A stretch of 64,000 nt of DNA from assembly GCA_028688905.1 (NCBI GenBank), contig JAQTXH010000003.1, positions 1 to 64,000 on the forward strand, read 5' to 3'. Positions 1 to 64,000 of the stretch are shown here, piece after piece (positions within the stretch are counted from its first letter, which is position 1; every line of letters starts with the position of its first letter). The translations under genes and the position numbers were made by a program. Under the pieces are notes generated by a model. The model saw nothing but the letters and a program-made list of their open reading frames with translations. It searched no databases and was not told the origin of the DNA. Source of the stretch: Acidiphilium sp. GTDB lineage: Bacteria; Pseudomonadota; Alphaproteobacteria; Acetobacterales; Acetobacteraceae.

Positions 1-61
1 TCAATCGTCGTCGATCGGCTCGCGGCACACCCGTCAGGTTCATTATCGGATCTTGGTGACA

Positions 62-466
62 TCAGGTGAAAATCTGATGTAGAACCAACGTGCGTTCTCT
101 CCCCGAATGACGGTCATGAGAGCTTATATTGATGATAGACCCGCCCGCATCACCGAAGGCGATGGTCGCATGCTTGGATGCGAACAGCACGCCGGCGATA
201 TTCAGCGCGGTCTGAGTGTTCACATGATCCGCATCGATCTCGATCAACGGGCGTCCCGCCGCGAGACCAGCATTGTTCACCAGAACATCGATTCGTCCGA
301 ATTCGCTGACCGCAAAATCGATCAGCCCTTTGGCATTGATATCCAATGAGACGTCAGCCTCGAAGGACGCGGCGTTCCCACCGGCACGGATGATTTCGGC
401 CACAACTGGAGGGCATAGCGTTGAAGGTACGCTAAACAACGCTATTGGAGAACGATCCAAGAACAC
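62..466 (-). pseudogene. Short-chain dehydrogenase/reductase fragment
   Basis: The translation contains the middle of a classical SDR: an acidic strand (EADVS), the NNAG motif in RIDVLVNNAGL, and the strand leading to the catalytic serine (GGSIINISS). The N-terminal TGxxxGIG cofactor loop and the YxxxK catalytic pair are both missing. The open frame enters unrelated sequence right after NISS and stops. It is therefore a remnant of about 134 codons, broken at both ends, not a working enzyme. It lies downstream of the LysR gene on the same strand, so it may once have been co-transcribed with it. Which alcohol or ketone the ancestor used cannot be read from the fragment. Confidence 0.6.
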
Positions 467-558
467 CTACACCGTTTACTTTTTGAATGTGATGTGGAGG
501 GTTTTCCGGTTTGTTGACTGCGCTGCTCGGTCTCAAAGAAAATCGCCGCGCGGCGGTC

Positions 559-1473
559 TCAATCTATCGCCAGATGATTGAGAAGATGGTCAATCAGTGC
601 ACGGAATTTCGGAATTAAAAAGCGTGTGGGTGGATAGAGTATATAAGCGTGCCCTGCGTAGTTGGCCTCAAACTCCCAATCAGTCAGCACACGGTCGACC
701 GCGCCGCTAGCTAGAGCTTCGCAGGCCATGAAGTGGGGGATGCAACCGACGCCAAGATCGGCCAACACGCCATCCAATCGGATTTCGCTGTGGTTAGCGA
801 CGTAACGGCCGTGGACAACGACCTCGACACTCTCCGCGCCGCGCGTGAAATGCCAGTGGTTGTCGCGCTCCTTCTCACCCAGATACAGGCAGCTATGGGG
901 CATGAGATCTCGCGGATGGTCGATGCGCGGGGCCTGCCTGAGATAGCGCGGAGTTGCGCATAAAATTTGGCGGACCGGCAGCAGTCGCCGCGCCGCCAAC
1001 CCCAACGGCGGGTCCGAGGTGAGCCGCACCACGAGATCGACACCGTCGTGGATCGGGTCGATTTCGGCGTCAGTGACCATCAGTTGCACGTCTACTTCCG
1101 GATATTTCTGTAAAAAGCTGATAATGCCCGGATGCAGCATATGGCGAGCAAAGGCTTTGGGCGCACTGATGCGTACCACCCCTCGCGGCTTGTCGGCATA
1201 TTGATCGCCAATCTGCATCGTCGCCTGTGCCGCGGCTACAAGTTCGCTACAACGGCTGAACGCCTCAATCCCCGGCTCGGTCAGGCGTAACTGCCGCGTG
1301 GTGCGCTGGATCAGTTGTACCCCAAGCACCTTCTCCAATCGCTTCACCTGCCGGCTCACCGCCGAAGGCGTCACGCCCAGTTGAAGGGCCGCCGCCGAGA
1401 AATGGCCCAGTTCCGCCACCCGGACGAAGGCCACCATCTCAGGCAATACAACAAGAAAGTCATTAGTTCCCAT
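559..1473 (-). CDS. LysR-family transcriptional regulator
   Basis: This 304-residue protein has the usual LysR length and layout. A winged helix-turn-helix lies at about residues 10-70 (FVRVAELGHFSAAALQLGV, then SAVSRQVKRLE), followed by a periplasmic-binding-like effector domain from about residue 95 (VRISAPKAFARHML). It is divergent from the ArgG-like cassette across a gap of about 96 bp, the classic arrangement in which a LysR protein controls the opposite operon. The SDR remnant follows on its own strand. The effector is unknown; regulation of the cassette is inferred from position only. Confidence 0.85.
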   Translation of the reverse strand: MGTNDFLVVLPEMVAFVRVAELGHFSAAALQLGVTPSAVSRQVKRLEKVLGVQLIQRTTRQLRLTEPGIEAFSRCSELVAAAQATMQIGDQYADKPRGVVRISAPKAFARHMLHPGIISFLQKYPEVDVQLMVTDAEIDPIHDGVDLVVRLTSDPPLGLAARRLLPVRQILCATPRYLRQAPRIDHPRDLMPHSCLYLGEKERDNHWHFTRGAESVEVVVHGRYVANHSEIRLDGVLADLGVGCIPHFMACEALASGAVDRVLTDWEFEANYAGHAYILYPPTRFLIPKFRALIDHLLNHLAID

Positions 1474-1569
1474 GAGGCAAGTATCCTGTTCCTCCTGACA
1501 GTCTATTCAGTCTCCTACAGGTTGTAAAAAAGGAGCCGCGCAAGACCCTGAACTACATGGAGATTTCAG

Positions 1570-2748
1570 TTGGTATCGAAGAAAATACGCAGCCTGGACG
1601 ATTTGAGCCGTGTCGCCAGCCAGTCGCGGCATGTTTTAACTCTCTTCAGCGGTGGTTTGGATAGTACGTATGTTCTTAAAAAATTGGCGAGGTTTGCTTG
1701 CAGGGTCACAGCGCTCTCAGTTGACGTCGGAGAAGGAATTCACCGCCAAGACCTGTTTGATATCGCGGATCAATTCGGCGCCACGCTGGAAATCATCGAC
1801 GCACGGCAAGAATTCGTCGCCGAAGCGATGCTGCCAGCAATCCGGGCTCAAGCGAAATATATGGGTATCTACCCAATCAGTTCCTCACTTTCGCGTCCCA
1901 TTCTGGCTCGCTGCGCCGTCAATTTGGCCCTGCGGTTAGGTTGCGATACCATCGTGCACACGGCCAACCAGTCACAAAATAGCCTGCGTCGCTTAAACGG
2001 TGCAATTCAGCAGTTGGGCTTCGCCGGTTGGTTTGGCACGCCGTATGAATTTTCGGCGATCTCACGCAAAGAAAAGATTGAAGCCTTGGCGCTCGGTGGG
2101 ATGACGCGGTTCCAGGTGCGAGGCATCAGTGGCGACGCCAATCTTTGGTGCCGTGAATTTGAATCCGGAGCATTAGATAGTCCCGAGTTTTTCGAAGTCC
2201 CGGAAGAATTGTTTTCATGGACGGCAGCCAAGACAGACTATTATCCCCGTAGTGAGCTAACTCTTGGGTTTCAAGCCGGCACACCGGTGTCCCTCAACGG
2301 CGAGGCGTTGCCTCTGATGGAGTTGATCGCCCGGTTGAACTATGATGTCGGGGCGTTTGGCATCGGGCGCTATTGCGGGCTGGAGCATCTCGAGTTTGGC
2401 GAAAAGGTGTTGGAGGTGCGCGAGGCGCCAGCTGCGATGATCCTGATGGACGCGGCACGGCATCTTGAAACGGCGACGCTGGATGCGGAGCTTCTGCGCG
2501 AAAAAATCAGCCTTGAGCAGTTATGGGTGCGTGAAGCACTGGACTGTTTCCTCGTCCGGGCTGTGCAGCAGGTAAGCGGCAGCGTATCCTACAGGTTGAA
2601 ACCCGGCACGGCTGAGACATGCTCGATCAAAGCAGACCAGCCCTTGTACCTGACCGATCGCGATGCTTGGGAAGGTTACGTCGCACAGCAACGTGGCCGT
2701 ATGCAGTTGCAAGATTTGCAGCCGGTGGCCAAACAGGTGTTGGCATGA
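1570..2748 (+). CDS. Argininosuccinate synthase-like ATP-pyrophosphatase
   Basis: This 392-residue protein belongs to the N-type ATP pyrophosphatase fold and resembles ArgG along its whole length. The ATP loop FSGGLDSTYVLKKL is near residue 26. The ArgG segments SSSLSRPILARCAV, a SGDANLWCREFESG region and the C-terminal APAAMIL block can all be aligned. However, where ArgG has the citrulline/aspartate-binding HGATGKGNDQVRFE motif, this protein has HTANQSQNSLRRLN. It probably adenylates a carbonyl and joins it to an amine of a different substrate pair. Translation appears to start at TTG 1570, with GGAG seven bases upstream. It overlaps the next gene by ATGA. True ArgG is a less likely identity. 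Confidence 0.75.
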   Translation: MVSKKIRSLDDLSRVASQSRHVLTLFSGGLDSTYVLKKLARFACRVTALSVDVGEGIHRQDLFDIADQFGATLEIIDARQEFVAEAMLPAIRAQAKYMGIYPISSSLSRPILARCAVNLALRLGCDTIVHTANQSQNSLRRLNGAIQQLGFAGWFGTPYEFSAISRKEKIEALALGGMTRFQVRGISGDANLWCREFESGALDSPEFFEVPEELFSWTAAKTDYYPRSELTLGFQAGTPVSLNGEALPLMELIARLNYDVGAFGIGRYCGLEHLEFGEKVLEVREAPAAMILMDAARHLETATLDAELLREKISLEQLWVREALDCFLVRAVQQVSGSVSYRLKPGTAETCSIKADQPLYLTDRDAWEGYVAQQRGRMQLQDLQPVAKQVLA

Positions 2749-3482
2749 GCGAAATCATGCAGATTGTTGACCGGTCGCAGACCCTTACTCCGTTTCATGA
2801 ATTAGGAGCAAAAAACTTCGCATTTGCTACAGGAGAGGCGGTGGCAGCATGGATTGATGTTACAGCCGTGCAATGGACTGATTTCAGCGATTACTGGAAT
2901 GCTCTGACTTTGGATCGCCATATGGCAGATGGGGGAACATATCGTCTGCGCCGCTACGGTGCGTTCACACTGCAGCGCCCCGACGAGATGCGCTTGCTGC
3001 CGCACGCGCCTTATGTCCAGGCGCTTTATATCAACCCCCTCAACGGCGGAGTGTCACGGGTTTTCGACCCGCTAGAGGAAGGGTTTAGCCAGCATGTGGT
3101 TTTAAGCCGCCTGCTAAACCGGATTGCTGATCTCGTGGACGCAATTGATGGACGGGCTCAGCGATGGAACATCAAATTGCATCCGTACCGTATTCTGGCC
3201 CAGCAGGGCAGTGCTGGGCTGCCGACGCCTGAGGGGCTGCACCGTGATGGCGTGGATTATATCGTCACAATGCTGGTCAAGCGCGGCAACATCGCCGGCG
3301 GTGAAACATTGGTGACGGACGCGGATAAACAGCCGCTATGGCGCAGAACCCTAAGCACTCCGATGGATCTAGTCATTGCCAATGACCATAGCACGATGCA
3401 CGCGGTGACACCGGTCACACCGATCGTAGAAGATGTCGAAGCCTACAGAGACGTTCTTATCGTGGCATTTAGGAAAGAATAG
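2745..3482 (+). CDS. 2OG-Fe(II) dioxygenase of the free amino acid hydroxylase type
   Basis: The 245-residue product matches the 2OG-Fe dioxygenase family that includes L-isoleucine dioxygenase. Visible features are the iron-binding HxD in LHRDGVDYI, a distal histidine in STMHAVTPV, and a 2-oxoglutarate-binding arginine in the C-terminal YRDVLIVAFR. Known relatives hydroxylate free aliphatic amino acids, so an amino acid or a product of the neighbouring ligase-like enzyme is a reasonable substrate guess. The start ATG overlaps the upstream stop (ATGA). The downstream exporter begins three bases after this stop, so the three genes form one translationally coupled unit. The substrate is not known. 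Confidence 0.75.
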   Translation: MSEIMQIVDRSQTLTPFHELGAKNFAFATGEAVAAWIDVTAVQWTDFSDYWNALTLDRHMADGGTYRLRRYGAFTLQRPDEMRLLPHAPYVQALYINPLNGGVSRVFDPLEEGFSQHVVLSRLLNRIADLVDAIDGRAQRWNIKLHPYRILAQQGSAGLPTPEGLHRDGVDYIVTMLVKRGNIAGGETLVTDADKQPLWRRTLSTPMDLVIANDHSTMHAVTPVTPIVEDVEAYRDVLIVAFRKE

Positions 3483-3485
3483 GCG

Positions 3486-4517
3486 ATGAACCTCCGCATC
3501 GAAACCCCCCAGCATCTCGATAGCGCACGCTCTCGTCTTTCGAGAAAATGGGCCGCCATCGGTATTCCGGAAGTTATGCTCCTGATGGTGGCGGCGATAT
3601 GGGGGGCTAGCTATTCGATTACTAAGCTGGCAACCCACCAACTGCCAGTGCTAGACTTTCTTGCGCTGCGCTTCGGTCTGACCTTCCTAGTTCTGCTTCC
3701 GGCGCTGCGCCCGTTATTTGGCGGCCAATGGCGGCGCGGGGTAGCAGTGGGCGGCGTGCTGGGTGGCATTCTGCTCGCAATTTTCATGTGTGAGACCTTT
3801 GGCGTGACGCTGACTACCGCCTCGAATGCTGCCTTTCTGATCAGCCTCTGCGTCGGTTTTACGCCGCTGGTGGAATGGATGCTATTCCGGCGCCGCCCGT
3901 CGGGACAAGTATTAGGGGCTGTGGTTACATCGGTTTTGGGCGCCGCGTTGCTGACGCTTACATCCACCACGAAATTATCGGTCGGCTGGGGCGATGGGTT
4001 GATTATAGTGGCGGCCTTCCTGCGCGCCGTGATGGTCTGTACCACCAGGTGGTTGGCCGGGCATCATGCGCTGCCAGCGCTAACGCTGACCGCAATCCAG
4101 TCGGGTGTTGTGGCAGTAGGAACCTTACTAATCTCGTTCGTCATGCCGCTCACCCGCTGGGGCAACGCAACCAGCGCGCCCTGGGGCCGACTAGCCGGAG
4201 ATGTGGATTTCTGGTTGGAGATGGGCTTCCTGGTTTTGTTCTGTACGGTTTTCGCGTTCTTCGCGCAGAATTTTGCGGCTTCGCGTTCCAGCCCCACCCG
4301 TGTCTCGCTGTTAATGGGTAGCGAGCCCGTCTTTGGCGCTCTGTTTGCCATTCTCTGGTTGAATGAATCAATCTCGGCGTTGGGCTGGGCTGGCGGGGCA
4401 TTGATAGTCGGCTCCGCATGGTGGGCTAGCAGTATGCCTACAAAGGAAAACAGCAAAGATTTAATGTCGTCGGCACCGCACTTACCATGTTGCTCAAGCG
4501 GGCCGGCTGACGCCTGA
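3486..4517 (+). CDS. EamA/DMT-family transporter
   Basis: A 343-residue protein with about ten hydrophobic segments and two EamA-type repeats, typical of drug/metabolite exporters (for example AAIWGASYSITKLA near the start and LLMGSEPVFGALFAILWLNE in the second repeat). It is third in the cassette and probably exports the hydroxylated or conjugated product, or an amino acid. The N-terminal ~30 residues are polar and longer than usual. The last ~20 residues (after SSMPTKEN) look unrelated to the family and run 24 bp into the 3' end of the resolvase gene on the other strand, so the natural tail may have been replaced at a transposon boundary. Confidence 0.8.
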   Translation: MNLRIETPQHLDSARSRLSRKWAAIGIPEVMLLMVAAIWGASYSITKLATHQLPVLDFLALRFGLTFLVLLPALRPLFGGQWRRGVAVGGVLGGILLAIFMCETFGVTLTTASNAAFLISLCVGFTPLVEWMLFRRRPSGQVLGAVVTSVLGAALLTLTSTTKLSVGWGDGLIIVAAFLRAVMVCTTRWLAGHHALPALTLTAIQSGVVAVGTLLISFVMPLTRWGNATSAPWGRLAGDVDFWLEMGFLVLFCTVFAFFAQNFAASRSSPTRVSLLMGSEPVFGALFAILWLNESISALGWAGGALIVGSAWWASSMPTKENSKDLMSSAPHLPCCSSGPADA

Positions 4518-5063
4518 CCGTCGCATTTCCCGATAAATCGTAGATCGACCAAGGCCGAGCTGCCTGGCGGCTTCAGCAGGTGGAGTTTTCGCCTCAATCA
4601 GTTTGATCGCCGACTCCACTTTTCTCATATCAAGCGGCTGCCGACCTGGCTTCTTCCCCTTTGCCCGCGCCGCGGCGATTCCGTCCTTGGTCCGCTCAGA
4701 AATCAACCGCCGCTCAAAATGGGCTATGGCGCCGAAAACATGGAAGACGAGCTCGCCAGCGGCTGATGAAGTGTCGATTTTTTCTTCAAGGCTGAGCAGG
4801 GCAATGCCGCGCTCTTTTAGCATGATGACGGTGGAAAGCAGTTCGGCAAGGGACCGACCCAGCCGGTCGAGGCGGACAATCGCCAGAGTGTCCCCAGAGC
4901 GGGCATAGGCCAGCAACTCGGCGAGGCCGGGCCGGTCCATACTCTTGCCGGATTTAACGTCGGTGAACACCTTCATGGCTCCGGCCTGCTTGAGCCGCAT
5001 GGCCTGGCCGGCGACATCCTGATCACCGGTGCTGACGCGGGCATAGCCGAGAATATGCGCCAT
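4494..5063 (-). CDS. tnpR: Tn3-family serine resolvase TnpR
   Basis: A 189-residue serine recombinase of full length. The catalytic serine is residue 11 in ILGYARVSTGDQD. The conserved arginine segment VRLDRLGRSLAELL and the ERRLISERTKDGIAAARA region before the linker are present. The C-terminal helix-turn-helix is AARQLGLGRSTIYREMRR. It resolves transposition cointegrates at res, which should lie in the gap to the divergent transposase gene, where matching repeats are seen. All key residues are present, so it may still be active although the neighbouring transposase is truncated. Confidence 0.92.
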   Translation of the reverse strand: MAHILGYARVSTGDQDVAGQAMRLKQAGAMKVFTDVKSGKSMDRPGLAELLAYARSGDTLAIVRLDRLGRSLAELLSTVIMLKERGIALLSLEEKIDTSSAAGELVFHVFGAIAHFERRLISERTKDGIAAARAKGKKPGRQPLDMRKVESAIKLIEAKTPPAEAARQLGLGRSTIYREMRRSGVSRPA

Positions 5064-5079
5064 TGGACTGTCTCCAAAA

Positions 5080-5200
5080 CGGACGTTCTGTGGACGGGTT
5101 TGGCCGGCCCCTCAGAACGACTCCGAAACCGTCCACAGAATATGTCTCTTTATTCAGTCTTGTCCACTGATAAAGAGTACGTTTTGTGGACGAAAAAGGG
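5080..5200. promoter_or_regulatory. Putative res site and divergent tnpR/tnpA promoter region
   Basis: The gap between tnpR and tnpA holds three copies of a CGTTYTGTGGACG-like element: 5083-5101 (plus strand), 5125-5144 (minus strand) and 5179-5197 (plus strand). A partial TGTCCACT copy lies at 5161-5168. Such inverted 12-bp half-sites between divergent resolvase and transposase genes are what a Tn3-type res site with subsites I-III looks like. The assignment rests on repeat content and position. Confidence 0.6.
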
Positions 5201-5206
5201 GGCAAA

Positions 5207-7834
5207 ATGGCGAGACATGGACTTCTGAGCGATGCGGAGCGGGAGCAGTTGCTCGGCATTCCTAGAAACCGGGACCAGCTCGCCCGCCTGTATACCCTTG
5301 AGCGTTCGGACTTCGACATCATTCAGCGCCTGCGGGAAAAGCGGAACCGACTCGGCGTCGCCCTACAACTGGCGATACTCCGGCACCCCGGCACGACGCT
5401 GGCGCAGTTTCTGGACCGTGTGCCCGACCTGCCCGAAGAGCTGATCGCCTTCATGGCCGAGCAGCTCGTCATCGCGCCCGGCTTGCTATCGGATTATGCC
5501 AGCCGCGAGCAAACGATGACAGATCATGCGCGCGAACTGGCGATGGCGCTGGGTTTTCGAGGGCCGGTCAGAACCGATGTTCCGTTCATGATTGAAGCGG
5601 CGGACGGCGCGGCTTGGGCGACCGACAGCGGGGTTGCAATTGCGGCGGGCGTGATCGAAGCGCTGCGGGGCGCCAAAATTCTTCTGCCAGCGATTTCGAC
5701 GATTGAACGCGCCGGCATCGCCGGCCGCGCACGGGCCCGGAAACGGGCCACCCAGGTCCTTTTGTCGGGCTTGAGTTCCGCCCAACTTACAAAACTTGAC
5801 GCGCTGTTCAACGCCGATGCCGACGCAGAGAGCGCGCCGCTCGCCTGGTTGAAGGCGGTTCCCGTAGCAGCGAAACCCGACCATATAAAGGAAATTCTCG
5901 AGCGTCTACAATTTGTGCGGCAAGTTGGCATCCCCGCAAAGCAGGCTGCACTGATTCACCATAACCGTTATCATCAGTTCGTCCGAGAGGGCCGGGCATC
6001 ACCGGCTTATATGATCGAGCGGTATACACGGGCGCGCCATCGCGCCACGCTGGTCGCCCATCTGATCGATCTTGAGGAAAGACTGACCGATGTCGCGATT
6101 GAAATGGCCGACAAGCTGATCGGCGGGGTATTCAGCAGGGCTAAAAATGCTCAGGCCAAGCGGTATGTTGCGACTACGAAAGACGTATCGCGCCTGATGC
6201 GGCTATTTCGCGGGACAATAGATGCGTTGTCGATGGCTGTTGAAAATAATGCTGATCCTATCGCCGCAATCGACAAATCCGTGGGTTGGGAAACCTTGCT
6301 GAAGGCCAGGGCTGAAGTCGGGGCAGTTGCAGAGACGGCCGATGAAGACCCGCTGATCCTGGCGGTTGATCGGTATGCAACGCTTCGGAAATTCGCGCCG
6401 GCACTGATTGAAGCCCTGGACTTCAAAGCCGCCGGAGGAAACAGCCGCACTGTCGCCGCGGTCAATATTCTCCGTGAGTTGAATAAATCCGGCAAGCGCG
6501 ATGTTCCGGCCGACGCGCCCATGCCGTTCAAAAAAGAATGGCGGAAGCTGGTGATAGACGCCGATGGCAAGATCAATCGGCGGCTCTATGAGACCGCGAC
6601 CCTTGCGCACCTGCGCAACAAGCTGAGGTCCGGGGATGTATGGGTTGAACGATCTTCGTCCTATCGTAAATTCGACAGCTATTTGCTGCCGGAAAAGGCA
6701 GTGGCGCCGATTGTCTCTGCTTTGGGCCTGCCGGCGACAGCCGCTGAATGGCTGGATCAGCGCGGCAAGGAACTGGACTGGCGGCTGAAAAAATTCGCGC
6801 AGCGCCTGAAGCGCAATCAGCTTGATGGCGTTACCCTTGTCGATGACCGCCTGCAGATAACGCCGGTACGGGCCGTGGTGCCGGGGGAGGCCGAAGCGTT
6901 GGCCGATCGACTCGACGCCATACTGCCACGCATCCGGATCACCGAATTGCTCCATGAGGTTGCCCGAGAAACCGGGTTCCTGGCGGCATTCAAGAATCTT
7001 CGCACCGGGGAGATATGCCCGAACGAAAGCGCGCTCCTGGCCGCCATTCTTGCTGACGCCACCAATCTGGGCCTTTCCCGGATGGCCAATGCCAGTCAGG
7101 GGATCACCCGCGATCAGCTCATCTGGACCCATGATGCCTATATCCGAGAGGAAACATACAACGCGGCCCTGGCCGTCATCATCAACGCCCATCATCGCCT
7201 TCCCGTCGCCGCGGTCTGGGGCGATGGCTCGACTTCAAGCTCAGATGGACAATTCTTTCGCGGTGGGAAGCGCGGGGCAACAGGCGGAGACATCAATGCC
7301 CGCTACGGCGTCGATCCCGGCTTCAGCTTCTATACCCATGTCTCGGACCAGCATGGCCCCTACCACGTCAAGGTTATCTCGGCAGCGACGCATGAAGCTC
7401 CCTATGTTCTCGACGGCCTGCTGCACCACGGCAGCAGCATCAAAATCGCCGAGCATTACACGGACACTGGCGGCGCCACAGACCATGTGTTTGCACTCTG
7501 CGCGATGCTTGGATTCCGGTTTTGTCCCCGGCTGCGGGACTTCCCAGATCGGCACCTGGTGCCGATCAATCTGCCGGCCGCATATCCTGGAATTTCCCCG
7601 CTGTTGGGGAAACGCATCCGTGCCGACGTGATCCGTGAGCACTGGGCTGAAGTTCTGCGCCTTGTTGCATCGTTGAAGGCCGGCCACGTCGCACCGTCGG
7701 TCATGTTGCGAAAACTCGCTGCATATGAACGGCAAAATCAAATCGACATTGCCCTGCAAGAGATTGGCAAAATCGAACGCACCATGTTCATGCTGGACTG
7801 GCTGGAAAACCCATCACTCGGCCTGTGCGGCTGA
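5207..7834 (+). pseudogene. tnpA: Tn3-family transposase TnpA, C-terminally truncated
   Basis: The frame encodes 875 residues of a Tn3 transposase, which is normally about 970-1000 residues. The DUF4158-type N-terminus (MARHGLLSDAEREQLLGIP) is intact. The first two DDE aspartates lie in VWGDGSTSSSDGQFF and GGATDHVFAL. The protein ends shortly after MLDWLENPSL with six foreign residues, before the GLNKGE segment carrying the third catalytic residue, so it should be inactive. ATG 5207, after an AAAAAGGGGG stretch, is preferred over the upstream GTG 5186, which lies inside a res-like repeat. The right end of the transposon is missing. Codon use matches the tnpR side. Confidence 0.85.
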
Positions 7835-8050
7835 ACGGAACAGAAAACCGGCATAAGGCAGTGCAAAATACCCAGTTGTGCGAAACTCCTAACTTCTGCG
7901 AAGTCCAGGTGGAATAGGGAATTTCAACGGTTTAGAAGTCGCAAAAATCCCATGCGAAAGCCCTCACTTTTGCGATGACTATTGCGAATAGAGGACTTGA
8001 AACAATAAGCCAGGAATCTTTTATAATCTGAAATATAAGTACACAAAACT
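7835..8050. repeat. AT-rich spacer with repeated TGCGA(A) motifs
   Basis: No gene is visible. The stretch is much richer in A and T than its surroundings and has six TGCGA-type motifs: 7879, 7897, 7953, 7971 and 7983 on the plus strand, and one near 7938-7946 on the minus strand. Two of the spacings are 18 bp. It sits exactly at the truncated end of the transposase and directly before the shortened adaptor gene, so it marks a rearrangement junction. It may include the remaining promoter of the downstream module. Confidence 0.45.
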
Positions 8051-8803
8051 ATGCCGCCAAGCTATAATATTCCTTGCGCCGCTATTCTGTTCCGCTCAGC
8101 CGCACAGGCCTATCTGGTGCGGCTCGACCGGGATGCGACGCTGACCAACATCCTGATGATCGAGGGTGCTGGAAAGGGCTGGATGCTGCCGCTGCGCACG
8201 GAGGTCCCGTTCGAGACGCTACGTTCTCATTGCCGACGCTTTCCGGACGCGCAATTGCCGGACGGCCGCATCGTGCTGTTCCGTTGGTATGATAGCCGGG
8301 TGTTGCATGACTTGCTGCCGGCACTCGATCCTGAGGAGTGCCGGTCGCTGTTCGGGCCAATCACGACGCTTTGGACCGAGAATCCGGCGGGCGACCTTGT
8401 CGCGCATCAGGCACCACCCGCCGGCTCGGCGATTAGCCTGCCGCCCGGTCTGTTCCCGATCCGCCCGACGGTCATGGATGCTATGACACGTCGCGAGGAG
8501 CGGACGATGGATCAGCGGATCGCGGCGTTTCTGCAAAAGGAGTTACCGGAAAAGACCAGGTCGATCGAACCGCCCCGGTTGCTGGCCTGGGTCGGCAGCA
8601 TGCGCGGCCGTGCGGCGACCTATGGCGTGATCAGCGAACGCGGACTGATGAAATGGATGCTGCTCGGCGTGTTCCTGGGACAGGATTTCGACGAGCAATC
8701 GGTGTTCAGATCGGTTCTGGAAAGCCCTGATATCAAGGGTATAGGTGATGAGCGGATCGAGACGATCTTTCGGGCAATCACGGCCCGGACCGTGTGGGAC
8801 TGA
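8051..8803 (+). CDS. DUF4123 type VI secretion effector adaptor (N-terminus short)
   Basis: The 250-residue protein shows the DUF4123 core: YLVRLDRDATLTN, a tryptophan-containing loop (GKGWMLPL), and the hallmark PDGRIVLFRWYDSRVLHDLLPAL followed by FGPI. DUF4123 proteins act as chaperone/adaptors loading effectors onto VgrG spikes. The usual opening strand (a YALLDGAR-like segment) is absent and the frame is closed by a stop just upstream. The N-terminus may therefore have been trimmed at the transposon junction, or the protein may be a short family member. It is followed three bases later by the toxin gene, consistent with the adaptor-effector-immunity order. No VgrG gene is in the window. 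Confidence 0.7.
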   Translation: MPPSYNIPCAAILFRSAAQAYLVRLDRDATLTNILMIEGAGKGWMLPLRTEVPFETLRSHCRRFPDAQLPDGRIVLFRWYDSRVLHDLLPALDPEECRSLFGPITTLWTENPAGDLVAHQAPPAGSAISLPPGLFPIRPTVMDAMTRREERTMDQRIAAFLQKELPEKTRSIEPPRLLAWVGSMRGRAATYGVISERGLMKWMLLGVFLGQDFDEQSVFRSVLESPDIKGIGDERIETIFRAITARTVWD

Positions 8804-8806
8804 GCC

Positions 8807-9487
8807 GTGGGTCCCGTTGTTCTACTCCCTCTGGAACCGTTGCTGTATGGGATGGCCGCGTACGTCGTGGCCAAACTCGGCATCGATGCAACGAAAAAGA
8901 TGCTCAAGCATGCTTCCAATGCAGATGAAGCTGGGCAAAGTGCCCCTCCAACTCCGCTTCAATCGTGTCCTATCCCTGATAATGATGGTCCTGACTGCTT
9001 CGAACCGCCGGACAGGTCAGATCCTAAAAAACAAGCAGAGTTCCGGCGCCAGTTGAAGGCGCAGCAAGACGGTATCAACGAGATGTCGCCGCAGGACGTG
9101 ATCGACGGCATTGATAAATATGCGACGGAAGGGCGGGGCGGCTACCCGGGCGAGGCAGCCATGCGTAAGGCGTTCCGTGTGGAGAGTTGGAATAACGAAT
9201 TCGATCGAGTGCTTGAGGAAACCGGCGACAAGGCGCTCGCCAAACAGCAGGCGGATGAGGCGTTGCGAGGCAGAGCGGCTTTGCACAACCTTGATCTGGT
9301 CGCGGGTGGGGGTCCCAAGCCTACCGGCATAGGCGGTGCCTCGGAAAATTCCTCTATAGGGTCTCAATGGGCGAAGAGGGGACCTGGCAGTCAATTGACC
9401 AGAGCACAGCAATTGCGAGCGGAGGCCGAAAAGGCCAAGGCGGAGGGCAAGCAGAAAATGGATGTTACCCTGGACGAATGCGAATAG
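8807..9487 (+). CDS. Tde1-like DNase effector, Ntox15 domain
   Basis: A 226-residue putative toxin. The C-terminal half matches the Ntox15 (polymorphic toxin 15) nuclease domain: the catalytic HxxD lies at residues 160-163 in ALHNLDLVAGG, followed by NSSIGSQW and the terminal KMDVTL strand, as remembered for Agrobacterium Tde1. The N-terminus holds a short hydrophobic stretch (about residues 5-25) that could help delivery. The start is GTG 8807, three bases after the adaptor stop. The product should degrade DNA in recipient cells once delivered by a type VI system, and is encoded directly before its cognate immunity gene. Confidence 0.72.
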   Translation: MGPVVLLPLEPLLYGMAAYVVAKLGIDATKKMLKHASNADEAGQSAPPTPLQSCPIPDNDGPDCFEPPDRSDPKKQAEFRRQLKAQQDGINEMSPQDVIDGIDKYATEGRGGYPGEAAMRKAFRVESWNNEFDRVLEETGDKALAKQQADEALRGRAALHNLDLVAGGGPKPTGIGGASENSSIGSQWAKRGPGSQLTRAQQLRAEAEKAKAEGKQKMDVTLDECE

Positions 9488-9495
9488 GATTGGAA

Positions 9496-10176
9496 ATGGA
9501 CACCGACTGGTTTGCACGACTTCTTGAAGACAACGGTCCGCCTGAGCAGGCGATGCATCCGCAGCCAGAGCAGCTAGCCGAGCTCGAGGGGCGTCTGCCA
9601 GAGGACCTGTTGGCTTTCTGGCGACGCTACGGGATCGGGATGTGGAAGCAGGGCAAGTTTCAGTTCTGCCTGCCTCAACATTTCAACCCGGTAGTTGATC
9701 GTATCTTCACTGGCGACGCACAGCTGACGCCAAATGAGACCCACATCGTGGGGTTTTCTGCCTTTGGTGAGTTACTGGCATGGAACGAGCAACATCAGCG
9801 TCTATCGATCAACCTTCCTCTATTTGCCGTGCGCGTGCCAAAGTTCAACGAAGACAAGCCAGGTAAGAGCTATCCCGTTGCTATACCGCTAAATCGTCTG
9901 GAGTTCGATAATTCTTTCAATTTCTTTGAAGACACGCCTGAGGCCGAACCTCTTTTTTCGAGAGCGCGCAAGCGCCTTGGCGAACTTTCCTTAGGTGAAT
10001 GCTACGGTTTTGTGCCGGCATTACCTTTGGGAGGACCTGCGCGGCTCGACCATCTTCAACGAATGGATGCGCTGGTGCATTTCTCGTTTCTAGCCGACCT
10101 TGGGCGTTGCCGTTTGTTCGCTCGGCCTACGCCCGGCGCACAGGAGACCGTCGTCCGCCCTATTGGCAGTAGTTAA
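9496..10176 (+). CDS. Tdi1-like immunity protein, GAD-like/DUF1851
   Basis: A 226-residue soluble protein. The N-terminal half has the GAD-like pattern (LEGRLPEDLLAFWRRYG, then GIGMWKQGKFQFCLP). The C-terminal part resembles DUF1851 (LGECYGFVPALPLGG and DALVHFSFLADLG). This two-domain arrangement is that of Tdi1, the immunity partner of the Ntox15 DNase Tde1, and the gene lies eight bases downstream of just such a toxin. It most likely binds and blocks the toxin in the cytoplasm. ATG 9496 with an upstream AGGATTGGA is chosen; longer in-frame starts would overlap the toxin. Confidence 0.7.
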   Translation: MDTDWFARLLEDNGPPEQAMHPQPEQLAELEGRLPEDLLAFWRRYGIGMWKQGKFQFCLPQHFNPVVDRIFTGDAQLTPNETHIVGFSAFGELLAWNEQHQRLSINLPLFAVRVPKFNEDKPGKSYPVAIPLNRLEFDNSFNFFEDTPEAEPLFSRARKRLGELSLGECYGFVPALPLGGPARLDHLQRMDALVHFSFLADLGRCRLFARPTPGAQETVVRPIGSS

Positions 10177-10453
10177 TGGAAACGAGCTGTATTTTTACAT
10201 AATCGAAGGTAGCAGTTTGTATGGAGTGGGCGCGAACGCGATCGGATACGTAAAAAACTTACTGACGTGGGCGCAGCCAAAAGCCGGCATGATTTGTATC
10301 ACTAGGCTTTAGATGTATTCGCGTTATCGTATCAAATCACGAAAAATAATCCTATTGATACAGGAAAACTGTCTCAGCCGATCGTACTGCTGGGGTAGAC
10401 CGAAATGGCACGGTCAGGCGGGTACTATTCTGCTAAACCTGCCGGAGAAGACG

Positions 10454-10903
10454 ATGAGCAATCATGACATTCTGCAAGGTGGCTGCCTATGCGGCCAAAT
10501 CCGCTACGCGATCTCGCCAGGAAGCGTGTTCGATGCCGGATGGTGCCATTGTCGCCAGTGTCGGCAAATGACGGGGTCTGCCGCTCTTCCATTTTTCAAC
10601 GTCATGCCGGCAGCCTTCGAGATTCTTCAAGGCAATCCCAAACGCTATTGCTCCTCCTATCAAGGCTGGCGCGTCTTCTGCGGTGATTGCGGATCACCGA
10701 TCTGGTATCAGCCGGCCGAACCGGGAGGCCATATCGCCGTCAACACCGGGACCCTCGATCATCCCGACGACGCATCGGTCCGGCCCAGGTTCCACATGTT
10801 CGACGTCGAACGGCTTCCCTGGTTCGACGCGGACCCGGCACTGCCGCGATTTCAAGATAACGAACTGACCCATCCCGACACCAGAAAGCTGTATCAACCT
10901 TGA
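10454..10903 (+). CDS. GFA-family zinc protein
   Basis: A 149-residue protein of the Gfa (glutathione-dependent formaldehyde-activating) fold, with the cysteine sets GGCLCGQIRY, CHCRQCRQMTG and FCGDCGSPIW that bind two zincs. Most members are not true Gfa enzymes and their substrates are unknown. ATG 10454 follows GGAGAAGACG and matches the family start, whereas an upstream in-frame extension has no family similarity. The 277 bp before it contain no other convincing gene. A polyketide-cyclase-like gene follows 19 bases later, so the pair may be co-transcribed. Confidence 0.8.
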   Translation: MSNHDILQGGCLCGQIRYAISPGSVFDAGWCHCRQCRQMTGSAALPFFNVMPAAFEILQGNPKRYCSSYQGWRVFCGDCGSPIWYQPAEPGGHIAVNTGTLDHPDDASVRPRFHMFDVERLPWFDADPALPRFQDNELTHPDTRKLYQP

Positions 10904-10922
10904 TTTTCCGCGCATATACGCA

Positions 10923-11360
10923 ATGGAACTGACAACGAAACTTGTGGACAATGCGCAGGTGGCGCTGGTTGAGCGGTTCTATGGAGAAGTCTGGAATCAG
11001 GCGGACGAAGGAATTGCGAGAGAGATCCTGCACCCCGGTTTTCGGTTCCGTGGTTCGCTCGGTGACGAACGGATCGGCCATGAAGGCTTCATCAGCTACA
11101 TGCGGACAGTCCATGCCGCTCTTAGCAATTATCGATGCGTCATAGACGATCTGGTTTGGACAGAGTTTCGTGTAGCGGCACGCATGAGATTTACCGGTGT
11201 CCATCGCGCACCATTTATGGGAGTTCCTGCGACTGGCAGGCAGATTCTGTGGGCTGGCGCTGCATTTTTCACGATAGCAAGCGGGCAGATCACTGAGCTT
11301 TGGGTGCTTGGCGACATTGACGCTATTCGGCGACAACTTGGCGAACCAACGTCTCCTTGA
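10923..11360 (+). CDS. SnoaL-like ester cyclase/NTF2-fold protein
   Basis: A 145-residue NTF2-fold protein resembling SnoaL-type ester cyclases: VERFYGEVWNQ near the start, LHPGFRFRG, a GHEGFISYMRTVHAAL helix, and the closing GQITELWVLGD strand. Members include polyketide cyclases and many proteins of unknown substrate; nothing nearby makes a polyketide. It is downstream of the GFA-family gene and followed by a short repeat-rich stretch, and the next gene points the other way. Confidence 0.7.
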   Translation: MELTTKLVDNAQVALVERFYGEVWNQADEGIAREILHPGFRFRGSLGDERIGHEGFISYMRTVHAALSNYRCVIDDLVWTEFRVAARMRFTGVHRAPFMGVPATGRQILWAGAAFFTIASGQITELWVLGDIDAIRRQLGEPTSP

Positions 11361-11370
11361 TCGTGTGTCA

Positions 11371-11446
11371 CGAATTTTGCGCACGGGCCTCTGATGTCGC
11401 GCGCCGATCATTTAATTTGCGCATGGAGGCACTTAATCTGCGCACG
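11371..11446. repeat. Triple TTTGCGCACGG-like repeat, possible insertion sequence end
   Basis: Three imperfect copies of an AATTTGCGCAYGG motif lie at about 11373, 11413 and 11434, preceded by TGTGTCACGA. Multiple spaced terminal repeats of this kind are found at the ends of IS21-type elements, but no transposase is present. The repeats lie where the neighbouring acetyltransferase loses its family C-terminus. A similar GTGTCACGAA occurs near 53089. Confidence 0.35.
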
Positions 11447-11461
11447 GCGATCGTTCTGCGA

Positions 11462-11968
11462 TCAGATAATTTGAGCAGAAATCGCCGATGAAATCGCGCA
11501 TACTCGCGGATGATGTCGCGCAGCTACACCTAAGTGATCGTAGAATGCGGGTGCGGCACCATCATCGGTCGTGAACAAATAAAGCCTTGTTTTGCCCCAG
11601 GATTGCGCCTCGGCTTCGGCTTCATGGGTCAGCGCGGTCGCGATGCCGTGCCGGCGATAATCGGGCCGTACCATCAGCCGGCCAAGTTTCGCAAGATGCG
11701 GTTCGGTCTCGCGCGATTCGGCGAAAATCGCGATGCAACCGGCGAGCTTGGTACCAGCTATCGCGATCAGCACCCGCGCGGTGCCATCATCCGTGCATTG
11801 TGCCAGAGCCTCGAACACCGCTCGGGCGCGGGGGGTGGCGAGGGGAGTGAAATAGCCCAGCGAAGCCCCGTCAGCGATGCAGGTGGTCAGCAGATCGGCG
11901 AGGTCGTCGCGCCGCTCGAAAATGACCGCGGCAGGAGCCAGAACAATTCGTACCGGCGGAAAGTTCAT
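11462..11968 (-). CDS. GNAT N-acetyltransferase with altered C-terminus
   Basis: A GNAT-fold protein of 168 residues, with a central strand (VLIAIAGTKLAGCIAIF), the acetyl-CoA loop RPDYRRHGIATALTHEAE and the FYDHLG motif near the end. After FYDHLG the expected last strand is replaced by unrelated sequence (VAARHHPRV and onward) that runs into the repeat region, so the gene probably lost about 15-20 native residues at an insertion boundary. It starts at ATG 11968, overlapping the aminotransferase stop (ATGA). Activity is doubtful; the substrate is unknown. Confidence 0.6.
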   Translation of the reverse strand: MNFPPVRIVLAPAAVIFERRDDLADLLTTCIADGASLGYFTPLATPRARAVFEALAQCTDDGTARVLIAIAGTKLAGCIAIFAESRETEPHLAKLGRLMVRPDYRRHGIATALTHEAEAEAQSWGKTRLYLFTTDDGAAPAFYDHLGVAARHHPRVCAISSAISAQII

Positions 11969-13164
11969 TGCACGCCCTCGCAAAATCGGACGATCCTGCC
12001 AGTGGCTTCGGTCAGGATCGGGTCGGCGGCGGCGGTGGAAAGCCGGATATGCCCCGTCATCGCGAACGCCGAACCCGGCACGGTTGCGACCAAGGCTTCG
12101 TCGAGCAACGCGCCGGCGACATCATCATCGGTATAGAGGGGGCGGCCGGCGGGTGAGGTGCGACCGAGCAGCCCGGTAACCGAAGGAAAGGCATAAAATG
12201 CGCCCTCCGGCCGCGAACACGCGAGACCCGGCGCGGTGGCAAGCGCCGCAATCACCAGATCGCGGCGGTGCCGATACATCGTTCGGCGTTCGGCCAGCAG
12301 ATCCTGCGGTCCCTCGAGTGCCGCGACGGCGGCAGCCTGGCTGATGGTGGACACGCCGGCGGTCGCAGTACCCTGTACCAGGGTCATCGCGGCCAACCAG
12401 TCGGCCGGGCCGGTGCAGAAACCCAGCCGCCAACCCGTCATGGCGTAGGATTTCGACACCCCGCTCATTGTCAGAATCCGGTTGACCAGATCGGGGGTGG
12501 CGGTGGCGAGGGTGTGATGATCACCCTCGAAAATCAGGTGCTCGTAGATGTCATCGGAGATCACCATGACCTGTGGATGCCGGCGCAGCACTGTGGCGAC
12601 CCCCGCGAGCATTGGAGTGTCGGCGATCGCGCCGGACGGATTGTTCGGGTAATTCAGCAATAATAATTTGGTGCGTGGCGTGATCGCGGCTTCAAGCGCG
12701 CCGGCATCGAGCCGAAACCCCGCAGCAGCCGGGCAGGGGACAAACACCGGAACGCCGCCGGCAAATTCGACGACCTGGATATAGCCCGCCCAGCATGGTG
12801 CCGGAATAATAACCGCATCCCCCGGCTCGATCAGCGCCATCACCGCATTGAAAATCGCCTGCTTGCCGCCGTTGGTGATGAGCACGTCCTTGGCCGATAC
12901 GGCACGTCCCTGATCGTGGCTGAATTTAGTGGCGACTGCCGCGCGCAGCGCCTCGGTTCCGGCAATCGGCGGGTAGCGGGTGTCGCCGGCCAAGGCGGCA
13001 CGATGGGCTGCCTCGATCACGTGGGGCGGTGTGGGAAGGTCGGGCTCGCCGATCGCGAGGGAGATGACGTTATGCCCGGCGGCACGCAGAGCGCGGGCGC
13101 GGGCCGCCATGGCGAAGGTGGCGGCAGGTCTGGTGCGGCCGATCCGTGCTGCGAAGGGTGTCAT
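11965..13164 (-). CDS. Class I/II pyridoxal-phosphate aminotransferase
   Basis: A 399-residue fold-type I aminotransferase close to the aspartate/aromatic group: ISLAIGEPDLPTPPHV at the N-terminus, the cofactor-binding NYPNNPSGA and DDIYEHLIF segments, the PLP lysine in SGVSKSYAMTGWRLGF, and the C-terminal arginine in GHIRLSTAA. It transfers amino groups between an amino acid and 2-oxoglutarate; the exact amino acid cannot be read. ATG 13164 fits the family start (MTPFAARIGRTRPA), and the longer in-frame extension is not family-like. The acetyltransferase overlaps its stop. Confidence 0.85.
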   Translation of the reverse strand: MTPFAARIGRTRPAATFAMAARARALRAAGHNVISLAIGEPDLPTPPHVIEAAHRAALAGDTRYPPIAGTEALRAAVATKFSHDQGRAVSAKDVLITNGGKQAIFNAVMALIEPGDAVIIPAPCWAGYIQVVEFAGGVPVFVPCPAAAGFRLDAGALEAAITPRTKLLLLNYPNNPSGAIADTPMLAGVATVLRRHPQVMVISDDIYEHLIFEGDHHTLATATPDLVNRILTMSGVSKSYAMTGWRLGFCTGPADWLAAMTLVQGTATAGVSTISQAAAVAALEGPQDLLAERRTMYRHRRDLVIAALATAPGLACSRPEGAFYAFPSVTGLLGRTSPAGRPLYTDDDVAGALLDEALVATVPGSAFAMTGHIRLSTAAADPILTEATGRIVRFCEGVQ

Positions 13165-13195
13165 GATTGTGCAGGACCACAGAGATCGGGTTAGA

Positions 13196-15421
13196 TCAAG
13201 CCTTGTACCGCTTCGGCGCATCCAAGTGCGCGGCGCAATAGTCGTGCCACGCAAATCGTAGTGCAGTCCCCAGGTTTTGACCGAACCGCTCGGCGTCGCA
13301 CAGCGGACTTTTCAATACGCGTTGCCGCAAGTTTGCGCGCAGGGCGGCCAGGGCAGTGAGGTCCTTCGCCATAGTGACGGCTTTCTCGATATAGTCGCTG
13401 GTCGTGGTCGCTATGCAGGCCTCGACGCCCACATTGGACAAATGACTGACCGAATGGCGAGCTGCGAAAAAATCGCCAGCTAGCGTGATCACCGGCACCC
13501 CCATGAACAGCGCTTCGCAGGTGGTCAGGCCGCCCGAGTAGGGATACGGATCGAGTGCGATATCGATCTCGCTGTAACCCGCAATAAAAACGGGGTGGGG
13601 CGCGCGCCCCTGAAGCTCCACGCGCCGACAATCGATGCCCATGGCTTCGGTGCGGACCCGAAACCGGTCATGCACCACACCTTCCGAGAATTGCGGGCAG
13701 CGCAATTTCAGGCGGGCATCCGGCAAGCGTGCGAGCAGACGGCCCCAAAGTCGTAAGGTATCATCGGTCAGTTTGGCCAGATTGTTGAAACAGCCGAAAG
13801 TGATGTGGCCGTTTGCCAAAGCTGGCAGATCCGTCATTGCGGCTACAATGGGTGGTGGCATGTAGCACACGTAGCCATCCGGCAATCGCAGTAGGCGCTC
13901 GGTATAGAAATGATCATAACCTTCCGGGGTTTCCCAGCGGTCGGTGATCATCCAGTCGATGGTGGGGACGCCAGTGGTCGTGGCCTGTGACCCCACCCAT
14001 TTGATTTGTACCGGTGCCGGCCGGTAGGCAAGCACCGCAATGCGTCCGCCATCGCCAAAGCCGCTCAGGTCGAGCAGGATATCGATTGCCTGTGCGCTGA
14101 TCAGTTCGGCAACCGCAAGATCGCCAAGGCCATCAATGTTATGCCACGCCTGGACATGGCGCGCGAAGTCAGGAGCAAAACTGTCGTCCGGTTCGAAATG
14201 GCCAAAACAGTGCAGCGTGAACATCGCCCGATCAAGTGCTTTCAGCCCGGCAAACGTTAACCACCCGACCGGGTGCTGGCGCAGCGCATTCGATAGCAGC
14301 CCGACCCGCAACGGGCGGTCGAGATCGGCTGGCTTGGGGTGCCGCGGTTGCATGACCGGCCTGTTGCCCCGGGGCAACGTGGTGCCCAACGTGACCATGG
14401 CACCGCGCAACACCTCGGCCGTCATGCCGCTGCGATAGGGCAGCAGGGCGCATTCCGATTGCAGAGCGGCACGAATATCAGTGGCATTGCCTTTGGCCGC
14501 CTCGATATCGCGACACGAGCCGTCGAAATCACCGATCGACGCACGTAGGGTGGCCCGGTTGAACAACATTTGCGGCGAGGTCGGTTGGTCGACACCGATT
14601 GTAGCCATCACGGCTTCGGCCTCGCCGAACCGGTAGAGCCGCCCCAGGGTTACCGCGAGGTCGTTGAGGATCATCGTGTCGTCCGGCACCAGCCGATGGG
14701 CTTCGCGGAGCAGGGGTTCCGCCAGCTCCGGCTGCATCGCGCTTAAATGTACGGCCGCCAGTTGTTTCAGAATTACCGGATCGTCTGGCATCAGCGCCAC
14801 CGCAGCCTCTAACGCATCGGCGGCATCGCCCAGCGCGCCACACCGCATGGCGGTTCGACCGGCACGCGCCAGTCTGACCCGATCAGACCATGGCGGCAGC
14901 GAAACGATCGCATCAGCACCGAGGCGATCATTGAGGTCATCCAGATCGCAGGCATAAAGATAACAATCCGGTGCAACGTGTCCGGCTTTGGCCACCGCCT
15001 GCGCCGCCGCTCCGGTCAGCCCCATTGCAGCGTAGGCGTAACCAAGCACGTGCCAAGCCTGGTGTTGCTCCGGTGCCAGTTCGGTCGCGCGCCGCAAAAG
15101 GGCGGCAGCATCCTGCGGTGGCTGCCGTCCAAGGGCGATGATCCCCCGCGCGAGTAAGGCGTCGACGCGCTGCGGATTGCGGGCCAAAGCGGCATCGTAA
15201 GCAGTTGCCGCAGCTTCGGCATTGCCTTCGCCCCGCAGACTTTGACCGAGACGAAGCCATGGCTCATCCCAGGCAGGAAGTTGATCCGCCACTTTTTGCA
15301 TCAGGGCGCGGGCGGCGACGCGATCACCCTGAATGTCCAGTGTGATCGCATGGTTCAGGATCGCGATGGGATCACCGACCATTGGTGAGGCTCCGATCAA
15401 GTGATCGCCGCCGTCAAGCAT
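13196..15421 (-). CDS. TPR-GT41 glycosyltransferase, probable flagellin glycosyltransferase (FlmG-like)
   Basis: A 741-residue protein. Tetratricopeptide repeats fill roughly the first half, and an O-GlcNAc-transferase-type GT41 catalytic region follows: RVGLLSNALRQHPVGWL (with the HP pair), FNNLAKLTDDTLRLW (with the catalytic-region lysine), and the nucleotide-sugar motifs DPYPYSGGLTTCEAL and GDFFAARHSVSHL. Bacterial TPR-GT41 proteins such as Caulobacter FlmG glycosylate flagellin. This gene is the last of a same-strand run beginning at flgE and including the flagellin gene. It begins at ATG 15421 inside the end of the preceding TPR gene (8-base overlap). The target and sugar are inferred. 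Confidence 0.78.
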   Translation of the reverse strand: MLDGGDHLIGASPMVGDPIAILNHAITLDIQGDRVAARALMQKVADQLPAWDEPWLRLGQSLRGEGNAEAAATAYDAALARNPQRVDALLARGIIALGRQPPQDAAALLRRATELAPEQHQAWHVLGYAYAAMGLTGAAAQAVAKAGHVAPDCYLYACDLDDLNDRLGADAIVSLPPWSDRVRLARAGRTAMRCGALGDAADALEAAVALMPDDPVILKQLAAVHLSAMQPELAEPLLREAHRLVPDDTMILNDLAVTLGRLYRFGEAEAVMATIGVDQPTSPQMLFNRATLRASIGDFDGSCRDIEAAKGNATDIRAALQSECALLPYRSGMTAEVLRGAMVTLGTTLPRGNRPVMQPRHPKPADLDRPLRVGLLSNALRQHPVGWLTFAGLKALDRAMFTLHCFGHFEPDDSFAPDFARHVQAWHNIDGLGDLAVAELISAQAIDILLDLSGFGDGGRIAVLAYRPAPVQIKWVGSQATTTGVPTIDWMITDRWETPEGYDHFYTERLLRLPDGYVCYMPPPIVAAMTDLPALANGHITFGCFNNLAKLTDDTLRLWGRLLARLPDARLKLRCPQFSEGVVHDRFRVRTEAMGIDCRRVELQGRAPHPVFIAGYSEIDIALDPYPYSGGLTTCEALFMGVPVITLAGDFFAARHSVSHLSNVGVEACIATTTSDYIEKAVTMAKDLTALAALRANLRQRVLKSPLCDAERFGQNLGTALRFAWHDYCAAHLDAPKRYKA

Positions 15422-16181
15422 GACGCGGCAGATGAACAGTCGACTGGTTGAACAGCGAAACGGCGTCACCCCAGTTCTCGGAATCGACAGCAGCCTGAAC
15501 CGCGAGAAGGCTGGTCTGTGCATCGGCGGTACCGCTGACCGTCAAATTTTTAATCTCGGCCGTGGCCCCATCGATATCACCGCGGGCCAGCATCACCCCG
15601 ATTAATGCATTGCGCATAGTGGTGTCGTTAGTGCCACTGAGCAAAGCGCGACGGATCGCCGCCTCGGCGTCAGCCGGGGACGCGCGGCTCAAAGCGGTTA
15701 GTGTCAGCACGTCGTGTGGCATGTCACCTAGGGCTTCGCGCAGACAAATCGTCGCCTGCTCCTTCATGCCCAATTCGAGAAGCGCTCGGCCAAGCAGGGA
15801 TTTTGCCTCCGCGTTTGCCGGTTCCGCGGTTACCGCATCGGCGGCTGCCAGAGCCGCGCCGATCAGATCGCGGCTCAACAAATTTAGCCTGGCGCGTAGA
15901 ATAAGCAAACCTGCGCTCTGCGGGGTATTTGCCAGACCCCGATCGATCGCAGTGCTGGCCTCGGTGATGTTGCCGCGAGCAAGCGCAATCTCAGCGGCGA
16001 TGATCGCGCCCGCGTCCTGGTTAGGGTATAGAGTGTCGAGTGTTGGCAACAGCAGGGATGCGGCATTGAGTTGGCCTCGTTCGATCAAAATGCGCACACG
16101 CTGTAGTAGGGTTGCGGCATAGTTTTTTTCGTCTGGTAGGCTGAGCGGTATTTTACCGGACAATTTATTCGATGTGGGCAT
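15414..16181 (-). CDS. TPR protein in flagellar cluster
   Basis: A 255-residue protein consisting almost entirely of helical tetratricopeptide-like repeats (for example GLLILRARLNLLSRDLIGAA, then AKSLLGRALLELGMKEQAT). It has no catalytic domain or signal peptide. It is translationally coupled to the TPR-GT41 glycosyltransferase and follows a DUF1217 flagellar protein, so a scaffold or substrate-presenting role in flagellin modification or secretion is plausible. No specific family name is recognised. Confidence 0.7.
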   Translation of the reverse strand: MPTSNKLSGKIPLSLPDEKNYAATLLQRVRILIERGQLNAASLLLPTLDTLYPNQDAGAIIAAEIALARGNITEASTAIDRGLANTPQSAGLLILRARLNLLSRDLIGAALAAADAVTAEPANAEAKSLLGRALLELGMKEQATICLREALGDMPHDVLTLTALSRASPADAEAAIRRALLSGTNDTTMRNALIGVMLARGDIDGATAEIKNLTVSGTADAQTSLLAVQAAVDSENWGDAVSLFNQSTVHLPRHA

Positions 16182-16212
16182 ATTTTATGTCCTTTTTAGA
16201 GGTAAAAATGAT

Positions 16213-17106
16213 TTACGCGATCAGGCTTTGTGCCTGGACCGCAAGTGATGACAGATTGGTTGATGAAGCTGCGCCACTCTGTGCTGTTGATTGCGTTACA
16301 GCGAGAAAGCGGTCGGCAAAGGACTGGACAAATTGTGGTTTCTGCAAATCTTCGATTGTGAGTTGGTTGGTGATAGCCTGCTGCTGTGCGGCCAATGGTT
16401 GGTATGCAAGTTGTTGCGGGATGCCGAGTGCGGTAGTGACAACCGAGCGCATCACCGCATCCCCTAAAATTTGATCGGCGGATGTAAAGTTTTTTGCATT
16501 CTGAATAAAATACAGCGCATCGGAAAGTCCGGGTGTTTGCTGGTCGAGTGACTGACGCCACAGCACCTCGGCATAGCCATTGGTAATCGTGCTGATCGCT
16601 TTCGGATTTTGGATGATCGAAAGGCCCTTGGTTGCAAACTGGTAGGTCTGCGCTGTCGACAGCCATTGCGAGTTGCTCGATGCAAGCTGATTTGCCAGTG
16701 AATTTGGATCGGACGGATTGGACATCAGTGCCTTTTGCGCAAGGGCCGGATAGTAGGATTCCGAACCAAGCCCATTCGCGGTCAAAAGAACGGTAAGAAC
16801 CGTGGGGTTTGACAATAGCTGTGTGACCGATTTAGCGTTCTGAACGGCCGTAGTGAAGGCAGTTATGTTTCGTTCAACGGCAGGTTGAAGTGCTTCGGTC
16901 TTGATATCCTGCGTCTGATTGCGTTGAGCAATCTCTAATGCCACGATCGGGTTTTCGGAACTGGCCCCGGTTACCGCCGCCGTCGTGCCTCCAAAAGCGA
17001 CATTCAGAATCGAGGTGATGCTTGTCGTCGCACTCGTCCCCGACGCCGACAGCGGAGAAAACAAAGACGCAATATTTGTGGGCAATCCTGAAAAGCTGAT
17101 AGACAT
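16213..17106 (-). CDS. DUF1217 flagellar protein
   Basis: A 297-residue helical protein typical of the DUF1217 family found in alphaproteobacterial flagellar clusters (NPIVALEIAQRNQTQDIK early; YQFATKGLSIIQNP and a QKPQFVQSFADRFLA segment later). The biochemical role is not established. ATG 17106 gives MSISFSGLPTN, preferred over the six-residue longer start. It lies downstream of flaF and upstream of the TPR and glycosyltransferase genes. Confidence 0.75.
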   Translation of the reverse strand: MSISFSGLPTNIASLFSPLSASGTSATTSITSILNVAFGGTTAAVTGASSENPIVALEIAQRNQTQDIKTEALQPAVERNITAFTTAVQNAKSVTQLLSNPTVLTVLLTANGLGSESYYPALAQKALMSNPSDPNSLANQLASSNSQWLSTAQTYQFATKGLSIIQNPKAISTITNGYAEVLWRQSLDQQTPGLSDALYFIQNAKNFTSADQILGDAVMRSVVTTALGIPQQLAYQPLAAQQQAITNQLTIEDLQKPQFVQSFADRFLAVTQSTAQSGAASSTNLSSLAVQAQSLIA

Positions 17107-17223
17107 CACACAGGCTCCTGGCATCGAACATAACGGAACTGCATGTTCTCAAGGTTTGATCGTTGTTTGGCGAACCATTGCATGGAGTATGCGTCGCTTC
17201 GTTATGCAGGGTTGAACCGTGCG

Positions 17224-17565
17224 TTAGCTTTGTCCACTCAGGCCATCGGCAAACTTGTCTGCGATATCGGCAAGAAAACTCAAATTCGTCGGATCCTGGT
17301 CTGCAGTCCGCAACACCGCATTGGCGACTGAAATGATTTGCGCGCGCAACGGGATTGGGAGCGGATTGAGGGGGTCGTGATTGGCGGCGAGAACGGTCTG
17401 CCAGAGCCGGCGTGCGTCGGCCATGGCGCGAGTGCGGCCCAGATCGTCCGAGGCGGCGCGAAGTGATGCGCTAACGCGGCGAAAGACGTCGGCGTCCTGG
17501 TCGCGTTGGTTCCGCAAGGCGGAGGCAGTACCATAGGCTTTCAACATTTTGGATGTCGAGGACAT
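17224..17565 (-). CDS. flaF: FlaF flagellin biosynthesis regulator
   Basis: A 113-residue protein of the FlaF family, ordinary in length. The conserved C-terminal part (RAQIISVANAVLR and the FLADIADKFADGL tail) is visible. FlaF promotes flagellin synthesis and secretion, while FlbT, encoded immediately upstream, limits flagellin translation in related bacteria. ATG 17565 with AAGGA seven bases upstream is chosen over the in-frame start at 17595, which would overlap flbT. Confidence 0.85.
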   Translation of the reverse strand: MSSTSKMLKAYGTASALRNQRDQDADVFRRVSASLRAASDDLGRTRAMADARRLWQTVLAANHDPLNPLPIPLRAQIISVANAVLRTADQDPTNLSFLADIADKFADGLSGQS

Positions 17566-17581
17566 GTTTGATCCTTTTTGA

Positions 17582-17980
17582 TCACTGGTTGGCATGCAGC
17601 ACGGCGGCCTCGTGCCGCATGATGCGGCGGGCGAGTTTCAACGCCTCGTAACAGTCATCGGCTTTGGCAAACGCCAAAGCCTTGTCGAGAATTTCGCGGG
17701 CCAGAGCGGATGTGGTGACACCCTTGAATGCTTCGATCAGGTCCTGGGCGCGCAGCAAAGCGACGTTGCGCTCGTCTTCAGTACCAATATAGGCAGTTTG
17801 CAATGCAAAATAGATCCGCGTTGCCGGGGAGTTGGCATCTTCTGGTCGCAAGATTTGCTTTCCGAACATGAATCGCGCTTTGGCGGTGAGTTCGATTCGC
17901 GACTTAGTCCGGAACCGGATCGGTGCCCCGTTGAGTACCATGACGTCACCCTGACGAAGTTCGAGTACCAGCACCGACAT
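17582..17980 (-). CDS. flbT: FlbT flagellin post-transcriptional regulator
   Basis: A 132-residue protein matching FlbT: LELRQGDVMVLNGAPIRFRTKSRIEL at the N-terminus, with basic patches for RNA contact, followed by a helical domain (LLRAQDLIEAF and ALAFAKADDCYEALKLARRI). In Caulobacter FlbT binds the flagellin mRNA leader and promotes its decay when the hook is incomplete. Here it sits between the flagellin gene and flaF, just behind a strong hairpin. Confidence 0.88.
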   Translation of the reverse strand: MSVLVLELRQGDVMVLNGAPIRFRTKSRIELTAKARFMFGKQILRPEDANSPATRIYFALQTAYIGTEDERNVALLRAQDLIEAFKGVTTSALAREILDKALAFAKADDCYEALKLARRIMRHEAAVLHANQ

Positions 17981-18010
17981 CGGGTTTTCCTGAGCCTTTC
18001 GTGAAACGAG

Positions 18011-18037
18011 ATCCGGCTTGCCTGAGGCAAGCCGGAT
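18011..18037 (-). terminator. Strong hairpin after flagellin gene
   Basis: A perfect 12-bp stem (ATCCGGCTTGCC paired with GGCAAGCCGGAT) with a three-base loop lies 14 bp beyond the flagellin stop. There is no long U run, so it may be a weak terminator or a 3' stabiliser that lets flagellin mRNA outnumber the downstream flbT-flaF message. Confidence 0.7.
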
Positions 18038-18050
18038 GGTTAGGGTTGGG

Positions 18051-18938
18051 TTACGGGAACAGCTTGGTCAGAAGCGACGGCGACTGATCGGCAATCGAGA
18101 GCGAGGAGGTTGCCAGTTGTTGCTGGATTTGCAGGGATTGCAACTTCGCAGATTCTGCCGCCATGTTAGCATCGACCATCGCACCAAGACCGTTGCTGAG
18201 TGAGTCCATTTTGTTCTGGTTGTAGGTGATCTGATTATTGATCTGGTTGGTCAGATTACCGTAGGTGTTCATAAACCCGCCGACCGAACCGACCGCACCA
18301 GTGAAAGAGCCGGTGGCATTAAGATAACCTGAGATGGTCGAGGCACCGGCGTGAAGTGTTGCAAGCGAGGTGCCGATTGCACTCAGGGCACCGTAGACAC
18401 CGGCAAGGTTCGTTGATGCGATAGACATCTGGCTACCGGACGCATCGGTCGTCACAGTGAGGGCAGCACTGGTGAAGGTGGCGGAGGTCGGCGTCAGCGT
18501 TCCGGAAGAACTGCCAATCAGCGCAATGCCGTTATAGCTGGCACTGGTGATGAAGGTTTTAACGTTCTGCAGCTGCGAACTGAATTGTGCGACGTATTGC
18601 GCTTTCTGGCTTGTTGACAGCGTGGAGCTCGACAGATTGACCAAGGTCGCGTCCATGCTCTGCATCAGATTGGATACGTTGGTGAGTGCCGTGCTGGTGG
18701 TCGAGATCAGGCCCTGGGTGTCGCCAAGCTGCTGATTGGCCGCGGTCAGGCCGGACATATTGGTCCGCACCGATTGGGCGACGGCATAGGCGGCACCATT
18801 ATCGGAAGCACTGTTGACGGAATAGCCGGTGGAGACGGCGGTTTGTACTTGCTGAAGTGAAGAGTTGATTGAATTGAGCGATTCAACCGCAACCATGGCG
18901 GCCGAGTTAGTGATGATGGAACTGACAACGCCAGACAT
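18051..18938 (-). CDS. Flagellin
   Basis: A 295-residue flagellin with conserved helical ends. The N-terminal D0/D1 part includes MVAVESLNSINSSLQQVQ and VNSASDNGAAYAVAQ, and the C-terminal helix (MVDANMAAESAKLQSLQ) ends in the usual LA-rich tail. The middle is Ser/Thr/Ala-rich, offering many O-glycosylation positions, which fits the glycosyltransferase downstream. The spacer upstream (18939-19034) probably holds its promoter, but no clear sigma-54 or sigma-28 match was found there. Confidence 0.92.
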   Translation of the reverse strand: MSGVVSSIITNSAAMVAVESLNSINSSLQQVQTAVSTGYSVNSASDNGAAYAVAQSVRTNMSGLTAANQQLGDTQGLISTTSTALTNVSNLMQSMDATLVNLSSSTLSTSQKAQYVAQFSSQLQNVKTFITSASYNGIALIGSSSGTLTPTSATFTSAALTVTTDASGSQMSIASTNLAGVYGALSAIGTSLATLHAGASTISGYLNATGSFTGAVGSVGGFMNTYGNLTNQINNQITYNQNKMDSLSNGLGAMVDANMAAESAKLQSLQIQQQLATSSLSIADQSPSLLTKLFP

Positions 18939-19034
18939 GACATTTTCCTTAGAAACGATCTAACAGTAGATCCGCATTTTGCGGAGATAGCGCATATTGC
19001 GCCTGAGTCGTTAACGCCGGGTGAAGCGATTCCA

Positions 19035-20108
19035 TCAAATATACTGGGTGAGGGACATTGTTTTCATCGCGGCGATAAGCTGATACGATGCCTGCAGCTG
19101 GGTTTGCGTCGCTGACAGATTGGCCAACGTGCTGGTCATGTTGACCTGGTCGAAATTGGCGAGCTGGGTGCTCAGCGCGGTCGAGGTTTGTTGCAGGTTG
19201 GTCGCCTGGGTGGCGAGCAAAGCTTGGTTGTTGCCAAGCACCCCGGCGTCCAGAGCCATGCTGTTCAGGGCGTTGGTCATGGTACCGATGGTGTTGGCGG
19301 CAAAGGCCGCAAAGCCGGCACCGCCGATTTGGCTGGGACTCAGATTGGCGATGGCGGCAAGGCTGGTCATGATGTCGCCCATATAGCCGCCAGTGGTGTT
19401 GCCGCCGCTTGCAGTGACGAACGCATTGGCGGTTGCGGCGATACCGATGGTGATCATGGCTCCCCCTGCGCCGGCGACCTGAGGCAAGCCGGTGCTTGAG
19501 CCGATGGGGGCATTGAAGGGCGAGTTGGTTTGGGCAGCAGACATTACGTTACTGGTCGTTGTATTTGCGCCGTTGATTGACAGATTTGCAACTGCGCTTT
19601 GAATATTAGTATAGAAACTTGAACTTGTAATATTGCTTGCGTTTGGAACCGGGGCGCTGCCGCTGTTCTGGCCGCCGAACAGATAGGTCTGTCCATCCTT
19701 GGTGTTGATCAGGCTGGAAATCTGGACGAGTGCCTGACGAGCGGTGGATGCGGCGGTTGTCATGCTTTGCGGCGTCAGCGCACTCACGCTCTGGAACTGA
19801 CTCAATGCGGTTGTCGCGATTTGGGAGATCGTGGTGATGGCCGATTGCTGCACGCCCATCTGCCCGGCTACCGTATTCAGATTGCTGACGGTGTTGTTGA
19901 TCGCGGCGACCTGCGGGGCAATTGACAGCGCGCCGGCGGCGGAGCCGGTGGTTGCAGTGTCCAGCCCGGCATAGGTGCCGGCGACGTAACCCGTTGAGGA
20001 TTGCATCGTTAGCTGGTCGAGCTTTGCATAGGTCGCCGAAGAATCGGCGATCAATTGTTGCATCAAGCCATAGCTGCCGCCGGTCAGTCCTGAAATTGCG
20101 CCACTCAT
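19035..20108 (-). CDS. flgL: Flagellar hook-filament junction protein FlgL
   Basis: A 357-residue member of the flagellin-like superfamily with a FlgL profile: an N-terminal helix with LDQLTMQSSTGYVAGTYAGL, a central LINTKDGQTYLFGGQNSG motif typical of hook-associated protein 3, and a C-terminal helix (MTSTLANLSATQTQLQASYQ). ATG 20108 overlaps the flgK stop (ATGA). FlgL connects FlgK to the filament. Confidence 0.88.
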   Translation of the reverse strand: MSGAISGLTGGSYGLMQQLIADSSATYAKLDQLTMQSSTGYVAGTYAGLDTATTGSAAGALSIAPQVAAINNTVSNLNTVAGQMGVQQSAITTISQIATTALSQFQSVSALTPQSMTTAASTARQALVQISSLINTKDGQTYLFGGQNSGSAPVPNASNITSSSFYTNIQSAVANLSINGANTTTSNVMSAAQTNSPFNAPIGSSTGLPQVAGAGGAMITIGIAATANAFVTASGGNTTGGYMGDIMTSLAAIANLSPSQIGGAGFAAFAANTIGTMTNALNSMALDAGVLGNNQALLATQATNLQQTSTALSTQLANFDQVNMTSTLANLSATQTQLQASYQLIAAMKTMSLTQYI

Positions 20109-21451
20109 GTAATCATTGCCTCCTCGGCTGCCCACATTTGCTGGGCGATGCTGACAACTTTTGCGTTCGCCGCATAGGCGTTCTGTAGTGTCACCAGCAG
20201 ACCCATTTGTTGATCGATACTGACGCCGCTTGACGTCGATGCCTGAGTGGTTAGCGCGCTGGTCAGGGAACTCGCTGAGGTACTGGCGGTTTGGGCGTTG
20301 CTGCTGACGGCGGCTTCGTTGGCGGTGTAATTTGTCGCCATCGTGCTGAGAGATCCGGCATTCCCGGTTACCGGACTGTTCAGTATCGCCTGGATCACTC
20401 CCGTAAAGCCGGCGGCACCGAGGGGATTGAGGTTGTTCGGTGTACCATCGCGTACCAGCGACGGTGTGGCCACCACGGCGGGATTGACGGTAATCTGGTT
20501 CGAGAACCCAGCCGAGGCGGCGGGAAGGGCACCGCTCGGGTCGGTAAACAAAGTCAGGCCGGATGCGGCAAACCCGCTCGCGAGGGATTGCGAAACCTGG
20601 TCGAGTGCGGATTGCAGTTGTGGCAAACTGGACCCGGTCAATTGCAATCCCGCACCGATTGAGCCACCGGTGAACCCCGAGGTTAGGTTCTGGTTGCCAA
20701 GCAAGATCGTCGGGCCACTGCCGGAGGTGGTAAATTGGATAGCACCACTTGTCGGCAGTTGCAGACCGGTGGAAGTATAGAGGGTGAGGGCACCGCTAGG
20801 CTGCGTAATCGATTTCGCGCCCGTTAGCGATGCAATGGTCTGCACCAAAGCATTGCGCTGGTTCATTAGATCAGCGGTACCCTTGCCTTGCTGGGCGAGG
20901 TTGATGATTTGATTGTTCAGCGTGCCAATCTGGGTCAACGACGTATTGAGCGTCTGGATACCGGAAACCACACCAGCCGAAGCATTCTGGCTCGCGCTTC
21001 CGAGGGCGCGGGCAATATTATTGATCTGTCCGGTCAGAGTCTGTGCCGCCGAGACTACGGCCGATTGCTGCACCGTGTTCGACGGCTCGGTCAGAAGGGT
21101 GGCAAAGGTTGATTGAATGTTACCGAGCAGGCTCGACAAATCGTTACCCTGGCCGGGCGTGCCCATCACCTGATCGATGCTGGACAGCGAACTTGCTGTC
21201 GTCTGCTGGAACGACTGATTGCCGACCGAAGCGTTCAGCTGCGCCTGGATGCTGGTGTTGGCCGCCTGCGTTGCCGGCCCGCTGATCACCCCGGTTCCGA
21301 TGCCCTGAGCCGAGGTTGCGGTGAGTGACGCCGTTTCGACTGAGTAGCCGGCGGTATTCGCGTTGGCGACGTTTTGCGACACCACGGAGAGCTGCTGTTC
21401 GATGGCGGCAAGGCCGCTGGTAGCGATTGCGAGTCCGGTTCCGATGCTCAT
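20105..21451 (-). CDS. flgK: Flagellar hook-associated protein FlgK
   Basis: A 448-residue protein with the FlgK rod-like N-terminus (LAIATSGLAAIEQQLSVVSQ, then NVANANTAGYS), a central segment with GKGTADLMNQRNALVQTIA, and the C-terminal MGLLVTLQNAYAANAKVV helix shared by axial proteins. It is shorter than enterobacterial FlgK (about 550), as is common in this group. It lies 24 bp after flgE and is coupled to flgL. Confidence 0.92.
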   Translation of the reverse strand: MSIGTGLAIATSGLAAIEQQLSVVSQNVANANTAGYSVETASLTATSAQGIGTGVISGPATQAANTSIQAQLNASVGNQSFQQTTASSLSSIDQVMGTPGQGNDLSSLLGNIQSTFATLLTEPSNTVQQSAVVSAAQTLTGQINNIARALGSASQNASAGVVSGIQTLNTSLTQIGTLNNQIINLAQQGKGTADLMNQRNALVQTIASLTGAKSITQPSGALTLYTSTGLQLPTSGAIQFTTSGSGPTILLGNQNLTSGFTGGSIGAGLQLTGSSLPQLQSALDQVSQSLASGFAASGLTLFTDPSGALPAASAGFSNQITVNPAVVATPSLVRDGTPNNLNPLGAAGFTGVIQAILNSPVTGNAGSLSTMATNYTANEAAVSSNAQTASTSASSLTSALTTQASTSSGVSIDQQMGLLVTLQNAYAANAKVVSIAQQMWAAEEAMIT

Positions 21452-21475
21452 GACGATGATTATCCACCCAAATAG

Positions 21476-22789
21476 TTACTGAACCATGTTCACGACTGTC
21501 TGTAATAATTGCTGTGCCGTGGTGATCACCTTGGAATTGGCGGTGTAGGCCTGCTGGGCAGTGATCAGATTGGTAAACTGGGTCGCGATGTCGACGTTGG
21601 AACTTTCGGTCGATCCGGTCACCAGCGTGTTGCCGTTGCTGCCTACAGCGTTCACTGTCGCGGCACCCGATCCCTGGCTGGCGGTGTAGAGCTGGCCGCT
21701 CTGGTTTTGCAGCGCATCGGGTGCCGCGAAGGTGGCAAGCGGGACTTGGGCGACCGCCTGGGAAAAGCCATTGCTGTAGTTGACGGTGACGTTACCCTGA
21801 GTGTCGATCGAGAGGTTGCTGAAATTGCCGGGCGGCGTGCCGTTTTGGGTGGCACCTTGCAGATTGAGGCTGGTACCGGCGTACTGGGTCAGCCCGGCGG
21901 TGCCGGCGAATGTGCCAAGATCGAGCGCGATTGGCTGCGAACCGCTGCCGAAATCCGCTGGCAGGGTCAAGGTTGCAGGCCCCCCGCTCGTATTGGCTGA
22001 GGCACTGGCTCCCGCTGTGCTCGTACTCAGCGAACTCAGGGTTCCGCTGGCCGCACTCGCCACGGTACCCCCGGGGCCGAAGGTCATGCTGGCGGTCGCG
22101 ATCGGCGATGTGGTCGCATTTGGCGACGTGACGGCCAGATTCCAGGTGTCGGCGGTACCGCTCTGGCTCCAGCTGAGGTTTAGCGGCTGCATATTGCCCA
22201 AAGCGTCATAAACATCGACCTGTGTGGTTACGGGCGATGTCGCCGGTGTGGTCGGCAGGGCCGCCGATAGGGTTACGCTGCTGGTGGCAACCGGTGGCGT
22301 CGTGGACTGCGAAATCTGGATCGGCGCGAGAGAGGATGTATTGACGACCCCCGTTGTTGTGTCGATCGGCCAGGCGTTGAGATAGGCACCGGCACCATTG
22401 ACCAGATACCCTTGTTTGTTGAGCGAAAAATCGCCGGCACGGGTATAATATTGCTGGGACTGAAACGTTTGTGCCGTGCTGGTGGTCGATGTGTTGGCCG
22501 TTGGTTCGCTGACGTTGAAATAACCCTGTCCGCTGATCGCCAATGCCAAAGGATCGGCGCTCTGGGTGACGGTTCCTTGCACTGTATTCGTATAGTCAGG
22601 ATGCGCGATAACCGAGTCGGCCCCGTTACTCGTTGGCGTACTTTGCACCAAATAATTGATAAAATTGGTATCGACGCCTTTGTAGCCGGTGGTCTGACTG
22701 TTCGCGATGTTATCGCTGATGTTGGTGAAGGCGCTCGATTGCGCCTGCATCCCGCTGACCGACGTATCCATTGCACCAAATATAGACAT
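21476..22789 (-). CDS. flgE: Flagellar hook protein FlgE
   Basis: A 437-residue hook protein. The N-terminal SVSGMQAQSSAFTNISDNIAN and TTGYKGVDTNFINYL, a flagellar basal body rod motif, the central ALGNMQPLNLSWSQSG strand and the C-terminal QFTNLITAQQAYTANSKVI helix are diagnostic. It heads the leftward run flgE-flgK-flgL and faces fliK across a 342-bp promoter region. Confidence 0.93.
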   Translation of the reverse strand: MSIFGAMDTSVSGMQAQSSAFTNISDNIANSQTTGYKGVDTNFINYLVQSTPTSNGADSVIAHPDYTNTVQGTVTQSADPLALAISGQGYFNVSEPTANTSTTSTAQTFQSQQYYTRAGDFSLNKQGYLVNGAGAYLNAWPIDTTTGVVNTSSLAPIQISQSTTPPVATSSVTLSAALPTTPATSPVTTQVDVYDALGNMQPLNLSWSQSGTADTWNLAVTSPNATTSPIATASMTFGPGGTVASAASGTLSSLSTSTAGASASANTSGGPATLTLPADFGSGSQPIALDLGTFAGTAGLTQYAGTSLNLQGATQNGTPPGNFSNLSIDTQGNVTVNYSNGFSQAVAQVPLATFAAPDALQNQSGQLYTASQGSGAATVNAVGSNGNTLVTGSTESSNVDIATQFTNLITAQQAYTANSKVITTAQQLLQTVVNMVQ

Positions 22790-23131
22790 TCTGTCCTCGT
22801 TGCTAGAAAATAACGTTTATCCGAAATCATGGGTCCGGCTGAAAACACCGGCGCGCCCAGACGTGCGATGGACCGGTGGTACGCATGAACCATGCCAACG
22901 ATGACGGCGCGCCCATCGCGGTGATTTCCATAGCCTGCAATGCTACCAACGCCCTGGAAGCCTCGGCACATTGCGCCGGGTTAACCAAATTGACCCGGCA
23001 ATTTTTGCCGGGTTGCGGCGCGCGAACGCGGGGTTTTGGCAAATTCCCGAGACTAACCCGGCTGAATGCAATAACGGGCGATGCTCTGCGGGGATGACGC
23101 AAATTGGCAGGGGTTTTGCATTGGTGCGTTT
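22790..23131. promoter_or_regulatory. Divergent flgE/fliK control region with a sigma-54 type promoter
   Basis: A 342-bp gene-free stretch between divergent flagellar genes. At 23105-23120 it carries TGGCAG-N5-TTGCA, with GG and GC ten bases apart, a good -24/-12 sigma-54 promoter directed at fliK. The predicted transcription start (about 23131) touches the fliK ATG at 23132. GC-rich inverted segments (CCGGCAATTTTTGCCGG near 22998-23014) lie in the middle. No clear promoter toward flgE was found. Confidence 0.55.
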
Positions 23132-24775
23132 ATGCCTGCTGCCCTCACCCCTGCCGTTGCGATCACTCCGCAAGTTGCCGCCACCGCCCCGGTTGCTGTG
23201 CCGGCATCATCACTGCCCAATGCGTTCGGCCAAGTCCTGGCTGTGGTAGTTCCGGACAGGCAGACGGTACCCAGCAATAATAGCGCGCCCGCCAGCGTCG
23301 TGACGCCTCAAGCGCAAACGGAGGCGATTGATAAAGCGGGGACGCTGTCGGGTCCGCCTCCCGCCAACGTAGCATCCAACGCGGCGGCCAACGGCCAGGT
23401 TACGGCCAGTTTGGCATCGATACCGAAACTGGCAGGCCCAACCGGTTCGCTTGCCACCTCGCCTCTTGATATCGGTCGTCCTGGCACGATCGCATCTGGC
23501 ACGAGCGCATCGGCTGTTTTGGTCTCCGGCGGGTCGGGCAAAGTGAATGGTGCCATCACCCCAGGGCGTGCCAAATCGAAAACGGATACAACGACGCTAA
23601 AATCGGCCGATACCACCGCTCCGGCGAGTCCGGCATCAGCGTCGCCGGCCGTAACGCCGCTGATGGTGCCGGTCGCGGTGCCGTCGATGCCGGTTGCCAG
23701 CGGCACGCCGTTGACTTTCGGGTTAGCCGCCGCCGCCGCGCCGGCTTCGAGTCCGGCCGATCACGGCTTGGCCCGTGCTAGCACTGCCGTTGCGGCCGCG
23801 TTCAAAGCCGCGCCAGCCGGTGGTGCCCCCGGTGCCGGCCAAGGCATGACGGGCGGTATCGACGCGACGAAAGCCGCAACCAGCCTGACGATCGGGGCAC
23901 CCGGGGGCAGTAGCAGGGCCGATTTGGTGCCGTCAGCGTCGTCAATGACGACGTTTGCTTCGACCCAGGTCACGGGTACTGTGCCGGCGGCCAATCCGGC
24001 CGCGGGTGCCTCGGCCGGCATCATCGGAGGCGATGCCGCGAAGCCGGTCGTGACGGCGCTGGCCGGCCAGGGTGGCGCGTCCCAGGATGGCGCGCCCCAG
24101 GGTGGCGCGTCTTTGTTTCCCGGTGCCATGCTCGCGTCGGCACAAACCATCACAGTACCGGCCCTGACTTCGGGCAGTGCGGTCGCGTCCGCTTCCGCAT
24201 CGGTTCCGGCCACGCAGGCCGCTACGGCGCAAGTGACCGCCGCAATGGTCGGCGTCGGGCCGATCCCGGTGACCGGTGGTGCCACTGTCGCCGGGGGAAC
24301 GCGACTCACCATTGCCATGGCCCCGCCCGCCATCGGCATGGTCAATATCCAGATCGACAGCGGTGCGAGTGGCGCGTCGGTCATTGCGGTGGGTGCCACG
24401 CACCCGGCCACGCTGGCGGCGTTACAGAACGACCATGCCGCCCTTGAGCAGATGCTCACCCAGGCGGGCGTGCCGATCGATCATCGAAGTATCACGTTCC
24501 ATCTTGAGCCGGTCCGGTCCGATACGGGTAATGCGGCGGGGCAGGTGGCGTCGGGCCAGAGCAGTTTGGGTGCCAGTGGCGGCGGGTTGGGCCAGGGCGC
24601 TGGGCAGCAATCGGGTGGCCAGCCGGGAAATTCGGGAGGAGGTCAAACCGCGCAATCTGCGACGCAAGCTTATGACAGGCGCGGCATAACCACCGAGGCT
24701 ACGGTAGTACCCGACGGCATCGCGCTTCAATCACCGATCCCAATGCGCCGATTCGGCATCAACATGATGGCCTGA
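23132..24775 (+). CDS. fliK: Flagellar hook-length control protein FliK-like
   Basis: A 547-residue Ala/Pro/Thr-rich protein with low-complexity sequence over most of its length and a compact C-terminal Flg_hook-type domain (about residues 415-470), including MVNIQIDSGASGASVIA and LAALQNDHAALEQMLTQAG. This layout is that of FliK, the secreted ruler that switches export specificity. It stands next to flgD, as often seen. ATG 23132 has no clear ribosome-binding site and lies at the predicted start of the sigma-54 transcript, so translation may be leaderless or begin further in. Confidence 0.8.
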   Translation: MPAALTPAVAITPQVAATAPVAVPASSLPNAFGQVLAVVVPDRQTVPSNNSAPASVVTPQAQTEAIDKAGTLSGPPPANVASNAAANGQVTASLASIPKLAGPTGSLATSPLDIGRPGTIASGTSASAVLVSGGSGKVNGAITPGRAKSKTDTTTLKSADTTAPASPASASPAVTPLMVPVAVPSMPVASGTPLTFGLAAAAAPASSPADHGLARASTAVAAAFKAAPAGGAPGAGQGMTGGIDATKAATSLTIGAPGGSSRADLVPSASSMTTFASTQVTGTVPAANPAAGASAGIIGGDAAKPVVTALAGQGGASQDGAPQGGASLFPGAMLASAQTITVPALTSGSAVASASASVPATQAATAQVTAAMVGVGPIPVTGGATVAGGTRLTIAMAPPAIGMVNIQIDSGASGASVIAVGATHPATLAALQNDHAALEQMLTQAGVPIDHRSITFHLEPVRSDTGNAAGQVASGQSSLGASGGGLGQGAGQQSGGQPGNSGGGQTAQSATQAYDRRGITTEATVVPDGIALQSPIPMRRFGINMMA

Positions 24776-24806
24776 ACGACTCCTCTCCGATGAAGGTAAC
24801 CTAACC

Positions 24807-25604
24807 ATGACCACGACGCTCGCTTCCGTCGCCTACCAGCAGAGTCAATTGACCGCCGCCGCCAATGCCGCGGCAGCAGGACTGACCAACATGGCAGCCG
24901 CCAGTACCGCGACAGCCGGCAGTCCGACCGGAACCTCGTCGAGTACCGGCACGTCGTCATCGAGCGGAGGCACCACCGGCGCACTCGGTGCGCTGTCGAC
25001 CAATTACAACGACTTTCTCACCATGCTCACCACCCAGTTGCAGAATCAGGACCCGACCAGCCCAATGGATTCCAGCCAGTTCACCTCCGAACTGGTGCAG
25101 TTTTCCAGTGTCGAGCAACAGATCAACACCAATTCCAGCCTCGGCCAGCTGATCCAGCTGACCCAGGCGGGCGATCTGACCCAGGCCAGCTCGATGCTTG
25201 GCAGCCAGGTCACCGCCACTTCCAGTCAGGTGCCGTTGCAGAACGGCAAGGCCAGCCTTAACTTCACCGCTCCGGCGGCCGAGCCGGTGGCGATTGCGGT
25301 CTATAACAGCGCGGGTACCCAGATCCTCGATACCGCGATCAACGCGACCCAGGGCAGCAACACCTGGAACTGGAACGGGCAGGACGCCAGTGGTGCCACC
25401 GTGCCGGATGGCGCTTACAACGTCGCGGTGATGGGCCAGGGCACCAGCGGTGTGGCGACCGCCTTGCCTTTCACCGTCACCGGCACGGCGACCGGCGTGA
25501 GCAGCGGTACCAATTCGGTCTCGCTCAATCTTGGGGCGTTATCGGTGCCGTTCACCGCCGTCACCAGCGTCAGCAAGGCCGGCGCGACCACAACCGGATC
25601 GTAA
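24807..25604 (+). CDS. flgD: Flagellar hook capping protein FlgD
   Basis: A 265-residue protein. After a Ser/Thr/Gly-rich leader, the FlgD core FLTMLTTQLQNQDPTSPMD and FTSELVQFSSVEQQINTN is unmistakable, followed by a FlgD Ig-like/Tudor region containing the TWNWNGQDASGATVPDGAY motif. FlgD caps the growing hook and is later discarded. The 3' end overlaps that of the convergent histidine kinase gene by about 35 bp. Confidence 0.92.
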   Translation: MTTTLASVAYQQSQLTAAANAAAAGLTNMAAASTATAGSPTGTSSSTGTSSSSGGTTGALGALSTNYNDFLTMLTTQLQNQDPTSPMDSSQFTSELVQFSSVEQQINTNSSLGQLIQLTQAGDLTQASSMLGSQVTATSSQVPLQNGKASLNFTAPAAEPVAIAVYNSAGTQILDTAINATQGSNTWNWNGQDASGATVPDGAYNVAVMGQGTSGVATALPFTVTGTATGVSSGTNSVSLNLGALSVPFTAVTSVSKAGATTTGS

Positions 25605-26946
25605 CCGCAAGTCCTGGCCGGGCAGCGTCCCGCCGCGCGGTGCCAAGGTTGAAACTGGCCTCGTGCAGCGTGGCAATCGCCGCGGCCAAGGGCAGGCCGA
25701 GACCATGACCTTCGGTGGCGCGGCTGGCATCGAGCCGGCCGAACCGGCGCAGCGCCTCGCCGTGGCGCGATGGCGGAATGCCCGGACCGTCATCGGCGAT
25801 GATCAGTTCGATGACCGCGTCATCCTGCCGCGCGGTCACGGTGATCGTGCTGCCGGAACCCCCATGGGTGATCGCGTTCTCGATCAGGTTGGCGATCATC
25901 TGGGTCAGCAGCGCCGCATCGCCATTCAGCGCCAGATCGGGTGCGATCGTTGCGGTCAGGCGCACGTCGGCGTCCTCGGCAACGGTTTCGTAGGTTTCGG
26001 CAAGGTCTTCGAGCAGTCTGGTGAGATCGACCCGCGCGAAAGATGCCCGGCGGGCACCGCCCTCGATCTGGGCCAGCCGCAAAATCGCCGCCGCCAGGGC
26101 GAGGGTGGCATCGACTTGGGCAATCGCATCGGCCAGGGCTGCCGGCACCAGTGCCGGGTCGGGATTGCGGTGCAACAGTTCGAGCGATTCCCGCAGCCGG
26201 GCGAGCGGCGAGCGCAGATCATGCGCGATCTCGTCGCCCACGGCCCGGATGTTGCCGAGCAACTGCTCGATCCGCGCCAGCATGGCGTTGATGACGCTCG
26301 CCAGATGATCGAACTCGTCCCCCGAACCCGACAGTGGAATCCGCCGGGTGAAATCGCCCGCCATGATTTCCTGCCCCGCCGTGCTCACCGCCTCGACCCG
26401 TGCCAGCGCGCGGCGGCCGAACCCGATCCCGCCCGCCAGCCCGATCGCCAGGGTGACGCCGAACCCGATCAGGAAGCTACGGCGGATCAAGGCGTCAAGT
26501 TGCTCCAGCATGGTCGCGTCGGCGGCGACGAACAACACATCCCCGCTCGCGAGTCGGTCGGCGCGGCCACGCAGAACCCGGATATGCGGTGCGAACTCTC
26601 TACCAGCAGCCGCCGTGAGGGTGTGCCAACCCGGGCGGGGGATCGGCACGCTCAAATCGGCCGCCTGCACCCGTCCGTGTGCATCGGCCAATAAATAAAA
26701 TATATCGCGCGGCGGTGCGGCAATCGCTGTGCGGACATTGGCCAGTACGATCGGTTGCGGCGTCCGGCTCCCGTCGATCAGGATTTCGGCGATTTCATTG
26801 TTGATGTTGGTATCCAGCGTGGTCCGCAGCGCGCCGAGCGTGCCGGCGTAGATCACGGCAAACACCACGGTCGCACCAACCAGGGCGAACCCGACGCCGA
26901 GGGACGCGAGCCGGACCGAGGTGGTGCGGACAAGCTTAGGCGGCAT
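25570..26946 (-). CDS. Two-component sensor histidine kinase
   Basis: A 458-residue membrane kinase with two transmembrane segments (about residues 10-30 and 155-175) around a periplasmic sensor, a HAMP region, the phospho-acceptor H-box VGDEIAHDLRSPLARLR, the N-box NLIENAITHG and G-boxes DDGPGIP and GHGLGLPLA. ATG 26946 overlaps the response regulator by 11 bp; longer in-frame starts are shadows of that gene. The pair is divergent from an RND efflux operon, which it may control in response to a metal or toxic compound. The signal is unknown. Confidence 0.88.
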   Translation of the reverse strand: MPPKLVRTTSVRLASLGVGFALVGATVVFAVIYAGTLGALRTTLDTNINNEIAEILIDGSRTPQPIVLANVRTAIAAPPRDIFYLLADAHGRVQAADLSVPIPRPGWHTLTAAAGREFAPHIRVLRGRADRLASGDVLFVAADATMLEQLDALIRRSFLIGFGVTLAIGLAGGIGFGRRALARVEAVSTAGQEIMAGDFTRRIPLSGSGDEFDHLASVINAMLARIEQLLGNIRAVGDEIAHDLRSPLARLRESLELLHRNPDPALVPAALADAIAQVDATLALAAAILRLAQIEGGARRASFARVDLTRLLEDLAETYETVAEDADVRLTATIAPDLALNGDAALLTQMIANLIENAITHGGSGSTITVTARQDDAVIELIIADDGPGIPPSRHGEALRRFGRLDASRATEGHGLGLPLAAAIATLHEASFNLGTARRDAARPGLAVTIRLWSRRPC

Positions 26947-27631
26947 CGCCCAGCCGATAGCCGGCACCCCGCACGGTCTGGACCAGTTCCCGTTCAAAGC
27001 CGCGATCGATCTTGCCGCGCAGCCGCGAGATATGGGATTCCACCACGCTGGTCTGGGGGTCGAAATGGAAATCCCACACCGCTTCGAGCAGCATGGTGCG
27101 GGTGACCACCTGGCCGGCATGGCGCATCATGTATTCGAGCAGCGAGAACTCGCGAGGTTTGAGAGCGATCCGCTGCCCGGCACGGCTGACTTCACGCGAC
27201 AGCCGGTCCAGTACCAGATCGGCGACGCGCAGCACGGTCGTGGCGGGTTTGGCCGCACCCCGCCGGATCAGTGCTGCGATCCGCGCGCTCAGTTCGGCGA
27301 TGGCGAAGGGTTTGACCAGATAATCGTCGCCGCCCGCGCGCAGCCCGTCCACCCGGTCGTCCACCCCGCCGAGCGCGGTGAGGAACAGGGCCGGGGTGGT
27401 AATGCCCGCGCCGCGCAGCATGCGCAGCAGGCCCAGACCGTCGAGGCCGGGCAGCATGCGATCGACGATGATCATATCCCAGGCCTCGCTGCCCGCGCGC
27501 AGCAGGCCGGTGCGGCCATCGCCCGCCACGGCAATCTCGTGGCCTTCAGGCGCGAGGCCGGCGCGGACCAGATCGGCGGTGCGGGGATCGTCCTCGATCA
27601 GCAGGATGCGCAAGCCTCGTTTCGGGTCCAT
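26936..27631 (-). CDS. OmpR/PhoB-family response regulator
   Basis: A 231-residue regulator with a receiver domain (acidic IEDD pocket, phospho-acceptor Asp57 in MIIVDRMLPGLDG, switch lysine in YLVKPF) and a C-terminal winged-helix domain (LKPREFSLLEYMMRH, then VESHISRLRGKID, then VRGAGYRL). It is coupled to the kinase gene and divergent from the RND operon, with a gap of about 128 bp holding the likely shared promoter. Confidence 0.9.
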   Translation of the reverse strand: MDPKRGLRILLIEDDPRTADLVRAGLAPEGHEIAVAGDGRTGLLRAGSEAWDMIIVDRMLPGLDGLGLLRMLRGAGITTPALFLTALGGVDDRVDGLRAGGDDYLVKPFAIAELSARIAALIRRGAAKPATTVLRVADLVLDRLSREVSRAGQRIALKPREFSLLEYMMRHAGQVVTRTMLLEAVWDFHFDPQTSVVESHISRLRGKIDRGFERELVQTVRGAGYRLGDAA

Positions 27632-27759
27632 GGGCTCAGCAGGAGCGGCTTATCGGGTTGCGGGTCAAGCGGATTTCGCCGACATTACAAAACGACAAAC
27701 CGGACGCAAGGCAGCGGGCAGCGATGTTGCGCCACAGCAGGCGGGCAACCTTCACCATC

Positions 27760-29121
27760 ATGATGACCGATCACGCTGCTCGCCTCGCCCGACCGATCGC
27801 CACGCTGATTGCCGCAGCACTGCTCCTGGCCGGCTGTGCGACCTATCGTGCCCGGCCGCTGAATTTGGCACCCCCACTCAAGCCATCCGTTGCATCGCTC
27901 GATCATGGCTTGCCGGATGGTCGGATGATCGCCGGCGCATCGCCGTTGTCGCCGCAGGCGCTGGCGGCGCTGGCGGTGCTGAACGATCCGGCGCTGGCGG
28001 CATCGCGGGCGCAGATCGGGGTGGCGCAGGCGCAGGTGTTCGCGGCGGGGTTACTGCCTGATCCGAACCTCCAGGGCGGGTTCGGCGCGCTGCTCGGCGG
28101 ACCGGCGGTGGCCCCTTCGGTGGCCGGGTCGATCAGCCAGGATCTCGCCTCGCTGATAACCAGGGGCGTCCGCGTTCGGGCTGCCCGCGCGCGGGCAGAT
28201 GAAGTCGCAGCGAACGTGATGTGGCAGGAATGGCAGGTCGCCGCGCAGGCGGAGACACTGGCGGTATCGCTCTGGGCGGACCAACGCAGCGTGGTGGCGC
28301 TCGATCGCGCGCGGGGGGCGTTGCGATCGCTGGTGACCACAGCGCGACAGGAAGTCGCCGCCGGTAATCTGACGCTCGATCAGGCTTCGGCGGCCGAGGC
28401 CAGCCTCGCCAGCCTGGATGCCGCGCGCGATACCGCCGCCCAGCAGGCACTGACCGATCGAACGGCCCTCGCAGCCTTGCTGGGCGTGACACCCGATGCG
28501 CCGATTCTGCTGGCGCGGCCGGAGATTCCCGCCTTGGCACCGGGTGACGCGCGCGGATTGATCGCGACGCTGGCCGAACGCCGCCCCGATCTGATCGCGC
28601 TGCGCTACGGCTATCGCGCCGCCAATGCCGATCTGCGCACGGCGATTCTGGCGCAATTCCCACTGCTGTCGCTCACCGTCAATGGCGGGTCGGATACCAG
28701 CCGGGTTGCGACCGTCGGGCCGGCGGTGTCGCTCAACCTGCCGGTCTTCAATGGCAATCGGGGAAATGTCGCGGTGGCGCGGGCGACGCGGCGGCAACTT
28801 GGTGCGGCGTTCACCGCCGCTCTTGGCGCGGCGCAGGGCGGTGCGGCGGCGGCACGGCAGGCGTTGGGATTGCTCGGCCAGCAGCGCGCGGCCGCGCGCG
28901 ATCGGCTGGATCGGGCCGACACCGCCGTGCGGGAGGCGCGCCGCGCCTTTCACAACAACCTGATCGATGCGCGGACCGAGACCGATCTGATCAACCAGCA
29001 GGCGATCCGGCGCACCGAGTTGATCGGCTTCGATCAGAAAATTGCCTCCGGACGCATTGCCCTCGCCAGCCTGCTTGGTGCCGGATTACCCCTGGTCGAT
29101 CTGAACGGAACCACCCGATGA
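27760..29121 (+). CDS. RND efflux outer membrane lipoprotein (NodT/TolC family)
   Basis: A 453-residue outer membrane factor. The signal peptide ends in the lipobox LLLAGC with Cys26. Two TolC-like OEP repeats follow (LAALAVLNDPALAASRAQIG; ERRPDLIALRYGYRAANADL). It forms the outer membrane duct of the tripartite pump encoded here. ATG 27760 is chosen because it places the lipobox correctly. The next gene overlaps its stop (ATGA). Confidence 0.85.
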   Translation: MMTDHAARLARPIATLIAAALLLAGCATYRARPLNLAPPLKPSVASLDHGLPDGRMIAGASPLSPQALAALAVLNDPALAASRAQIGVAQAQVFAAGLLPDPNLQGGFGALLGGPAVAPSVAGSISQDLASLITRGVRVRAARARADEVAANVMWQEWQVAAQAETLAVSLWADQRSVVALDRARGALRSLVTTARQEVAAGNLTLDQASAAEASLASLDAARDTAAQQALTDRTALAALLGVTPDAPILLARPEIPALAPGDARGLIATLAERRPDLIALRYGYRAANADLRTAILAQFPLLSLTVNGGSDTSRVATVGPAVSLNLPVFNGNRGNVAVARATRRQLGAAFTAALGAAQGGAAAARQALGLLGQQRAAARDRLDRADTAVREARRAFHNNLIDARTETDLINQQAIRRTELIGFDQKIASGRIALASLLGAGLPLVDLNGTTR

Positions 29122-30131
29122 TGCGGTATTTGTTCCCCCTGATGCTCGTGATTTGCCCCACCGCGTTGGCGGCAACCACGCCGAGCGTTCTGGTTACCAC
29201 GATGCCCGTGAAAACTGGGGTGATCGAACGCAGCATCGCGGCCTATGGCACGATCGGGGCCGGGCCAGGGGCGAGCGATAGCCTGACCATCGCCTATGCG
29301 GGCATCGTCACCAGAGTTGATGTGGTGGCGGGTCAGGCGGTGCATCGAGGTGAGGCGCTGGCAGTGATCGGCACCGCGCCGAGCGCACTGGCCGCTTATG
29401 CCCAGGCCGCGGCGGCGGTGCGCGCGGCGGCGCAGACGCTGACCCACACGCGCGCTCTGGTGGCTTCGCATTTGGCCACAAGGATTCAACTTGCCCAGGC
29501 GGAACAGGCCGCAACCGCCGCGATTTCGGCACGCGACGCGCTGCGACTCGATGGATCGTCGGGCACCACGACCACGCTGACCGCGCCGTATGACGGGGTG
29601 ATCGCGGCGGTTGCCGCCGCGCCGGGGGCGGCGCTGCTGCCGGGCGCGCCGGTGATTACCATTCTGCGCGCCCATGCGCTGGTTGCGACGGTCGGGCTGG
29701 ATCCGCGGCAGGCGGCGCGAGTGCGGGTGGGTGACCGGGTGGCGATCACCCCGGTTGCCGGGTCGGAGCGCGGAACGCTGCGGGGTTCCGTGATGGCGAT
29801 TGCGGCGATGGTCAATCCGTTGAGCGGATTGGTCGATGCGACGATTTCGATGCCGCCCACCGGATTTCTGGTGGGTGAAGCGGTGACCGCCGATATCGAT
29901 ATCGGGGTGGCGCGCGGGGTGATCGTGCCACGCGATGCGGCGTTGCCCACGGGCAGGCGCTTTGTGTTGTGGCAGATCGACAAGGGCCATGCGAAGCCGA
30001 TCGATGTACGGGTGCTGACGCGGGTGGGTGATCGGGCCGTGGTCAGCGGGGCGATCGATCCGGCGCTGCCAATCGTGGTGAGCGGCAATTATCAACTCAC
30101 GCCGGGCATTGCCGTGCGGGTTGAACACTGA
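29118..30131 (+). CDS. RND efflux periplasmic adaptor (membrane fusion protein)
   Basis: A 337-residue HlyD/CusB-type adaptor: an N-terminal signal sequence, the lipoyl half-motifs YAGIVTRVDVVAGQAVHRGE and LTAPYDGVIAAVAAAPGAAL flanking a helical hairpin, then a beta-barrel domain (ARVRVGDRVAITPVAG). It joins inner and outer membrane parts of the pump. Both gene boundaries are ATGA-type overlaps, so the three pump genes are coupled. Confidence 0.88.
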   Translation: MMRYLFPLMLVICPTALAATTPSVLVTTMPVKTGVIERSIAAYGTIGAGPGASDSLTIAYAGIVTRVDVVAGQAVHRGEALAVIGTAPSALAAYAQAAAAVRAAAQTLTHTRALVASHLATRIQLAQAEQAATAAISARDALRLDGSSGTTTTLTAPYDGVIAAVAAAPGAALLPGAPVITILRAHALVATVGLDPRQAARVRVGDRVAITPVAGSERGTLRGSVMAIAAMVNPLSGLVDATISMPPTGFLVGEAVTADIDIGVARGVIVPRDAALPTGRRFVLWQIDKGHAKPIDVRVLTRVGDRAVVSGAIDPALPIVVSGNYQLTPGIAVRVEH

Positions 30132-33100
30132 TGGGTTTCGCCCGGTTTCTCGCCCGTCAGCAACGCGCGATTATTTTCCTGATGGCGAGCCTCGCGCTGG
30201 CCGGCATGGCGGCGGCGATTTCGTTGCCGGTCGGGCTGTTTCCGCGCACCTCGTTTCCCCGGGTGCGGATCAACATCGATGCCGGGGCGCGGCCCGCACA
30301 GCAGATGGTGTTGCAGGTCACCAAACCGACCGAGGAGGCGTTGCGCGCGATCCCCGGCGTGACGTCGGTGCGCTCGGCCACCTCGCGCGGGTCGGCACAG
30401 ATCTATGTCGATTTCAACTGGGGCCAGAACATGGGGCAAGCGACGCTGGAGGTCGATGCCGCGATCGCCCAGATGCTGCCGGATTTTCCGATCGGAACCA
30501 AATACGTCGTGCGGCGGATGGATCCGACGGTGTTTCCCATCATCGCCTACGCCATGATGTCGCATAGTATTTCCGAAACTCAGCTTCGCACCATCGCGGA
30601 ATACCATATCGTGCCGGCGCTCACCCGCATCCAGGGTGTGGCGAAGGTGAGCGTGCAGGGCGGGGCGACGCCGGAGGTGCATGTGCTGGTCGAGCCCCAG
30701 CGCCTCGCCGCGATGCACATCACCCTCGCGCAGGTCGAGCAGGCGGTATCGAAGTCGAACGTGCTCGCCGCGGTCGGGCGGATGACGGATTACGACCGGC
30801 TCTATCTGCTGGTGCAGGACAATACGCTGAGCACGGTGCGCGATGTCGGGCGCATCGTGGTGCGCGCCGGACCCGATGGCGTGGTGCGGCTCGATCAGGT
30901 CGCGACGGTGCGGATGGGCGTGGTGCCGGTGTATTACCGCGTCGCCGAAAACGGTGTGCCGGCGGTGACCTTGCAGGTGTTCCAGCAGCCGGACGGCAAT
31001 GCGGTCGCGGTGGACAAGGCGGTGCGACAGGCGTTGAACGCCTACAAGGCGAATTTGCCGCGCGGTGTCACCCTGGTGAAATGGTACGATCAGAGCGGGT
31101 TGGTCACCGCTGCGGCCGGGTCGGTGCGCGATGCGATATTGATTGGCATCGTGCTCGCCGGCCTCGTGCTGATCGGGTTTCTGCGCAGTTGGCGGGTCAC
31201 GCTGGTCGCGTTGCTGGTGGTGCCGGCCTCGATGGCGTCGGCGATATTGCTGCTCTCACTGCTTGGGTTGAGTTTCAACATCATGACGCTGGGTGGCCTC
31301 GCCGCCTCGGTCGGGCTGGTGATCGACGATGCGATCGTCATGATCGAACACATCGCCCGTCGCGCCGGCCATGCCGCGGGAACCGCTGCAAAGGGCGCGG
31401 TGCTGGCCGCCGCTGCCGAGTTCCTGCCGCCGCTCACCGGATCGTCGATGGCAACGCTGATCGTGTTCGCGCCGCTGGCGTTTCTCTCCGGCGTGACCGG
31501 GGCGTTTTTCAAGGCGCTGTCGATCACCTTGGCCGCGACGCTGATTGCATCCTGGTTACTGTCGGCTTTCGCAGTGCCGGTGCTGGCACGCGCGCTGATC
31601 GATTTCGACAAATGGCAGGACCCGGCCGAGCGGCGCACTGCCGCCGGGCGCGAAGGCTGGATGGAACGGTGGCACGGCAAATTGCTGCAGCATCTGATCG
31701 CCCGACCGGCCTTGCTCGCGATCGGCGTGGTGCCGCTGATCATCGCCGGTGTCCTGGCCTATCGCGCGGTGCCGACCGGGTTTCTGCCGCATCTGGACGA
31801 GGGTGGGTTCGTGGTGAATTATCAGACCCTGCCGGGCACGTCGCTCGCTGAATCGGTGCGCGAGGTCAGCCAGATCGAAACCATCTTGCGTCAGGACCCG
31901 GCGGTGGCGACGTTTTCGCGCCGCACCGGTGCTGGGCTGGGGGGTGATCTGAACGAGCCAAATCAGGGCGATATTTTCGTCGAACTCAAGCCGCTCGCCG
32001 AGCGGCCGTTGATCTGGCCGGTGATGGACCGCATCCGCCAGAAAATCGAGGCCCAGGTGCCGGGGGTGGATTTCGACGTCTCGCAGATGCTGAGCGATCT
32101 GCTCGGCGACCTCACCGGTGTGCCGCAGCCGATTGAAATCAAACTGCATGGCGACCCGTCGCAACTGGTCAGTACCGCGCACCGGGTTGGGGCGGCGATC
32201 GGCACCATCAAAGGCGTGGTTTCGGTGTTCGATGGGGTGACGCTGGCGGGCGATGCGGTCGATATCCATGTCGATGACGCGCGTGCCGCGATGCTGGGGC
32301 TTGATCCCGATCAGGTGCGCTTGACCCTGCAAACCGCGCTTGAGGGCAGCATAGTGTCGGCCCTGCCGGGCCAGTACCGTTTCACCAATGTGCGGGTGAC
32401 CCTGCCGGCGCGCGCCAAACAGGACATGGGCGCACTTGCCCGGATTCCGGTGGCGACGCCGAGCGGGGCGCTGGTGCCGATCGACGATTTTGCGACTTTC
32501 AAGGTGGTATCCGGTCAGCCGGAAATCGATCGAGACAATCTCCAGCAAATCGTCGCGATCACCGGGCGGATCAGCGGGCGCGGCATCGGTGGCGTGATTG
32601 CCGATGTCCGCAACATGTTGGCCAAACCCGGCATGCTGCCGGCGGGGATGCATTATACCCTGGGTGGATTGTACAAGCAGCAGCAGATCGCATTCGCGGG
32701 ACTGGCAAAGGTGTTCGTTGCCGCAATCGCCGCTGAATTTATTCTGCTCCTGTTTCTGTATCGGAGCTTCATCATTGCGGGAGCCATTCTGTCCACCGCC
32801 CTGCTTGCCAGTCTTGCGGTGTTCATCGGGCTGTTCATTTCAGGCGTGCAACTCAACATCACCGCGCTGATGGGCATGACGATGATTGTCGGGCTGGCAA
32901 CCGAGATGGCGATTTTCTACGTCTCGGAATACCAGGCGCTCGCCGAACATAACGATCCGCGCGATTCCCTGATCATCGCCAGCCGCAACCGTCTCCGGCC
33001 GATCGCGATGACCACGCTGGCCGCCATTCTGACGTTGTTGCCGTTGGCGTTTGCGATCGGCGAGGGGGCGGGCATGCAACAACCGTTAGCGATTGCTATT

Positions 33101-33184
33101 ATTTCGGGTTTCATTGTGCAGTTTCCGCTGGTGCTTCTGGCGCTGCCGGTTCTGTTGAAAGCGACGATCAAAAATCAGCCTTGA
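30131..33184 (+). CDS. RND efflux transporter permease
   Basis: A 1017-residue AcrB/CusA-superfamily pump with the usual duplicated topology: a first transmembrane helix near residues 13-32, a large periplasmic loop, a helix bundle including GLAASVGLVIDDAIVMIEH with the paired acidic residues of proton relay, a second loop, and a C-terminal bundle (LALPVLLKAT). The Asp-Asp pair favours the multidrug (HAE) type over strict metal exporters, although the NodT-like partner and a nearby two-component system are also common for metal pumps. The substrate is unknown. Confidence 0.88.
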   Translation: MGFARFLARQQRAIIFLMASLALAGMAAAISLPVGLFPRTSFPRVRINIDAGARPAQQMVLQVTKPTEEALRAIPGVTSVRSATSRGSAQIYVDFNWGQNMGQATLEVDAAIAQMLPDFPIGTKYVVRRMDPTVFPIIAYAMMSHSISETQLRTIAEYHIVPALTRIQGVAKVSVQGGATPEVHVLVEPQRLAAMHITLAQVEQAVSKSNVLAAVGRMTDYDRLYLLVQDNTLSTVRDVGRIVVRAGPDGVVRLDQVATVRMGVVPVYYRVAENGVPAVTLQVFQQPDGNAVAVDKAVRQALNAYKANLPRGVTLVKWYDQSGLVTAAAGSVRDAILIGIVLAGLVLIGFLRSWRVTLVALLVVPASMASAILLLSLLGLSFNIMTLGGLAASVGLVIDDAIVMIEHIARRAGHAAGTAAKGAVLAAAAEFLPPLTGSSMATLIVFAPLAFLSGVTGAFFKALSITLAATLIASWLLSAFAVPVLARALIDFDKWQDPAERRTAAGREGWMERWHGKLLQHLIARPALLAIGVVPLIIAGVLAYRAVPTGFLPHLDEGGFVVNYQTLPGTSLAESVREVSQIETILRQDPAVATFSRRTGAGLGGDLNEPNQGDIFVELKPLAERPLIWPVMDRIRQKIEAQVPGVDFDVSQMLSDLLGDLTGVPQPIEIKLHGDPSQLVSTAHRVGAAIGTIKGVVSVFDGVTLAGDAVDIHVDDARAAMLGLDPDQVRLTLQTALEGSIVSALPGQYRFTNVRVTLPARAKQDMGALARIPVATPSGALVPIDDFATFKVVSGQPEIDRDNLQQIVAITGRISGRGIGGVIADVRNMLAKPGMLPAGMHYTLGGLYKQQQIAFAGLAKVFVAAIAAEFILLLFLYRSFIIAGAILSTALLASLAVFIGLFISGVQLNITALMGMTMIVGLATEMAIFYVSEYQALAEHNDPRDSLIIASRNRLRPIAMTTLAAILTLLPLAFAIGEGAGMQQPLAIAIISGFIVQFPLVLLALPVLLKATIKNQP

Positions 33185-33253
33185 TGCCGGGCATTGTTGA
33201 AGTTTTTTGAGAATTTATTCATGAAAGCGAATTTATTATGTCGACGGTTGCAT

Positions 33254-33293
33254 GTTCCAAAATCGTACAGTGCATCAGAATTGCACGCTGCAC
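33254..33293 (+). promoter_or_regulatory. Putative enhancer site upstream of the porin promoter
   Basis: GTTCCAAAA (33254-33262), then four bases, then ACAGTG (33267-33272), followed by ATTG and GCAC. The same string with the same four-base gap occurs upstream of mmoX (36321-36339). It begins 100 bp before the -24 GG of the local sigma-54 promoter, a normal distance for an enhancer-binding protein. Confidence 0.55.
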
Positions 33294-33352
33294 GCGCGGT
33301 ATGTAGAATTCCGAAAACGTGAAATTCCGCCATAATTTGGCCCATTGTCAGT

Positions 33353-33368
33353 TGGCATGCACCTTGCT
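33353..33368 (+). promoter_or_regulatory. Sigma-54 promoter for the OmpW-like porin
   Basis: TGGCAT-N5-TTGCT, with GG at 33354-33355 and GC at 33366-33367 separated by exactly ten bases, an excellent -24/-12 match. The predicted start is near 33379. The 33185-33756 region contains no other clear gene apart from a possible small ORF. Transcription requires an activator not encoded in the window. Confidence 0.72.
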
Positions 33369-33434
33369 AGCTAAACTTCCACGCGGCAGACGCTATGCCG
33401 TTATAAAAAGAAGGAAATTGGGAGGAGGCTTGAA

Positions 33435-33698
33435 GTGCTCGGCACAGATTGCAGTTCGCTTATGTGTTTTAAGATGTTTTCATCAATGATGAGGCCGCAC
33501 TCGAAGTGCGCGCTACTTTCGGCACTCAAGCCAAAGAAAAACTTGATCAAAATTGCGGAATGTGGTCGAAATTTACCAGAGTGCGGTGACCAGAGTGCGG
33601 TGATGCGTGATGCCATCGCGCTGTGCTCGTTGTTTGGCAAGCAGTTTGCTGAGTTCACGGATCGCTTGGCTCGTCAGCCAGCGCTCAAGCTGCCTTAA
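33435..33698 (+). CDS. Possible small protein in the porin leader
   Basis: An 87-codon frame with a GTG start placed six bases after a very strong GGAGGAGG (33421-33428), about 55 bases into the predicted sigma-54 transcript. The product is Cys- and Lys-rich in its first half and has an amphipathic helix-like end (AIALCSLFGKQFAEFTDRLA). No family is recognised, and a perfect 14-bp tandem repeat lies within it. It could be a real leader-encoded protein or chance. The strong ribosome-binding site is the main reason to list it. Confidence 0.35.
   Translation: MLGTDCSSLMCFKMFSSMMRPHSKCALLSALKPKKNLIKIAECGRNLPECGDQSAVMRDAIALCSLFGKQFAEFTDRLARQPALKLP
33576..33603. repeat. Perfect 14-bp tandem duplication
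   Basis: CCAGAGTGCGGTGA occurs twice in succession (33576-33589 and 33590-33603) in the porin leader. The related GAGTGCGGTG recurs in the hairpin at 34589-34598 downstream of the porin gene. Confidence 0.8.
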
Positions 33699-33756
33699 CA
33701 TCTCACACAACCAGTCTTCGAGACCTTCGAAGCGACGTCAAAGGGAAGAACACGTT

Positions 33757-34512
33757 ATGCGTAAAATCAATCGTAACATCTTCGCGCAAGATCAGGTGGA
33801 TCAGAAAATCCAGGCCGCACCTAACTGGAGGTCGCGTGCGCGGGGGCGGTATTTTGCCGTTGCCATGTTGACCGGCCTGATCGGCCTTTTCAGCGTCGCG
33901 ACCGCCTCTGCCCAAATGTCCGACACCAGTGCATCGACACCACGTTTTTATATAAATCTTGGGGCCGCCGGTATCCTGTTTCATACGGACAGCAGGGTTT
34001 TGGTCGGCGGCGGGGAAATTCCGGGTGGCAGGGCCAGCGTCAATAACAATGCTACATTGACGTTCGATCTGGGATATTTTGTGACGCCGAACATTTCATT
34101 GGACGTGATGGGGGGCTTTCCGCCGCATGCCGCAATTTATGGATCGGGTTCGCTGCGCGCCCTCGGCCCGATCGTTTCCGCCAATTATGCACCAGCAATA
34201 TTTTCGGTGTTGTATCATTTCAACGATATGGGTGCGTTTCACCCTTACATCGGGCCGGGCCTCAACTACACGTTCTTCATGAATACGCAGGATTCCGGAG
34301 CGTTGAGCAACGTGCATCTGGCCGCTCATGCTGGCGTGGCGCTGACGGCAGGGTTCGATTACGATGTCAGCCCGGATTGGGCCGTTAACTTCGCGGTGAC
34401 GCAGCTTTGGTTGTCGACGACGGCCAAAGCGGCCCTCGGCACGGCTCCGGTTCTTCTCAAACTCACGGCCAATCCGACAGTTATCCGCGCGGGCTTAACA
34501 TATCGCTGGTAA
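33757..34512 (+). CDS. OmpW/AlkL-family outer membrane protein
   Basis: A 251-residue protein. It has a long basic N-terminus, then a signal-type hydrophobic segment (about residues 34-51) ending ATASA, then an OmpW beta-barrel: FYINLGAAGILFHTDS, NNATLTFDLGYFVTPNISLDV, a proline-rich loop, YIGPGLNYTFF and a terminal GLTYRW. OmpW homologues such as AlkL admit hydrophobic molecules, including alkanes, across the outer membrane. The gene has its own sigma-54 promoter and shares an enhancer motif with the monooxygenase operon, suggesting a role in substrate uptake. The ~30-residue basic extension before the signal is unusual; a start further inside is possible. Confidence 0.82.
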   Translation: MRKINRNIFAQDQVDQKIQAAPNWRSRARGRYFAVAMLTGLIGLFSVATASAQMSDTSASTPRFYINLGAAGILFHTDSRVLVGGGEIPGGRASVNNNATLTFDLGYFVTPNISLDVMGGFPPHAAIYGSGSLRALGPIVSANYAPAIFSVLYHFNDMGAFHPYIGPGLNYTFFMNTQDSGALSNVHLAAHAGVALTAGFDYDVSPDWAVNFAVTQLWLSTTAKAALGTAPVLLKLTANPTVIRAGLTYRW

Positions 34513-34556
34513 CATTCTGATAACGTGCTGCTTATTTCTATTTTAGCGCGCAATTT

Positions 34557-34598
34557 CACCGCACCCGGTTGCTGCAAGGGCACCAATCGAGTGCGGTG
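34557..34598. terminator. Bidirectional hairpin between porin and alcohol dehydrogenase genes
   Basis: CACCGCAC (34557-34564) pairs perfectly with GTGCGGTG (34591-34598), and the interior CGGTTG/CAATCG extends the stem with one mismatch. It lies between convergent genes and could terminate both transcripts. Confidence 0.5.
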
Positions 34599-34633
34599 TA
34601 CTCTACAAGTCCGCCCCTCGCGGGACCAGAAAC

Positions 34634-35671
34634 CTACATCGAAATAATGACCTTCAGCGCCTGGGTCGCGGCGGCGCGGCCGAATGTGTCATAAGCGTCG
34701 AGAATCTGATCGAGCCGGAAGTGGTGCGTGATCAGGCGGCTTGGATCGACCTTGCCGGCCTGCACGGTTTTCAGCAGCATTGGCGTGCTGACGGTATCGA
34801 CCAGGCGCGTGGTGATCGAGATATTGTGCGCCCAGAGCGTTTCGAGGTGCAGATCGACCTTTTGGCCATGCACACCGACATTGGCGATCACGCCGCCCGG
34901 AGCCACCATGTCCTGGCAGAGCAGGAACGTCGCCGGCACACCCACCGCCTCGATCGCGGTATCGACCCCACGCCCGCCGGTCAGTGACTTCACCTCCGCG
35001 GCGGCATTGCCATCGCGGCTGTTGACCGTGTGGGTGGCACCGAACTGCCGGGCGATGCCGAGGCGATTGTCGTCCAGATCGACCATGATGATCTCGGCGG
35101 GCGAGTAGAACTGCGCGGTCAGCAGTGCCGCGAGACCCACCGGCCCGGCCCCGACGATGGCCACCGTGGCTCCGGGTGCCACCTTGCCGTTCAGCACGCC
35201 GCATTCAAATCCGGTGGGCAGAATGTCGCTCAGCATGACCAGCGCTTCCTCGTCGGCGCCTTCGGGGATCGGATAGAGGCTGGTATCGGCATGCGGGGTG
35301 CGGACGTATTCCGCCTGGGTGCCGTCGATCTCGTTGCCGAGAATCCAGCCGCCCGTGGTGCAATGCGAATACATGCCCCGCCGGCAATATTCACATTTTC
35401 CACAGGACGAGATGCATGAGATCATCACCCGGTCGCCCGGCTTGAAGACAGTGACCGCGGGACCGACGGAGTCGATGATTCCCACCCCTTCGTGCCCCAG
35501 AATCCGGCCGGGCGCGCAGGTCGCGACGTCGCCTTTCAGGATGTGCAGGTCGGTACCGCAGATCGTGGTTTTCACCATCTTCACGATTGCGTCGCTGGGT
35601 GCCTGGATCACCGGCTTCGGGCAATCCTCAAGCGTTTTGAGGCCGGGGCCGTGGTACACAAGAGCCTTCAT
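34634..35671 (-). CDS. Zinc-dependent alcohol dehydrogenase
   Basis: A 345-residue medium-chain dehydrogenase: catalytic zinc residues in TTICGTDLHI and GRILGHEGVG, the four-cysteine structural zinc site CGKCEYCRRGMYSHC, and the NAD(P) loop IVGAGPVGLAAL. The overall pattern is close to the isopropanol/secondary-alcohol group. Here it could oxidise 1- or 2-propanol released by the monooxygenase. It is transcribed away from the EthD-mmo side. A partial enhancer-like ATTCCAAAA lies at 35788-35796 in its orientation, but no sigma-54 promoter follows. Substrate choice is inferred from context. Confidence 0.82.
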   Translation of the reverse strand: MKALVYHGPGLKTLEDCPKPVIQAPSDAIVKMVKTTICGTDLHILKGDVATCAPGRILGHEGVGIIDSVGPAVTVFKPGDRVMISCISSCGKCEYCRRGMYSHCTTGGWILGNEIDGTQAEYVRTPHADTSLYPIPEGADEEALVMLSDILPTGFECGVLNGKVAPGATVAIVGAGPVGLAALLTAQFYSPAEIIMVDLDDNRLGIARQFGATHTVNSRDGNAAAEVKSLTGGRGVDTAIEAVGVPATFLLCQDMVAPGGVIANVGVHGQKVDLHLETLWAHNISITTRLVDTVSTPMLLKTVQAGKVDPSRLITHHFRLDQILDAYDTFGRAAATQALKVIISM

Positions 35672-35901
35672 CGTTTTTCTCCCTGGAATTCATGACGGCT
35701 GGTCGGTGAGGCGCAAGGGCGCGAGCTGGCGCGTGTAACGCGCGCTTTGTAACCCGGATGTCGCCGTTTGCCGTATTATTCTGAACCTTTTGGAATGGTG
35801 GCGCAAGATTGTCGCCTTCCCTGGCGGTCGTGGCACTGCTACCGTTTGTCAGATGGGGCGGATCGGCCGCGCCATCCCCTAACTTTCCGGAGGAAAATCA
35901 C

Positions 35902-36213
35902 ATGATCGCCGTAACCGTTCTGTATCCGCAGACCGCAACCTCGCATTTCGATATCGACTATTACCACGCCAATCACATGAAAATGGTCCATGAATTGTGG
36001 GACTCCATGGGGCTGCGGGGCACCCGCGTGCTGCATGGCAAGCCCGGCCCTGACAATGCGCCGCCCGCCTTCGCCGTCATGACGATCCTTGATTTTGAAA
36101 GCCTCGATGACTTCGGCAAAGCCGTCAGCGCCCACGGCGGCCCGATCATGGGGGATATCCCCAACTTCACCAACGTTCAGCCGAGCCTGCAAATCAACGA
36201 CATCGCGGCGTGA
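35902..36213 (+). CDS. EthD-family protein
   Basis: A 103-residue alpha/beta-barrel dimer protein of the EthD family (HFDIDYYHANHMKMVHELW near the start and a PSLQINDI end). EthD was first seen beside a cytochrome P450 needed for ether degradation, and family members sit near several oxygenase loci, where their role is unclear. GGAGG lies at the right distance before ATG 35902. It precedes the monooxygenase control region and may belong to the same pathway. Confidence 0.8.
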   Translation: MIAVTVLYPQTATSHFDIDYYHANHMKMVHELWDSMGLRGTRVLHGKPGPDNAPPAFAVMTILDFESLDDFGKAVSAHGGPIMGDIPNFTNVQPSLQINDIAA

Positions 36214-36305
36214 CGCCCAGCCGGTACCAGGCCGGGAATGATGAGACGTCGCTTTTTCAGTTTGGCTTGCGTCCAAAATGGTGTGGTCTGGTACCGGAAT
36301 GCGAT

Positions 36306-36358
36306 TGCTTTCAATGTATCGTTCCAAAAAAGGACAGTGTCCTGTATTGAAACAGCAC
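36306..36358 (+). promoter_or_regulatory. Putative enhancer-binding protein site upstream of mmoX
   Basis: The site combines GTTCCAAAA (36321-36329) plus ACAGTG (36334-36339), as in the porin leader, with a palindrome AGGACA-G-TGTCCT (36331-36343) and an outer inverted pair TTTCAAT (36309-36315) / ATTGAAA (36346-36352). It is centred about 130 bp upstream of the predicted start, typical of NtrC-type activators. Confidence 0.55.
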
Positions 36359-36439
36359 ACTCGCCGCGACCACGAGCTACCACGGCTTCAGACTCGCGGA
36401 ATTCAGCCAAAACCTTGACGGTGATTGCCTAACGATTTT

Positions 36440-36455
36440 TGGCACGCGACTTGCT
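36440..36455 (+). promoter_or_regulatory. Sigma-54 promoter of the alkane monooxygenase operon
   Basis: A perfect consensus TGGCAC-N5-TTGCT with GG (36441-36442) and GC (36453-36454) ten bases apart. The predicted start is near 36466, leaving a ~334-base leader before mmoX. mmoX and bmoX operons elsewhere are also sigma-54 dependent. The 586-bp gap before mmoX otherwise holds an AGGAGGAG without a usable start near 36497 and a short leader ORF. Confidence 0.82.
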
Positions 36456-36699
36456 TATAAGACGATGGCCACGGCAAGTAGGTCGAAAGAAGCTTAGGAG
36501 GAGAGATTTCGACGATCCAGTACATCATAATACTACACACCAATTAGGACATGAACGGTATATGATGTCGGGCATCGCCTCCGTTAGGAGTAGTCTAGAG
36601 CGAATGCTGAGGTGAGTTGGTGCTTTCATTTTTGGTGCCGGAAAAATCAAGATGTTTAATCCAGAGGCAATGCGAGGTGCCCCCTTATCAAGGTGTTAG

Positions 36700-36792
36700 A
36701 TGATGAAAAAAGTTTTTTATCATCTTGGCACAACTAGTATCTCGGAGTCTGAGTTGACTAAGAAAATGCAACAATTCTGTAGTGAGGAGTAA
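36700..36792 (+). CDS. Possible 30-residue leader peptide before mmoX
   Basis: ATG 36700, four bases after AAGGTG, opens a 30-codon frame (MMKKVFYHLGTTSISESE, then 12 more residues) that stops at 36792, eight bases before the mmoX ATG. Its last codons, GAG GAG TAA, double as the mmoX ribosome-binding site, so translation of the two could be coupled. No homologue is recalled. It is a candidate leader peptide; chance is not excluded. Confidence 0.4.
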   Translation: MMKKVFYHLGTTSISESELTKKMQQFCSEE

Positions 36793-36799
36793 AACTGAA

Positions 36800-38392
36800 A
36801 TGGCTAGTTCCAATTTAGCCGTCAAAGAAGCGCTCAAGGCAAATCCAGTGCCGAGTAGCGTTGATCCCCAGGAAGTCCATAAATGGCTGCAAGACTTCTC
36901 GTGGGACTTCAAGGCAAAGGGCGGAAAATATCCGACCAAGTACAATCTCGACGTGAATACGCGTGAGCAGTTCAAGCTGACTGCTAAAGAATACGCGCGT
37001 ATGGAATCCATCAAGGAAGAGCGCCAGTACGGTACCCTGCTCGATGGTCTCGATCGTCTTGATGCCGGCAACAAGGTTCATCCGAAATGGGGTGAAGCGA
37101 TGAAGGTTATTTCCAACTTCCTCGAAGTTGGTGAATATGCCGCCATCGCCGGGAGCGCCCTCCTGTGGGACGCCGCGCAGTCTCCGGAACAGAAAAACGG
37201 TTACCTCGCCCAAGTCATGGATGAAGTCCGGCATACCAACCAGACTGCGTACGTGAACTACTACTACGGCAAGCACTACTATGACCCGGCGGGCCACACC
37301 AATATGCGGCAGTTCCGCTCCGTCAACCCATTGTACCCTGGCGTCCGGCGGGCGTTCGGTGATGGCTTCCTCGCTGGCGATGCTGTTGAAAGCTCGATCA
37401 ACCTGCAAGTTGTGGCCGAGGCTTGCTTCACCAATCCGCTGATCGTTTCGTTGACCGAGTGGGCCGCCGCCAATGGCGACGAAATTACGCCGACGGTGTA
37501 TCTGTCGATCGAAACCGACGAACTGCGCCACATGGCGAACGGCTACCAGACACTCGTTTCGGTCATGACCGATCCAGAGTCGTTCAAGTACCTCCAAACC
37601 GATCTCGATAACGCCTTCTGGACGCAGCACAAGTACCTGACACCTTTCGTTGGTTTTGGGCTTGAGTACGGTTCCAAGTACAAGGTCGAGCCGTGGGTGA
37701 AGTCCTGGAACCGCTGGGTCTATGAGGACTGGGCCGGTATCTGGCTGGGCCGCCTTCAGAAATTCGGCATCAAGAGCCCGAAATGCTTGGCCGACGCCAA
37801 GAAAGACGCGATGTGGGCGCATCATGATCTCGCCTTGCTTGCGGCGGCACTGTGGCCGCTGACCGGTATCCGTATGGAACTGCCGGACGAAGAGGCGATG
37901 AATTGGTTCGAGGCCAACTACCCGGGCTGGTACGATCATTACGGCAAAATCTACAACGAGTGGAAGTCGCTTGGCTTTGAAGATCCGAAGGCCGGCTTCT
38001 GCCCGCTGGTTTGGATGATGCAGAACGGACACGGTATCTTTATCGACCATACGTCTACGCTGCCGTTCTGCCCGACGTTAAGTAAGTCTGCCAGCAACCC
38101 GAGCTTCCTGGAAATGAACGGCAAGCGATTTGCCTTCTCCGAAGGGCATGGTGAGCGTCAGTGGTTGCAAGAACCGGAGCGGTACGAATTCCAGAACTTC
38201 TTCGAGCAGTACGAAGGCTGGGAGTTGTCCGAACTGGTGAAGGCCGCCGGCGGCGTTCGGAGCGACGGTAAAACCCTGCTGTCGCAGCCGCATCTACGGA
38301 GCACCGATATGTGGACGCTGGAAGATCTGAAGCGTTTGAACATCGTTATTCCGGACCCGATGAAAATCATGAACTGGCAGCCGGTTCACTAG
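36800..38392 (+). CDS. mmoX: Soluble alkane monooxygenase hydroxylase alpha subunit (sMMO/BMO type)
   Basis: A 530-residue catalytic subunit, collinear with MmoX (about 527). The di-iron ligands are all present: Glu112, Glu142, His145, Glu207, Glu241 and His244 (NFLEVGEY, DEVRH, VVAEACF, SIETDELRH). At the position of the methanotroph active-site cysteine (Cys151) it has Thr149, as in butane monooxygenase. Leu280 and Phe322 are also butane-type, while Lys321 is methane-type and Ala114 matches neither. It hydroxylates short alkanes using O2 and reductant from MmoC. ATG 36800 follows GAGGAG. It heads the operon behind a sigma-54 promoter. Methane as main substrate is unlikely. Confidence 0.95.
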   Translation: MASSNLAVKEALKANPVPSSVDPQEVHKWLQDFSWDFKAKGGKYPTKYNLDVNTREQFKLTAKEYARMESIKEERQYGTLLDGLDRLDAGNKVHPKWGEAMKVISNFLEVGEYAAIAGSALLWDAAQSPEQKNGYLAQVMDEVRHTNQTAYVNYYYGKHYYDPAGHTNMRQFRSVNPLYPGVRRAFGDGFLAGDAVESSINLQVVAEACFTNPLIVSLTEWAAANGDEITPTVYLSIETDELRHMANGYQTLVSVMTDPESFKYLQTDLDNAFWTQHKYLTPFVGFGLEYGSKYKVEPWVKSWNRWVYEDWAGIWLGRLQKFGIKSPKCLADAKKDAMWAHHDLALLAAALWPLTGIRMELPDEEAMNWFEANYPGWYDHYGKIYNEWKSLGFEDPKAGFCPLVWMMQNGHGIFIDHTSTLPFCPTLSKSASNPSFLEMNGKRFAFSEGHGERQWLQEPERYEFQNFFEQYEGWELSELVKAAGGVRSDGKTLLSQPHLRSTDMWTLEDLKRLNIVIPDPMKIMNWQPVH

Positions 38393-38407
38393 ACTGAATC
38401 TGTCGAT

Positions 38408-38434
38408 CAGGTGCTCTTGCAAAAAGAGCACCTG
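38408..38434 (+). terminator. Hairpin between mmoX and mmoY
   Basis: A perfect 11-bp stem (CAGGTGCTCTT with AAGAGCACCTG) around a five-base loop, followed 16 bases later by seven T residues (38451-38457). It could terminate part of the transcripts or protect an mmoX-only mRNA, giving more alpha subunit message than downstream message. Confidence 0.65.
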
Positions 38435-38505
38435 ACGATTTTGAAAGCCGTTTTTTTGACTTAGATGCTGGCGCGTACCGCAAGCAAGTAAAGGTAGGAA
38501 ACAGA

Positions 38506-39681
38506 ATGAGTACAGGAAAATTTGTGCGCGGGATGATCGATCCCGAGCGAGCCGCGGAAATACGCGCCCTCGTACCGGAAAAACCGCTTGAAACAAAACG
38601 GGATCATATCCCCTTCGCTAAGCGTGGTTGGCGCCGTTTGACTGAGTACGAAGCGGTTATGCTGCATGCTCAGCCCACAACCGACGCGATTCCGGGGAGC
38701 ATGGATGTCGGGGAATCTGTGCAGAAATGGCCGGGTGGGCGTCCGCTCTTCGGTGTTGAATCGACGGCGCTGCTATCCAGCAATTGGTTCAATTTCCGTG
38801 ACCCGTCGAAGCGTTGGTATTATCCGTATATCAAAGGCAAATCCGAAGACGGTCAGACCACCGAGCGCGTGATGAAAAGCTGGGCCGACAGCGGCGACTA
38901 CGGCATGATGAACGACGCTTGGCGCAACCAGATTCTGGGGCCGGTATACGGCGCGTTCCTTTACGAGGAGTTTGGCCTGTTCAATGCGAACTCGTCCACG
39001 GTATACACCGCACTTTCAGATCTGCTGAGAATGTGGATTGCGGAATCCGGCTTCGATAAAGACGACGCGGCGCAAATGATCCAAACCCAACGCGTCCTGC
39101 TTGGTAAAATTTTCCCCGACTTCGATGAGAGCCTGGGCGATGCGAAAAAAAGCTGGACCGAGGCCGCGATGTGGAAGCCGGCGCGTGAATTCGTTGAGCA
39201 TATCTGGGGTGAGGTTTACGATTGGGGCGAGCAGCTTTGGGCGATCCATGGTGTTCATGACCATATTTTCGGCCAATTTGTCCGGCGCGAATTTTTCCAG
39301 CGTCTCGCAGGTATTCATGGCGATACACTGACGCCATTCATCCAGACCCAGGCCCTGACCTATCATCAGCAGGCAGCCGAGGGTGTGACGGCACTGTTCG
39401 GAAAAATGCTGATCAATGAGGAGCCGATCTATTCGACGCACAATCGGCGCTATCTGCGTGCCTGGACCAACCAATATTTGCCCCAGACCACGGCGGCGCT
39501 CAAGGCGTTCATCGGCGTGTACAAGGATCTGCCAGTCAAGGTCGATGGCATCACCTGCCGTGCCGGGGTGCAGGCTTCGGTGGAACGGGTGATCGACGAT
39601 TGGTCGCGCCGGTTTGCTGAACCGTTGGACCTGAAGTTTGATCGTAACGCCTTCGTCCGCGAAGTTATGAGCGGCTACTGA
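38506..39681 (+). CDS. mmoY: Alkane monooxygenase hydroxylase beta subunit
   Basis: A 391-residue subunit of the same length as methanotroph MmoY (about 389). The N-terminal RGMIDPERAAEIRALVPEKP arm, the GRPLFGVESTALLSSNWF region, FRDPSKRWYYPYIKG and TYHQQAAEGVTALFG match the ferritin-like beta chain, which lacks its own metal site and pairs with MmoX in the alpha2-beta2-gamma2 hydroxylase. It lies behind the intergenic hairpin and 15 bp before mmoB. Confidence 0.93.
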   Translation: MSTGKFVRGMIDPERAAEIRALVPEKPLETKRDHIPFAKRGWRRLTEYEAVMLHAQPTTDAIPGSMDVGESVQKWPGGRPLFGVESTALLSSNWFNFRDPSKRWYYPYIKGKSEDGQTTERVMKSWADSGDYGMMNDAWRNQILGPVYGAFLYEEFGLFNANSSTVYTALSDLLRMWIAESGFDKDDAAQMIQTQRVLLGKIFPDFDESLGDAKKSWTEAAMWKPAREFVEHIWGEVYDWGEQLWAIHGVHDHIFGQFVRREFFQRLAGIHGDTLTPFIQTQALTYHQQAAEGVTALFGKMLINEEPIYSTHNRRYLRAWTNQYLPQTTAALKAFIGVYKDLPVKVDGITCRAGVQASVERVIDDWSRRFAEPLDLKFDRNAFVREVMSGY

Positions 39682-39696
39682 GAAAGTTTAAATACG

Positions 39697-40113
39697 ATGA
39701 CCAAAAATACGAATGGTTATAACAGCGGTACCAATGCCAAATCGGGTCAGGCGTTTATGGATGAGTTCCTGGGCGATGCAACGAGCAAAATTCCCACCAG
39801 CGACGCCGTGGTTGTGGCGCTGATGAAGTCGGAAGAAATCGACGCGATCATCCAAGAGATAGTTATTCCGATGCGCGAAGAGAACCCCTCGATTGCGATC
39901 GAGGACCGCGGTGGTTATTATTGGATCAAAGCAACCGGCAAGCTGACGTTCGATTGCGATGAAGCGAGTGAAATGCTCGGCAAAAAATATACCGTCTATG
40001 ACCTTCTGGTGAATGTCAGCACGACGGTTGGCCGCGCCTTTACCTTGGGTAACAAGTTCATTGTGACGAATGAGCTGCTTGGGTTGGAATCAAAAGTAGA
40101 AAGCGTTTATTGA
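39697..40113 (+). CDS. mmoB: Alkane monooxygenase regulatory (coupling) protein B
   Basis: A 138-residue effector component. After a flexible Asn/Gly/Ser-rich N-terminal tail, the conserved core follows: SDAVVVALMKSEEIDAIIQE, EDRGGYYWIKATGKLTFDCD, then YDLLVNVSTTVGRAFTLGN. MmoB binds the hydroxylase near the active site and tunes substrate access and O2 activation. The gene order X-Y-B-Z is the standard one. Confidence 0.93.
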   Translation: MTKNTNGYNSGTNAKSGQAFMDEFLGDATSKIPTSDAVVVALMKSEEIDAIIQEIVIPMREENPSIAIEDRGGYYWIKATGKLTFDCDEASEMLGKKYTVYDLLVNVSTTVGRAFTLGNKFIVTNELLGLESKVESVY

Positions 40114-40125
40114 GGAGGCGTGAGG

Positions 40126-40626
40126 ATGGCAAATTGGTACAACACAGAAACCCGTGACGAGTGGCAAGACCAAATCAACTCGCTCAGGTCGGTTAGCGCA
40201 GGCGTCGAGTGTCTGCAATCGTTTCGCGCCGACCATACCGGGCCGGACCGTAAAACCTACGATCTGAAAAAAGAGGTGACCTGGATCGAATCCAGGATTG
40301 AAATGCGGCTTGGTCAACTTCATAGCGAAGAGTTGATCAGTGACGAAGATTTGCTTAGCAAGACCATTGATGGCAAGTGCGCCAAAGAGGTCGTGGGCGA
40401 ATGGGTCAAAAAGGCTGCCGATATCGATTGCAAAATCAAGATGGAGGGGCTTTGCATTGCCTATCGCAAGGCATGCAAACCACCGATGGTTCCCATCAAT
40501 TATTTTGCAGCCGGCGAAAAAATATTGATCTCCAAGCTGATGCGACTGCGGGCGATTGGAGCCTTGGATCAGACGGTCGAAGAATTGCGAGAGATGCGCG
40601 GCGTAACCCGGTTGAGCGTGCAGTAG
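40126..40626 (+). CDS. mmoZ: Alkane monooxygenase hydroxylase gamma subunit
   Basis: A 166-residue helical gamma chain of normal length (MmoZ about 170): NTETRDEWQDQINSLRSV at the N-terminus, LKKEVTWIESRIEMRLGQL in the middle, and PPMVPINYFAAGEKILISKL near the end. ATG 40126 follows GAGGAGGCGTGAGG; an in-frame GTG two codons earlier is less likely. It completes the hydroxylase. Confidence 0.92.
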   Translation: MANWYNTETRDEWQDQINSLRSVSAGVECLQSFRADHTGPDRKTYDLKKEVTWIESRIEMRLGQLHSEELISDEDLLSKTIDGKCAKEVVGEWVKKAADIDCKIKMEGLCIAYRKACKPPMVPINYFAAGEKILISKLMRLRAIGALDQTVEELREMRGVTRLSVQ

Positions 40627-40694
40627 AATATGAGCTGGCCAGACGACTAGCTTAGTTAAGGTCGACTTGTACCAGCTCAGACTAGGAATTTCCA

Positions 40695-40728
40695 CCAAGG
40701 GGTAGGCCAGACTGGTCTGCACCCTTGG
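40695..40728 (+). terminator. Hairpin between mmoZ and the zinc-ribbon gene
   Basis: CCAAGGGGT (40695-40703) pairs with ACCCTTGG (40721-40728) with one bulged G, and the loop contains the self-complementary CCAGACTGG. There is no T run, so an mRNA processing or stability element is as likely as a terminator. The gap between genes is 146 bp, the largest inside the hydroxylase part. Confidence 0.4.
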
Positions 40729-40772
40729 GGGGAGTTGTGGATGTTTTGAAATGATCGTTGGAGTTTCCCGTC

Positions 40773-41018
40773 GTGGCTCATGTTTTTGGCGATGGCTTGA
40801 ACGAAGTCGGGTTAGAGCATGGCTATAAATGTGGTGCGTGCGGCTACAAGTTTTTTGCCGGAATGACACTGGTCGTCAACGGCGCTAATTTTTGTCCGAG
40901 TTGTAAAGAGGAAATTCTCAAGTTTCCAACTTTGAACGACATCAAGCAGCACGACTATATTGCGCATACAGGGCGGGATCGATTTCATTCGATCGTGACT
41001 GTTGAGGGTGAGGAGTGA
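40773..41018 (+). CDS. Small zinc-ribbon protein within the monooxygenase operon
   Basis: An 81-residue protein with two CxxC pairs, Cys20/Cys23 (YKCGACGYKFF) and Cys41/Cys44 (NFCPSCKEE), separated by 17 residues, a zinc ribbon or rubredoxin-like knuckle. It lies between mmoZ and mmoD, where methane and butane monooxygenase operons have no extra gene as far as I recall. GTG 40773, nine bases after GGAG, is preferred; TTG 40758 is an alternative. Its stop is three bases before the mmoD ATG, so it is clearly in the operon. It may be an assembly or iron/redox helper; the function is unknown. Confidence 0.7.
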   Translation: MAHVFGDGLNEVGLEHGYKCGACGYKFFAGMTLVVNGANFCPSCKEEILKFPTLNDIKQHDYIAHTGRDRFHSIVTVEGEE

Positions 41019-41020
41019 CG

Positions 41021-41290
41021 ATGATTGCGAGTCTAGAAATCCCTGAAATTCCACATGTTGCGGGTCAACCCGCGATCATTGGCAAAACAACGCTTGCCTA
41101 CAGCGAGGGCGAGTTTCGTGTTTACACGACGGAGTTGGAAATTCTTTGGCGTTGGGATTTGTACAAGGGCGAGCGGCATCTGCATACAGGGTGTGCCCAT
41201 AGCCAGGAAGGTGGTGTTTTGCAGTCACAATCCAAAATCAGATTTTTCCTGCGGCCGAACATGGCGGCGCTGATTATGCCGGCTCAATAG
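41021..41290 (+). CDS. mmoD: MmoD-like monooxygenase assembly/regulatory protein
   Basis: An 89-residue protein aligning with MmoD (OrfY): YTTELEILWRWDLYKGER matches the MmoD YAKDLDFMWRW region, followed by the GC-containing HTGCAHSQEG segment and a final helix. MmoD is thought to help assemble the di-iron hydroxylase and, in methanotrophs, to affect the copper switch. ATG 41021 follows GAGGAG. Its place before mmoC is canonical. Confidence 0.8.
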   Translation: MIASLEIPEIPHVAGQPAIIGKTTLAYSEGEFRVYTTELEILWRWDLYKGERHLHTGCAHSQEGGVLQSQSKIRFFLRPNMAALIMPAQ

Positions 41291-41439
41291 CACATTGCCA
41301 GAGTGATTTGTGTGAGTAACGATGCCGCCACGTAAACGTTGGCGTGTAGAAGTTGCGTGAACAGATAACCGGGTGCCTACGGCGATTTACGGCGCTGCAG
41401 GTTGGATCTAAAATATCGATAGCCAGGACGAGGAAAAAA

Positions 41440-42519
41440 GTGAACTACGTCATTACCGCGCGATTCATGGATGATAAGACTATTGAGTTCGACTGCGCTG
41501 AAGACGAGAATATTCTCGCCGCGGCCCTGCGGCAGAACCTTCAGCTCATCTGCCAGTGCAAAAAAGCGTACTGTGGTAGCTGCAAAGCGCTTTGCTCGGA
41601 TGGGGATTATGAATTCGGCGAACGGATCAACATTCAGGTTCTGCCGTCGGACGAAGAAGAAAAAGGCATCGTGGTGACGTGCGACACGTTTCCGCGGAGC
41701 GACCTTGTTTTGGATTTCTCCTATACGAGCGACCGGCTGGGCGAAGCGACGGTGCCGGAAATTTCGGCCAAAGTGGTTGGTCTTGAGCGCTTGTCGGAGA
41801 CGGTTTTCAGGTTGGAATTGCAGGCGATCGACGCCGAGACATCAATACCGACGATGTTTGACTTCGTGCCAGGTCAATATGTTGAAATTGGGATTCCCGG
41901 CACCGATCAGGTTCGGGCGTTTTCGCTCGCGAACCTGCCGAACGAGCAGGGTTTGATGGAGTTTCTGATCCGTTTGGTTCCAGGCGGCAGCTTCTGTGGC
42001 TATCTCGAGCGCGAGGCGGCGGTAGGTCAGATCGCCAAGGTCCGGGGGCCTTTGGGTGAGTTCGTCTGTAAGGCGGGCTGCACCAAAATGGAAGAAGACT
42101 TCCGCCTGCACGAGACTGGCCGGGTGCAAGCTTTTGTCGGCGGCAGCACCGGGTTAGCGCCGCTTGTGTGTATGCTGCGTAATCTGGCGAGTCATGACTA
42201 CGCTGGGGAGTGCCATCTGTTTTTCGGCATGCAGAACCGCGCGACGATGTTTTACGAGAAGGAGTTGGCGGAACTTGCGGCCTCGATGCCCAATTTGACC
42301 CTGCACCTCGCGCTGATGGAAGGTTCTCCGGACTGGCAAGGTGCGATCGGTCACTCGGTCGGAGCCTTCGAGGCGCATTTCACGGGTGTTGAGGAACGTC
42401 CTGAGGTTTATCTGTGTGGGCCGCCCCCCATGGTTGCAGCAGCAGTGGCGAGTTGCGCCCGACTGGGGATTCCTTCGGATCAGGTCCACCAAGAAGAGTT
42501 TGTCGCCAGTGGCGGATGA
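41440..42519 (+). CDS. mmoC: Alkane monooxygenase NADH reductase component
   Basis: A 359-residue reductase. A plant-type [2Fe-2S] domain binds its cluster by Cys40, Cys45, Cys48 and Cys81 (CQCKKAYCGSC). The FAD domain shows RAFSLANLPNE, and the NADH domain shows GGSTGLAPLVCML and YLCGPPPMV. It passes electrons from NADH to the hydroxylase. GTG 41440 with GACGAGGA upstream gives the family start; an ORF extension to 41353 is not family-like. The 3' end overlaps the next small gene by 11 bp. Confidence 0.93.
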   Translation: MNYVITARFMDDKTIEFDCAEDENILAAALRQNLQLICQCKKAYCGSCKALCSDGDYEFGERINIQVLPSDEEEKGIVVTCDTFPRSDLVLDFSYTSDRLGEATVPEISAKVVGLERLSETVFRLELQAIDAETSIPTMFDFVPGQYVEIGIPGTDQVRAFSLANLPNEQGLMEFLIRLVPGGSFCGYLEREAAVGQIAKVRGPLGEFVCKAGCTKMEEDFRLHETGRVQAFVGGSTGLAPLVCMLRNLASHDYAGECHLFFGMQNRATMFYEKELAELAASMPNLTLHLALMEGSPDWQGAIGHSVGAFEAHFTGVEERPEVYLCGPPPMVAAAVASCARLGIPSDQVHQEEFVASGG

Positions 42520-42838
42520 CGATCCCATTGATCCAGTGGCTAGTGGCCTTAATGCGGAGGCCATCGAACTGCTGACTGACGCCGCAGCGGCATTGAACGA
42601 GGAGATCCAGAGGTTGGAGGCTCATCGTGACTATCTGGCTGCGAAAATGGGCGACGATCGGATCGAACTGTTGCAAAGCCTTTCTGATCAGCAGATGGAC
42701 CGTGAGGAAAGATTCGAAATTACCAGTTTCCTCTCCTATGGCGAGAGGAAACTGCTTTGGCTGTGGGCTAGGCTAACAAAAGTAAAAGAATTGCGGCGAG
42801 AAATCGCACATACCGTGATGAAAAACAATTTAGGGTAG
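42509..42838 (+). CDS. Small coiled-coil protein between mmoC and mmoG
   Basis: A 109-residue acidic, helical protein. A likely coiled coil spans roughly residues 15-55 (LLTDAAAALNEEIQRLEAHRD), followed by an ERFEITSFLSYGERKLLWLWARLTK segment and a basic end. There are no cysteines, signal peptide or membrane helix. GTG 42509 overlaps the mmoC stop, and mmoG starts four bases after its stop. No counterpart is known to me in mmo or bmo operons. It may be a partner of the MmoG chaperonin or an assembly factor, which is inference from position. Confidence 0.6.
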   Translation: MADDDPIDPVASGLNAEAIELLTDAAAALNEEIQRLEAHRDYLAAKMGDDRIELLQSLSDQQMDREERFEITSFLSYGERKLLWLWARLTKVKELRREIAHTVMKNNLG

Positions 42839-42842
42839 TGAA

Positions 42843-44534
42843 ATGAGTGCTAGTGAACGGGTCGTACCGCGTCTGGTGACGACAAACGCGCGCGCGCAGC
42901 GAAAGCTGGCTGCGGGCATGCGCGCACTCGCACGGGTTGTGGCGGTCACACTAGGGCCAAGCGGACGCTACGTTTTGTTGGAGCACCGCAGCCACCTGGC
43001 CCCGGTGTTCACCAAGGATGGCATTGAGGTCGCCCGTGCCATGGTGGTGGCCGACCGCGAAGAGGAAATGGGGCTGCGTCTACTCCGAAACGCGGCACTG
43101 GACGTTTCGGCCTCCGTCGGCGATGGCACGACGACCACGATCGTGATTACCGGTGCCTTGGCGCGGCGGTGCCTGACTTTTGCCTCGGTGCGGATCGACG
43201 CGTGTGCGGCACGAGCAGGGCTGGCGCAGGCTGGTGCCGCAGTGATGGCCGAACTGGCTGCGATGGCGAGGCCGGCGGGGTTGGAAGATCTGAAAGCGGT
43301 TGCGCGCACGGCGGCCAATGGTGATGCAAATTTGGCGGCTCTTCTTGCCGAAGCCTATGTTCATGTCGGGGCTGGTGGCACGATCGATATCGAAATGGGC
43401 AACACCGGCGAGGATGTCCTCGACCTAAAAACCGGCCATGAATTCGAATCGCAGACCCTCATGCGCGAATTACTGCCGCCGACCGGCGCGCGCCATTTGA
43501 AAAACCCACTCATCATGTTTCATGATGGCGAGTTGGAGCATTTCGAAAAAATGGTGCCGGCGCTTGAAATTGCCTGCCAGGAAAAGCGCCCGCTCCTCAT
43601 TCTTGCCGACGATGTCAGCGATGAGGTGCGGTTGGGTTTGTTGACGAACCAGCGCAACGGAACTGTGGATATCGTTGTCGCAAAACCGCCGATGTATGGC
43701 GACACGCGCGTGGAATGCCTTTCGGATTTGACGGTTCTTTGTGGTGGAACGGCGTTTGTGACCGGCAGTTTCACGGATCTGCGCGCGCTGGACCGGCGTG
43801 ATCTGGGCGGGTGCGACGAGGCCATCATCACCGCGGAGAAAATGACACTGCTCGGTGCGCAAGGCGACCCGGCGGCGTTGCGGGATCGCATGGCCCTGCT
43901 GCGAGCCGAACTTGAGCGCGGCGATAGCGGTACCTCGCCGAGCGGTCAGGCCGACTATAGCGACAAGCGCCAGGACCGTCTGAAAATATTGTCGAACTTC
44001 AGGGCGATCCTTCATGTCGGTGGTGCCAACGATAGCGTCATCAAATCCAGATTCCCTCTCGCGGAAAACGCCCGTAGAGCACTTTTTGCGGCGGCCGAAT
44101 CCGGCATACTGCCCGGTGGCGGCGTGGCGATGCTGCGCGCCGCACAGCGCGCCAGGGAAAAGCTGGTGATTGACGATGCCGACGGCCGCATTGGCTCCCA
44201 GGCGCTGTTTTCCGCCCTGGAGCAGCCGCTGCGGTGGATTGTCTGGAACGCAGGATTCCGCTCGGATGAGGTCATCGCCCGGGTGCTTATGGAAGACGAC
44301 GCGTTTTTCGGTCTCGATGTCGCCACACGCCAATATTGCGATCTTGGTGTCGCCGGCGTGGTCGATTCATTTCAGATGGTCCGCGCGATCATCGCGATTT
44401 CGGTCTCGATCGCGGGGTCGCTGCTGGCGACCAGCATTCTGATCAGCAAGGCAGAGGACCGGGTACAGCCCGAAAAGTTCCGCGGCACCGAGACGCTCTA
44501 TCAGGAATTGATGGCCGATGGCGCTTTCGACTAG
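42843..44534 (+). CDS. mmoG: GroEL-like monooxygenase chaperonin MmoG/BmoG
   Basis: A 563-residue divergent group I chaperonin. It has GroEL-like signatures VTLGPSGRYVLLEH, FTKDGIEVARAM, VGDGTTTTIVITGAL, SGILPGGGVAMLRAA and a final membrane-like IAISVSIAGSLLATS helix. It lacks the Gly-Gly-Met tail. MmoG and BmoG are dedicated chaperonins needed to fold or assemble the soluble di-iron monooxygenase. It is encoded directly behind the structural genes and four bases before prpE, so it links the monooxygenase and propionate genes in one transcript. Confidence 0.9.
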   Translation: MSASERVVPRLVTTNARAQRKLAAGMRALARVVAVTLGPSGRYVLLEHRSHLAPVFTKDGIEVARAMVVADREEEMGLRLLRNAALDVSASVGDGTTTTIVITGALARRCLTFASVRIDACAARAGLAQAGAAVMAELAAMARPAGLEDLKAVARTAANGDANLAALLAEAYVHVGAGGTIDIEMGNTGEDVLDLKTGHEFESQTLMRELLPPTGARHLKNPLIMFHDGELEHFEKMVPALEIACQEKRPLLILADDVSDEVRLGLLTNQRNGTVDIVVAKPPMYGDTRVECLSDLTVLCGGTAFVTGSFTDLRALDRRDLGGCDEAIITAEKMTLLGAQGDPAALRDRMALLRAELERGDSGTSPSGQADYSDKRQDRLKILSNFRAILHVGGANDSVIKSRFPLAENARRALFAAAESGILPGGGVAMLRAAQRAREKLVIDDADGRIGSQALFSALEQPLRWIVWNAGFRSDEVIARVLMEDDAFFGLDVATRQYCDLGVAGVVDSFQMVRAIIAISVSIAGSLLATSILISKAEDRVQPEKFRGTETLYQELMADGAFD

Positions 44535-44538
44535 TCAC

Positions 44539-46467
44539 ATGCCTGATGCTATTGCCAACGTGAGCAAATATCCAGACTATTACGCCGCTTGGCGGAGCGA
44601 TCCCGAAGCCTATTGGCGCAAGGCCGCCGAGACGATCGACTGGATCAAGCCGTTCGACCAGGTATTCGACCCGCAGATCGGCCCGTTCGGGGTTTGGTTT
44701 CCCGGCGGCGTGATGAACACCTCGGCTAATTGTCTAGACCGGCATGTCGACCATGGTGCCGGGGATCGCATCGCCATTATTTGGGATAGCGCGATGGAAG
44801 GGCGCATCGAGCGCTACACCTATCGTGCTCTGCGCGACAGAGTGGCGAAGGTGGCCGGTGCGCTGGCCGCTCGTGGCATCGCCAAGGGCGATCGCGTGGT
44901 CATTTATATGCCGATGGTTCCGGAAGCGGCGATCGCCATGCTCGCCTGCGCCCGGCTTGGGGCGATCCATTCGGTGGTGTTCGGCGGCTTTGCCGCGCCG
45001 GAACTTGCGGCACGGATCGACGCCGCTCGGCCAAAGCTCATCATCGCGGCGTCCTGCGGGCTCGAACCCGGCCGGATCGTGGCCTACAAACCCATCCTGG
45101 ATGACGCGATCGCCCGTGCGACCCATAAGCCGGCGCGTTGCCTGATCTTCCAGCGCACCGCCGCACCGGCAACCATGATCGCCGGTCGTGACGAAGGCTA
45201 TCTCGAAGCCGAAGCCGCCGCCACACCGCACGACCCGGTCCCGGTCGCTGCGACCGATCCGCTCTATGTGCTCTACACGTCCGGTACCACCGGCAAACCC
45301 AAGGGCATCGTCCGCGACAATGGTGGTCACGCCGTGGCACTCGCGGCGTCGATCCCGCTGATTTTCGATGTGCATTCGGGCCAGGGTGCCGCGAGCGAGG
45401 TGATGTGGACGGCGTCGGACGTCGGCTGGGTCGTTGGACATAGCTATATCGTCTATGGGCCGCTGCTGGCCGGGGTGACCACGCTCATGTACGAAGGCAA
45501 ACCGGTCGGTACGCCCGACGCGGGGGCATTTTGGCGGGTTTGTGCCGAGCATCACGTCAAGACCCTGTTCACCGCGCCGACGGCGCTGCGGGCGATCAAG
45601 CAGCAGGATTCCGAAGGCAAGCTGCTGGCCCCCTACAATCTTTCGAAGCTCGAAGCCTTGTTCCTGGCCGGCGAACGTTGCGACCCGCCGACCGCCAAAT
45701 GGATCGCGGCCCTCCTTGAAAAGCCGGTGATCGATAATTGGTGGCAGACCGAAACCGGCTGGCCGATCAGCGCGCGGTTTCGCGGCCTTGGACTTACGGT
45801 CTTCAAGCCCGGCTCCGGGGGCCGGCCGTGTCCTGGATATGATGTGCAGGTACTCGATGAATCTGGGCAGCCGAACCCGCCCGGCGAGGTTGGTGCCCTG
45901 GTCATACGCCTGCCGTTACCACCCGGCTGCGCGCCGACGCTCTGGCAGGATGATGCCGGCTATCGCCGTGCCTATCTGGAAGCCTATCCCGGCTGGTATT
46001 GCACGGGCGACGCCGGCATGGTCGATGCGGACGGCGATGTCTGGGTCATGGGGCGCACCGACGACATCATCAACGTCGCTGGTCATCGCCTGTCGACCGG
46101 TGCGATGGAGGAGGTGCTGGCATCGCACCCTGATGTCGCGGAATGCGCGGTGATCGGCAAGCCGGACGCGATCAAGGGCGAGGTGCCGCTCGGCCTCGTG
46201 GTGCTGAAGTCGGGGGTGAACCGCGATCATGCGACAATCCAGAAGGAGTTGGTCAAGCTGGTGCGCGAGTGCATCGGCCCGGTCGCCGCCTTCAAGGACG
46301 CGTTGGTCGTGCCGCGGTTGCCGAAAACCCGCTCCGGCAAAATTCTGCGCGCGACGATGCGGCAGATGGCGGGCGGCGCGAACCCGGTGGTGCCCCCCAC
46401 CATTGAGGATGCGGCGGTGCTCGATCAGATCGCAGCGCTCCTTAAGGTCACGAGCCATATTGCTTGA
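44539..46467 (+). CDS. prpE: Propionyl-CoA synthetase PrpE
   Basis: A 642-residue acyl-CoA synthetase with the ACS N-terminal segment, the P-loop LYTSGTTGKPKGIVRD, the propionate-type substrate region (ASDVGWVVGHSYIVYGPL), a WWQTETGWPI motif, and the C-terminal catalytic lysine in KTRSGKILRATMRQ. It activates propionate with ATP and CoA. It starts four bases after mmoG (or at ATG 44518, overlapping it), so it is almost certainly co-transcribed with the alkane monooxygenase. The last codons and stop lie in a repeated ~105-bp element. Confidence 0.9.
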   Translation: MPDAIANVSKYPDYYAAWRSDPEAYWRKAAETIDWIKPFDQVFDPQIGPFGVWFPGGVMNTSANCLDRHVDHGAGDRIAIIWDSAMEGRIERYTYRALRDRVAKVAGALAARGIAKGDRVVIYMPMVPEAAIAMLACARLGAIHSVVFGGFAAPELAARIDAARPKLIIAASCGLEPGRIVAYKPILDDAIARATHKPARCLIFQRTAAPATMIAGRDEGYLEAEAAATPHDPVPVAATDPLYVLYTSGTTGKPKGIVRDNGGHAVALAASIPLIFDVHSGQGAASEVMWTASDVGWVVGHSYIVYGPLLAGVTTLMYEGKPVGTPDAGAFWRVCAEHHVKTLFTAPTALRAIKQQDSEGKLLAPYNLSKLEALFLAGERCDPPTAKWIAALLEKPVIDNWWQTETGWPISARFRGLGLTVFKPGSGGRPCPGYDVQVLDESGQPNPPGEVGALVIRLPLPPGCAPTLWQDDAGYRRAYLEAYPGWYCTGDAGMVDADGDVWVMGRTDDIINVAGHRLSTGAMEEVLASHPDVAECAVIGKPDAIKGEVPLGLVVLKSGVNRDHATIQKELVKLVRECIGPVAAFKDALVVPRLPKTRSGKILRATMRQMAGGANPVVPPTIEDAAVLDQIAALLKVTSHIA

Positions 46468-46555
46468 GGTTGACGCACCTGCGGCAATCGAATGCGATGA
46501 AATTTCTTGCAAAAATAGGGATAGAGCCTGTTCGTCCCTGAAACGATCAGGCTCT
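46452..46555 (-). repeat. 105-bp repeat, copy 1 (minus orientation), with terminator-like hairpin
   Basis: Read on the minus strand this matches 53356-53460 at roughly 85 percent by eye. It contains the hairpin AGAGCCTG...CAGGCTCT (46523-46530 and 46548-46555), which lies between the convergent prpE and regulator genes and may end both transcripts. It overlaps the last codons of prpE. It looks like a small mobile repeat or the end of an insertion sequence. Confidence 0.7.
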
Positions 46556-46570
46556 GATCCGTCGGGGGCC

Positions 46571-48001
46571 TCACCCTTCCAGAATGCGATAGGGTACGAC
46601 ACCGCGCTCGACCGATCCGACGTCGAGCGCCCGCCCCACCGGCGGTAGCGCACGGTGCCGGCAGGTGGTGCGCGCGCAGATGCGGCACCCTGGCCCGATC
46701 AGATCGACCGTCTCGGAGGCGTGCAGATCGAGTCCGGCGGCATAGACGGTCCGGGCAGCGAATTCGATCTCGCAGCCGAGGCCGACTGCCACCACGCGGG
46801 GCCGGCTCAAATACGATCCGCCCGCGTGGCCAACCGTGCGGGCAACGCTGAGATAGGTGACATCGTCCGGCGTGCGGGCGAGTTGCACCAGGATGCGCCC
46901 CGGCTGGGCAAACGCCTGGTACACATTCCACAGCGGGCAGGGGCCGCCGAAGCGGTCGAATTGAAATCGCGTCGCGCTCGAACGCTTGAGCACATTGCCG
47001 GAAGCGTCGGTCTTGAGAAAAAAGAACGGAATTCCCTCGAACCCAGGCCGCTGCAACGTACTCAACCGATGGCAGACCTGCTCGAAGCTGGTGCGAAATG
47101 TCGTTTGCAGGCGCTGAATATCGTAGCGCATCGCTTCGGCCTGTTGCAGAAAGCGGCGATATGGCATGATCAGGGCACCGGCGAAATAATTCGCGAGCGC
47201 CACCCTGGCGAGGGCGCGCGCCGTATCCGACGAGAGATTGGCGCGGCGAACGATCCGGCCGATCAGCCGCCCGTGCTGCAATAACCCGATCACGTGCGCG
47301 ATGCAGAACGCCCGGGTCTCGGGCGTCATTTCCTCGGCCATGTGCAGCACCAGGCCGCGCCGGTCGAGTTGCCAGAGTGTACCCTTGTGCAGAAAGCCGG
47401 GTGCATTGCGCAGCCGGACCCGATGCTCGCGCAGCAGCAGCGCTTCCAGATCGGTCTGGCGGGCCGCCGGCGCGAGGTCGCCTTGCTCGGTCATCGCTTC
47501 AGCGACCCGGTCGAGGTCATGGACATAGTTGCGCTGCGATTGCACCCAGTCGCGCACTTCATCGTAAGGCGGCCGGGGCGTGTTCTCGGATTGGTCGGCA
47601 AACGCCGCCTTGGTTTGCAGCATCGCCTGGCGGTCGGCGAGGGTGCGGTAGGCACCGTAGAGGGCGAGGAACCGCTCGGTCAGATCCGGTGCGTCGCGCA
47701 CCGCCGCCCGCGCGACCGCCAAACTCAGGGTCGCGTGACCGAAAATCGGATCGGCGCTCACCGTGCAGAGGTCTGCGGCCTGGCGCAGATTGTCCGGGCT
47801 GCCGAAGTAGGTTGGTGCGACGCCGAACAGGGCGGCAATCGCCGGCAGTGACCGCGCCGGGATCGGCCGCCGATCGCTCTCGATCTGATTGAGGTAGCTT
47901 GGCGATAGGCCGAGCTTCACCGCGAGATGCGCCTGCCGCATCACGGCGTCTTCGCGCAGCTTCCGGAGCCGCGCTCCCGCATAGAGTTTCTGATCCCGCA
48001 T
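46571..48001 (-). CDS. Short-chain fatty acid responsive XRE regulator (ScfR/RamB/PrpR family)
   Basis: A 476-residue regulator: an N-terminal HTH (LRKLREDAVMRQAHLAVKLG, then LSPSYLNQIESDRR), a central IrrE-like region, and a C-terminal DUF2083 domain ending in GCRICARTTCRHRA, where the clustered cysteines resemble the iron-sulfur site of mycobacterial PrpR. Family members bind acyl-CoA and control glyoxylate or methylcitrate genes. It is divergent from prpD, and a TTTGCAAA operator sits just upstream of its own start. It most likely controls prpDCB. Confidence 0.85.
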   Translation of the reverse strand: MRDQKLYAGARLRKLREDAVMRQAHLAVKLGLSPSYLNQIESDRRPIPARSLPAIAALFGVAPTYFGSPDNLRQAADLCTVSADPIFGHATLSLAVARAAVRDAPDLTERFLALYGAYRTLADRQAMLQTKAAFADQSENTPRPPYDEVRDWVQSQRNYVHDLDRVAEAMTEQGDLAPAARQTDLEALLLREHRVRLRNAPGFLHKGTLWQLDRRGLVLHMAEEMTPETRAFCIAHVIGLLQHGRLIGRIVRRANLSSDTARALARVALANYFAGALIMPYRRFLQQAEAMRYDIQRLQTTFRTSFEQVCHRLSTLQRPGFEGIPFFFLKTDASGNVLKRSSATRFQFDRFGGPCPLWNVYQAFAQPGRILVQLARTPDDVTYLSVARTVGHAGGSYLSRPRVVAVGLGCEIEFAARTVYAAGLDLHASETVDLIGPGCRICARTTCRHRALPPVGRALDVGSVERGVVPYRILEG

Positions 48002-48006
48002 GACCT

Positions 48007-48022
48007 TGGCAAAGTTTGCAAA
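48007..48022. promoter_or_regulatory. TTTGCAAA operator between the regulator and prpD
   Basis: TTGGCAAAGTTTGCAAA includes the palindrome TTTGCAAA (48015-48022), the core recognised by RamB/PrpR-type regulators (remembered RamB motif AAACTTTGCAAA). A weaker TTTGGAAACAAA lies at 48035-48046. Position next to the start of the divergent regulator gene suggests autoregulation plus prpD control. Confidence 0.6.
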
Positions 48023-48120
48023 TGGGCCGATAAATTTGGAAACAAATTACAAGTTTTCGCTGTCCATGTCACATAACATCAGCGAAAATCATAGCCATCG
48101 AACCAACCGCTTGCCAACAT

Positions 48121-49632
48121 ATGGAAACGCAAATGAAATTGCACGACGTCAGGGTCCACCCTTCGAAGTCTTTGCTCAAACGCGAGGATCAACTGGCCTG
48201 GAAACTCGCCGGCGTCGCGGCTGACAAGGTTGCGGTCGAGACGGACGTGACCGCGATGATCATCAACCGGATCATCGACAACGCGTCGGTAGCGATCGCG
48301 TCGATCAATCGCGCGCCGATTGTCGCGGCACGGGGAGCGGCGCTGGGGCACAGCAAACACGGCGGTGCGATGCTGTTCGGCCTGCCGGCAAGCAAAACGG
48401 TCAGCCCCGAGTGGGCGGCCTGGGCGAACGGTACGGCGGTGCGCGAGCTTGACTATCATGACACGTTCCTTGCCGCCGATTACTCGCATCCGGGCGATAA
48501 CATTCCGCCGATTTTAGCGGTGGCGCAGAGCATGCAATGCAATGGGCGCGATCTGATCCGGGGCATCGCCACCGGGTATGAAATCCAGATCGATCTGGTA
48601 CGCGCCATTTGTCTGCACGAGTGGAAGAAGGACCATATCGCGCATCTCGCCCCCGCGCAGGCCGCCGGGGTCGGCACTCTGCTCGGCCTCAAACAGGAGG
48701 TGATTTACCAAGCCGTGCAGCAGGCGGTGCATGTCAGCTTCACGACGCGCCAATCGCGCAAGGGCGAGATCAGTTCGTGGAAGGCGTTCGCCCCCGCGCA
48801 CGCCGGTAAACTCGCGATCGAGGCGGTGGATCGCGCCATGCGTGGCGAGGGGGCACCCAGCCCGATTTATGAAGGCGAGGACAGCGTGATCGCCTGGATG
48901 CTCGGGGGCAAGGACGCGGTGTATCAGGTGCCGCTGCCCGACGAAGGCGAGGCCAAGCGCGCGATCATGGACAGCTATACCAAGGAGCACTCGGCGGAGT
49001 ATCAGAGCCAGGCGCTGATCGATCTCGCGTTCCGCATGCGCGAAAAGATCGAGAATTTCGGGGCAATCACGAAAATCACCATCCACACCTCGCATCACAC
49101 CCACTACGTGATCGGCACCGGAGCCAACGACCCGCAAAAGATGGACCCGACGGCCTCGCGCGAAACGCTCGATCATTCGATCATGTATATTTTCGCGGTC
49201 GCCCTGCAGGATGGGCGCTGGCACCACGTGGACAGTTACGCGCCCGAGCGCGCGCAACGCGCCGATACGGTTGCTTTGTGGCACAAGATCGAAACCTGCG
49301 AAGACCTTGAATGGACGAGACGTTATCACGCGATCGATCCGAATGAAAAAGCCTTCGGGGGCCGGGTAGAAATTCACTTCAAGGACGGTTCGACCCTGAC
49401 CGATGAAATGGCCGTCGCGAATGCCCATTCGCTGGGTGCGAAACCGTTCGCGCGCGAGGACTATATCCGCAAGTTCGAGACGCTGACCGGCGGCATCATT
49501 TCGGCGCGGGAATCGGCACGGTTCCTGGAGGCGGTTCAGGAGTTGCCGAAGCTGCCAGCCGGCGCGCTTGACCGGTTGAACGTGGCGCTGCCGGCGGACG
49601 CGCTGACGGAGAGCGTGGCGGGAATTTTTTGA
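48121..49632 (+). CDS. prpD: 2-Methylcitrate dehydratase PrpD
   Basis: A 503-residue MmgE/PrpD-family protein of the length of true PrpD (about 480-500). Visible motifs are [52 protein letters not shown] and [16 protein letters not shown]. It dehydrates 2-methylcitrate to 2-methylaconitate, later hydrated by an aconitase not encoded here. ATG 48121 has a poor ribosome-binding site; ATG 48133 is possible. It begins the prpDCB operon. Confidence 0.9.
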
Positions 49633-49658
49633 GCGGGATGGGGAAAGGGAATAGTGCG

Positions 49659-50807
49659 ATGAATGAAAACACGGCACCGAAACCGAAAAAATCGGTGGCA
49701 CTCTCGGGTGTTGTCGCCGGAAACACCGCGCTTTGCAGCGTCGGACTCACCGGCAACGATCTGCATTATCGCGGTTATGACATCCTCGATATCGCCGAGA
49801 GTTGCCGTTTCGAGGAGATCGCGCATTTGCTGGTGCATGGCACGCTGCCCAACCAGGCCGAACTCGATGCGTATCAGGAAAAGCTGCGCGGTTTGCGAGG
49901 AATTCCGGCATCGGTGAAGCGGGTGTTGGAGGCGATTCCGGCGGCTGCGCATCCGATGGACGTGATGCGCAGTGCAGTCTCTACCCTGGGCTGCATTCTG
50001 CCAGAGGCGCATGATCACAATGCCGCCGGCGCGCGCGATATCGCGGACCGCCTGATGGCGTCACTGGGTTCGATGCTGCTATATTGGTATCACTATTCGA
50101 CCAACGGCAAACGGATCGACGTCGAGACCGCCGATACCACAATTGGCGGGCATTTCCTGCATCTTTTGCACGGGCGCATCCCGGATGAGGATTGGGTACG
50201 GGCGATGCATATCTCGCTCATTCTCTATGCCGAGCACGAGTTCAACGCCTCGACGTTTGCCGCCCGCGTCGTCGCCGGCACCGGATCGGATATGTATTCC
50301 GCGATCACCGCCGGCATCGGCGCGTTACGTGGCCCGAAGCACGGCGGGGCCAACGAAGCGGCGTTCGAGGTGCAGAAGCGCTACGCGACGCCGGACGAGG
50401 CGGAGGCCGATATTCGCCGCCGGATCGAGGCGCGCGAGGTAATCATCGGCTTCGGCCATCCGGTCTATACCATCGCTGATCCCCGCAATGTGGTGATCAA
50501 GCGGGTGGCGCGCAGCTTGTCGGAAAAATCCGGCTCGCTCAAAATGGTTTCGATCGCCGAGCGGATCGAAACCGTCATGCAGCAGACCAAGAAGATGTTT
50601 CCCAATCTCGATTGGTTCAGTGCGGTGTCCTATCACATGATGGGGGTACCCACCGCGATGTTCACACCGCTTTTTGTGATCGCCCGGACCTCGGGGTGGA
50701 GCGCGCATGTGATCGAACAGCGGATCGACAACAAGATCATCCGCCCGTCCGCGAATTATGTCGGCCCGGACGACTTGCCGTTTGCCCCGATCGAGCAGCG
50801 CGGATGA
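49659..50807 (+). CDS. prpC: 2-Methylcitrate synthase PrpC
   Basis: A 382-residue citrate synthase-fold protein with the short PrpC form: [19 protein letters not shown] near the start, active-site regions [27 protein letters not shown] and IGFGHPVY, and the conserved C-terminal arginine region. It condenses propionyl-CoA with oxaloacetate. ATG 49659 follows GAAAGGGA. It is 26 bp after prpD and 10 bp before prpB. Confidence 0.9.
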
Positions 50808-50817
50808 GGAGAGCATC

Positions 50818-51738
50818 ATGACGTATTTAAGCGCGCACGATCTGCCGGCCAGCCCGGCGGGCCTGCGGTTTCGAAATCTGATGGATCGGCAAGGGATCTT
50901 GCAAATCCCCGGTGCCCATAACGGCCTCGCGGCGCAACAAGCCAAGCAGGCCGGATTCGAGGCGTGCTACCTGTCGGGTGCCGCGATGACCGCCTCGATG
51001 GGGTTGCCCGATCTCGGTATCATCACGATCGACGAGGTGTGCTTTTTCATCCGCCAGGTGGCGCGGGCGTCCGGCCTGCCGGTGCTGGTGGATGGCGATA
51101 CCGGCTATGGTGAGGCGTTGAACGTGATGCACATGGTCCGCAGCTTTGAGGACGCGGGTGCCGGTGCGGTTCACATCGAAGATCAATTGCTCCCGAAAAA
51201 ATGCGGTCATCTCAACGACAAAAAGCTGGCCACTCCGCATGACATGGCCACGAAGGTCGCGGCGGCGGCGCAGGCACGGCGACATCTGGTCATTATCGCG
51301 CGCACCGATGCGGCGGCGAGCGAAGGGATCGACGGCGCGGTGGCGCGCGCGAAGCTTTATGTCGAGGCTGGGGCGGATGCGATCTTTCCTGAAGCCCTGT
51401 ATGATGCCGAGATGTTTGCTGAATTCGCGCGGCGCATGCAAGGCGTGAAACTGCTCGCCAACATGACCGAATTCGGTCGCACCCCATTTTTCACCGCGAG
51501 CGAATTCGAGTCTATGGGCTACGAAATGGTGATGTGGCCGGTCACGTCGCTGCGGGTGGCGGCGAGGGCGGTTGGCAATTTATACGCCGCGATCAAGCGC
51601 GACGGCGGCGCACAGAATTGCGTCGGTGCGATGCAGACGCGGACGGAACTTTATGAAACCATCGACTACGCGGGGTTCGAGGCGCTTGATGCGACGATCG
51701 TAAAGACCGTCGTGCCGAAGGGCATGCCACAGCATTAG
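50818..51738 (+). CDS. prpB: 2-Methylisocitrate lyase PrpB
   Basis: A 306-residue member of the isocitrate lyase/PEP mutase superfamily: SGAAMTASMGLPDLGI, VLVDGDTGYGEALNV (metal-binding Asp), HIEDQLLPKKCGHL with the catalytic cysteine of the KKCGH loop, and ANMTEFGRTPFF. It splits 2-methylisocitrate into pyruvate and succinate, closing the methylcitrate cycle. ATG 50818 follows GAGGAGAG. Confidence 0.93.
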   Translation: MTYLSAHDLPASPAGLRFRNLMDRQGILQIPGAHNGLAAQQAKQAGFEACYLSGAAMTASMGLPDLGIITIDEVCFFIRQVARASGLPVLVDGDTGYGEALNVMHMVRSFEDAGAGAVHIEDQLLPKKCGHLNDKKLATPHDMATKVAAAAQARRHLVIIARTDAAASEGIDGAVARAKLYVEAGADAIFPEALYDAEMFAEFARRMQGVKLLANMTEFGRTPFFTASEFESMGYEMVMWPVTSLRVAARAVGNLYAAIKRDGGAQNCVGAMQTRTELYETIDYAGFEALDATIVKTVVPKGMPQH

Positions 51739-51805
51739 GGCGGCTGCATGTTCAATGAACCGGCTCGACTCTTTCTTTTATGAGCAATTTCAGACAGGGG
51801 TGTCC

Positions 51806-52852
51806 ATGAGCGATTCCGACGTGCTGATCAGGATTGTTGGCCAGTGGGGTCATATTACGCTGAACCGCCCGCGCGCATTGAATGCACTGACTTTTGCGAT
51901 GTGCAATGCCATCGACGACGCGCTAGCGGCCTGGACGCGGGATTCCGGTGTGCTCGGTGTGCTGATCGATGGCGCGGGCGAACGCGGATTCTGCGCGGGT
52001 GCCGACATCCGGGCCTTGTACGACGCCATCCGCAAGGGTGAGGTCGCTCAGGCCGATGTGTTTTTCGCGCGGGAATATCGGTTGAACGCCCGCATCGCCA
52101 AATTTCCCAAGCCCTACATCGCCTTGATGGACGGCCTCACCATGGGCGGCGGCGTCGGTTTGTCGGCGCATGGCTCGCACCGGGTGGTGAGCGAACGCAC
52201 CGTGCTCGCGATGCCGGAGGTCGGCATCGGGTTTATCCCCGATGTCGGCGCGACCTATCTGCTCGGTCGGGTACCGGATAATCTGGGTACCCATGCGGCC
52301 TTGACGGCAATGCGGCTGACGGGGGCGGATTCCATAGCGATCGGGCTTGCTGATTATTATGTTCCCGGGCAACTGCTCGATGATCTGCGACAGCGCGTGC
52401 TGACCGCACCATCGGCAGATCATGCGGTGGCGGCATTGCGCGCGTGCGCGACAGCACCGCCGGCCAGCGCGTTGTTAGAGCAACGCGGGTGGACCCAGTC
52501 CTGTTATGATCATGCATCGATCGATGATATTCTGGTGGCACTCGGCAACGGCGGTGAAGCGGCGCACATGGCGCGTACGGTGATTGCGGCGCAATCGCCG
52601 ACCGCGATCAAGCTCACGCTGCGTGCCTTGCGGGCCGGGCGCGGCTACAATGCGGTGGAGCCTTGTTTGCAGCAGGAATACCGCGTGGCCCTGCGTTGCA
52701 TGCGCGCGCCTGACTTCACCGAAGGCGTGCGTGCCGCGGTGGTGGACAAGGACCGGACGCCCCATTGGCAGCCCGACAGTTTGGCGCAGGTCGATGAAGC
52801 GACGCTTGACCGATATTTCGCGCCGCTCGGTGCTGCGGAGTTGCTGTTCTGA
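51806..52852 (+). CDS. 3-Hydroxyisobutyryl-CoA hydrolase
   Basis: A 348-residue crotonase-superfamily enzyme of the HIBCH type, longer than enoyl-CoA hydratases. GFCAGADIRALYDAIRKG, the oxyanion region MDGLTMGGGVGLSAHG and MPEVGIGFIPDVGATYLLGR are typical, as is the C-terminal EGVRAAVVDKDRTPHWQP. It hydrolyses 3-hydroxyisobutyryl-CoA in valine catabolism, whose later product is propionyl-CoA. ATG 51806 is chosen; an upstream in-frame ATG at 51755 is possible. The next valine-pathway gene is only a fragment. Confidence 0.85.
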   Translation: MSDSDVLIRIVGQWGHITLNRPRALNALTFAMCNAIDDALAAWTRDSGVLGVLIDGAGERGFCAGADIRALYDAIRKGEVAQADVFFAREYRLNARIAKFPKPYIALMDGLTMGGGVGLSAHGSHRVVSERTVLAMPEVGIGFIPDVGATYLLGRVPDNLGTHAALTAMRLTGADSIAIGLADYYVPGQLLDDLRQRVLTAPSADHAVAALRACATAPPASALLEQRGWTQSCYDHASIDDILVALGNGGEAAHMARTVIAAQSPTAIKLTLRALRAGRGYNAVEPCLQQEYRVALRCMRAPDFTEGVRAAVVDKDRTPHWQPDSLAQVDEATLDRYFAPLGAAELLF

Positions 52853-52875
52853 CAAAAGACAAGGATGAGGCAAGA

Positions 52876-52911
52876 ATGGCACGGATCGGATTTATCGGCT
52901 TGGGCAACATG
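52876..52911 (+). pseudogene. mmsB: 3-Hydroxyisobutyrate dehydrogenase, N-terminal fragment
   Basis: Twelve codons (MARIGFIGLGNM) match the NAD-binding start of MmsB, with a GGATGAGGC ribosome-binding region upstream. The sequence then switches abruptly into the reverse strand of a DUF4236 gene. A deletion or recombination removed the rest. In the intact pathway MmsB follows the HIBCH hydrolase, so the gene order supports the identification. Confidence 0.7.
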
Positions 52912-53065
52912 TGCAGCCCGATCGTCACGCGCTTGCCCCGGCCGAGATTGAGCGTCGCTCCCGGCACCCCCACCGAAACGCTCGCCCCGCGCCGCGAAAC
53001 GTTCAACCGCAATCCCGGCGCAATCCCGGCGCAATTTTCAACCGGCGGCGAAATCGTAATCCCAT
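52912..53065 (-). pseudogene. DUF4236 protein, frameshifted and truncated
   Basis: On the minus strand from ATG 53065 the frame reads MGLRFRRRLKIAPGLR, then is thrown out of frame by an 11-bp tandem duplication (CAATCCCGGCG at 53010-53020 and 53021-53031). The other frame continues with LNVSRRGASVSVGVPGATLN, completing the DUF4236 pattern, before being cut at the junction with the mmsB fragment. Both convergent genes thus lost their 3' ends at one breakpoint near 52911. Confidence 0.65.
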
Positions 53066-53199
53066 CGTCCAGTCCCCTGTCTAGAACGTGTCACGAACAA
53101 ACTGCACGGATCACGGCACATTTTCGCGGAGTGTTCCGTACCATGGCGGATCGTGCTCTTGCATCGAATCAGGCTAAAGGCTAGGGAAACCCGATCAGT

Positions 53200-53274
53200 G
53201 GGCGCGTAGCTCAGCGGTAGAGCATCGCCTTGACATGGCGGGGGTCACAGGTTCAATCCCTGTCGCGCCCACCA
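53200..53274 (+). tRNA. tRNA-Val (GAC)
   Basis: A complete cloverleaf: acceptor GGGCGCG pairing with CGCGCCC, D arm with AGCTCAGCGGTAGAGC, anticodon stem TCGCC/GGCGG around the loop TTGACAT (anticodon GAC at 53232-53234), T arm with GGTTCAATCCC, discriminator A and an encoded CCA at 53272-53274. A hairpin follows at once. Confidence 0.95.
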
Positions 53275-53301
53275 CGATTTCAATAACTTACAGGAAATCG
53301 T
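53274..53301 (+). terminator. Hairpin after tRNA-Val
   Basis: ACGATTTC (53274-53281) pairs perfectly with GAAATCGT (53294-53301) across a 12-base loop, directly after the CCA end. It is a plausible terminator although no T run follows. Confidence 0.55.
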
Positions 53302-53355
53302 GCCCCGCCTCCAAAATTCTGGCAGCCACCAAGCAACTGGCATGCGGTGGCTCCA

Positions 53356-53460
53356 AGAGCCTGATCGTTTAAGGACGAACAGGCTCTATCTTCATTTTTT
53401 TTCGAGCAATTTCATTGCATTCGGTTGCCGCAGGGGCGTCAACCTCAGGCAATATTGCTC
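53356..53460 (+). repeat. 105-bp repeat, copy 2 (plus orientation)
   Basis: Inverted relative to 46452-46555 and about 85 percent alike by eye. It starts with the hairpin AGAGCCTG...CAGGCTCT (53356-53363 and 53380-53387) and continues through GCGTCAACCTC to CAATATTGCTC. It lies 82 bp downstream of tRNA-Val. The two copies enclose about 7 kb with the regulator, prpDCB and the tRNA. Confidence 0.7.
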
Positions 53461-53699
53461 TATGCAAATTTGCACCGATCTCACCACTCGTGAGCACCGC
53501 TTGCAAGCGGTCGACCGCGACCGTCACCACCAATCCAGCGTGCCTGCCGGGAGTTGGATACCGAGATCGGCACCCTCCGGCCCGCCATGGTGGCTACGGT
53601 GGCTGGTGAATGCTTCGACTTTATCTTGACCCGAACAGCTAACCAATTTATTGATCTTACGCTTTGGTAACTTTACGACAAGATAAGGGGTAATAATCC
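53461..53699. other. Gene-free stretch with two perfect palindromes
   Basis: No convincing gene is seen. TGCAAATTTGCA (53463-53474) and ACCGCTTGCAAGCGGT (53496-53511) are perfect palindromes 21 bp apart. The last ~60 bp before 53700 are AT-rich and should contain the promoter of the lipoprotein-SrfB-SrfC operon; AAGGGGT lies before its first ATG. Confidence 0.5.
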
Positions 53700-54404
53700 A
53701 TGATATTTAAAAAATCATTTAATTTATTGTATTCTCAAAGATTTTTTGTTTCGGTCGCTGTATCTGTCGGCCTGCTCTCGGGATGCGCCAATAGCGGTAT
53801 CGGACTTCCAGGACAGGCGAACTCACCGCTCGATCAGGCGAATGCAAGCTTCAATCAGACAGTGGCGGAAGGCGCGCTCGGCGGGGCGGCACTCGGTGCG
53901 CTCGCGGGGGGCCTGCTCGGCGGCAGTCCCAAGGCGGCAATACTTGGCGCGCTGGCGGGTGGTGTTCTCGGGGGCGGTACCGGCGTTGCCGTTGCCAACA
54001 ACAATCAAAATCAGGCGAATACCGAAACGTCGCTGCAACAGCAGATTGCCGCAGCACAGCGTCAGACCGACGAGGCCAATCAAGCGGCTCAATACGATGA
54101 CGCTCAAGCGGCTGCCGCGCAACAGACGGCGGATCAACTCGATGCAGCCTATCGCGCCGGTAGCATCACGGCGGATGCCTACCGCGCGAAAATGGCAACC
54201 TATCAGCAGGATCACGACCAGACCCAAACATTGATCGCGCACTTGCAGGCCAGTGAACGACGGCTCCGCGCGCAAGCACGGGCCGGTGGCCCCGATAGCG
54301 GCGCGCTATATCGCGAGGCGAATGCACAAGCCGCCACCCAGCGCCGATTGCAGCAGTCCTACGATCAGCTCAGCGCGACATTGGCGACGGTACCGCAAGG
54401 ATGA
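53700..54404 (+). CDS. Glycine-zipper lipoprotein
   Basis: A 234-residue lipoprotein: a basic start, a hydrophobic segment, and lipobox LLSGC (Cys29). A glycine-zipper region follows (GGAALGALAGGLLGG and GALAGGVLGGGTG, about residues 60-100). The rest is a Gln/Ala-rich helical region likely to form a coiled coil. Such zippers insert in or span the outer membrane. It is first in the operon, and the next lipoprotein gene overlaps its stop (ATGA). No specific family is recognised. Confidence 0.7.
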   Translation: MIFKKSFNLLYSQRFFVSVAVSVGLLSGCANSGIGLPGQANSPLDQANASFNQTVAEGALGGAALGALAGGLLGGSPKAAILGALAGGVLGGGTGVAVANNNQNQANTETSLQQQIAAAQRQTDEANQAAQYDDAQAAAAQQTADQLDAAYRAGSITADAYRAKMATYQQDHDQTQTLIAHLQASERRLRAQARAGGPDSGALYREANAQAATQRRLQQSYDQLSATLATVPQG

Positions 54405-54880
54405 AGGCGCTCCTGGCCATACTTCCATTGCTCGCCTTGGGCGCTTGTTCCCCTGGGGATTGTAACCCGCAAACCGCAGGTTTTATCGGTGGAATCGCCT
54501 GCTCGGCCAATGGTGGGTACGCCGCGCGAACCAACGCGCTGCAGTCGCAAGATCAGTATGCTCAGAATCAAGCCAATGCCGCGACCAACCAGGCTGCCAT
54601 TGCGGCACAGAATAACAGCTATGAACAGAACCGGGTCAGGCTGTTGCGGGAACGTCTGGCGCGACTGGATGAATCGTTGGCGGCAGCACAGTCGCGGCTG
54701 AATGCCGCGCAATCCGGCTCCAATGCGCAGGCGGATCAGGTTGCCGATTTGCAACGGCGTATCGCTAAACTGCAAGGTGCTGTCGCCCGGCAGGAGGCAT
54801 CGCCCAATCCATCAGCTGCGGAAGCCGAAAAGCTCGAGACCGAGAAGCGGCGGCTCTTGGCCCTCGCCGCGCATATGTAG
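54401..54880 (+). CDS. Coiled-coil lipoprotein
   Basis: A 159-residue protein with signal peptide and lipobox ALGAC (Cys16). A short Cys/Gly-rich part (SPGDCNPQTAGFIGGIAC) is followed by a long heptad-like helix (RVRLLRERLARLDESLAAAQ, then DLQRRIAKLQG). It is translationally coupled to the preceding lipoprotein, with which it may interact. The function is unknown. Confidence 0.68.
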   Translation: MKALLAILPLLALGACSPGDCNPQTAGFIGGIACSANGGYAARTNALQSQDQYAQNQANAATNQAAIAAQNNSYEQNRVRLLRERLARLDESLAAAQSRLNAAQSGSNAQADQVADLQRRIAKLQGAVARQEASPNPSAAEAEKLETEKRRLLALAAHM

Positions 54881-54894
54881 GCCGGCACCCGGTC

Positions 54895-55956
54895 ATGATC
54901 AATCCGCCGCAGAGGGTTCATCCGGTCGAATATCTCTCGCTGGGTGCGACCATGACGGCGCTCGCGCTGGCATTCGGCCTGTGGCTGGGCCTAGTTTTTT
55001 TGTGGTCACCACGGGAAGGGCTGATACCGGGTGCGGCCACGACCGATCTGGCAACCCAGGCCCAGATCGACGAAAACCATGCGCTGGCTACCCGGATTGC
55101 CGACCTTCGGGCCGCGGCAAAAACCGATGTCTGTACGCTTACGCCGCAGCAGATGGCACCCTTGGGATTGATCGACCGGTCGGCCAGAGTTGCGCCGCTG
55201 CCGGGGGGTGATCATTCATTCAAGGGGTCGCTCGTTGCACTCGCCGATCAGGCGACTGTCATGGTTCTGGCCTTTCATGGCAAAGGAGGTGACCAAGGGT
55301 CGGGGTTCTTTATCTCCCATCGCCTGATCGTCACCAACGACCACGTAATCGCCGGCGCGGAACCCGGCAAGATTTTCGTGGTTAGCCGCTCGCTCGGCAA
55401 AGCCTTGCCCGCGACGATTGTCGCCTCGACCGGTTCCACCACGATCGGCACGCCCGATTTCGCGCTGCTGTCGGTGGCGCGGCAGGAGGCTGTCCAGCCG
55501 CTTGTTCTGACCGCGTCGGTGGCGCAGCTTCAACCCGTTGTCGCGGCTGGGTATCCCGGCATTGTCGTGCAGGCGGATCGGGGGTTTGCCGCACTACTCC
55601 ATGGCAACGCGGATGCCGTGCCATCGGTGGTGCTGACCGAGGGGCGGATTTCAGCGATCGAGACATCGCCGGCCGGCACCCGGATACTGCCGCATACCGC
55701 GCTGGTCGCGCCCGGCAATTCCGGTGGTCCCTTGATCGATCAGTGCGGTCGGGTCGTCGGGGTCGATACGTTCATTGCCGCGAGTGCGGCGGATGCCGTC
55801 CATATCAATTATGCACTGGAAGCGGCGACGCTGGATCGGTTCCTGACCGCGCATGATGTGAATCCCACGATGCTGAGCACGGTGTGCAGCGGTCCTGCGG
55901 GGGTGATGACCGCCGGATCGCCGCCGGTTGGGTCAGCGGGACCGGCCGCGCCATGA
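54895..55956 (+). CDS. Membrane-anchored trypsin-like serine protease
   Basis: A 353-residue protein with one transmembrane helix (about residues 15-37) and a periplasmic S1C-type protease domain. The catalytic triad is His150 (IVTNDHVIAG), Asp188 (GTPDFALLSV) and Ser276 (APGNSGGPL). No PDZ domain follows, unlike DegP/HtrA; instead a short Pro/Gly/Ala tail ends the protein. It overlaps the next gene by ATGA and shares an operon with SrfB and SrfC, suggesting regulated proteolysis in the envelope. The substrate is unknown. Confidence 0.8.
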   Translation: MINPPQRVHPVEYLSLGATMTALALAFGLWLGLVFLWSPREGLIPGAATTDLATQAQIDENHALATRIADLRAAAKTDVCTLTPQQMAPLGLIDRSARVAPLPGGDHSFKGSLVALADQATVMVLAFHGKGGDQGSGFFISHRLIVTNDHVIAGAEPGKIFVVSRSLGKALPATIVASTGSTTIGTPDFALLSVARQEAVQPLVLTASVAQLQPVVAAGYPGIVVQADRGFAALLHGNADAVPSVVLTEGRISAIETSPAGTRILPHTALVAPGNSGGPLIDQCGRVVGVDTFIAASAADAVHINYALEAATLDRFLTAHDVNPTMLSTVCSGPAGVMTAGSPPVGSAGPAAP

Positions 55957-56849
55957 GCATGACCCTGATCGCGACGACACGCGCGGTTGACATGCAGCCT
56001 TTGGGCATCGGCGGTCAGCGGGTGATCGATGCGTCGGCGTCCATTCTGGCGACGCTCCGGCGTCTGCTTTCACCCGCCCATGCGGCACTGTTCGCCGAAC
56101 CGCAGCCCGATCCGGAACGCGGCGATATCGACTGGTACAGCGACGGTACCGGGCCGGCCGTGGTGCTCACCAATCTCGCGGAACCGGAACGCGCCACAGC
56201 CCGTGCGACCCTGGATCGGCTGACCGGCGATGTCAGCGCTCTGGCGGCACGGCTCGCCGCGAGCGCGGAGGCGAATGATCGCCGGATGGGTGAAATGCTC
56301 AATCTGGCGCTCAATGTTCCGGACCCACGATACATTACCGTGATCGATCGGCAGCCGGTGCTGATCGCCTGGGGGCATCGCGCCGCGGATACCAGTCAAC
56401 AGGCCCTGGCCGTGCATGGATCGATCCAGGCGACGCGGATGGAGACACCGGCCGGGGTGGCCCCCGCCGGGACCGTTGCCACCGGTGAGGTGGCACCACC
56501 CATGGCGATCTTGCCGCCGCCGATTCCAGCGGGCGTGAATGCGACCGGTGCCGTGTCCTCGCTGACGATGGGCGGTGAGCGGGCCTGGCTTCCGCTGCTT
56601 CTGGCGGCTCTGTTGCTGATCCTCGCAGTTTGGTGGCTACGGAGCGACTTCTATCGTCTCGACTTCGCCCGTGAATGCCGGATCGGGTCATCCGATCAGG
56701 CTCGTCTCACCGCTTGGCGGACCGCGGAGGCGAATACCGCGAAGCTCAACGCGCAATTGGCGCTTCTGGTCAATCAGGTCAACCGGGCGCGGCAAAAATG
56801 CCCCTCCCCGCCAGTGGCGCCCCGAACACCTGCAGGTTCCGGCACATGA
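55953..56849 (+). CDS. Tail-membrane protein of Srf operon, paralogue 1
   Basis: A 298-residue protein with a soluble N-terminal domain (contains DIDWYSDGTG and YITVIDRQPVLIAWGH), a Pro/Ala linker, one transmembrane helix (about residues 207-230) and a short helical cysteine-containing tail. The N-terminal domain is related to that of the next protein (VEWATSGEG and FIYAVDGRPVLAGWGH), so the two probably arose by duplication and may form a heteromer. It is ATGA-coupled on both sides. No family name is known to me. Confidence 0.68.
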   Translation: MSMTLIATTRAVDMQPLGIGGQRVIDASASILATLRRLLSPAHAALFAEPQPDPERGDIDWYSDGTGPAVVLTNLAEPERATARATLDRLTGDVSALAARLAASAEANDRRMGEMLNLALNVPDPRYITVIDRQPVLIAWGHRAADTSQQALAVHGSIQATRMETPAGVAPAGTVATGEVAPPMAILPPPIPAGVNATGAVSSLTMGGERAWLPLLLAALLLILAVWWLRSDFYRLDFARECRIGSSDQARLTAWRTAEANTAKLNAQLALLVNQVNRARQKCPSPPVAPRTPAGSGT

Positions 56850-57970
56850 ATCAACCGCTGATCCTCTGCCGCACCGCCGCATCCGCTCTGGTGACGACGC
56901 TTCCGACCGGGCACGATCCGGCCGGTTGGCACGCTGCGTTGACCGCCGAGATCAACACGCATCTGGGTCCGCACTATGCCGCCTGTCTGGCGGAGCCACG
57001 ACCTGGCCCGGGCGGGGTCGAATGGGCGACCAGCGGAGAGGGTGCCATCGCCGCTGTGTCGCTGCCGGCAGCGGACCGTGCGGCATTGATGACGGCACTG
57101 GCTGCGATCCTTTCGGAGATCGGGCGGCTGGCGGCGACCGGGCAAGCGCCGGCTCTGGCTGCCGCGTGGCCGGCGATGCGGCGCATTCCCGACACCGAGT
57201 TCATTTATGCGGTCGACGGTCGACCAGTTCTGGCCGGCTGGGGGCATATGCGGGTGGGGGGGCTGAACGAACCGGATCCGCTTGCCTCACTGCCCATCGC
57301 AGATGGCGCGTCCGCCATTGTGGCACCGCTGGTCCTGCGCCGGAGGCTGCCATGGCCGTGGATTGCCGTTGCAGCGGCGCTGGCATTGGTCGTTGGTCTG
57401 CTGATCCCCGCACTGGCGGTTCTGCCGCATCAATGCCAGCTGCCGCCCGCGACTGTGGCGGCGATTGCGCGTACCAATCACGCTGCTGCCACGAATTCGG
57501 CCCTGATGGCCCATCTCGCCGAGGCCGCCGAAGCCGCAGGGCCGCAACTGGCCACTGCGCCGCCCTTGCCCAAGCAGGCCTGGGATCAGGGCAAGCTCTC
57601 GATGCTGGGTGGCTGCTGGCACCTGATTTCGCCGATGAAAGTCACCCATATCGGCCAGCATCACCTCGATACCTATACCGAGCTCAGCCACACGGTCTGT
57701 TTCGATCGTAGCGGCGTGGGTGAACAGACTGTGACGCTCAGCAACGGCACCAGTTGCTCCGGCCCACTGCGCGCCAACTTCGGCCCCGATCATAAGCTGA
57801 TCGTCACAGAACCGGCGCGCTGCACGGGTCCCGGCAACATCATATACACCAGTCGCTGGGTCTGCACGCGTACCTCGGTCAATCAAGCCGGCTGCGTCCT
57901 GACCGATAATGATCCGGACACACCGCCGAGTTTACGCGGCGCGTCCGAACCGGGAATTTTTAAGCGATGA
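56846..57970 (+). CDS. Srf operon membrane protein, paralogue 2 with C-terminal cysteine-rich beta domain
   Basis: A 374-residue protein. The N-terminal domain resembles the preceding protein, then a transmembrane helix (about residues 165-188) and an exported C-terminal domain starting GGCWHLISPMKVTHIG, with CFDRSGVGEQTVTL, CSGPLRANF and further paired cysteines that could form disulfides. This tail resembles what I recall from SrfA-type proteins, but that link is weak. It overlaps the upstream gene by ATGA and precedes srfB by 46 bp. Confidence 0.65.
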   Translation: MNQPLILCRTAASALVTTLPTGHDPAGWHAALTAEINTHLGPHYAACLAEPRPGPGGVEWATSGEGAIAAVSLPAADRAALMTALAAILSEIGRLAATGQAPALAAAWPAMRRIPDTEFIYAVDGRPVLAGWGHMRVGGLNEPDPLASLPIADGASAIVAPLVLRRRLPWPWIAVAAALALVVGLLIPALAVLPHQCQLPPATVAAIARTNHAAATNSALMAHLAEAAEAAGPQLATAPPLPKQAWDQGKLSMLGGCWHLISPMKVTHIGQHHLDTYTELSHTVCFDRSGVGEQTVTLSNGTSCSGPLRANFGPDHKLIVTEPARCTGPGNIIYTSRWVCTRTSVNQAGCVLTDNDPDTPPSLRGASEPGIFKR

Positions 57971-58016
57971 GCATTGTTGCGTGGCTGCATCGACGCGAAC
58001 AGAGGTAACATTGAAT

Positions 58017-60953
58017 ATGGGTACGTTGATCTCGCTGGTTCCCGACACGTCGTTGCAGTTCTGGGACATCGCTCTCAACCTCGAACAGACCGGTCTGCGC
58101 AGCCGCAGTTTTTGGGAGGCGCGTGCGGGCAATGCCGCCGCCGACGGCAAGGTTCCGGTAGAATTGCGCCCGCTCGATCCCGATCGTGAAACGGGTGTCA
58201 TGATCGACCCCGTATCATTGTCCAGCGCGCCGGAAGACGAAACCTACTCGGTATCCCGTGCGCAGGCGCTGGAGCCGTTTCTAGACCAATGGGTTCCGCT
58301 ACCCTATTTCGCGATAGCCATGCGTGATCGCGACGGTGCCTTCACATATCAGAACGGCCCGAGCAACTGGGTCCGCGGGCGGCTGACCATGCTCGCCGAA
58401 CCCTCACCCGGCAAAACCCATCACCTGACCCTGGTATTCGACACGACACTGCGCAACAGGGGTACTGGACCTTACGCAGGTCTCGCGACCGAGGATTCCA
58501 TGCGCCAGGCTGATTTCGGCTTCGTCGCTGATTTCCGGTCGATGGGCTGGTTTCTGAACGAGACATGGATTGGCGACTGGCTCGACGAGTTGTTCCGCGA
58601 GTTCCTTCGTCAGAAGCGCGGTCGTCCGCTCACAGCCGACGATTTTCCTCACGGCTGCGAGCATTACGCCCGCTACATCACCTACCTTGACCTGCTCTGG
58701 CGCTCGGACGTCCTGCCCCAGATCCGCCTGATCGATACCGTCTCTGCCGATCTGCCTTATCATCCGGTTGCCGTCGATCTCGTGCTCGATGTCGGAAATT
58801 CCCGCACCTGTGGGCTGCTGATCGAGGAGCATCGCGGTCAGGGCCAGAGCCTGTCGGATTCTTACCCGCTGACGCTGCGCGATCTCAGCCAGCCGATCCA
58901 CCTCTATGATAAGCCGTTTGATTCTCGCGTCGAGTTCGCGCGCGCCCAATTCGGCAACGACCGGATCTCGCGCCGTTCCGGTATCGCCAACGCGTTTTCG
59001 TGGCCGAGTCCGGTGCGTGTTGGTCCGGAGGCGAGCCGCCTGTCGGCCGCACGCAGCGGCAACGAGGGCGCGACCGGGCTGTCCTCGCCCAAACGCTACC
59101 TCTGGGACGACCGGCCGATGGCGCAAAGCTGGCGCTTCAACGAGCGCGGCAATGCCCAGCGCGGGATCGTGGTCACCGACCCGCCGGTGAGTGGTGCGAT
59201 CCTGGCCCAGGTGAGCGAGGATGGGCGTCTTCTCGAATCGAACAATGGTTTGCAGCCGGCCCTGCATGCACGGTTTTCCCGTAGCAGCCTGTTCACCTTC
59301 ATGCTCACCGAGATTCTGATGCAGGCCATCAGTCAGATCAATGCACCGGCAAACCGGGCGGCCCGCCGCGATGCTGATAAACCGCGCGAGTTGCGCAGGC
59401 TGGTGCTGACCCTGCCGCCGGGAATGCCGATTTTCGAGCAGCGCATTCTGCGCACGCGCGCCGGAGACGCGTTGAAACTGGCGTGGCACCTGCTCGGTTG
59501 GACCGATGTCAAGCGGCGGACCGCCATGCCCAGAATTGTCGACAATCTTGACGAGGCGACTGCAACCCAGATTGTCTGGCTCCATAACGAGATCACCAGC
59601 GTCTTCGCCGGCAATGGTGCGGCGATGTTCGCCACCTTAGGGCGCGTCCGCCCCGAGATCGCCGCTTCCCCCGCCCGCTCCTTGCGGATTGCAAGTATCG
59701 ATATTGGCGGCGGCACGACCGACCTGATGGTCGCGACCTATACCATCCCCGAAGGCGAGAGGTTCGAACCCCGCCAGGATTTCCGGGAAAGTTTCAAGAT
59801 CGCCGGCGACGATGTGGTGCATCAGGTGATTACCGGGATCGTGCTGCCATGCTTCGAAGCCAGTCTCAGATCGGCTGGAATTGCGGTGCCGCGCGACCTG
59901 CTGGTGCGGATGCTGGCTCAGGATCTGATGGGCCAGTCCGAGCAGCAGCGCCAGGCACGCCGGGTCTTCGTCAGTCAGATCCTCGAACCGGTGGCGCTGG
60001 CGATTTTGGAGGCCGCTGAAAAATCGGTTGAAACCGATGCCGGTGCCTTCTTGCATGGTACCATCCGCGATCTGCTGGCAGCTAATCCTGGTGGCCTCAC
60101 TGAGAGTGCCGCCTACCTTGATGTCGCCGCCGCACGGGCCGGCGCAAACTCGTTCCAGGTCGCCGACGTCGTGATTACGGCCGACACCAAGCGGGTCGAC
60201 GCCGCCGTGCGCACGGCTCTGGGACGGGTGATCTCCGATCTCTGCGAAGTCGTCTGGCACTATGATTGCGACGTCCTTCTCCTGTCAGGCCGTCCGACCA
60301 AGCTGCGTGCGGTGATCGACATGGTTCTGGCAAAATTGCCGCTGCCGCCGCATCGGGTGATCGGAATGCACCACTATCGGGTTGGCCCGCACTACCCGTT
60401 CCGCGACGGTGCCAACCGGATCGATGATCCCAAGACTACGGTCGCCGTCGGGGCGATGCTCTGCGTGCAAGCCGAGGGTCGCTTGCAAAATTTTTCGCTG
60501 CCGGCAAGTCGGTTTCATATGCGTTCGACCGCGCGTATCATCGGGCGGATGGATAATGACGGTCAGATCAGGGATGCGAATGTTTTGCTTGCGGATGTCG
60601 CGCTCGACGATGCCGGCGATGTCGGGTTCAGTCTGAAGTTCTTCAACAATTTGCAGATCGGCTTTCGCCAGTTGCCGATCGAACGCTGGACCTCGACACC
60701 GCTCTACCAGCTTGAATTCAACGATCCCGACGCGGCGCGCGGCTTGGCTCTGCCGCTGACCGTGCGGGTGCGCCGGCGCGGCACCGATCCCGATAGCGCC
60801 AATTTCGAAGCCGACCGGGAGCGCTTCGACATCGAGGAAATCAGCGACGCCAACGGCAGTAATCGACCGCCGCGCAGCCTTCGGCTCCGCCTGCAAACCA
60901 TGGAGGACGAGGCCGGTTACTGGCGCGATACCGGTCGGTTGTTGGTAGTTTGA
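58017..60953 (+). CDS. srfB: SrfB-family protein (Hsp70/actin-like ATPase fold)
   Basis: A 978-residue protein of the virulence factor SrfB family. An actin/Hsp70-like ATPase core is visible: phosphate loop 1 in VDLVLDVGNSRTCGLLIEE (about residue 255) and phosphate loop 2 in SIDIGGGTTDLMVATY (about residue 560). A later LLLSGRPTKL segment suits an adenosine-motif position. SrfB is encoded with SrfC in enterobacteria, where its role is unresolved. ATG 58017 is chosen for the MGTLISLVPDTSLQFWD start. SrfC begins five bases after its stop. Confidence 0.85.
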   Translation: MGTLISLVPDTSLQFWDIALNLEQTGLRSRSFWEARAGNAAADGKVPVELRPLDPDRETGVMIDPVSLSSAPEDETYSVSRAQALEPFLDQWVPLPYFAIAMRDRDGAFTYQNGPSNWVRGRLTMLAEPSPGKTHHLTLVFDTTLRNRGTGPYAGLATEDSMRQADFGFVADFRSMGWFLNETWIGDWLDELFREFLRQKRGRPLTADDFPHGCEHYARYITYLDLLWRSDVLPQIRLIDTVSADLPYHPVAVDLVLDVGNSRTCGLLIEEHRGQGQSLSDSYPLTLRDLSQPIHLYDKPFDSRVEFARAQFGNDRISRRSGIANAFSWPSPVRVGPEASRLSAARSGNEGATGLSSPKRYLWDDRPMAQSWRFNERGNAQRGIVVTDPPVSGAILAQVSEDGRLLESNNGLQPALHARFSRSSLFTFMLTEILMQAISQINAPANRAARRDADKPRELRRLVLTLPPGMPIFEQRILRTRAGDALKLAWHLLGWTDVKRRTAMPRIVDNLDEATATQIVWLHNEITSVFAGNGAAMFATLGRVRPEIAASPARSLRIASIDIGGGTTDLMVATYTIPEGERFEPRQDFRESFKIAGDDVVHQVITGIVLPCFEASLRSAGIAVPRDLLVRMLAQDLMGQSEQQRQARRVFVSQILEPVALAILEAAEKSVETDAGAFLHGTIRDLLAANPGGLTESAAYLDVAAARAGANSFQVADVVITADTKRVDAAVRTALGRVISDLCEVVWHYDCDVLLLSGRPTKLRAVIDMVLAKLPLPPHRVIGMHHYRVGPHYPFRDGANRIDDPKTTVAVGAMLCVQAEGRLQNFSLPASRFHMRSTARIIGRMDNDGQIRDANVLLADVALDDAGDVGFSLKFFNNLQIGFRQLPIERWTSTPLYQLEFNDPDAARGLALPLTVRVRRRGTDPDSANFEADRERFDIEEISDANGSNRPPRSLRLRLQTMEDEAGYWRDTGRLLVV

Positions 60954-60957
60954 CCCG

Positions 60958-63564
60958 ATGAGCACCCCGCCCGAAACACCCGAAGCCGTCTCGGCGCGCG
61001 CCGCCGAAGTCGGTCAGATCGCCACCGACGCAGCGGCCTGGCTGGAGCGCAACCGGGCATCGCTGAAAACCGATCCGACGTCACTGGCGCGCGATTTTCG
61101 CCGCAGCGCCCGGCGCGCCGATCGCCTCGCCGCGGCGGCGCGCCGGCCCGTGGGCGTTGCCGTATTCGGCGCATCGCAAGCGGGCAAGTCCTATCTGGTG
61201 TCCAGGCTCTGCGCGGCCCAAGGCCATGCCATGCAGGTGTGCTTTGGTGCCACCACACTCGATTTCCTACGCGACATCAATCCGCCCGGCGGTCAGGAAG
61301 CCACCGGACTGGTCAGTCGTTTCACGACCGCCGCACCACCGACTCCGCAGACTGCGCCGGTTGCCTTGCGGTTATTGTCACAGACCGATTTGATCCGGAT
61401 TTTTGCCAATACATTCTTCGAGGATTTCGACGCCGACCTTACCATCCCAACGTCGGGACAGATCGAGGAACGTATCGGCACGGCGACGCAGCGCACTGGT
61501 GCCGTACCGTGCGACGGTCTTGCCGCAGCCGATGTCGAGGAGCTGGCCGAATATTTCGAACGGCATTTTCGCGGCCATGCGCTGCTGGCCGCGCTGGAAT
61601 CGAGCGGCTTTTGGTGCCGCGTTGCCGAATTGGCTCCGCGACTCCCCGCCGGCGACCGGGTTGCATTGTTCTCACTGCTCTGGGGCGACGTCGCACGGTT
61701 CACCGCGATTTTCCGCACCCTCATCGAGGCCCTTGGCCGGATCGGGTTCGCTGCCGAGGCGTTCTGCGGCCTGGATGCACTGACACCGCGCGAAACCAGC
61801 ATCATTGATGTGCGCACCTTGTTCGAACTGGGCGATCACGATGGTACCGCACTGGCGGTTCAGACCGCTGCCGGCCAGCAAGCTCAGCTTGCCCGCCCGG
61901 TGCTTGCGGCCCTGGTGGCGGAAGTCATCATCCCGGTTGCCGAACGTCCGTTCGGATTTCTCGACAATGCCGATCTGCTCGATTTCCCCGGGGCGCGCAC
62001 GCGCGAAGCGATCACCGACATCGATCGGTTTCTTGCCGAGCCGGGCCGGATCGGCCGGGCGTTCCTGCGCGGCAAGGTCGCCTATCTGTTCCAGCGCTAT
62101 AATGCTGACCAGGAAATAGCGGCAATGCTGCTCTGCGTCGGTCCCGGTAATCAGGAAGTCCAAACCCTGCCCAGAATGGTTACCGACTGGATCGGCACCA
62201 CAATGGGCACCACCGCAGAGGCGCGAGCGCAGCAGCGCAACAGCCTGTTTCTCGTTCTGACCAAATTCGACTCCGAGTTCGAGGACAAGCAGGGCGAGGA
62301 TGTCTCTGCCGGCTCGCGTTGGACCACCCGCCTGCAGGCGAGCCTGATCGATTTCTTCGGCAAGGCGCACGAGTGGCCACAATCATGGGTTCCGGGCCGC
62401 GCATTCGATAATCTGTTCTGGCTGCGCAACCCGGCGATCGGGTTTGGCGCGGTGTTCGACTATACGCCCGAAGGTGGCGAAATCGGCATTGGTGAGCGCG
62501 CCGCTGGTTTTGTCGCGGCGCGCCGGCAGGCCTATCTCGCCAACGATCTGGTGGCGCGCCACATTGCGGACCCGGCACAGGCCTGGGACGCGGCGCTGAC
62601 ACCGAATGACGGCGGCATCCGCCGTCTGGCCGAGGCGCTGGCACCGGTTTGCGTGCGAACCCTGAAATCCCGGCAGTTGGCCGCCCGCACCGCTGATCTT
62701 GCCCATGGCGTGTTCGACCGGTTGCGCCTGCACTGGCGTTCGGACGACAAGACCGAGGAGCTTCGCAAGGCTCGCGAGTTGGCCGGCCGTCTCGCCCGCG
62801 CCCTGTTGGCGGTGACCCAGGCTCAGCGGTTCGGTGCTCTGCTCAGTCAGCTTGGCGTCAGCACTGATCTGGTTATCGGCGTGCTGCGGCGCATGGAACA
62901 GGACCCGTCCGGCCAACCGGCCATGATCGGCACCCGTAGCGATCATGGCGCGCTCGAATTTGACCTGGCCGATATTCTCGGCGAGCTGGCACCCCCCGCC
63001 GCCGCTGCGCATGATCGGTTTGGTCAATTCGCCGACATGCTTTTGGCCGCATGGCAGGATCGCATCATCGGACTCACGCGCGACCCAGTACTGCTCGACA
63101 CACTGCGCCTCGAAACAGAGCCGGCGGTCATTCTCGTCGATAGTCTCGGCACCGCCGCACGCCGGGTGAAACTGAGCGAACGGATCGCAGATGCCCTGCG
63201 CGCGACCGGGGCGTATCACGGCGCACAATCGACCGTGGACGGTAAAATCAGCCGGCTGGCTGAGGAAATGCTCAACAATTTTGTTGCGTTTCTTGGCTTC
63301 GATGCCATTACGGAAGCGGCAAGGCCGCATGTCGGCAACCCGCCACGGCCGGTTTTCGCCGCCCGCCCGGCCGTGCTCGGACTACCGCCCCTCGGCCCGG
63401 TGCCCACCGCCTATGACACCCGATTTTATGCCGACTGGATACGCTCGATGGCGCGGCTCATTGAGCAGAATGCGGAGACCGGTGTCGATAACGGCTTCGA
63501 TCGCGCTGCCAATGATGCGCTCGGCACCATGCTGGCGCGGCTAGAGCCGCGTGCCGCCGCATGA
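60958..63564 (+). CDS. srfC: SrfC-family P-loop protein
   Basis: An 868-residue protein of the SrfC (putative virulence effector) family. A Walker A motif GASQAGKSYL lies at residues 71-80. A probable switch region (NADLLDFPGARTREAI) and an LVLTKFDSEFED motif like the NKxD box of GTPases follow, then a long helical C-terminal half. This reads like a large dynamin- or septin-style GTPase acting with the SrfB ATPase. It follows srfB by five bases and is followed by another gene after seven bases. Confidence 0.82.
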   Translation: MSTPPETPEAVSARAAEVGQIATDAAAWLERNRASLKTDPTSLARDFRRSARRADRLAAAARRPVGVAVFGASQAGKSYLVSRLCAAQGHAMQVCFGATTLDFLRDINPPGGQEATGLVSRFTTAAPPTPQTAPVALRLLSQTDLIRIFANTFFEDFDADLTIPTSGQIEERIGTATQRTGAVPCDGLAAADVEELAEYFERHFRGHALLAALESSGFWCRVAELAPRLPAGDRVALFSLLWGDVARFTAIFRTLIEALGRIGFAAEAFCGLDALTPRETSIIDVRTLFELGDHDGTALAVQTAAGQQAQLARPVLAALVAEVIIPVAERPFGFLDNADLLDFPGARTREAITDIDRFLAEPGRIGRAFLRGKVAYLFQRYNADQEIAAMLLCVGPGNQEVQTLPRMVTDWIGTTMGTTAEARAQQRNSLFLVLTKFDSEFEDKQGEDVSAGSRWTTRLQASLIDFFGKAHEWPQSWVPGRAFDNLFWLRNPAIGFGAVFDYTPEGGEIGIGERAAGFVAARRQAYLANDLVARHIADPAQAWDAALTPNDGGIRRLAEALAPVCVRTLKSRQLAARTADLAHGVFDRLRLHWRSDDKTEELRKARELAGRLARALLAVTQAQRFGALLSQLGVSTDLVIGVLRRMEQDPSGQPAMIGTRSDHGALEFDLADILGELAPPAAAAHDRFGQFADMLLAAWQDRIIGLTRDPVLLDTLRLETEPAVILVDSLGTAARRVKLSERIADALRATGAYHGAQSTVDGKISRLAEEMLNNFVAFLGFDAITEAARPHVGNPPRPVFAARPAVLGLPPLGPVPTAYDTRFYADWIRSMARLIEQNAETGVDNGFDRAANDALGTMLARLEPRAAA

Positions 63565-63571
63565 GCGTGTC

Positions 63572-64000
63572 GTGAGCCAGATCAGCATCGACCCTGATCC
63601 TTCCGGTCGCGGCGGCTTCGCGCAGATTCGGATACAAGGTGCCGCGCAAGCTGCCGCCGATCCACGGTTCCGATTGCAACGCAGTGACGAGCGGGCAGGT
63701 TTTCTCGGCACGCAAGGGTGGCAGCCCGCCGAAGCTTTGCTCAGCCCGCGCAGCGCTCACATCGAGGGCAGCGATCTGCTGCTCGAAATCGGACCCGAAG
63801 TCGTCGATCTGGTGGAAGACGGCACGATCGGTTTTGGGATGCCGGCGGCCGGGGTCATGACCACGGTCATCTGGCCGATCCTGACACCCTCCTACGGCGG
63901 CCTTGGATCGGTGATCTCGCAGACTCAGCGGAGCGGTGCCGATGTTGTACTCTCTGTCCACACCATCGATCACACTGTTCCGGATAGTGGCAAGTTTTCT
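63572..64000 (+). CDS. Srf operon downstream gene, cut by window edge
   Basis: An open frame runs from GTG 63572 to the window end without a stop (143 codons seen). The sequence is beta-rich (FAQIRIQGAAQAADPRF; LLLEIGPEVVDLVEDGTIGF; DVVLSVHTIDHTV) with no family I can name. The start is seven bases after srfC; the ATG at 63561 and the GTG at 63567 lead to an immediate stop. It probably continues the operon. The C-terminus is outside the window. Confidence 0.6.
   Translation, partial: MSQISIDPDPSGRGGFAQIRIQGAAQAAADPRFRLQRSDERAGFLGTQGWQPAEALLSPRSAHIEGSDLLLEIGPEVVDLVEDGTIGFGMPAAGVMTTVIWPILTPSYGGLGSVISQTQRSGADVVLSVHTIDHTVPDSGKFS

Follow-up and report, generated by a model that had tools for sequence, protein, structure and literature searches.

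Why should the operon of an alkane-oxidizing monooxygenase run into genes for propionate use, and do the two form one pathway? The locus in question lies in the window, by which we mean the whole stretch of 64,000 nucleotides analysed here (Acidiphilium sp., contig JAQTXH010000003.1 of assembly GCA_028688905.1), and has the gene order bmoXYBZ-(Zn-ribbon)-D-C-(small ORF)-G-prpE, followed by a minus-strand ScfR-type regulator gene and then prpDCB. A preliminary description of this DNA had listed a full XYBZ-D-C-G set, prpE, the regulator, and prpDCB, and each of these genes is indeed an open frame, in that order, through the end of prpB at 51738. We consider it probable that a foreign butane monooxygenase (BMO) operon and a relocated native prpE, beside native prpDCB, serve a route from propane via propionate into the methylcitrate cycle.

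Judged by its sequence, the oxygenase is a butane monooxygenase and not a methane monooxygenase. BmoX, the hydroxylase alpha subunit (36800..38392, plus strand; start at ATG 36800 in a frame open from GTG 36782), is 83-84% identical to BmoX of Thauera butanivorans; identities are 80-84% to five BMO-type homologues (T. butanivorans included) and 52-70% to the remaining ones, and the protein falls into the T. butanivorans clade together with L003-L007 (support 100/97, tree of 81 rows). The di-iron site is complete, with all six ligands in place (E112, E142, H145, E207, E241, and H244). The position of Phe282 in soluble methane monooxygenase (sMMO) is occupied by Leu in 6/6 members of the BMO clade, window and Thauera enzymes among them, and by Phe in 71 of the 74 others. 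We take Leu 279 and Gly113 to be the Thauera BMO numbering for two aligned positions at which most sMMO have Phe and Asn; window BmoX carries Leu at the first and, unlike the Thauera enzyme, Ala instead of Gly at the second, near the iron site, so that its regioselectivity may differ. The roles of residues 279 and 113 (G113N) in the Thauera enzyme were reportedly the subject of work by Halsey et al. in 2006.

The remaining genes, all on the plus strand, follow in the XYBZDC order and then G expected for BMO. They are bmoY (hydroxylase beta, 38506..39681; 71% to Thauera, 40-46% to sMMO loci of Pseudomonadota), bmoB (coupling protein, 39697..40113; 67-73% to BMO loci), bmoZ (hydroxylase gamma, 40120..40626; 57-65% to BMO loci), bmoD (41015..41290; 49-51% to D proteins of BMO loci), bmoC (reductase, 41353..42519, true start probably ~41440; 55-62% to BMO loci), and bmoG (GroEL-like chaperonin, 42843..44534; matching GroEL families, and 48-56% to G of L003-L005 and L007). 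Two small genes had escaped the preliminary description. One, a Zn-ribbon ORF, lies after Z and before D (40755..41018, stop to stop); it encodes a CxxC...CxxC protein with a Pfam Zn_ribbon_8 match below cut-off and resembles (59-60%) L003 and L007 only, among 115 sequences compared. The other, a conserved ORF of ~95 aa between C and G (42551..42838), matches no Pfam family above cut-off and has homologues in 53 of the 115 sequences, of which three come from the host itself.

Subunits and gene order are also those of an sMMO, and the genome encodes XoxF, Gfa, FrmA, and RuBisCO, all of which would suit an enzyme for methanotrophy. However, the sMMO equivalog cut-offs of NCBIfam are reached neither by Y (434.6 against 700, NF045802) nor by B (165.5 against 245, NF045804), Z (140 against 230, NF045805), or C (351.7 bits against 500, NF045803). 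In a second operon of the same genome (at C10), of which X, Y, and B were compared with the models, Y and B pass these cut-offs; X is without an NCBIfam match, as is window X, and this second hydroxylase stands inside the sMMO clade with Methyloceanibacter and Methylocella (97/90), whereas that of the window stands outside it. On the strength of clade and cut-offs we reject a methane monooxygenase here, and we regard methanotrophy as a most improbable role for the operon; the earlier view of an alkane rather than a methane enzyme is borne out, and 'mmo' gene names are misleading since the oxygenase is a BMO. BMO is described as acting on ethane, propane, and butane, with over 80% of the products of the Thauera enzyme being primary alcohols (PMC10560718). 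By analogy, the window BMO would hydroxylate alkanes mainly at the terminal carbon, and the Thauera product profile supports the terminal oxidation proposed previously.

The gene that follows bmoG encodes a propionate-CoA ligase, PrpE (44518..46467, plus strand). Its spacing depends on the start codon: bmoG stops at 44534, and the four bases noted before hold for the candidate ATG 44539, but ATG 44518 would give an overlap of 17 bases and GTG 44560, suggested by the N-termini of two relatives, a gap of 25; no obvious ribosome site precedes the gene. The protein is closer to PrpE than to acetyl-CoA synthetases: its nearest PDB chain is 5gxd (798 bits), presumably a PrpE structure, acetyl-CoA synthetases reach 456 bits at best, and Ala stands at the position of wild-type Acs Val386 (our own residue count). 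Its NCBIfam scores lie below both PrpE cut-offs (710.3 against 955 and 680.1 against 827.4), yet these are its best two models; the acetate-CoA ligase model gives 629.6 against a cut-off of 657. These scores, together with the use of ethane, propane, and butane by BMO (PMC10560718), would also fit a real coupling that serves ethane or butane, with a ligase acting mainly on acetate or butyrate and methylcitrate genes as a side benefit. The proximity of the ligase to PrpE models and to 5gxd, the Ala residue, and the methylcitrate genes nearby argue against this alternative, which we hold to be unlikely.

How far might the operon extend? A regulator gene of 1.43 kb on the minus strand separates bmo-prpE from prpDCB, which are therefore joined to it physically and not as one operon. 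The preliminary description, which had the oxygenase operon joined to a complete propionate route, is correct in the first sense but not in the second: prpDCB and the regulator are a separate unit, and prpE alone adjoins the bmo operon. The predicted transcript likely runs from bmoX to prpE. Ahead of bmoX lies a sigma-54 promoter match, TGGCACGCGACTTGCT (36440..36455, plus strand), with the exact motif TGGCACGNNNNTTGCW; this motif occurs once in the window, with 0.01 expected and a match in 1/100 shuffles. Looser sigma-54 patterns match at six other places. Scanning 35600-53400 for sigma-70 promoters and terminators gave 9 and 21 sites, respectively, against 7.3 and 18.0 in shuffles, and is uninformative because these counts are not above chance; within the proposed bmo-prpE transcript there are six terminator-like sites on the plus strand, with none between 45360 and 50146. 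No BmoR gene lies beside the bmo operon, and the BmoR-like activators found in the genome include one of 42% identity (the best, C26:260520) and one of 39% (C18:193571), the latter standing beside xoxF on the same contig as the locus.

Taken together, these features suggest the following scheme. A sigma-54 promoter would drive bmoX to prpE, switched on by a BmoR-like activator that is encoded elsewhere and might sense alcohol or aldehyde. Hydroxylation of propane by BMO (and of other alkanes, short or odd-chain), mostly at the terminal carbon, would be followed by oxidation to propionate through alcohol dehydrogenases of the PQQ or zinc type and an aldehyde dehydrogenase. No aldehyde dehydrogenase was identified in the cluster; a zinc alcohol dehydrogenase gene upstream (34634..35671, minus strand; PF08240/PF00107, nearest PDB chain 5yln) is possibly associated. 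An EthD-like ORF at 35809-36213 was set aside, as its Pfam match is weak and below cut-off and the other loci compared have no counterpart. PrpE would then convert propionate to propionyl-CoA, which could signal through the ScfR regulator to prpDCB and be burnt in the methylcitrate cycle; with the regulator between prpE and prpD, this coupling would be indirect. In Thauera, BMO is both repressed and inhibited by propionate (PMC5116465), and PrpE produced with the oxygenase would therefore relieve inhibition by clearing propionate. This sensitivity is a known weakness of BMO. A bmo-prpE unit joined in nature would offer a direct solution that can be tested, of use for alkane biocatalysis as well as for insight into propane sinks.

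The separate unit holds the methylcitrate cycle genes together. Its regulator (46571..48001, minus strand) belongs to the ScfR family, kin of RamB, PrpR, and PccR, with a PF09856 C-terminal domain (203.1 bits), HTH (39.2), and M78 (66.1) all above gathering score, and does not reach the RamB equivalog (436.3 against 700). On the plus strand follow prpD (2-methylcitrate dehydratase, 48121..49632), below the cut-off of NF042438 (836.8 against 950) but orthologous within the genus (84-88% to eight relatives); prpC (methylcitrate synthase, 49629..50807, true start probably 49659; NF009006 695.6 against 550, 81-88% to relatives); and prpB (methylisocitrate lyase, 50758..51738, start probably ~50818; TIGR02317 415.3 against 354.4, 78-84%). 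The genome has no MM_CoA_mutase match, and hence no methylmalonyl-CoA mutase was found, in line with the methylcitrate route suggested earlier. Downstream are a 3-hydroxyisobutyryl-CoA hydrolase gene (51755..52852, plus strand; NF004127 above cut-off, 52-67% to genus relatives), a leftover of the native cluster, and an apparent 5' remnant of mmsB (52876..53184, plus strand). Compared by eye, its first 12 residues agree with mmsB in L108 and L109; a tblastn search at 1e-3 was without a match.

Comparison within the genus indicates how the arrangement may have arisen. Orthologues of prpE and prpDCB (78-88% identity) occupy separate places: prpDCB stand behind a different ligase in all eight relatives compared, and prpE stands alone, elsewhere, in all six compared. 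The prpD tree places the window gene within the clade of the genus (100/100), and prpE is 79-82% identical to the genus orthologues at their other places; acquisition of the prp genes with the operon is rejected on these grounds. The host genome contains no second prpE (E 1e-150) and no second prpD (E 1e-60); thus, a foreign-looking BMO operon and a relocated native prpE appear to have been brought together beside native prpDCB, an arrangement that these comparisons suggest is not due to chance. A bmo operon that landed near the prp genes fortuitously, without any coupling, would be compatible with a region that is visibly rearranged: of the ligase and SDR genes that accompany prp in 8/8 relatives, this locus shows nothing but a 25% match to prpE itself, the acyl-CoA dehydrogenase gene of 8/8 relatives is gone, mmsB looks like a stub, and prpDCB sit behind a minus-strand regulator. 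However, chance would need two independent coincidences, given that prpE and prpDCB are apart in the relatives and both are here, and prpE starts at most 25 bases from bmoG; we consider mere neighbourhood improbable, if somewhat less so than the ethane or butane alternative. Even less credible, and the least probable of all alternatives, is a joining of two organisms' DNA at bmoG-prpE during assembly: the draft comprises 26 contigs with 1.89% contamination and composition shifts near this junction, but the locus lies on a 318 kb contig, the joint is gene-to-gene, and the lack of any other prpE or prpD in the host implies that the prp genes belong at this place.

GC content is lower in the bmo genes (0.49-0.61) than in the prp genes (0.60-0.645), as are host-codon scores (0.04-0.15 against 0.22-0.26); scores as low as these also occur in the window's flagellin (0.11) and ompW (-0.01). 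The bmo operon was probably acquired by horizontal transfer; the 17 plasmid records that match the hydroxylase all remain below 60% identity, so that none of them qualifies as its source. A regulator next to prp is absent from the stretches compared in 8/8 genus relatives, and of the six genus relatives that a 299-genome draw contains, G232 alone carries a close homologue (60%, away from prp). Its arrival with the bmo operon is nevertheless not supported, as divergent regulator-prpD pairs occur widely in the host's family (8/12 loci compared).

The preliminary description saw no C1 genes in view, which fails for the genome as a whole: besides the second, sMMO-type operon, it carries XoxF, the formaldehyde genes Gfa/FrmA, and a RuBisCO operon. 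We tentatively entertain the possibility that the host is an unrecognized two-oxygenase gas eater. Methane would be handled by the sMMO-type enzyme with XoxF, formaldehyde oxidation via glutathione, and the Calvin cycle; propane would be handled by BMO with a captured prpE, as a valve against inhibitory propionate, plus the native propionyl-CoA-sensing methylcitrate cluster. If so, the locus would show selection in the act of assembling native genes behind an oxygenase of foreign origin. The comparison within one genus illustrates how such an oxygenase and native genes can together make up a catabolic pathway.

Precedents for the combination are partial. Of 46 homologous loci in which the sequence continues for 2 kb or more after mmoG/bmoG (three BMO-type, one on a Rhodococcus plasmid), none has a propionate gene adjacent; the earlier remark that methanotroph operons are not followed by such genes held in 46/46. 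T. butanivorans (bmoXYBZDC, bmoG, bmoR) resembles the window in subunits, order, chaperonin gene after C, and clade, but has a BmoR-length ORF upstream, where the window operon has none, and its 21.6 kb locus, including the 3.7 kb that follow bmoG, contains no prp gene. Rhodoblastus isolates PC2 and PC3 share bmoXYBZDCG, and prpE, propionate, and methylcitrate do not occur in the main text on them (PMC9213486); the main text of PMC8262859 likewise treats alkane genes and no methylcitrate. Among the matches listed, mostly open literature, Variovorax sp. WS11 is a partial precedent: propionyl-CoA is the outcome of a pathway with a soluble di-iron monooxygenase, and a methylcitrate cluster on a megaplasmid is co-induced, but the substrate is isoprene, the cluster is of the prpC-acnD-prpF type, methylmalonyl-CoA mutase is also present, and one operon is not described in the passages considered (PMC9804861). 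The alkane island of Mycolicibacterium chubuense NBB4 plasmid pMYCCH.01 unites an sMMO-like operon and a propionyl-CoA synthetase (59% to window PrpE) on one replicon, but it is plasmid-borne, ~30 kb with many genes lie between the two, and 48 kb compared contain no prpD, prpC, or prpB match. The regulator-prpD arrangement itself recurs in the host's family, where the eight loci that share it have no prpE or oxygenase match beyond the regulator and two carry a 35-36% ligase after prpB.

The alkane monooxygenase operon joined to propionate genes, as seen in the preliminary description, proved to be a real and intact arrangement. An apparently foreign butane monooxygenase (BMO) operon here meets native propionate genes, a junction more likely to have been selected than to be accidental. 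All parts of the locus are already known; their combination and its way of arising appear new within the literature and genomes searched.

Scanning 84,980 species genomes yielded 88 relatives of the hydroxylase, the best 80 of which formed the comparison set. Five of these (from Solimonas aquatica, a Betaproteobacteria MAG, Thauera butanivorans, and two Rhodospirillales MAGs) stand apart at 80-83% to the window hydroxylase, with all other loci at 52-70%, and in a tree of 81 sequences (short row L071 left out) they form a six-member clade with it (support 100/97). The window Y, B, Z, and C proteins all score under the NCBIfam methane-monooxygenase cut-offs, and X had no match in the NCBIfam scan. 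The position of Phe282 in soluble methane monooxygenase (sMMO) is Leu in all six clade members and Phe in 71 of the 74 others, and that of Asn116 is Ala in the window, Gly in the other five members, and Asn in 69 of the 74. The other copy in the host, which has Phe and Asn, is not counted among the 74, and the numbering may be off by one or two. In work by Halsey et al. 2006, these two residues reportedly set terminal versus subterminal attack in the Thauera enzyme; G113N occurs in none of the papers among the matches listed. Given that purified Thauera BMO converts propane and butane to more than 80% primary alcohols (PMC10560718), 1-propanol would be expected as the main propane product of the window enzyme. 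The Solimonas aquatica hydroxylase (Nevskiaceae; L003) is BMO-type in the tree, so some of the Nevskiaceae mmoX calls in PMC10654671, which counts this family among putative methanotrophs from mmoX/pmoA genes, could be BMO.

Transfer of the bmo operon finds stronger support in the patchy distribution of the hydroxylase than in composition. Only the host carries a close hydroxylase among 299 genomes of the family draw, six others having 33-34% identity, and at E 1e-150 the order draw gave 2 of 395 genomes, the host and G438 (66%). Against a codon table from twelve other host genes (scores -0.02 to 0.39, median 0.31), the bmo genes score 0.04-0.15 at a GC of 0.49-0.61 and the prp genes 0.22-0.26 at 0.60-0.645. 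This support is weak because the window flagellin (0.11) and ompW (-0.01) score as low as the bmo genes. Some 29 kb ahead of the operon, at 4494-7834, lie a Tn3-family transposase and resolvase. Two small genes reside within it: a Zn-ribbon ORF between bmoZ and bmoD (40755-41018), found elsewhere, among 115 sequences, only in L003 and L007, both BMO-clade loci, and an ORF of about 95 aa (42551-42838), for which 53 of the 115 contain a counterpart close to mmoC or mmoG. The latter exceeded no family cut-off in a Pfam scan, has invariant G, L, W, and R residues (18 aligned), and is a conserved, unnamed component of mmo/bmo operons.

The propionate genes belong to the genus. An orthologue of prpD occurs in 10 of its 13 genomes, host included; the window prpD nests within the genus clade (100/100), and window prpD, prpC, and prpB share 78-88% identity with their counterparts in the relatives. 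All eight relatives' loci fetched share the order short-chain dehydrogenase, acyl-CoA ligase, prpD, prpC, prpB, acyl-CoA dehydrogenase, and 3-hydroxyisobutyryl-CoA hydrolase, followed by an mmsB match in the five whose stretch gave one. Neither the dehydrogenases nor the ligase, which matches window prpE at 30-34% over the C-terminal third only, has a counterpart in the window. Beside prpB (51755-53274), the native valine-type genes are decaying, with the dehydrogenase lost and mmsB an apparent stub (by eye; no match at 1e-3); a tRNA-Val gene lies at the end. Orthologues of prpE (79-82%) are present in 7 of the other 12 genus genomes. Six of these were retrieved together with their flanks: none has prpD, prpC, or prpB close to prpE, and five have a gene read as valS near it. 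Since the host has no second prpE (E 1e-150), and no second prpD (E 1e-60), prpE itself has moved, with the bmo operon now directly ahead of it.

The regulator beside prpD has HTH and M78 domains in addition to a C-terminal ScfR domain (PF09856, 203 bits) and belongs to the family of RamB, PrpR, and PccR. It is absent from the prp stretches of all eight genus relatives. Of 12 loci fetched from the wider family that carry a close relative of it, 8 have this gene divergent from prpD, the others being one short contig with an adjoining prpC fragment and three without a prpDCB match; at family level, then, the regulator-prpD half of the layout is nothing out of the ordinary.

We examined 83 loci for the mmoG-prpE adjacency that the preliminary description had suggested seeking elsewhere: 80 from the species-genome scan (best 80 of 88), one from the order draw, and two plasmid loci. 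A recognisable G gene was present in 69, and in 46 (45 from the scan, one plasmid) it followed X and had 2 kb or more of sequence after it. None of the 83 matched prpD, prpC, prpB, or the regulator, and none of the 46 had the adjacency; the sole strong prpE match (59%) lies about 30 kb from the oxygenase on the M. chubuense NBB4 plasmid, and the ligase matches of 26-27% in L011 and L018 are far from G. Within the BMO clade, usable sequence extends past G in only three of the five loci (L003-L005), and the "unique" status of the join thus rests on few close relatives. The nearest published case found concerns isoprene degradation: Variovorax WS11 has a di-iron monooxygenase pathway ending in propionyl-CoA and induces a methylcitrate cluster located on a megaplasmid (PMC9804861).

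PrpE models give the ligase its highest scores, although these stay under the cut-offs, and it is far nearer chain 5gxd than acetyl-CoA synthetases, with Ala at the Val386 position. Methylmalonyl-CoA mutase was not found in the host genome, so that the methylcitrate cycle is the only classical propionyl-CoA outlet found there. Propionate represses expression of Thauera BMO and inhibits the enzyme (Doughty 2006 and 2007, as cited in review PMC5116465); PrpE placed with BMO would therefore serve carbon assimilation and, we infer, also relief of inhibition.

Thauera BMO is under a sigma-54 BmoR system (PMC5116465). The sequence TGGCACGCGACTTGCT at 36440-36455 is the sole exact sigma-54 pattern match in the window (0.01 expected; 1 of 100 shuffles), looser patterns giving six further places. 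With an upstream Thauera ORF as query, read as BmoR from position, length, and the activators recovered, the host genome gave 12 matches, led by one of 42% at C26:260520 and one of 39% at C18:193571; all of them lie away from the window operon.

The earlier statement that no C1 genes are in view holds for the window and fails for the genome, which has an sMMO-type operon, XoxF, Gfa, FrmA, and RuBisCO. The operon (C10:1018441-1026056; L083, L084, L187) adjoins an ORF read as gyrA and has its own mmoG (32% to bmoG) and a sigma-54-like site upstream. Its X gene (C10:1018441; 64%) groups with Methyloceanibacter and Methylocella sequences (97/90) and had no NCBIfam match; Y and B pass the sMMO cut-offs (705.8/700 and 249.7/245). 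On the window's contig (C18:193571-201300; L124), the 39% BmoR-like activator adjoins a xoxF-moxJ-cytochrome-gfa-frmA operon, encoding at 195.8-201.3 kb an XoxF-type methanol dehydrogenase, a MoxJ-like protein, a cytochrome (by reading), Gfa, and FrmA. The dehydrogenase best matches XoxF 6oc5 in the PDB (721 bits) and has a WDYDG motif. A RuBisCO operon (C11:342000-348900; L186) includes genes read as phosphoribulokinase, CbbS, and CbbX; fae was not found in the host genome. Methane genes have precedents in this part of the tree: Acetobacteraceae MAGs bearing mmoX are reported (PMC10654671), and Acidiphilium is described as having mmo, mdh, gfa, frm, and rbc genes (PMC7677001).

Upstream of the bmo operon lie an efflux set (27658-33184), comprising an OEP outer-membrane protein, a membrane-fusion protein, and an RND pump (the latter two from their N-termini), and an OmpW-family outer membrane protein (33607-34512), related to AlkL; a role of both in alkane or solvent handling is possible. 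At 57909-63564 lies a srf-type cluster, with Pfam matches to SrfB (929 bits) and Virul_Fac (736 bits).
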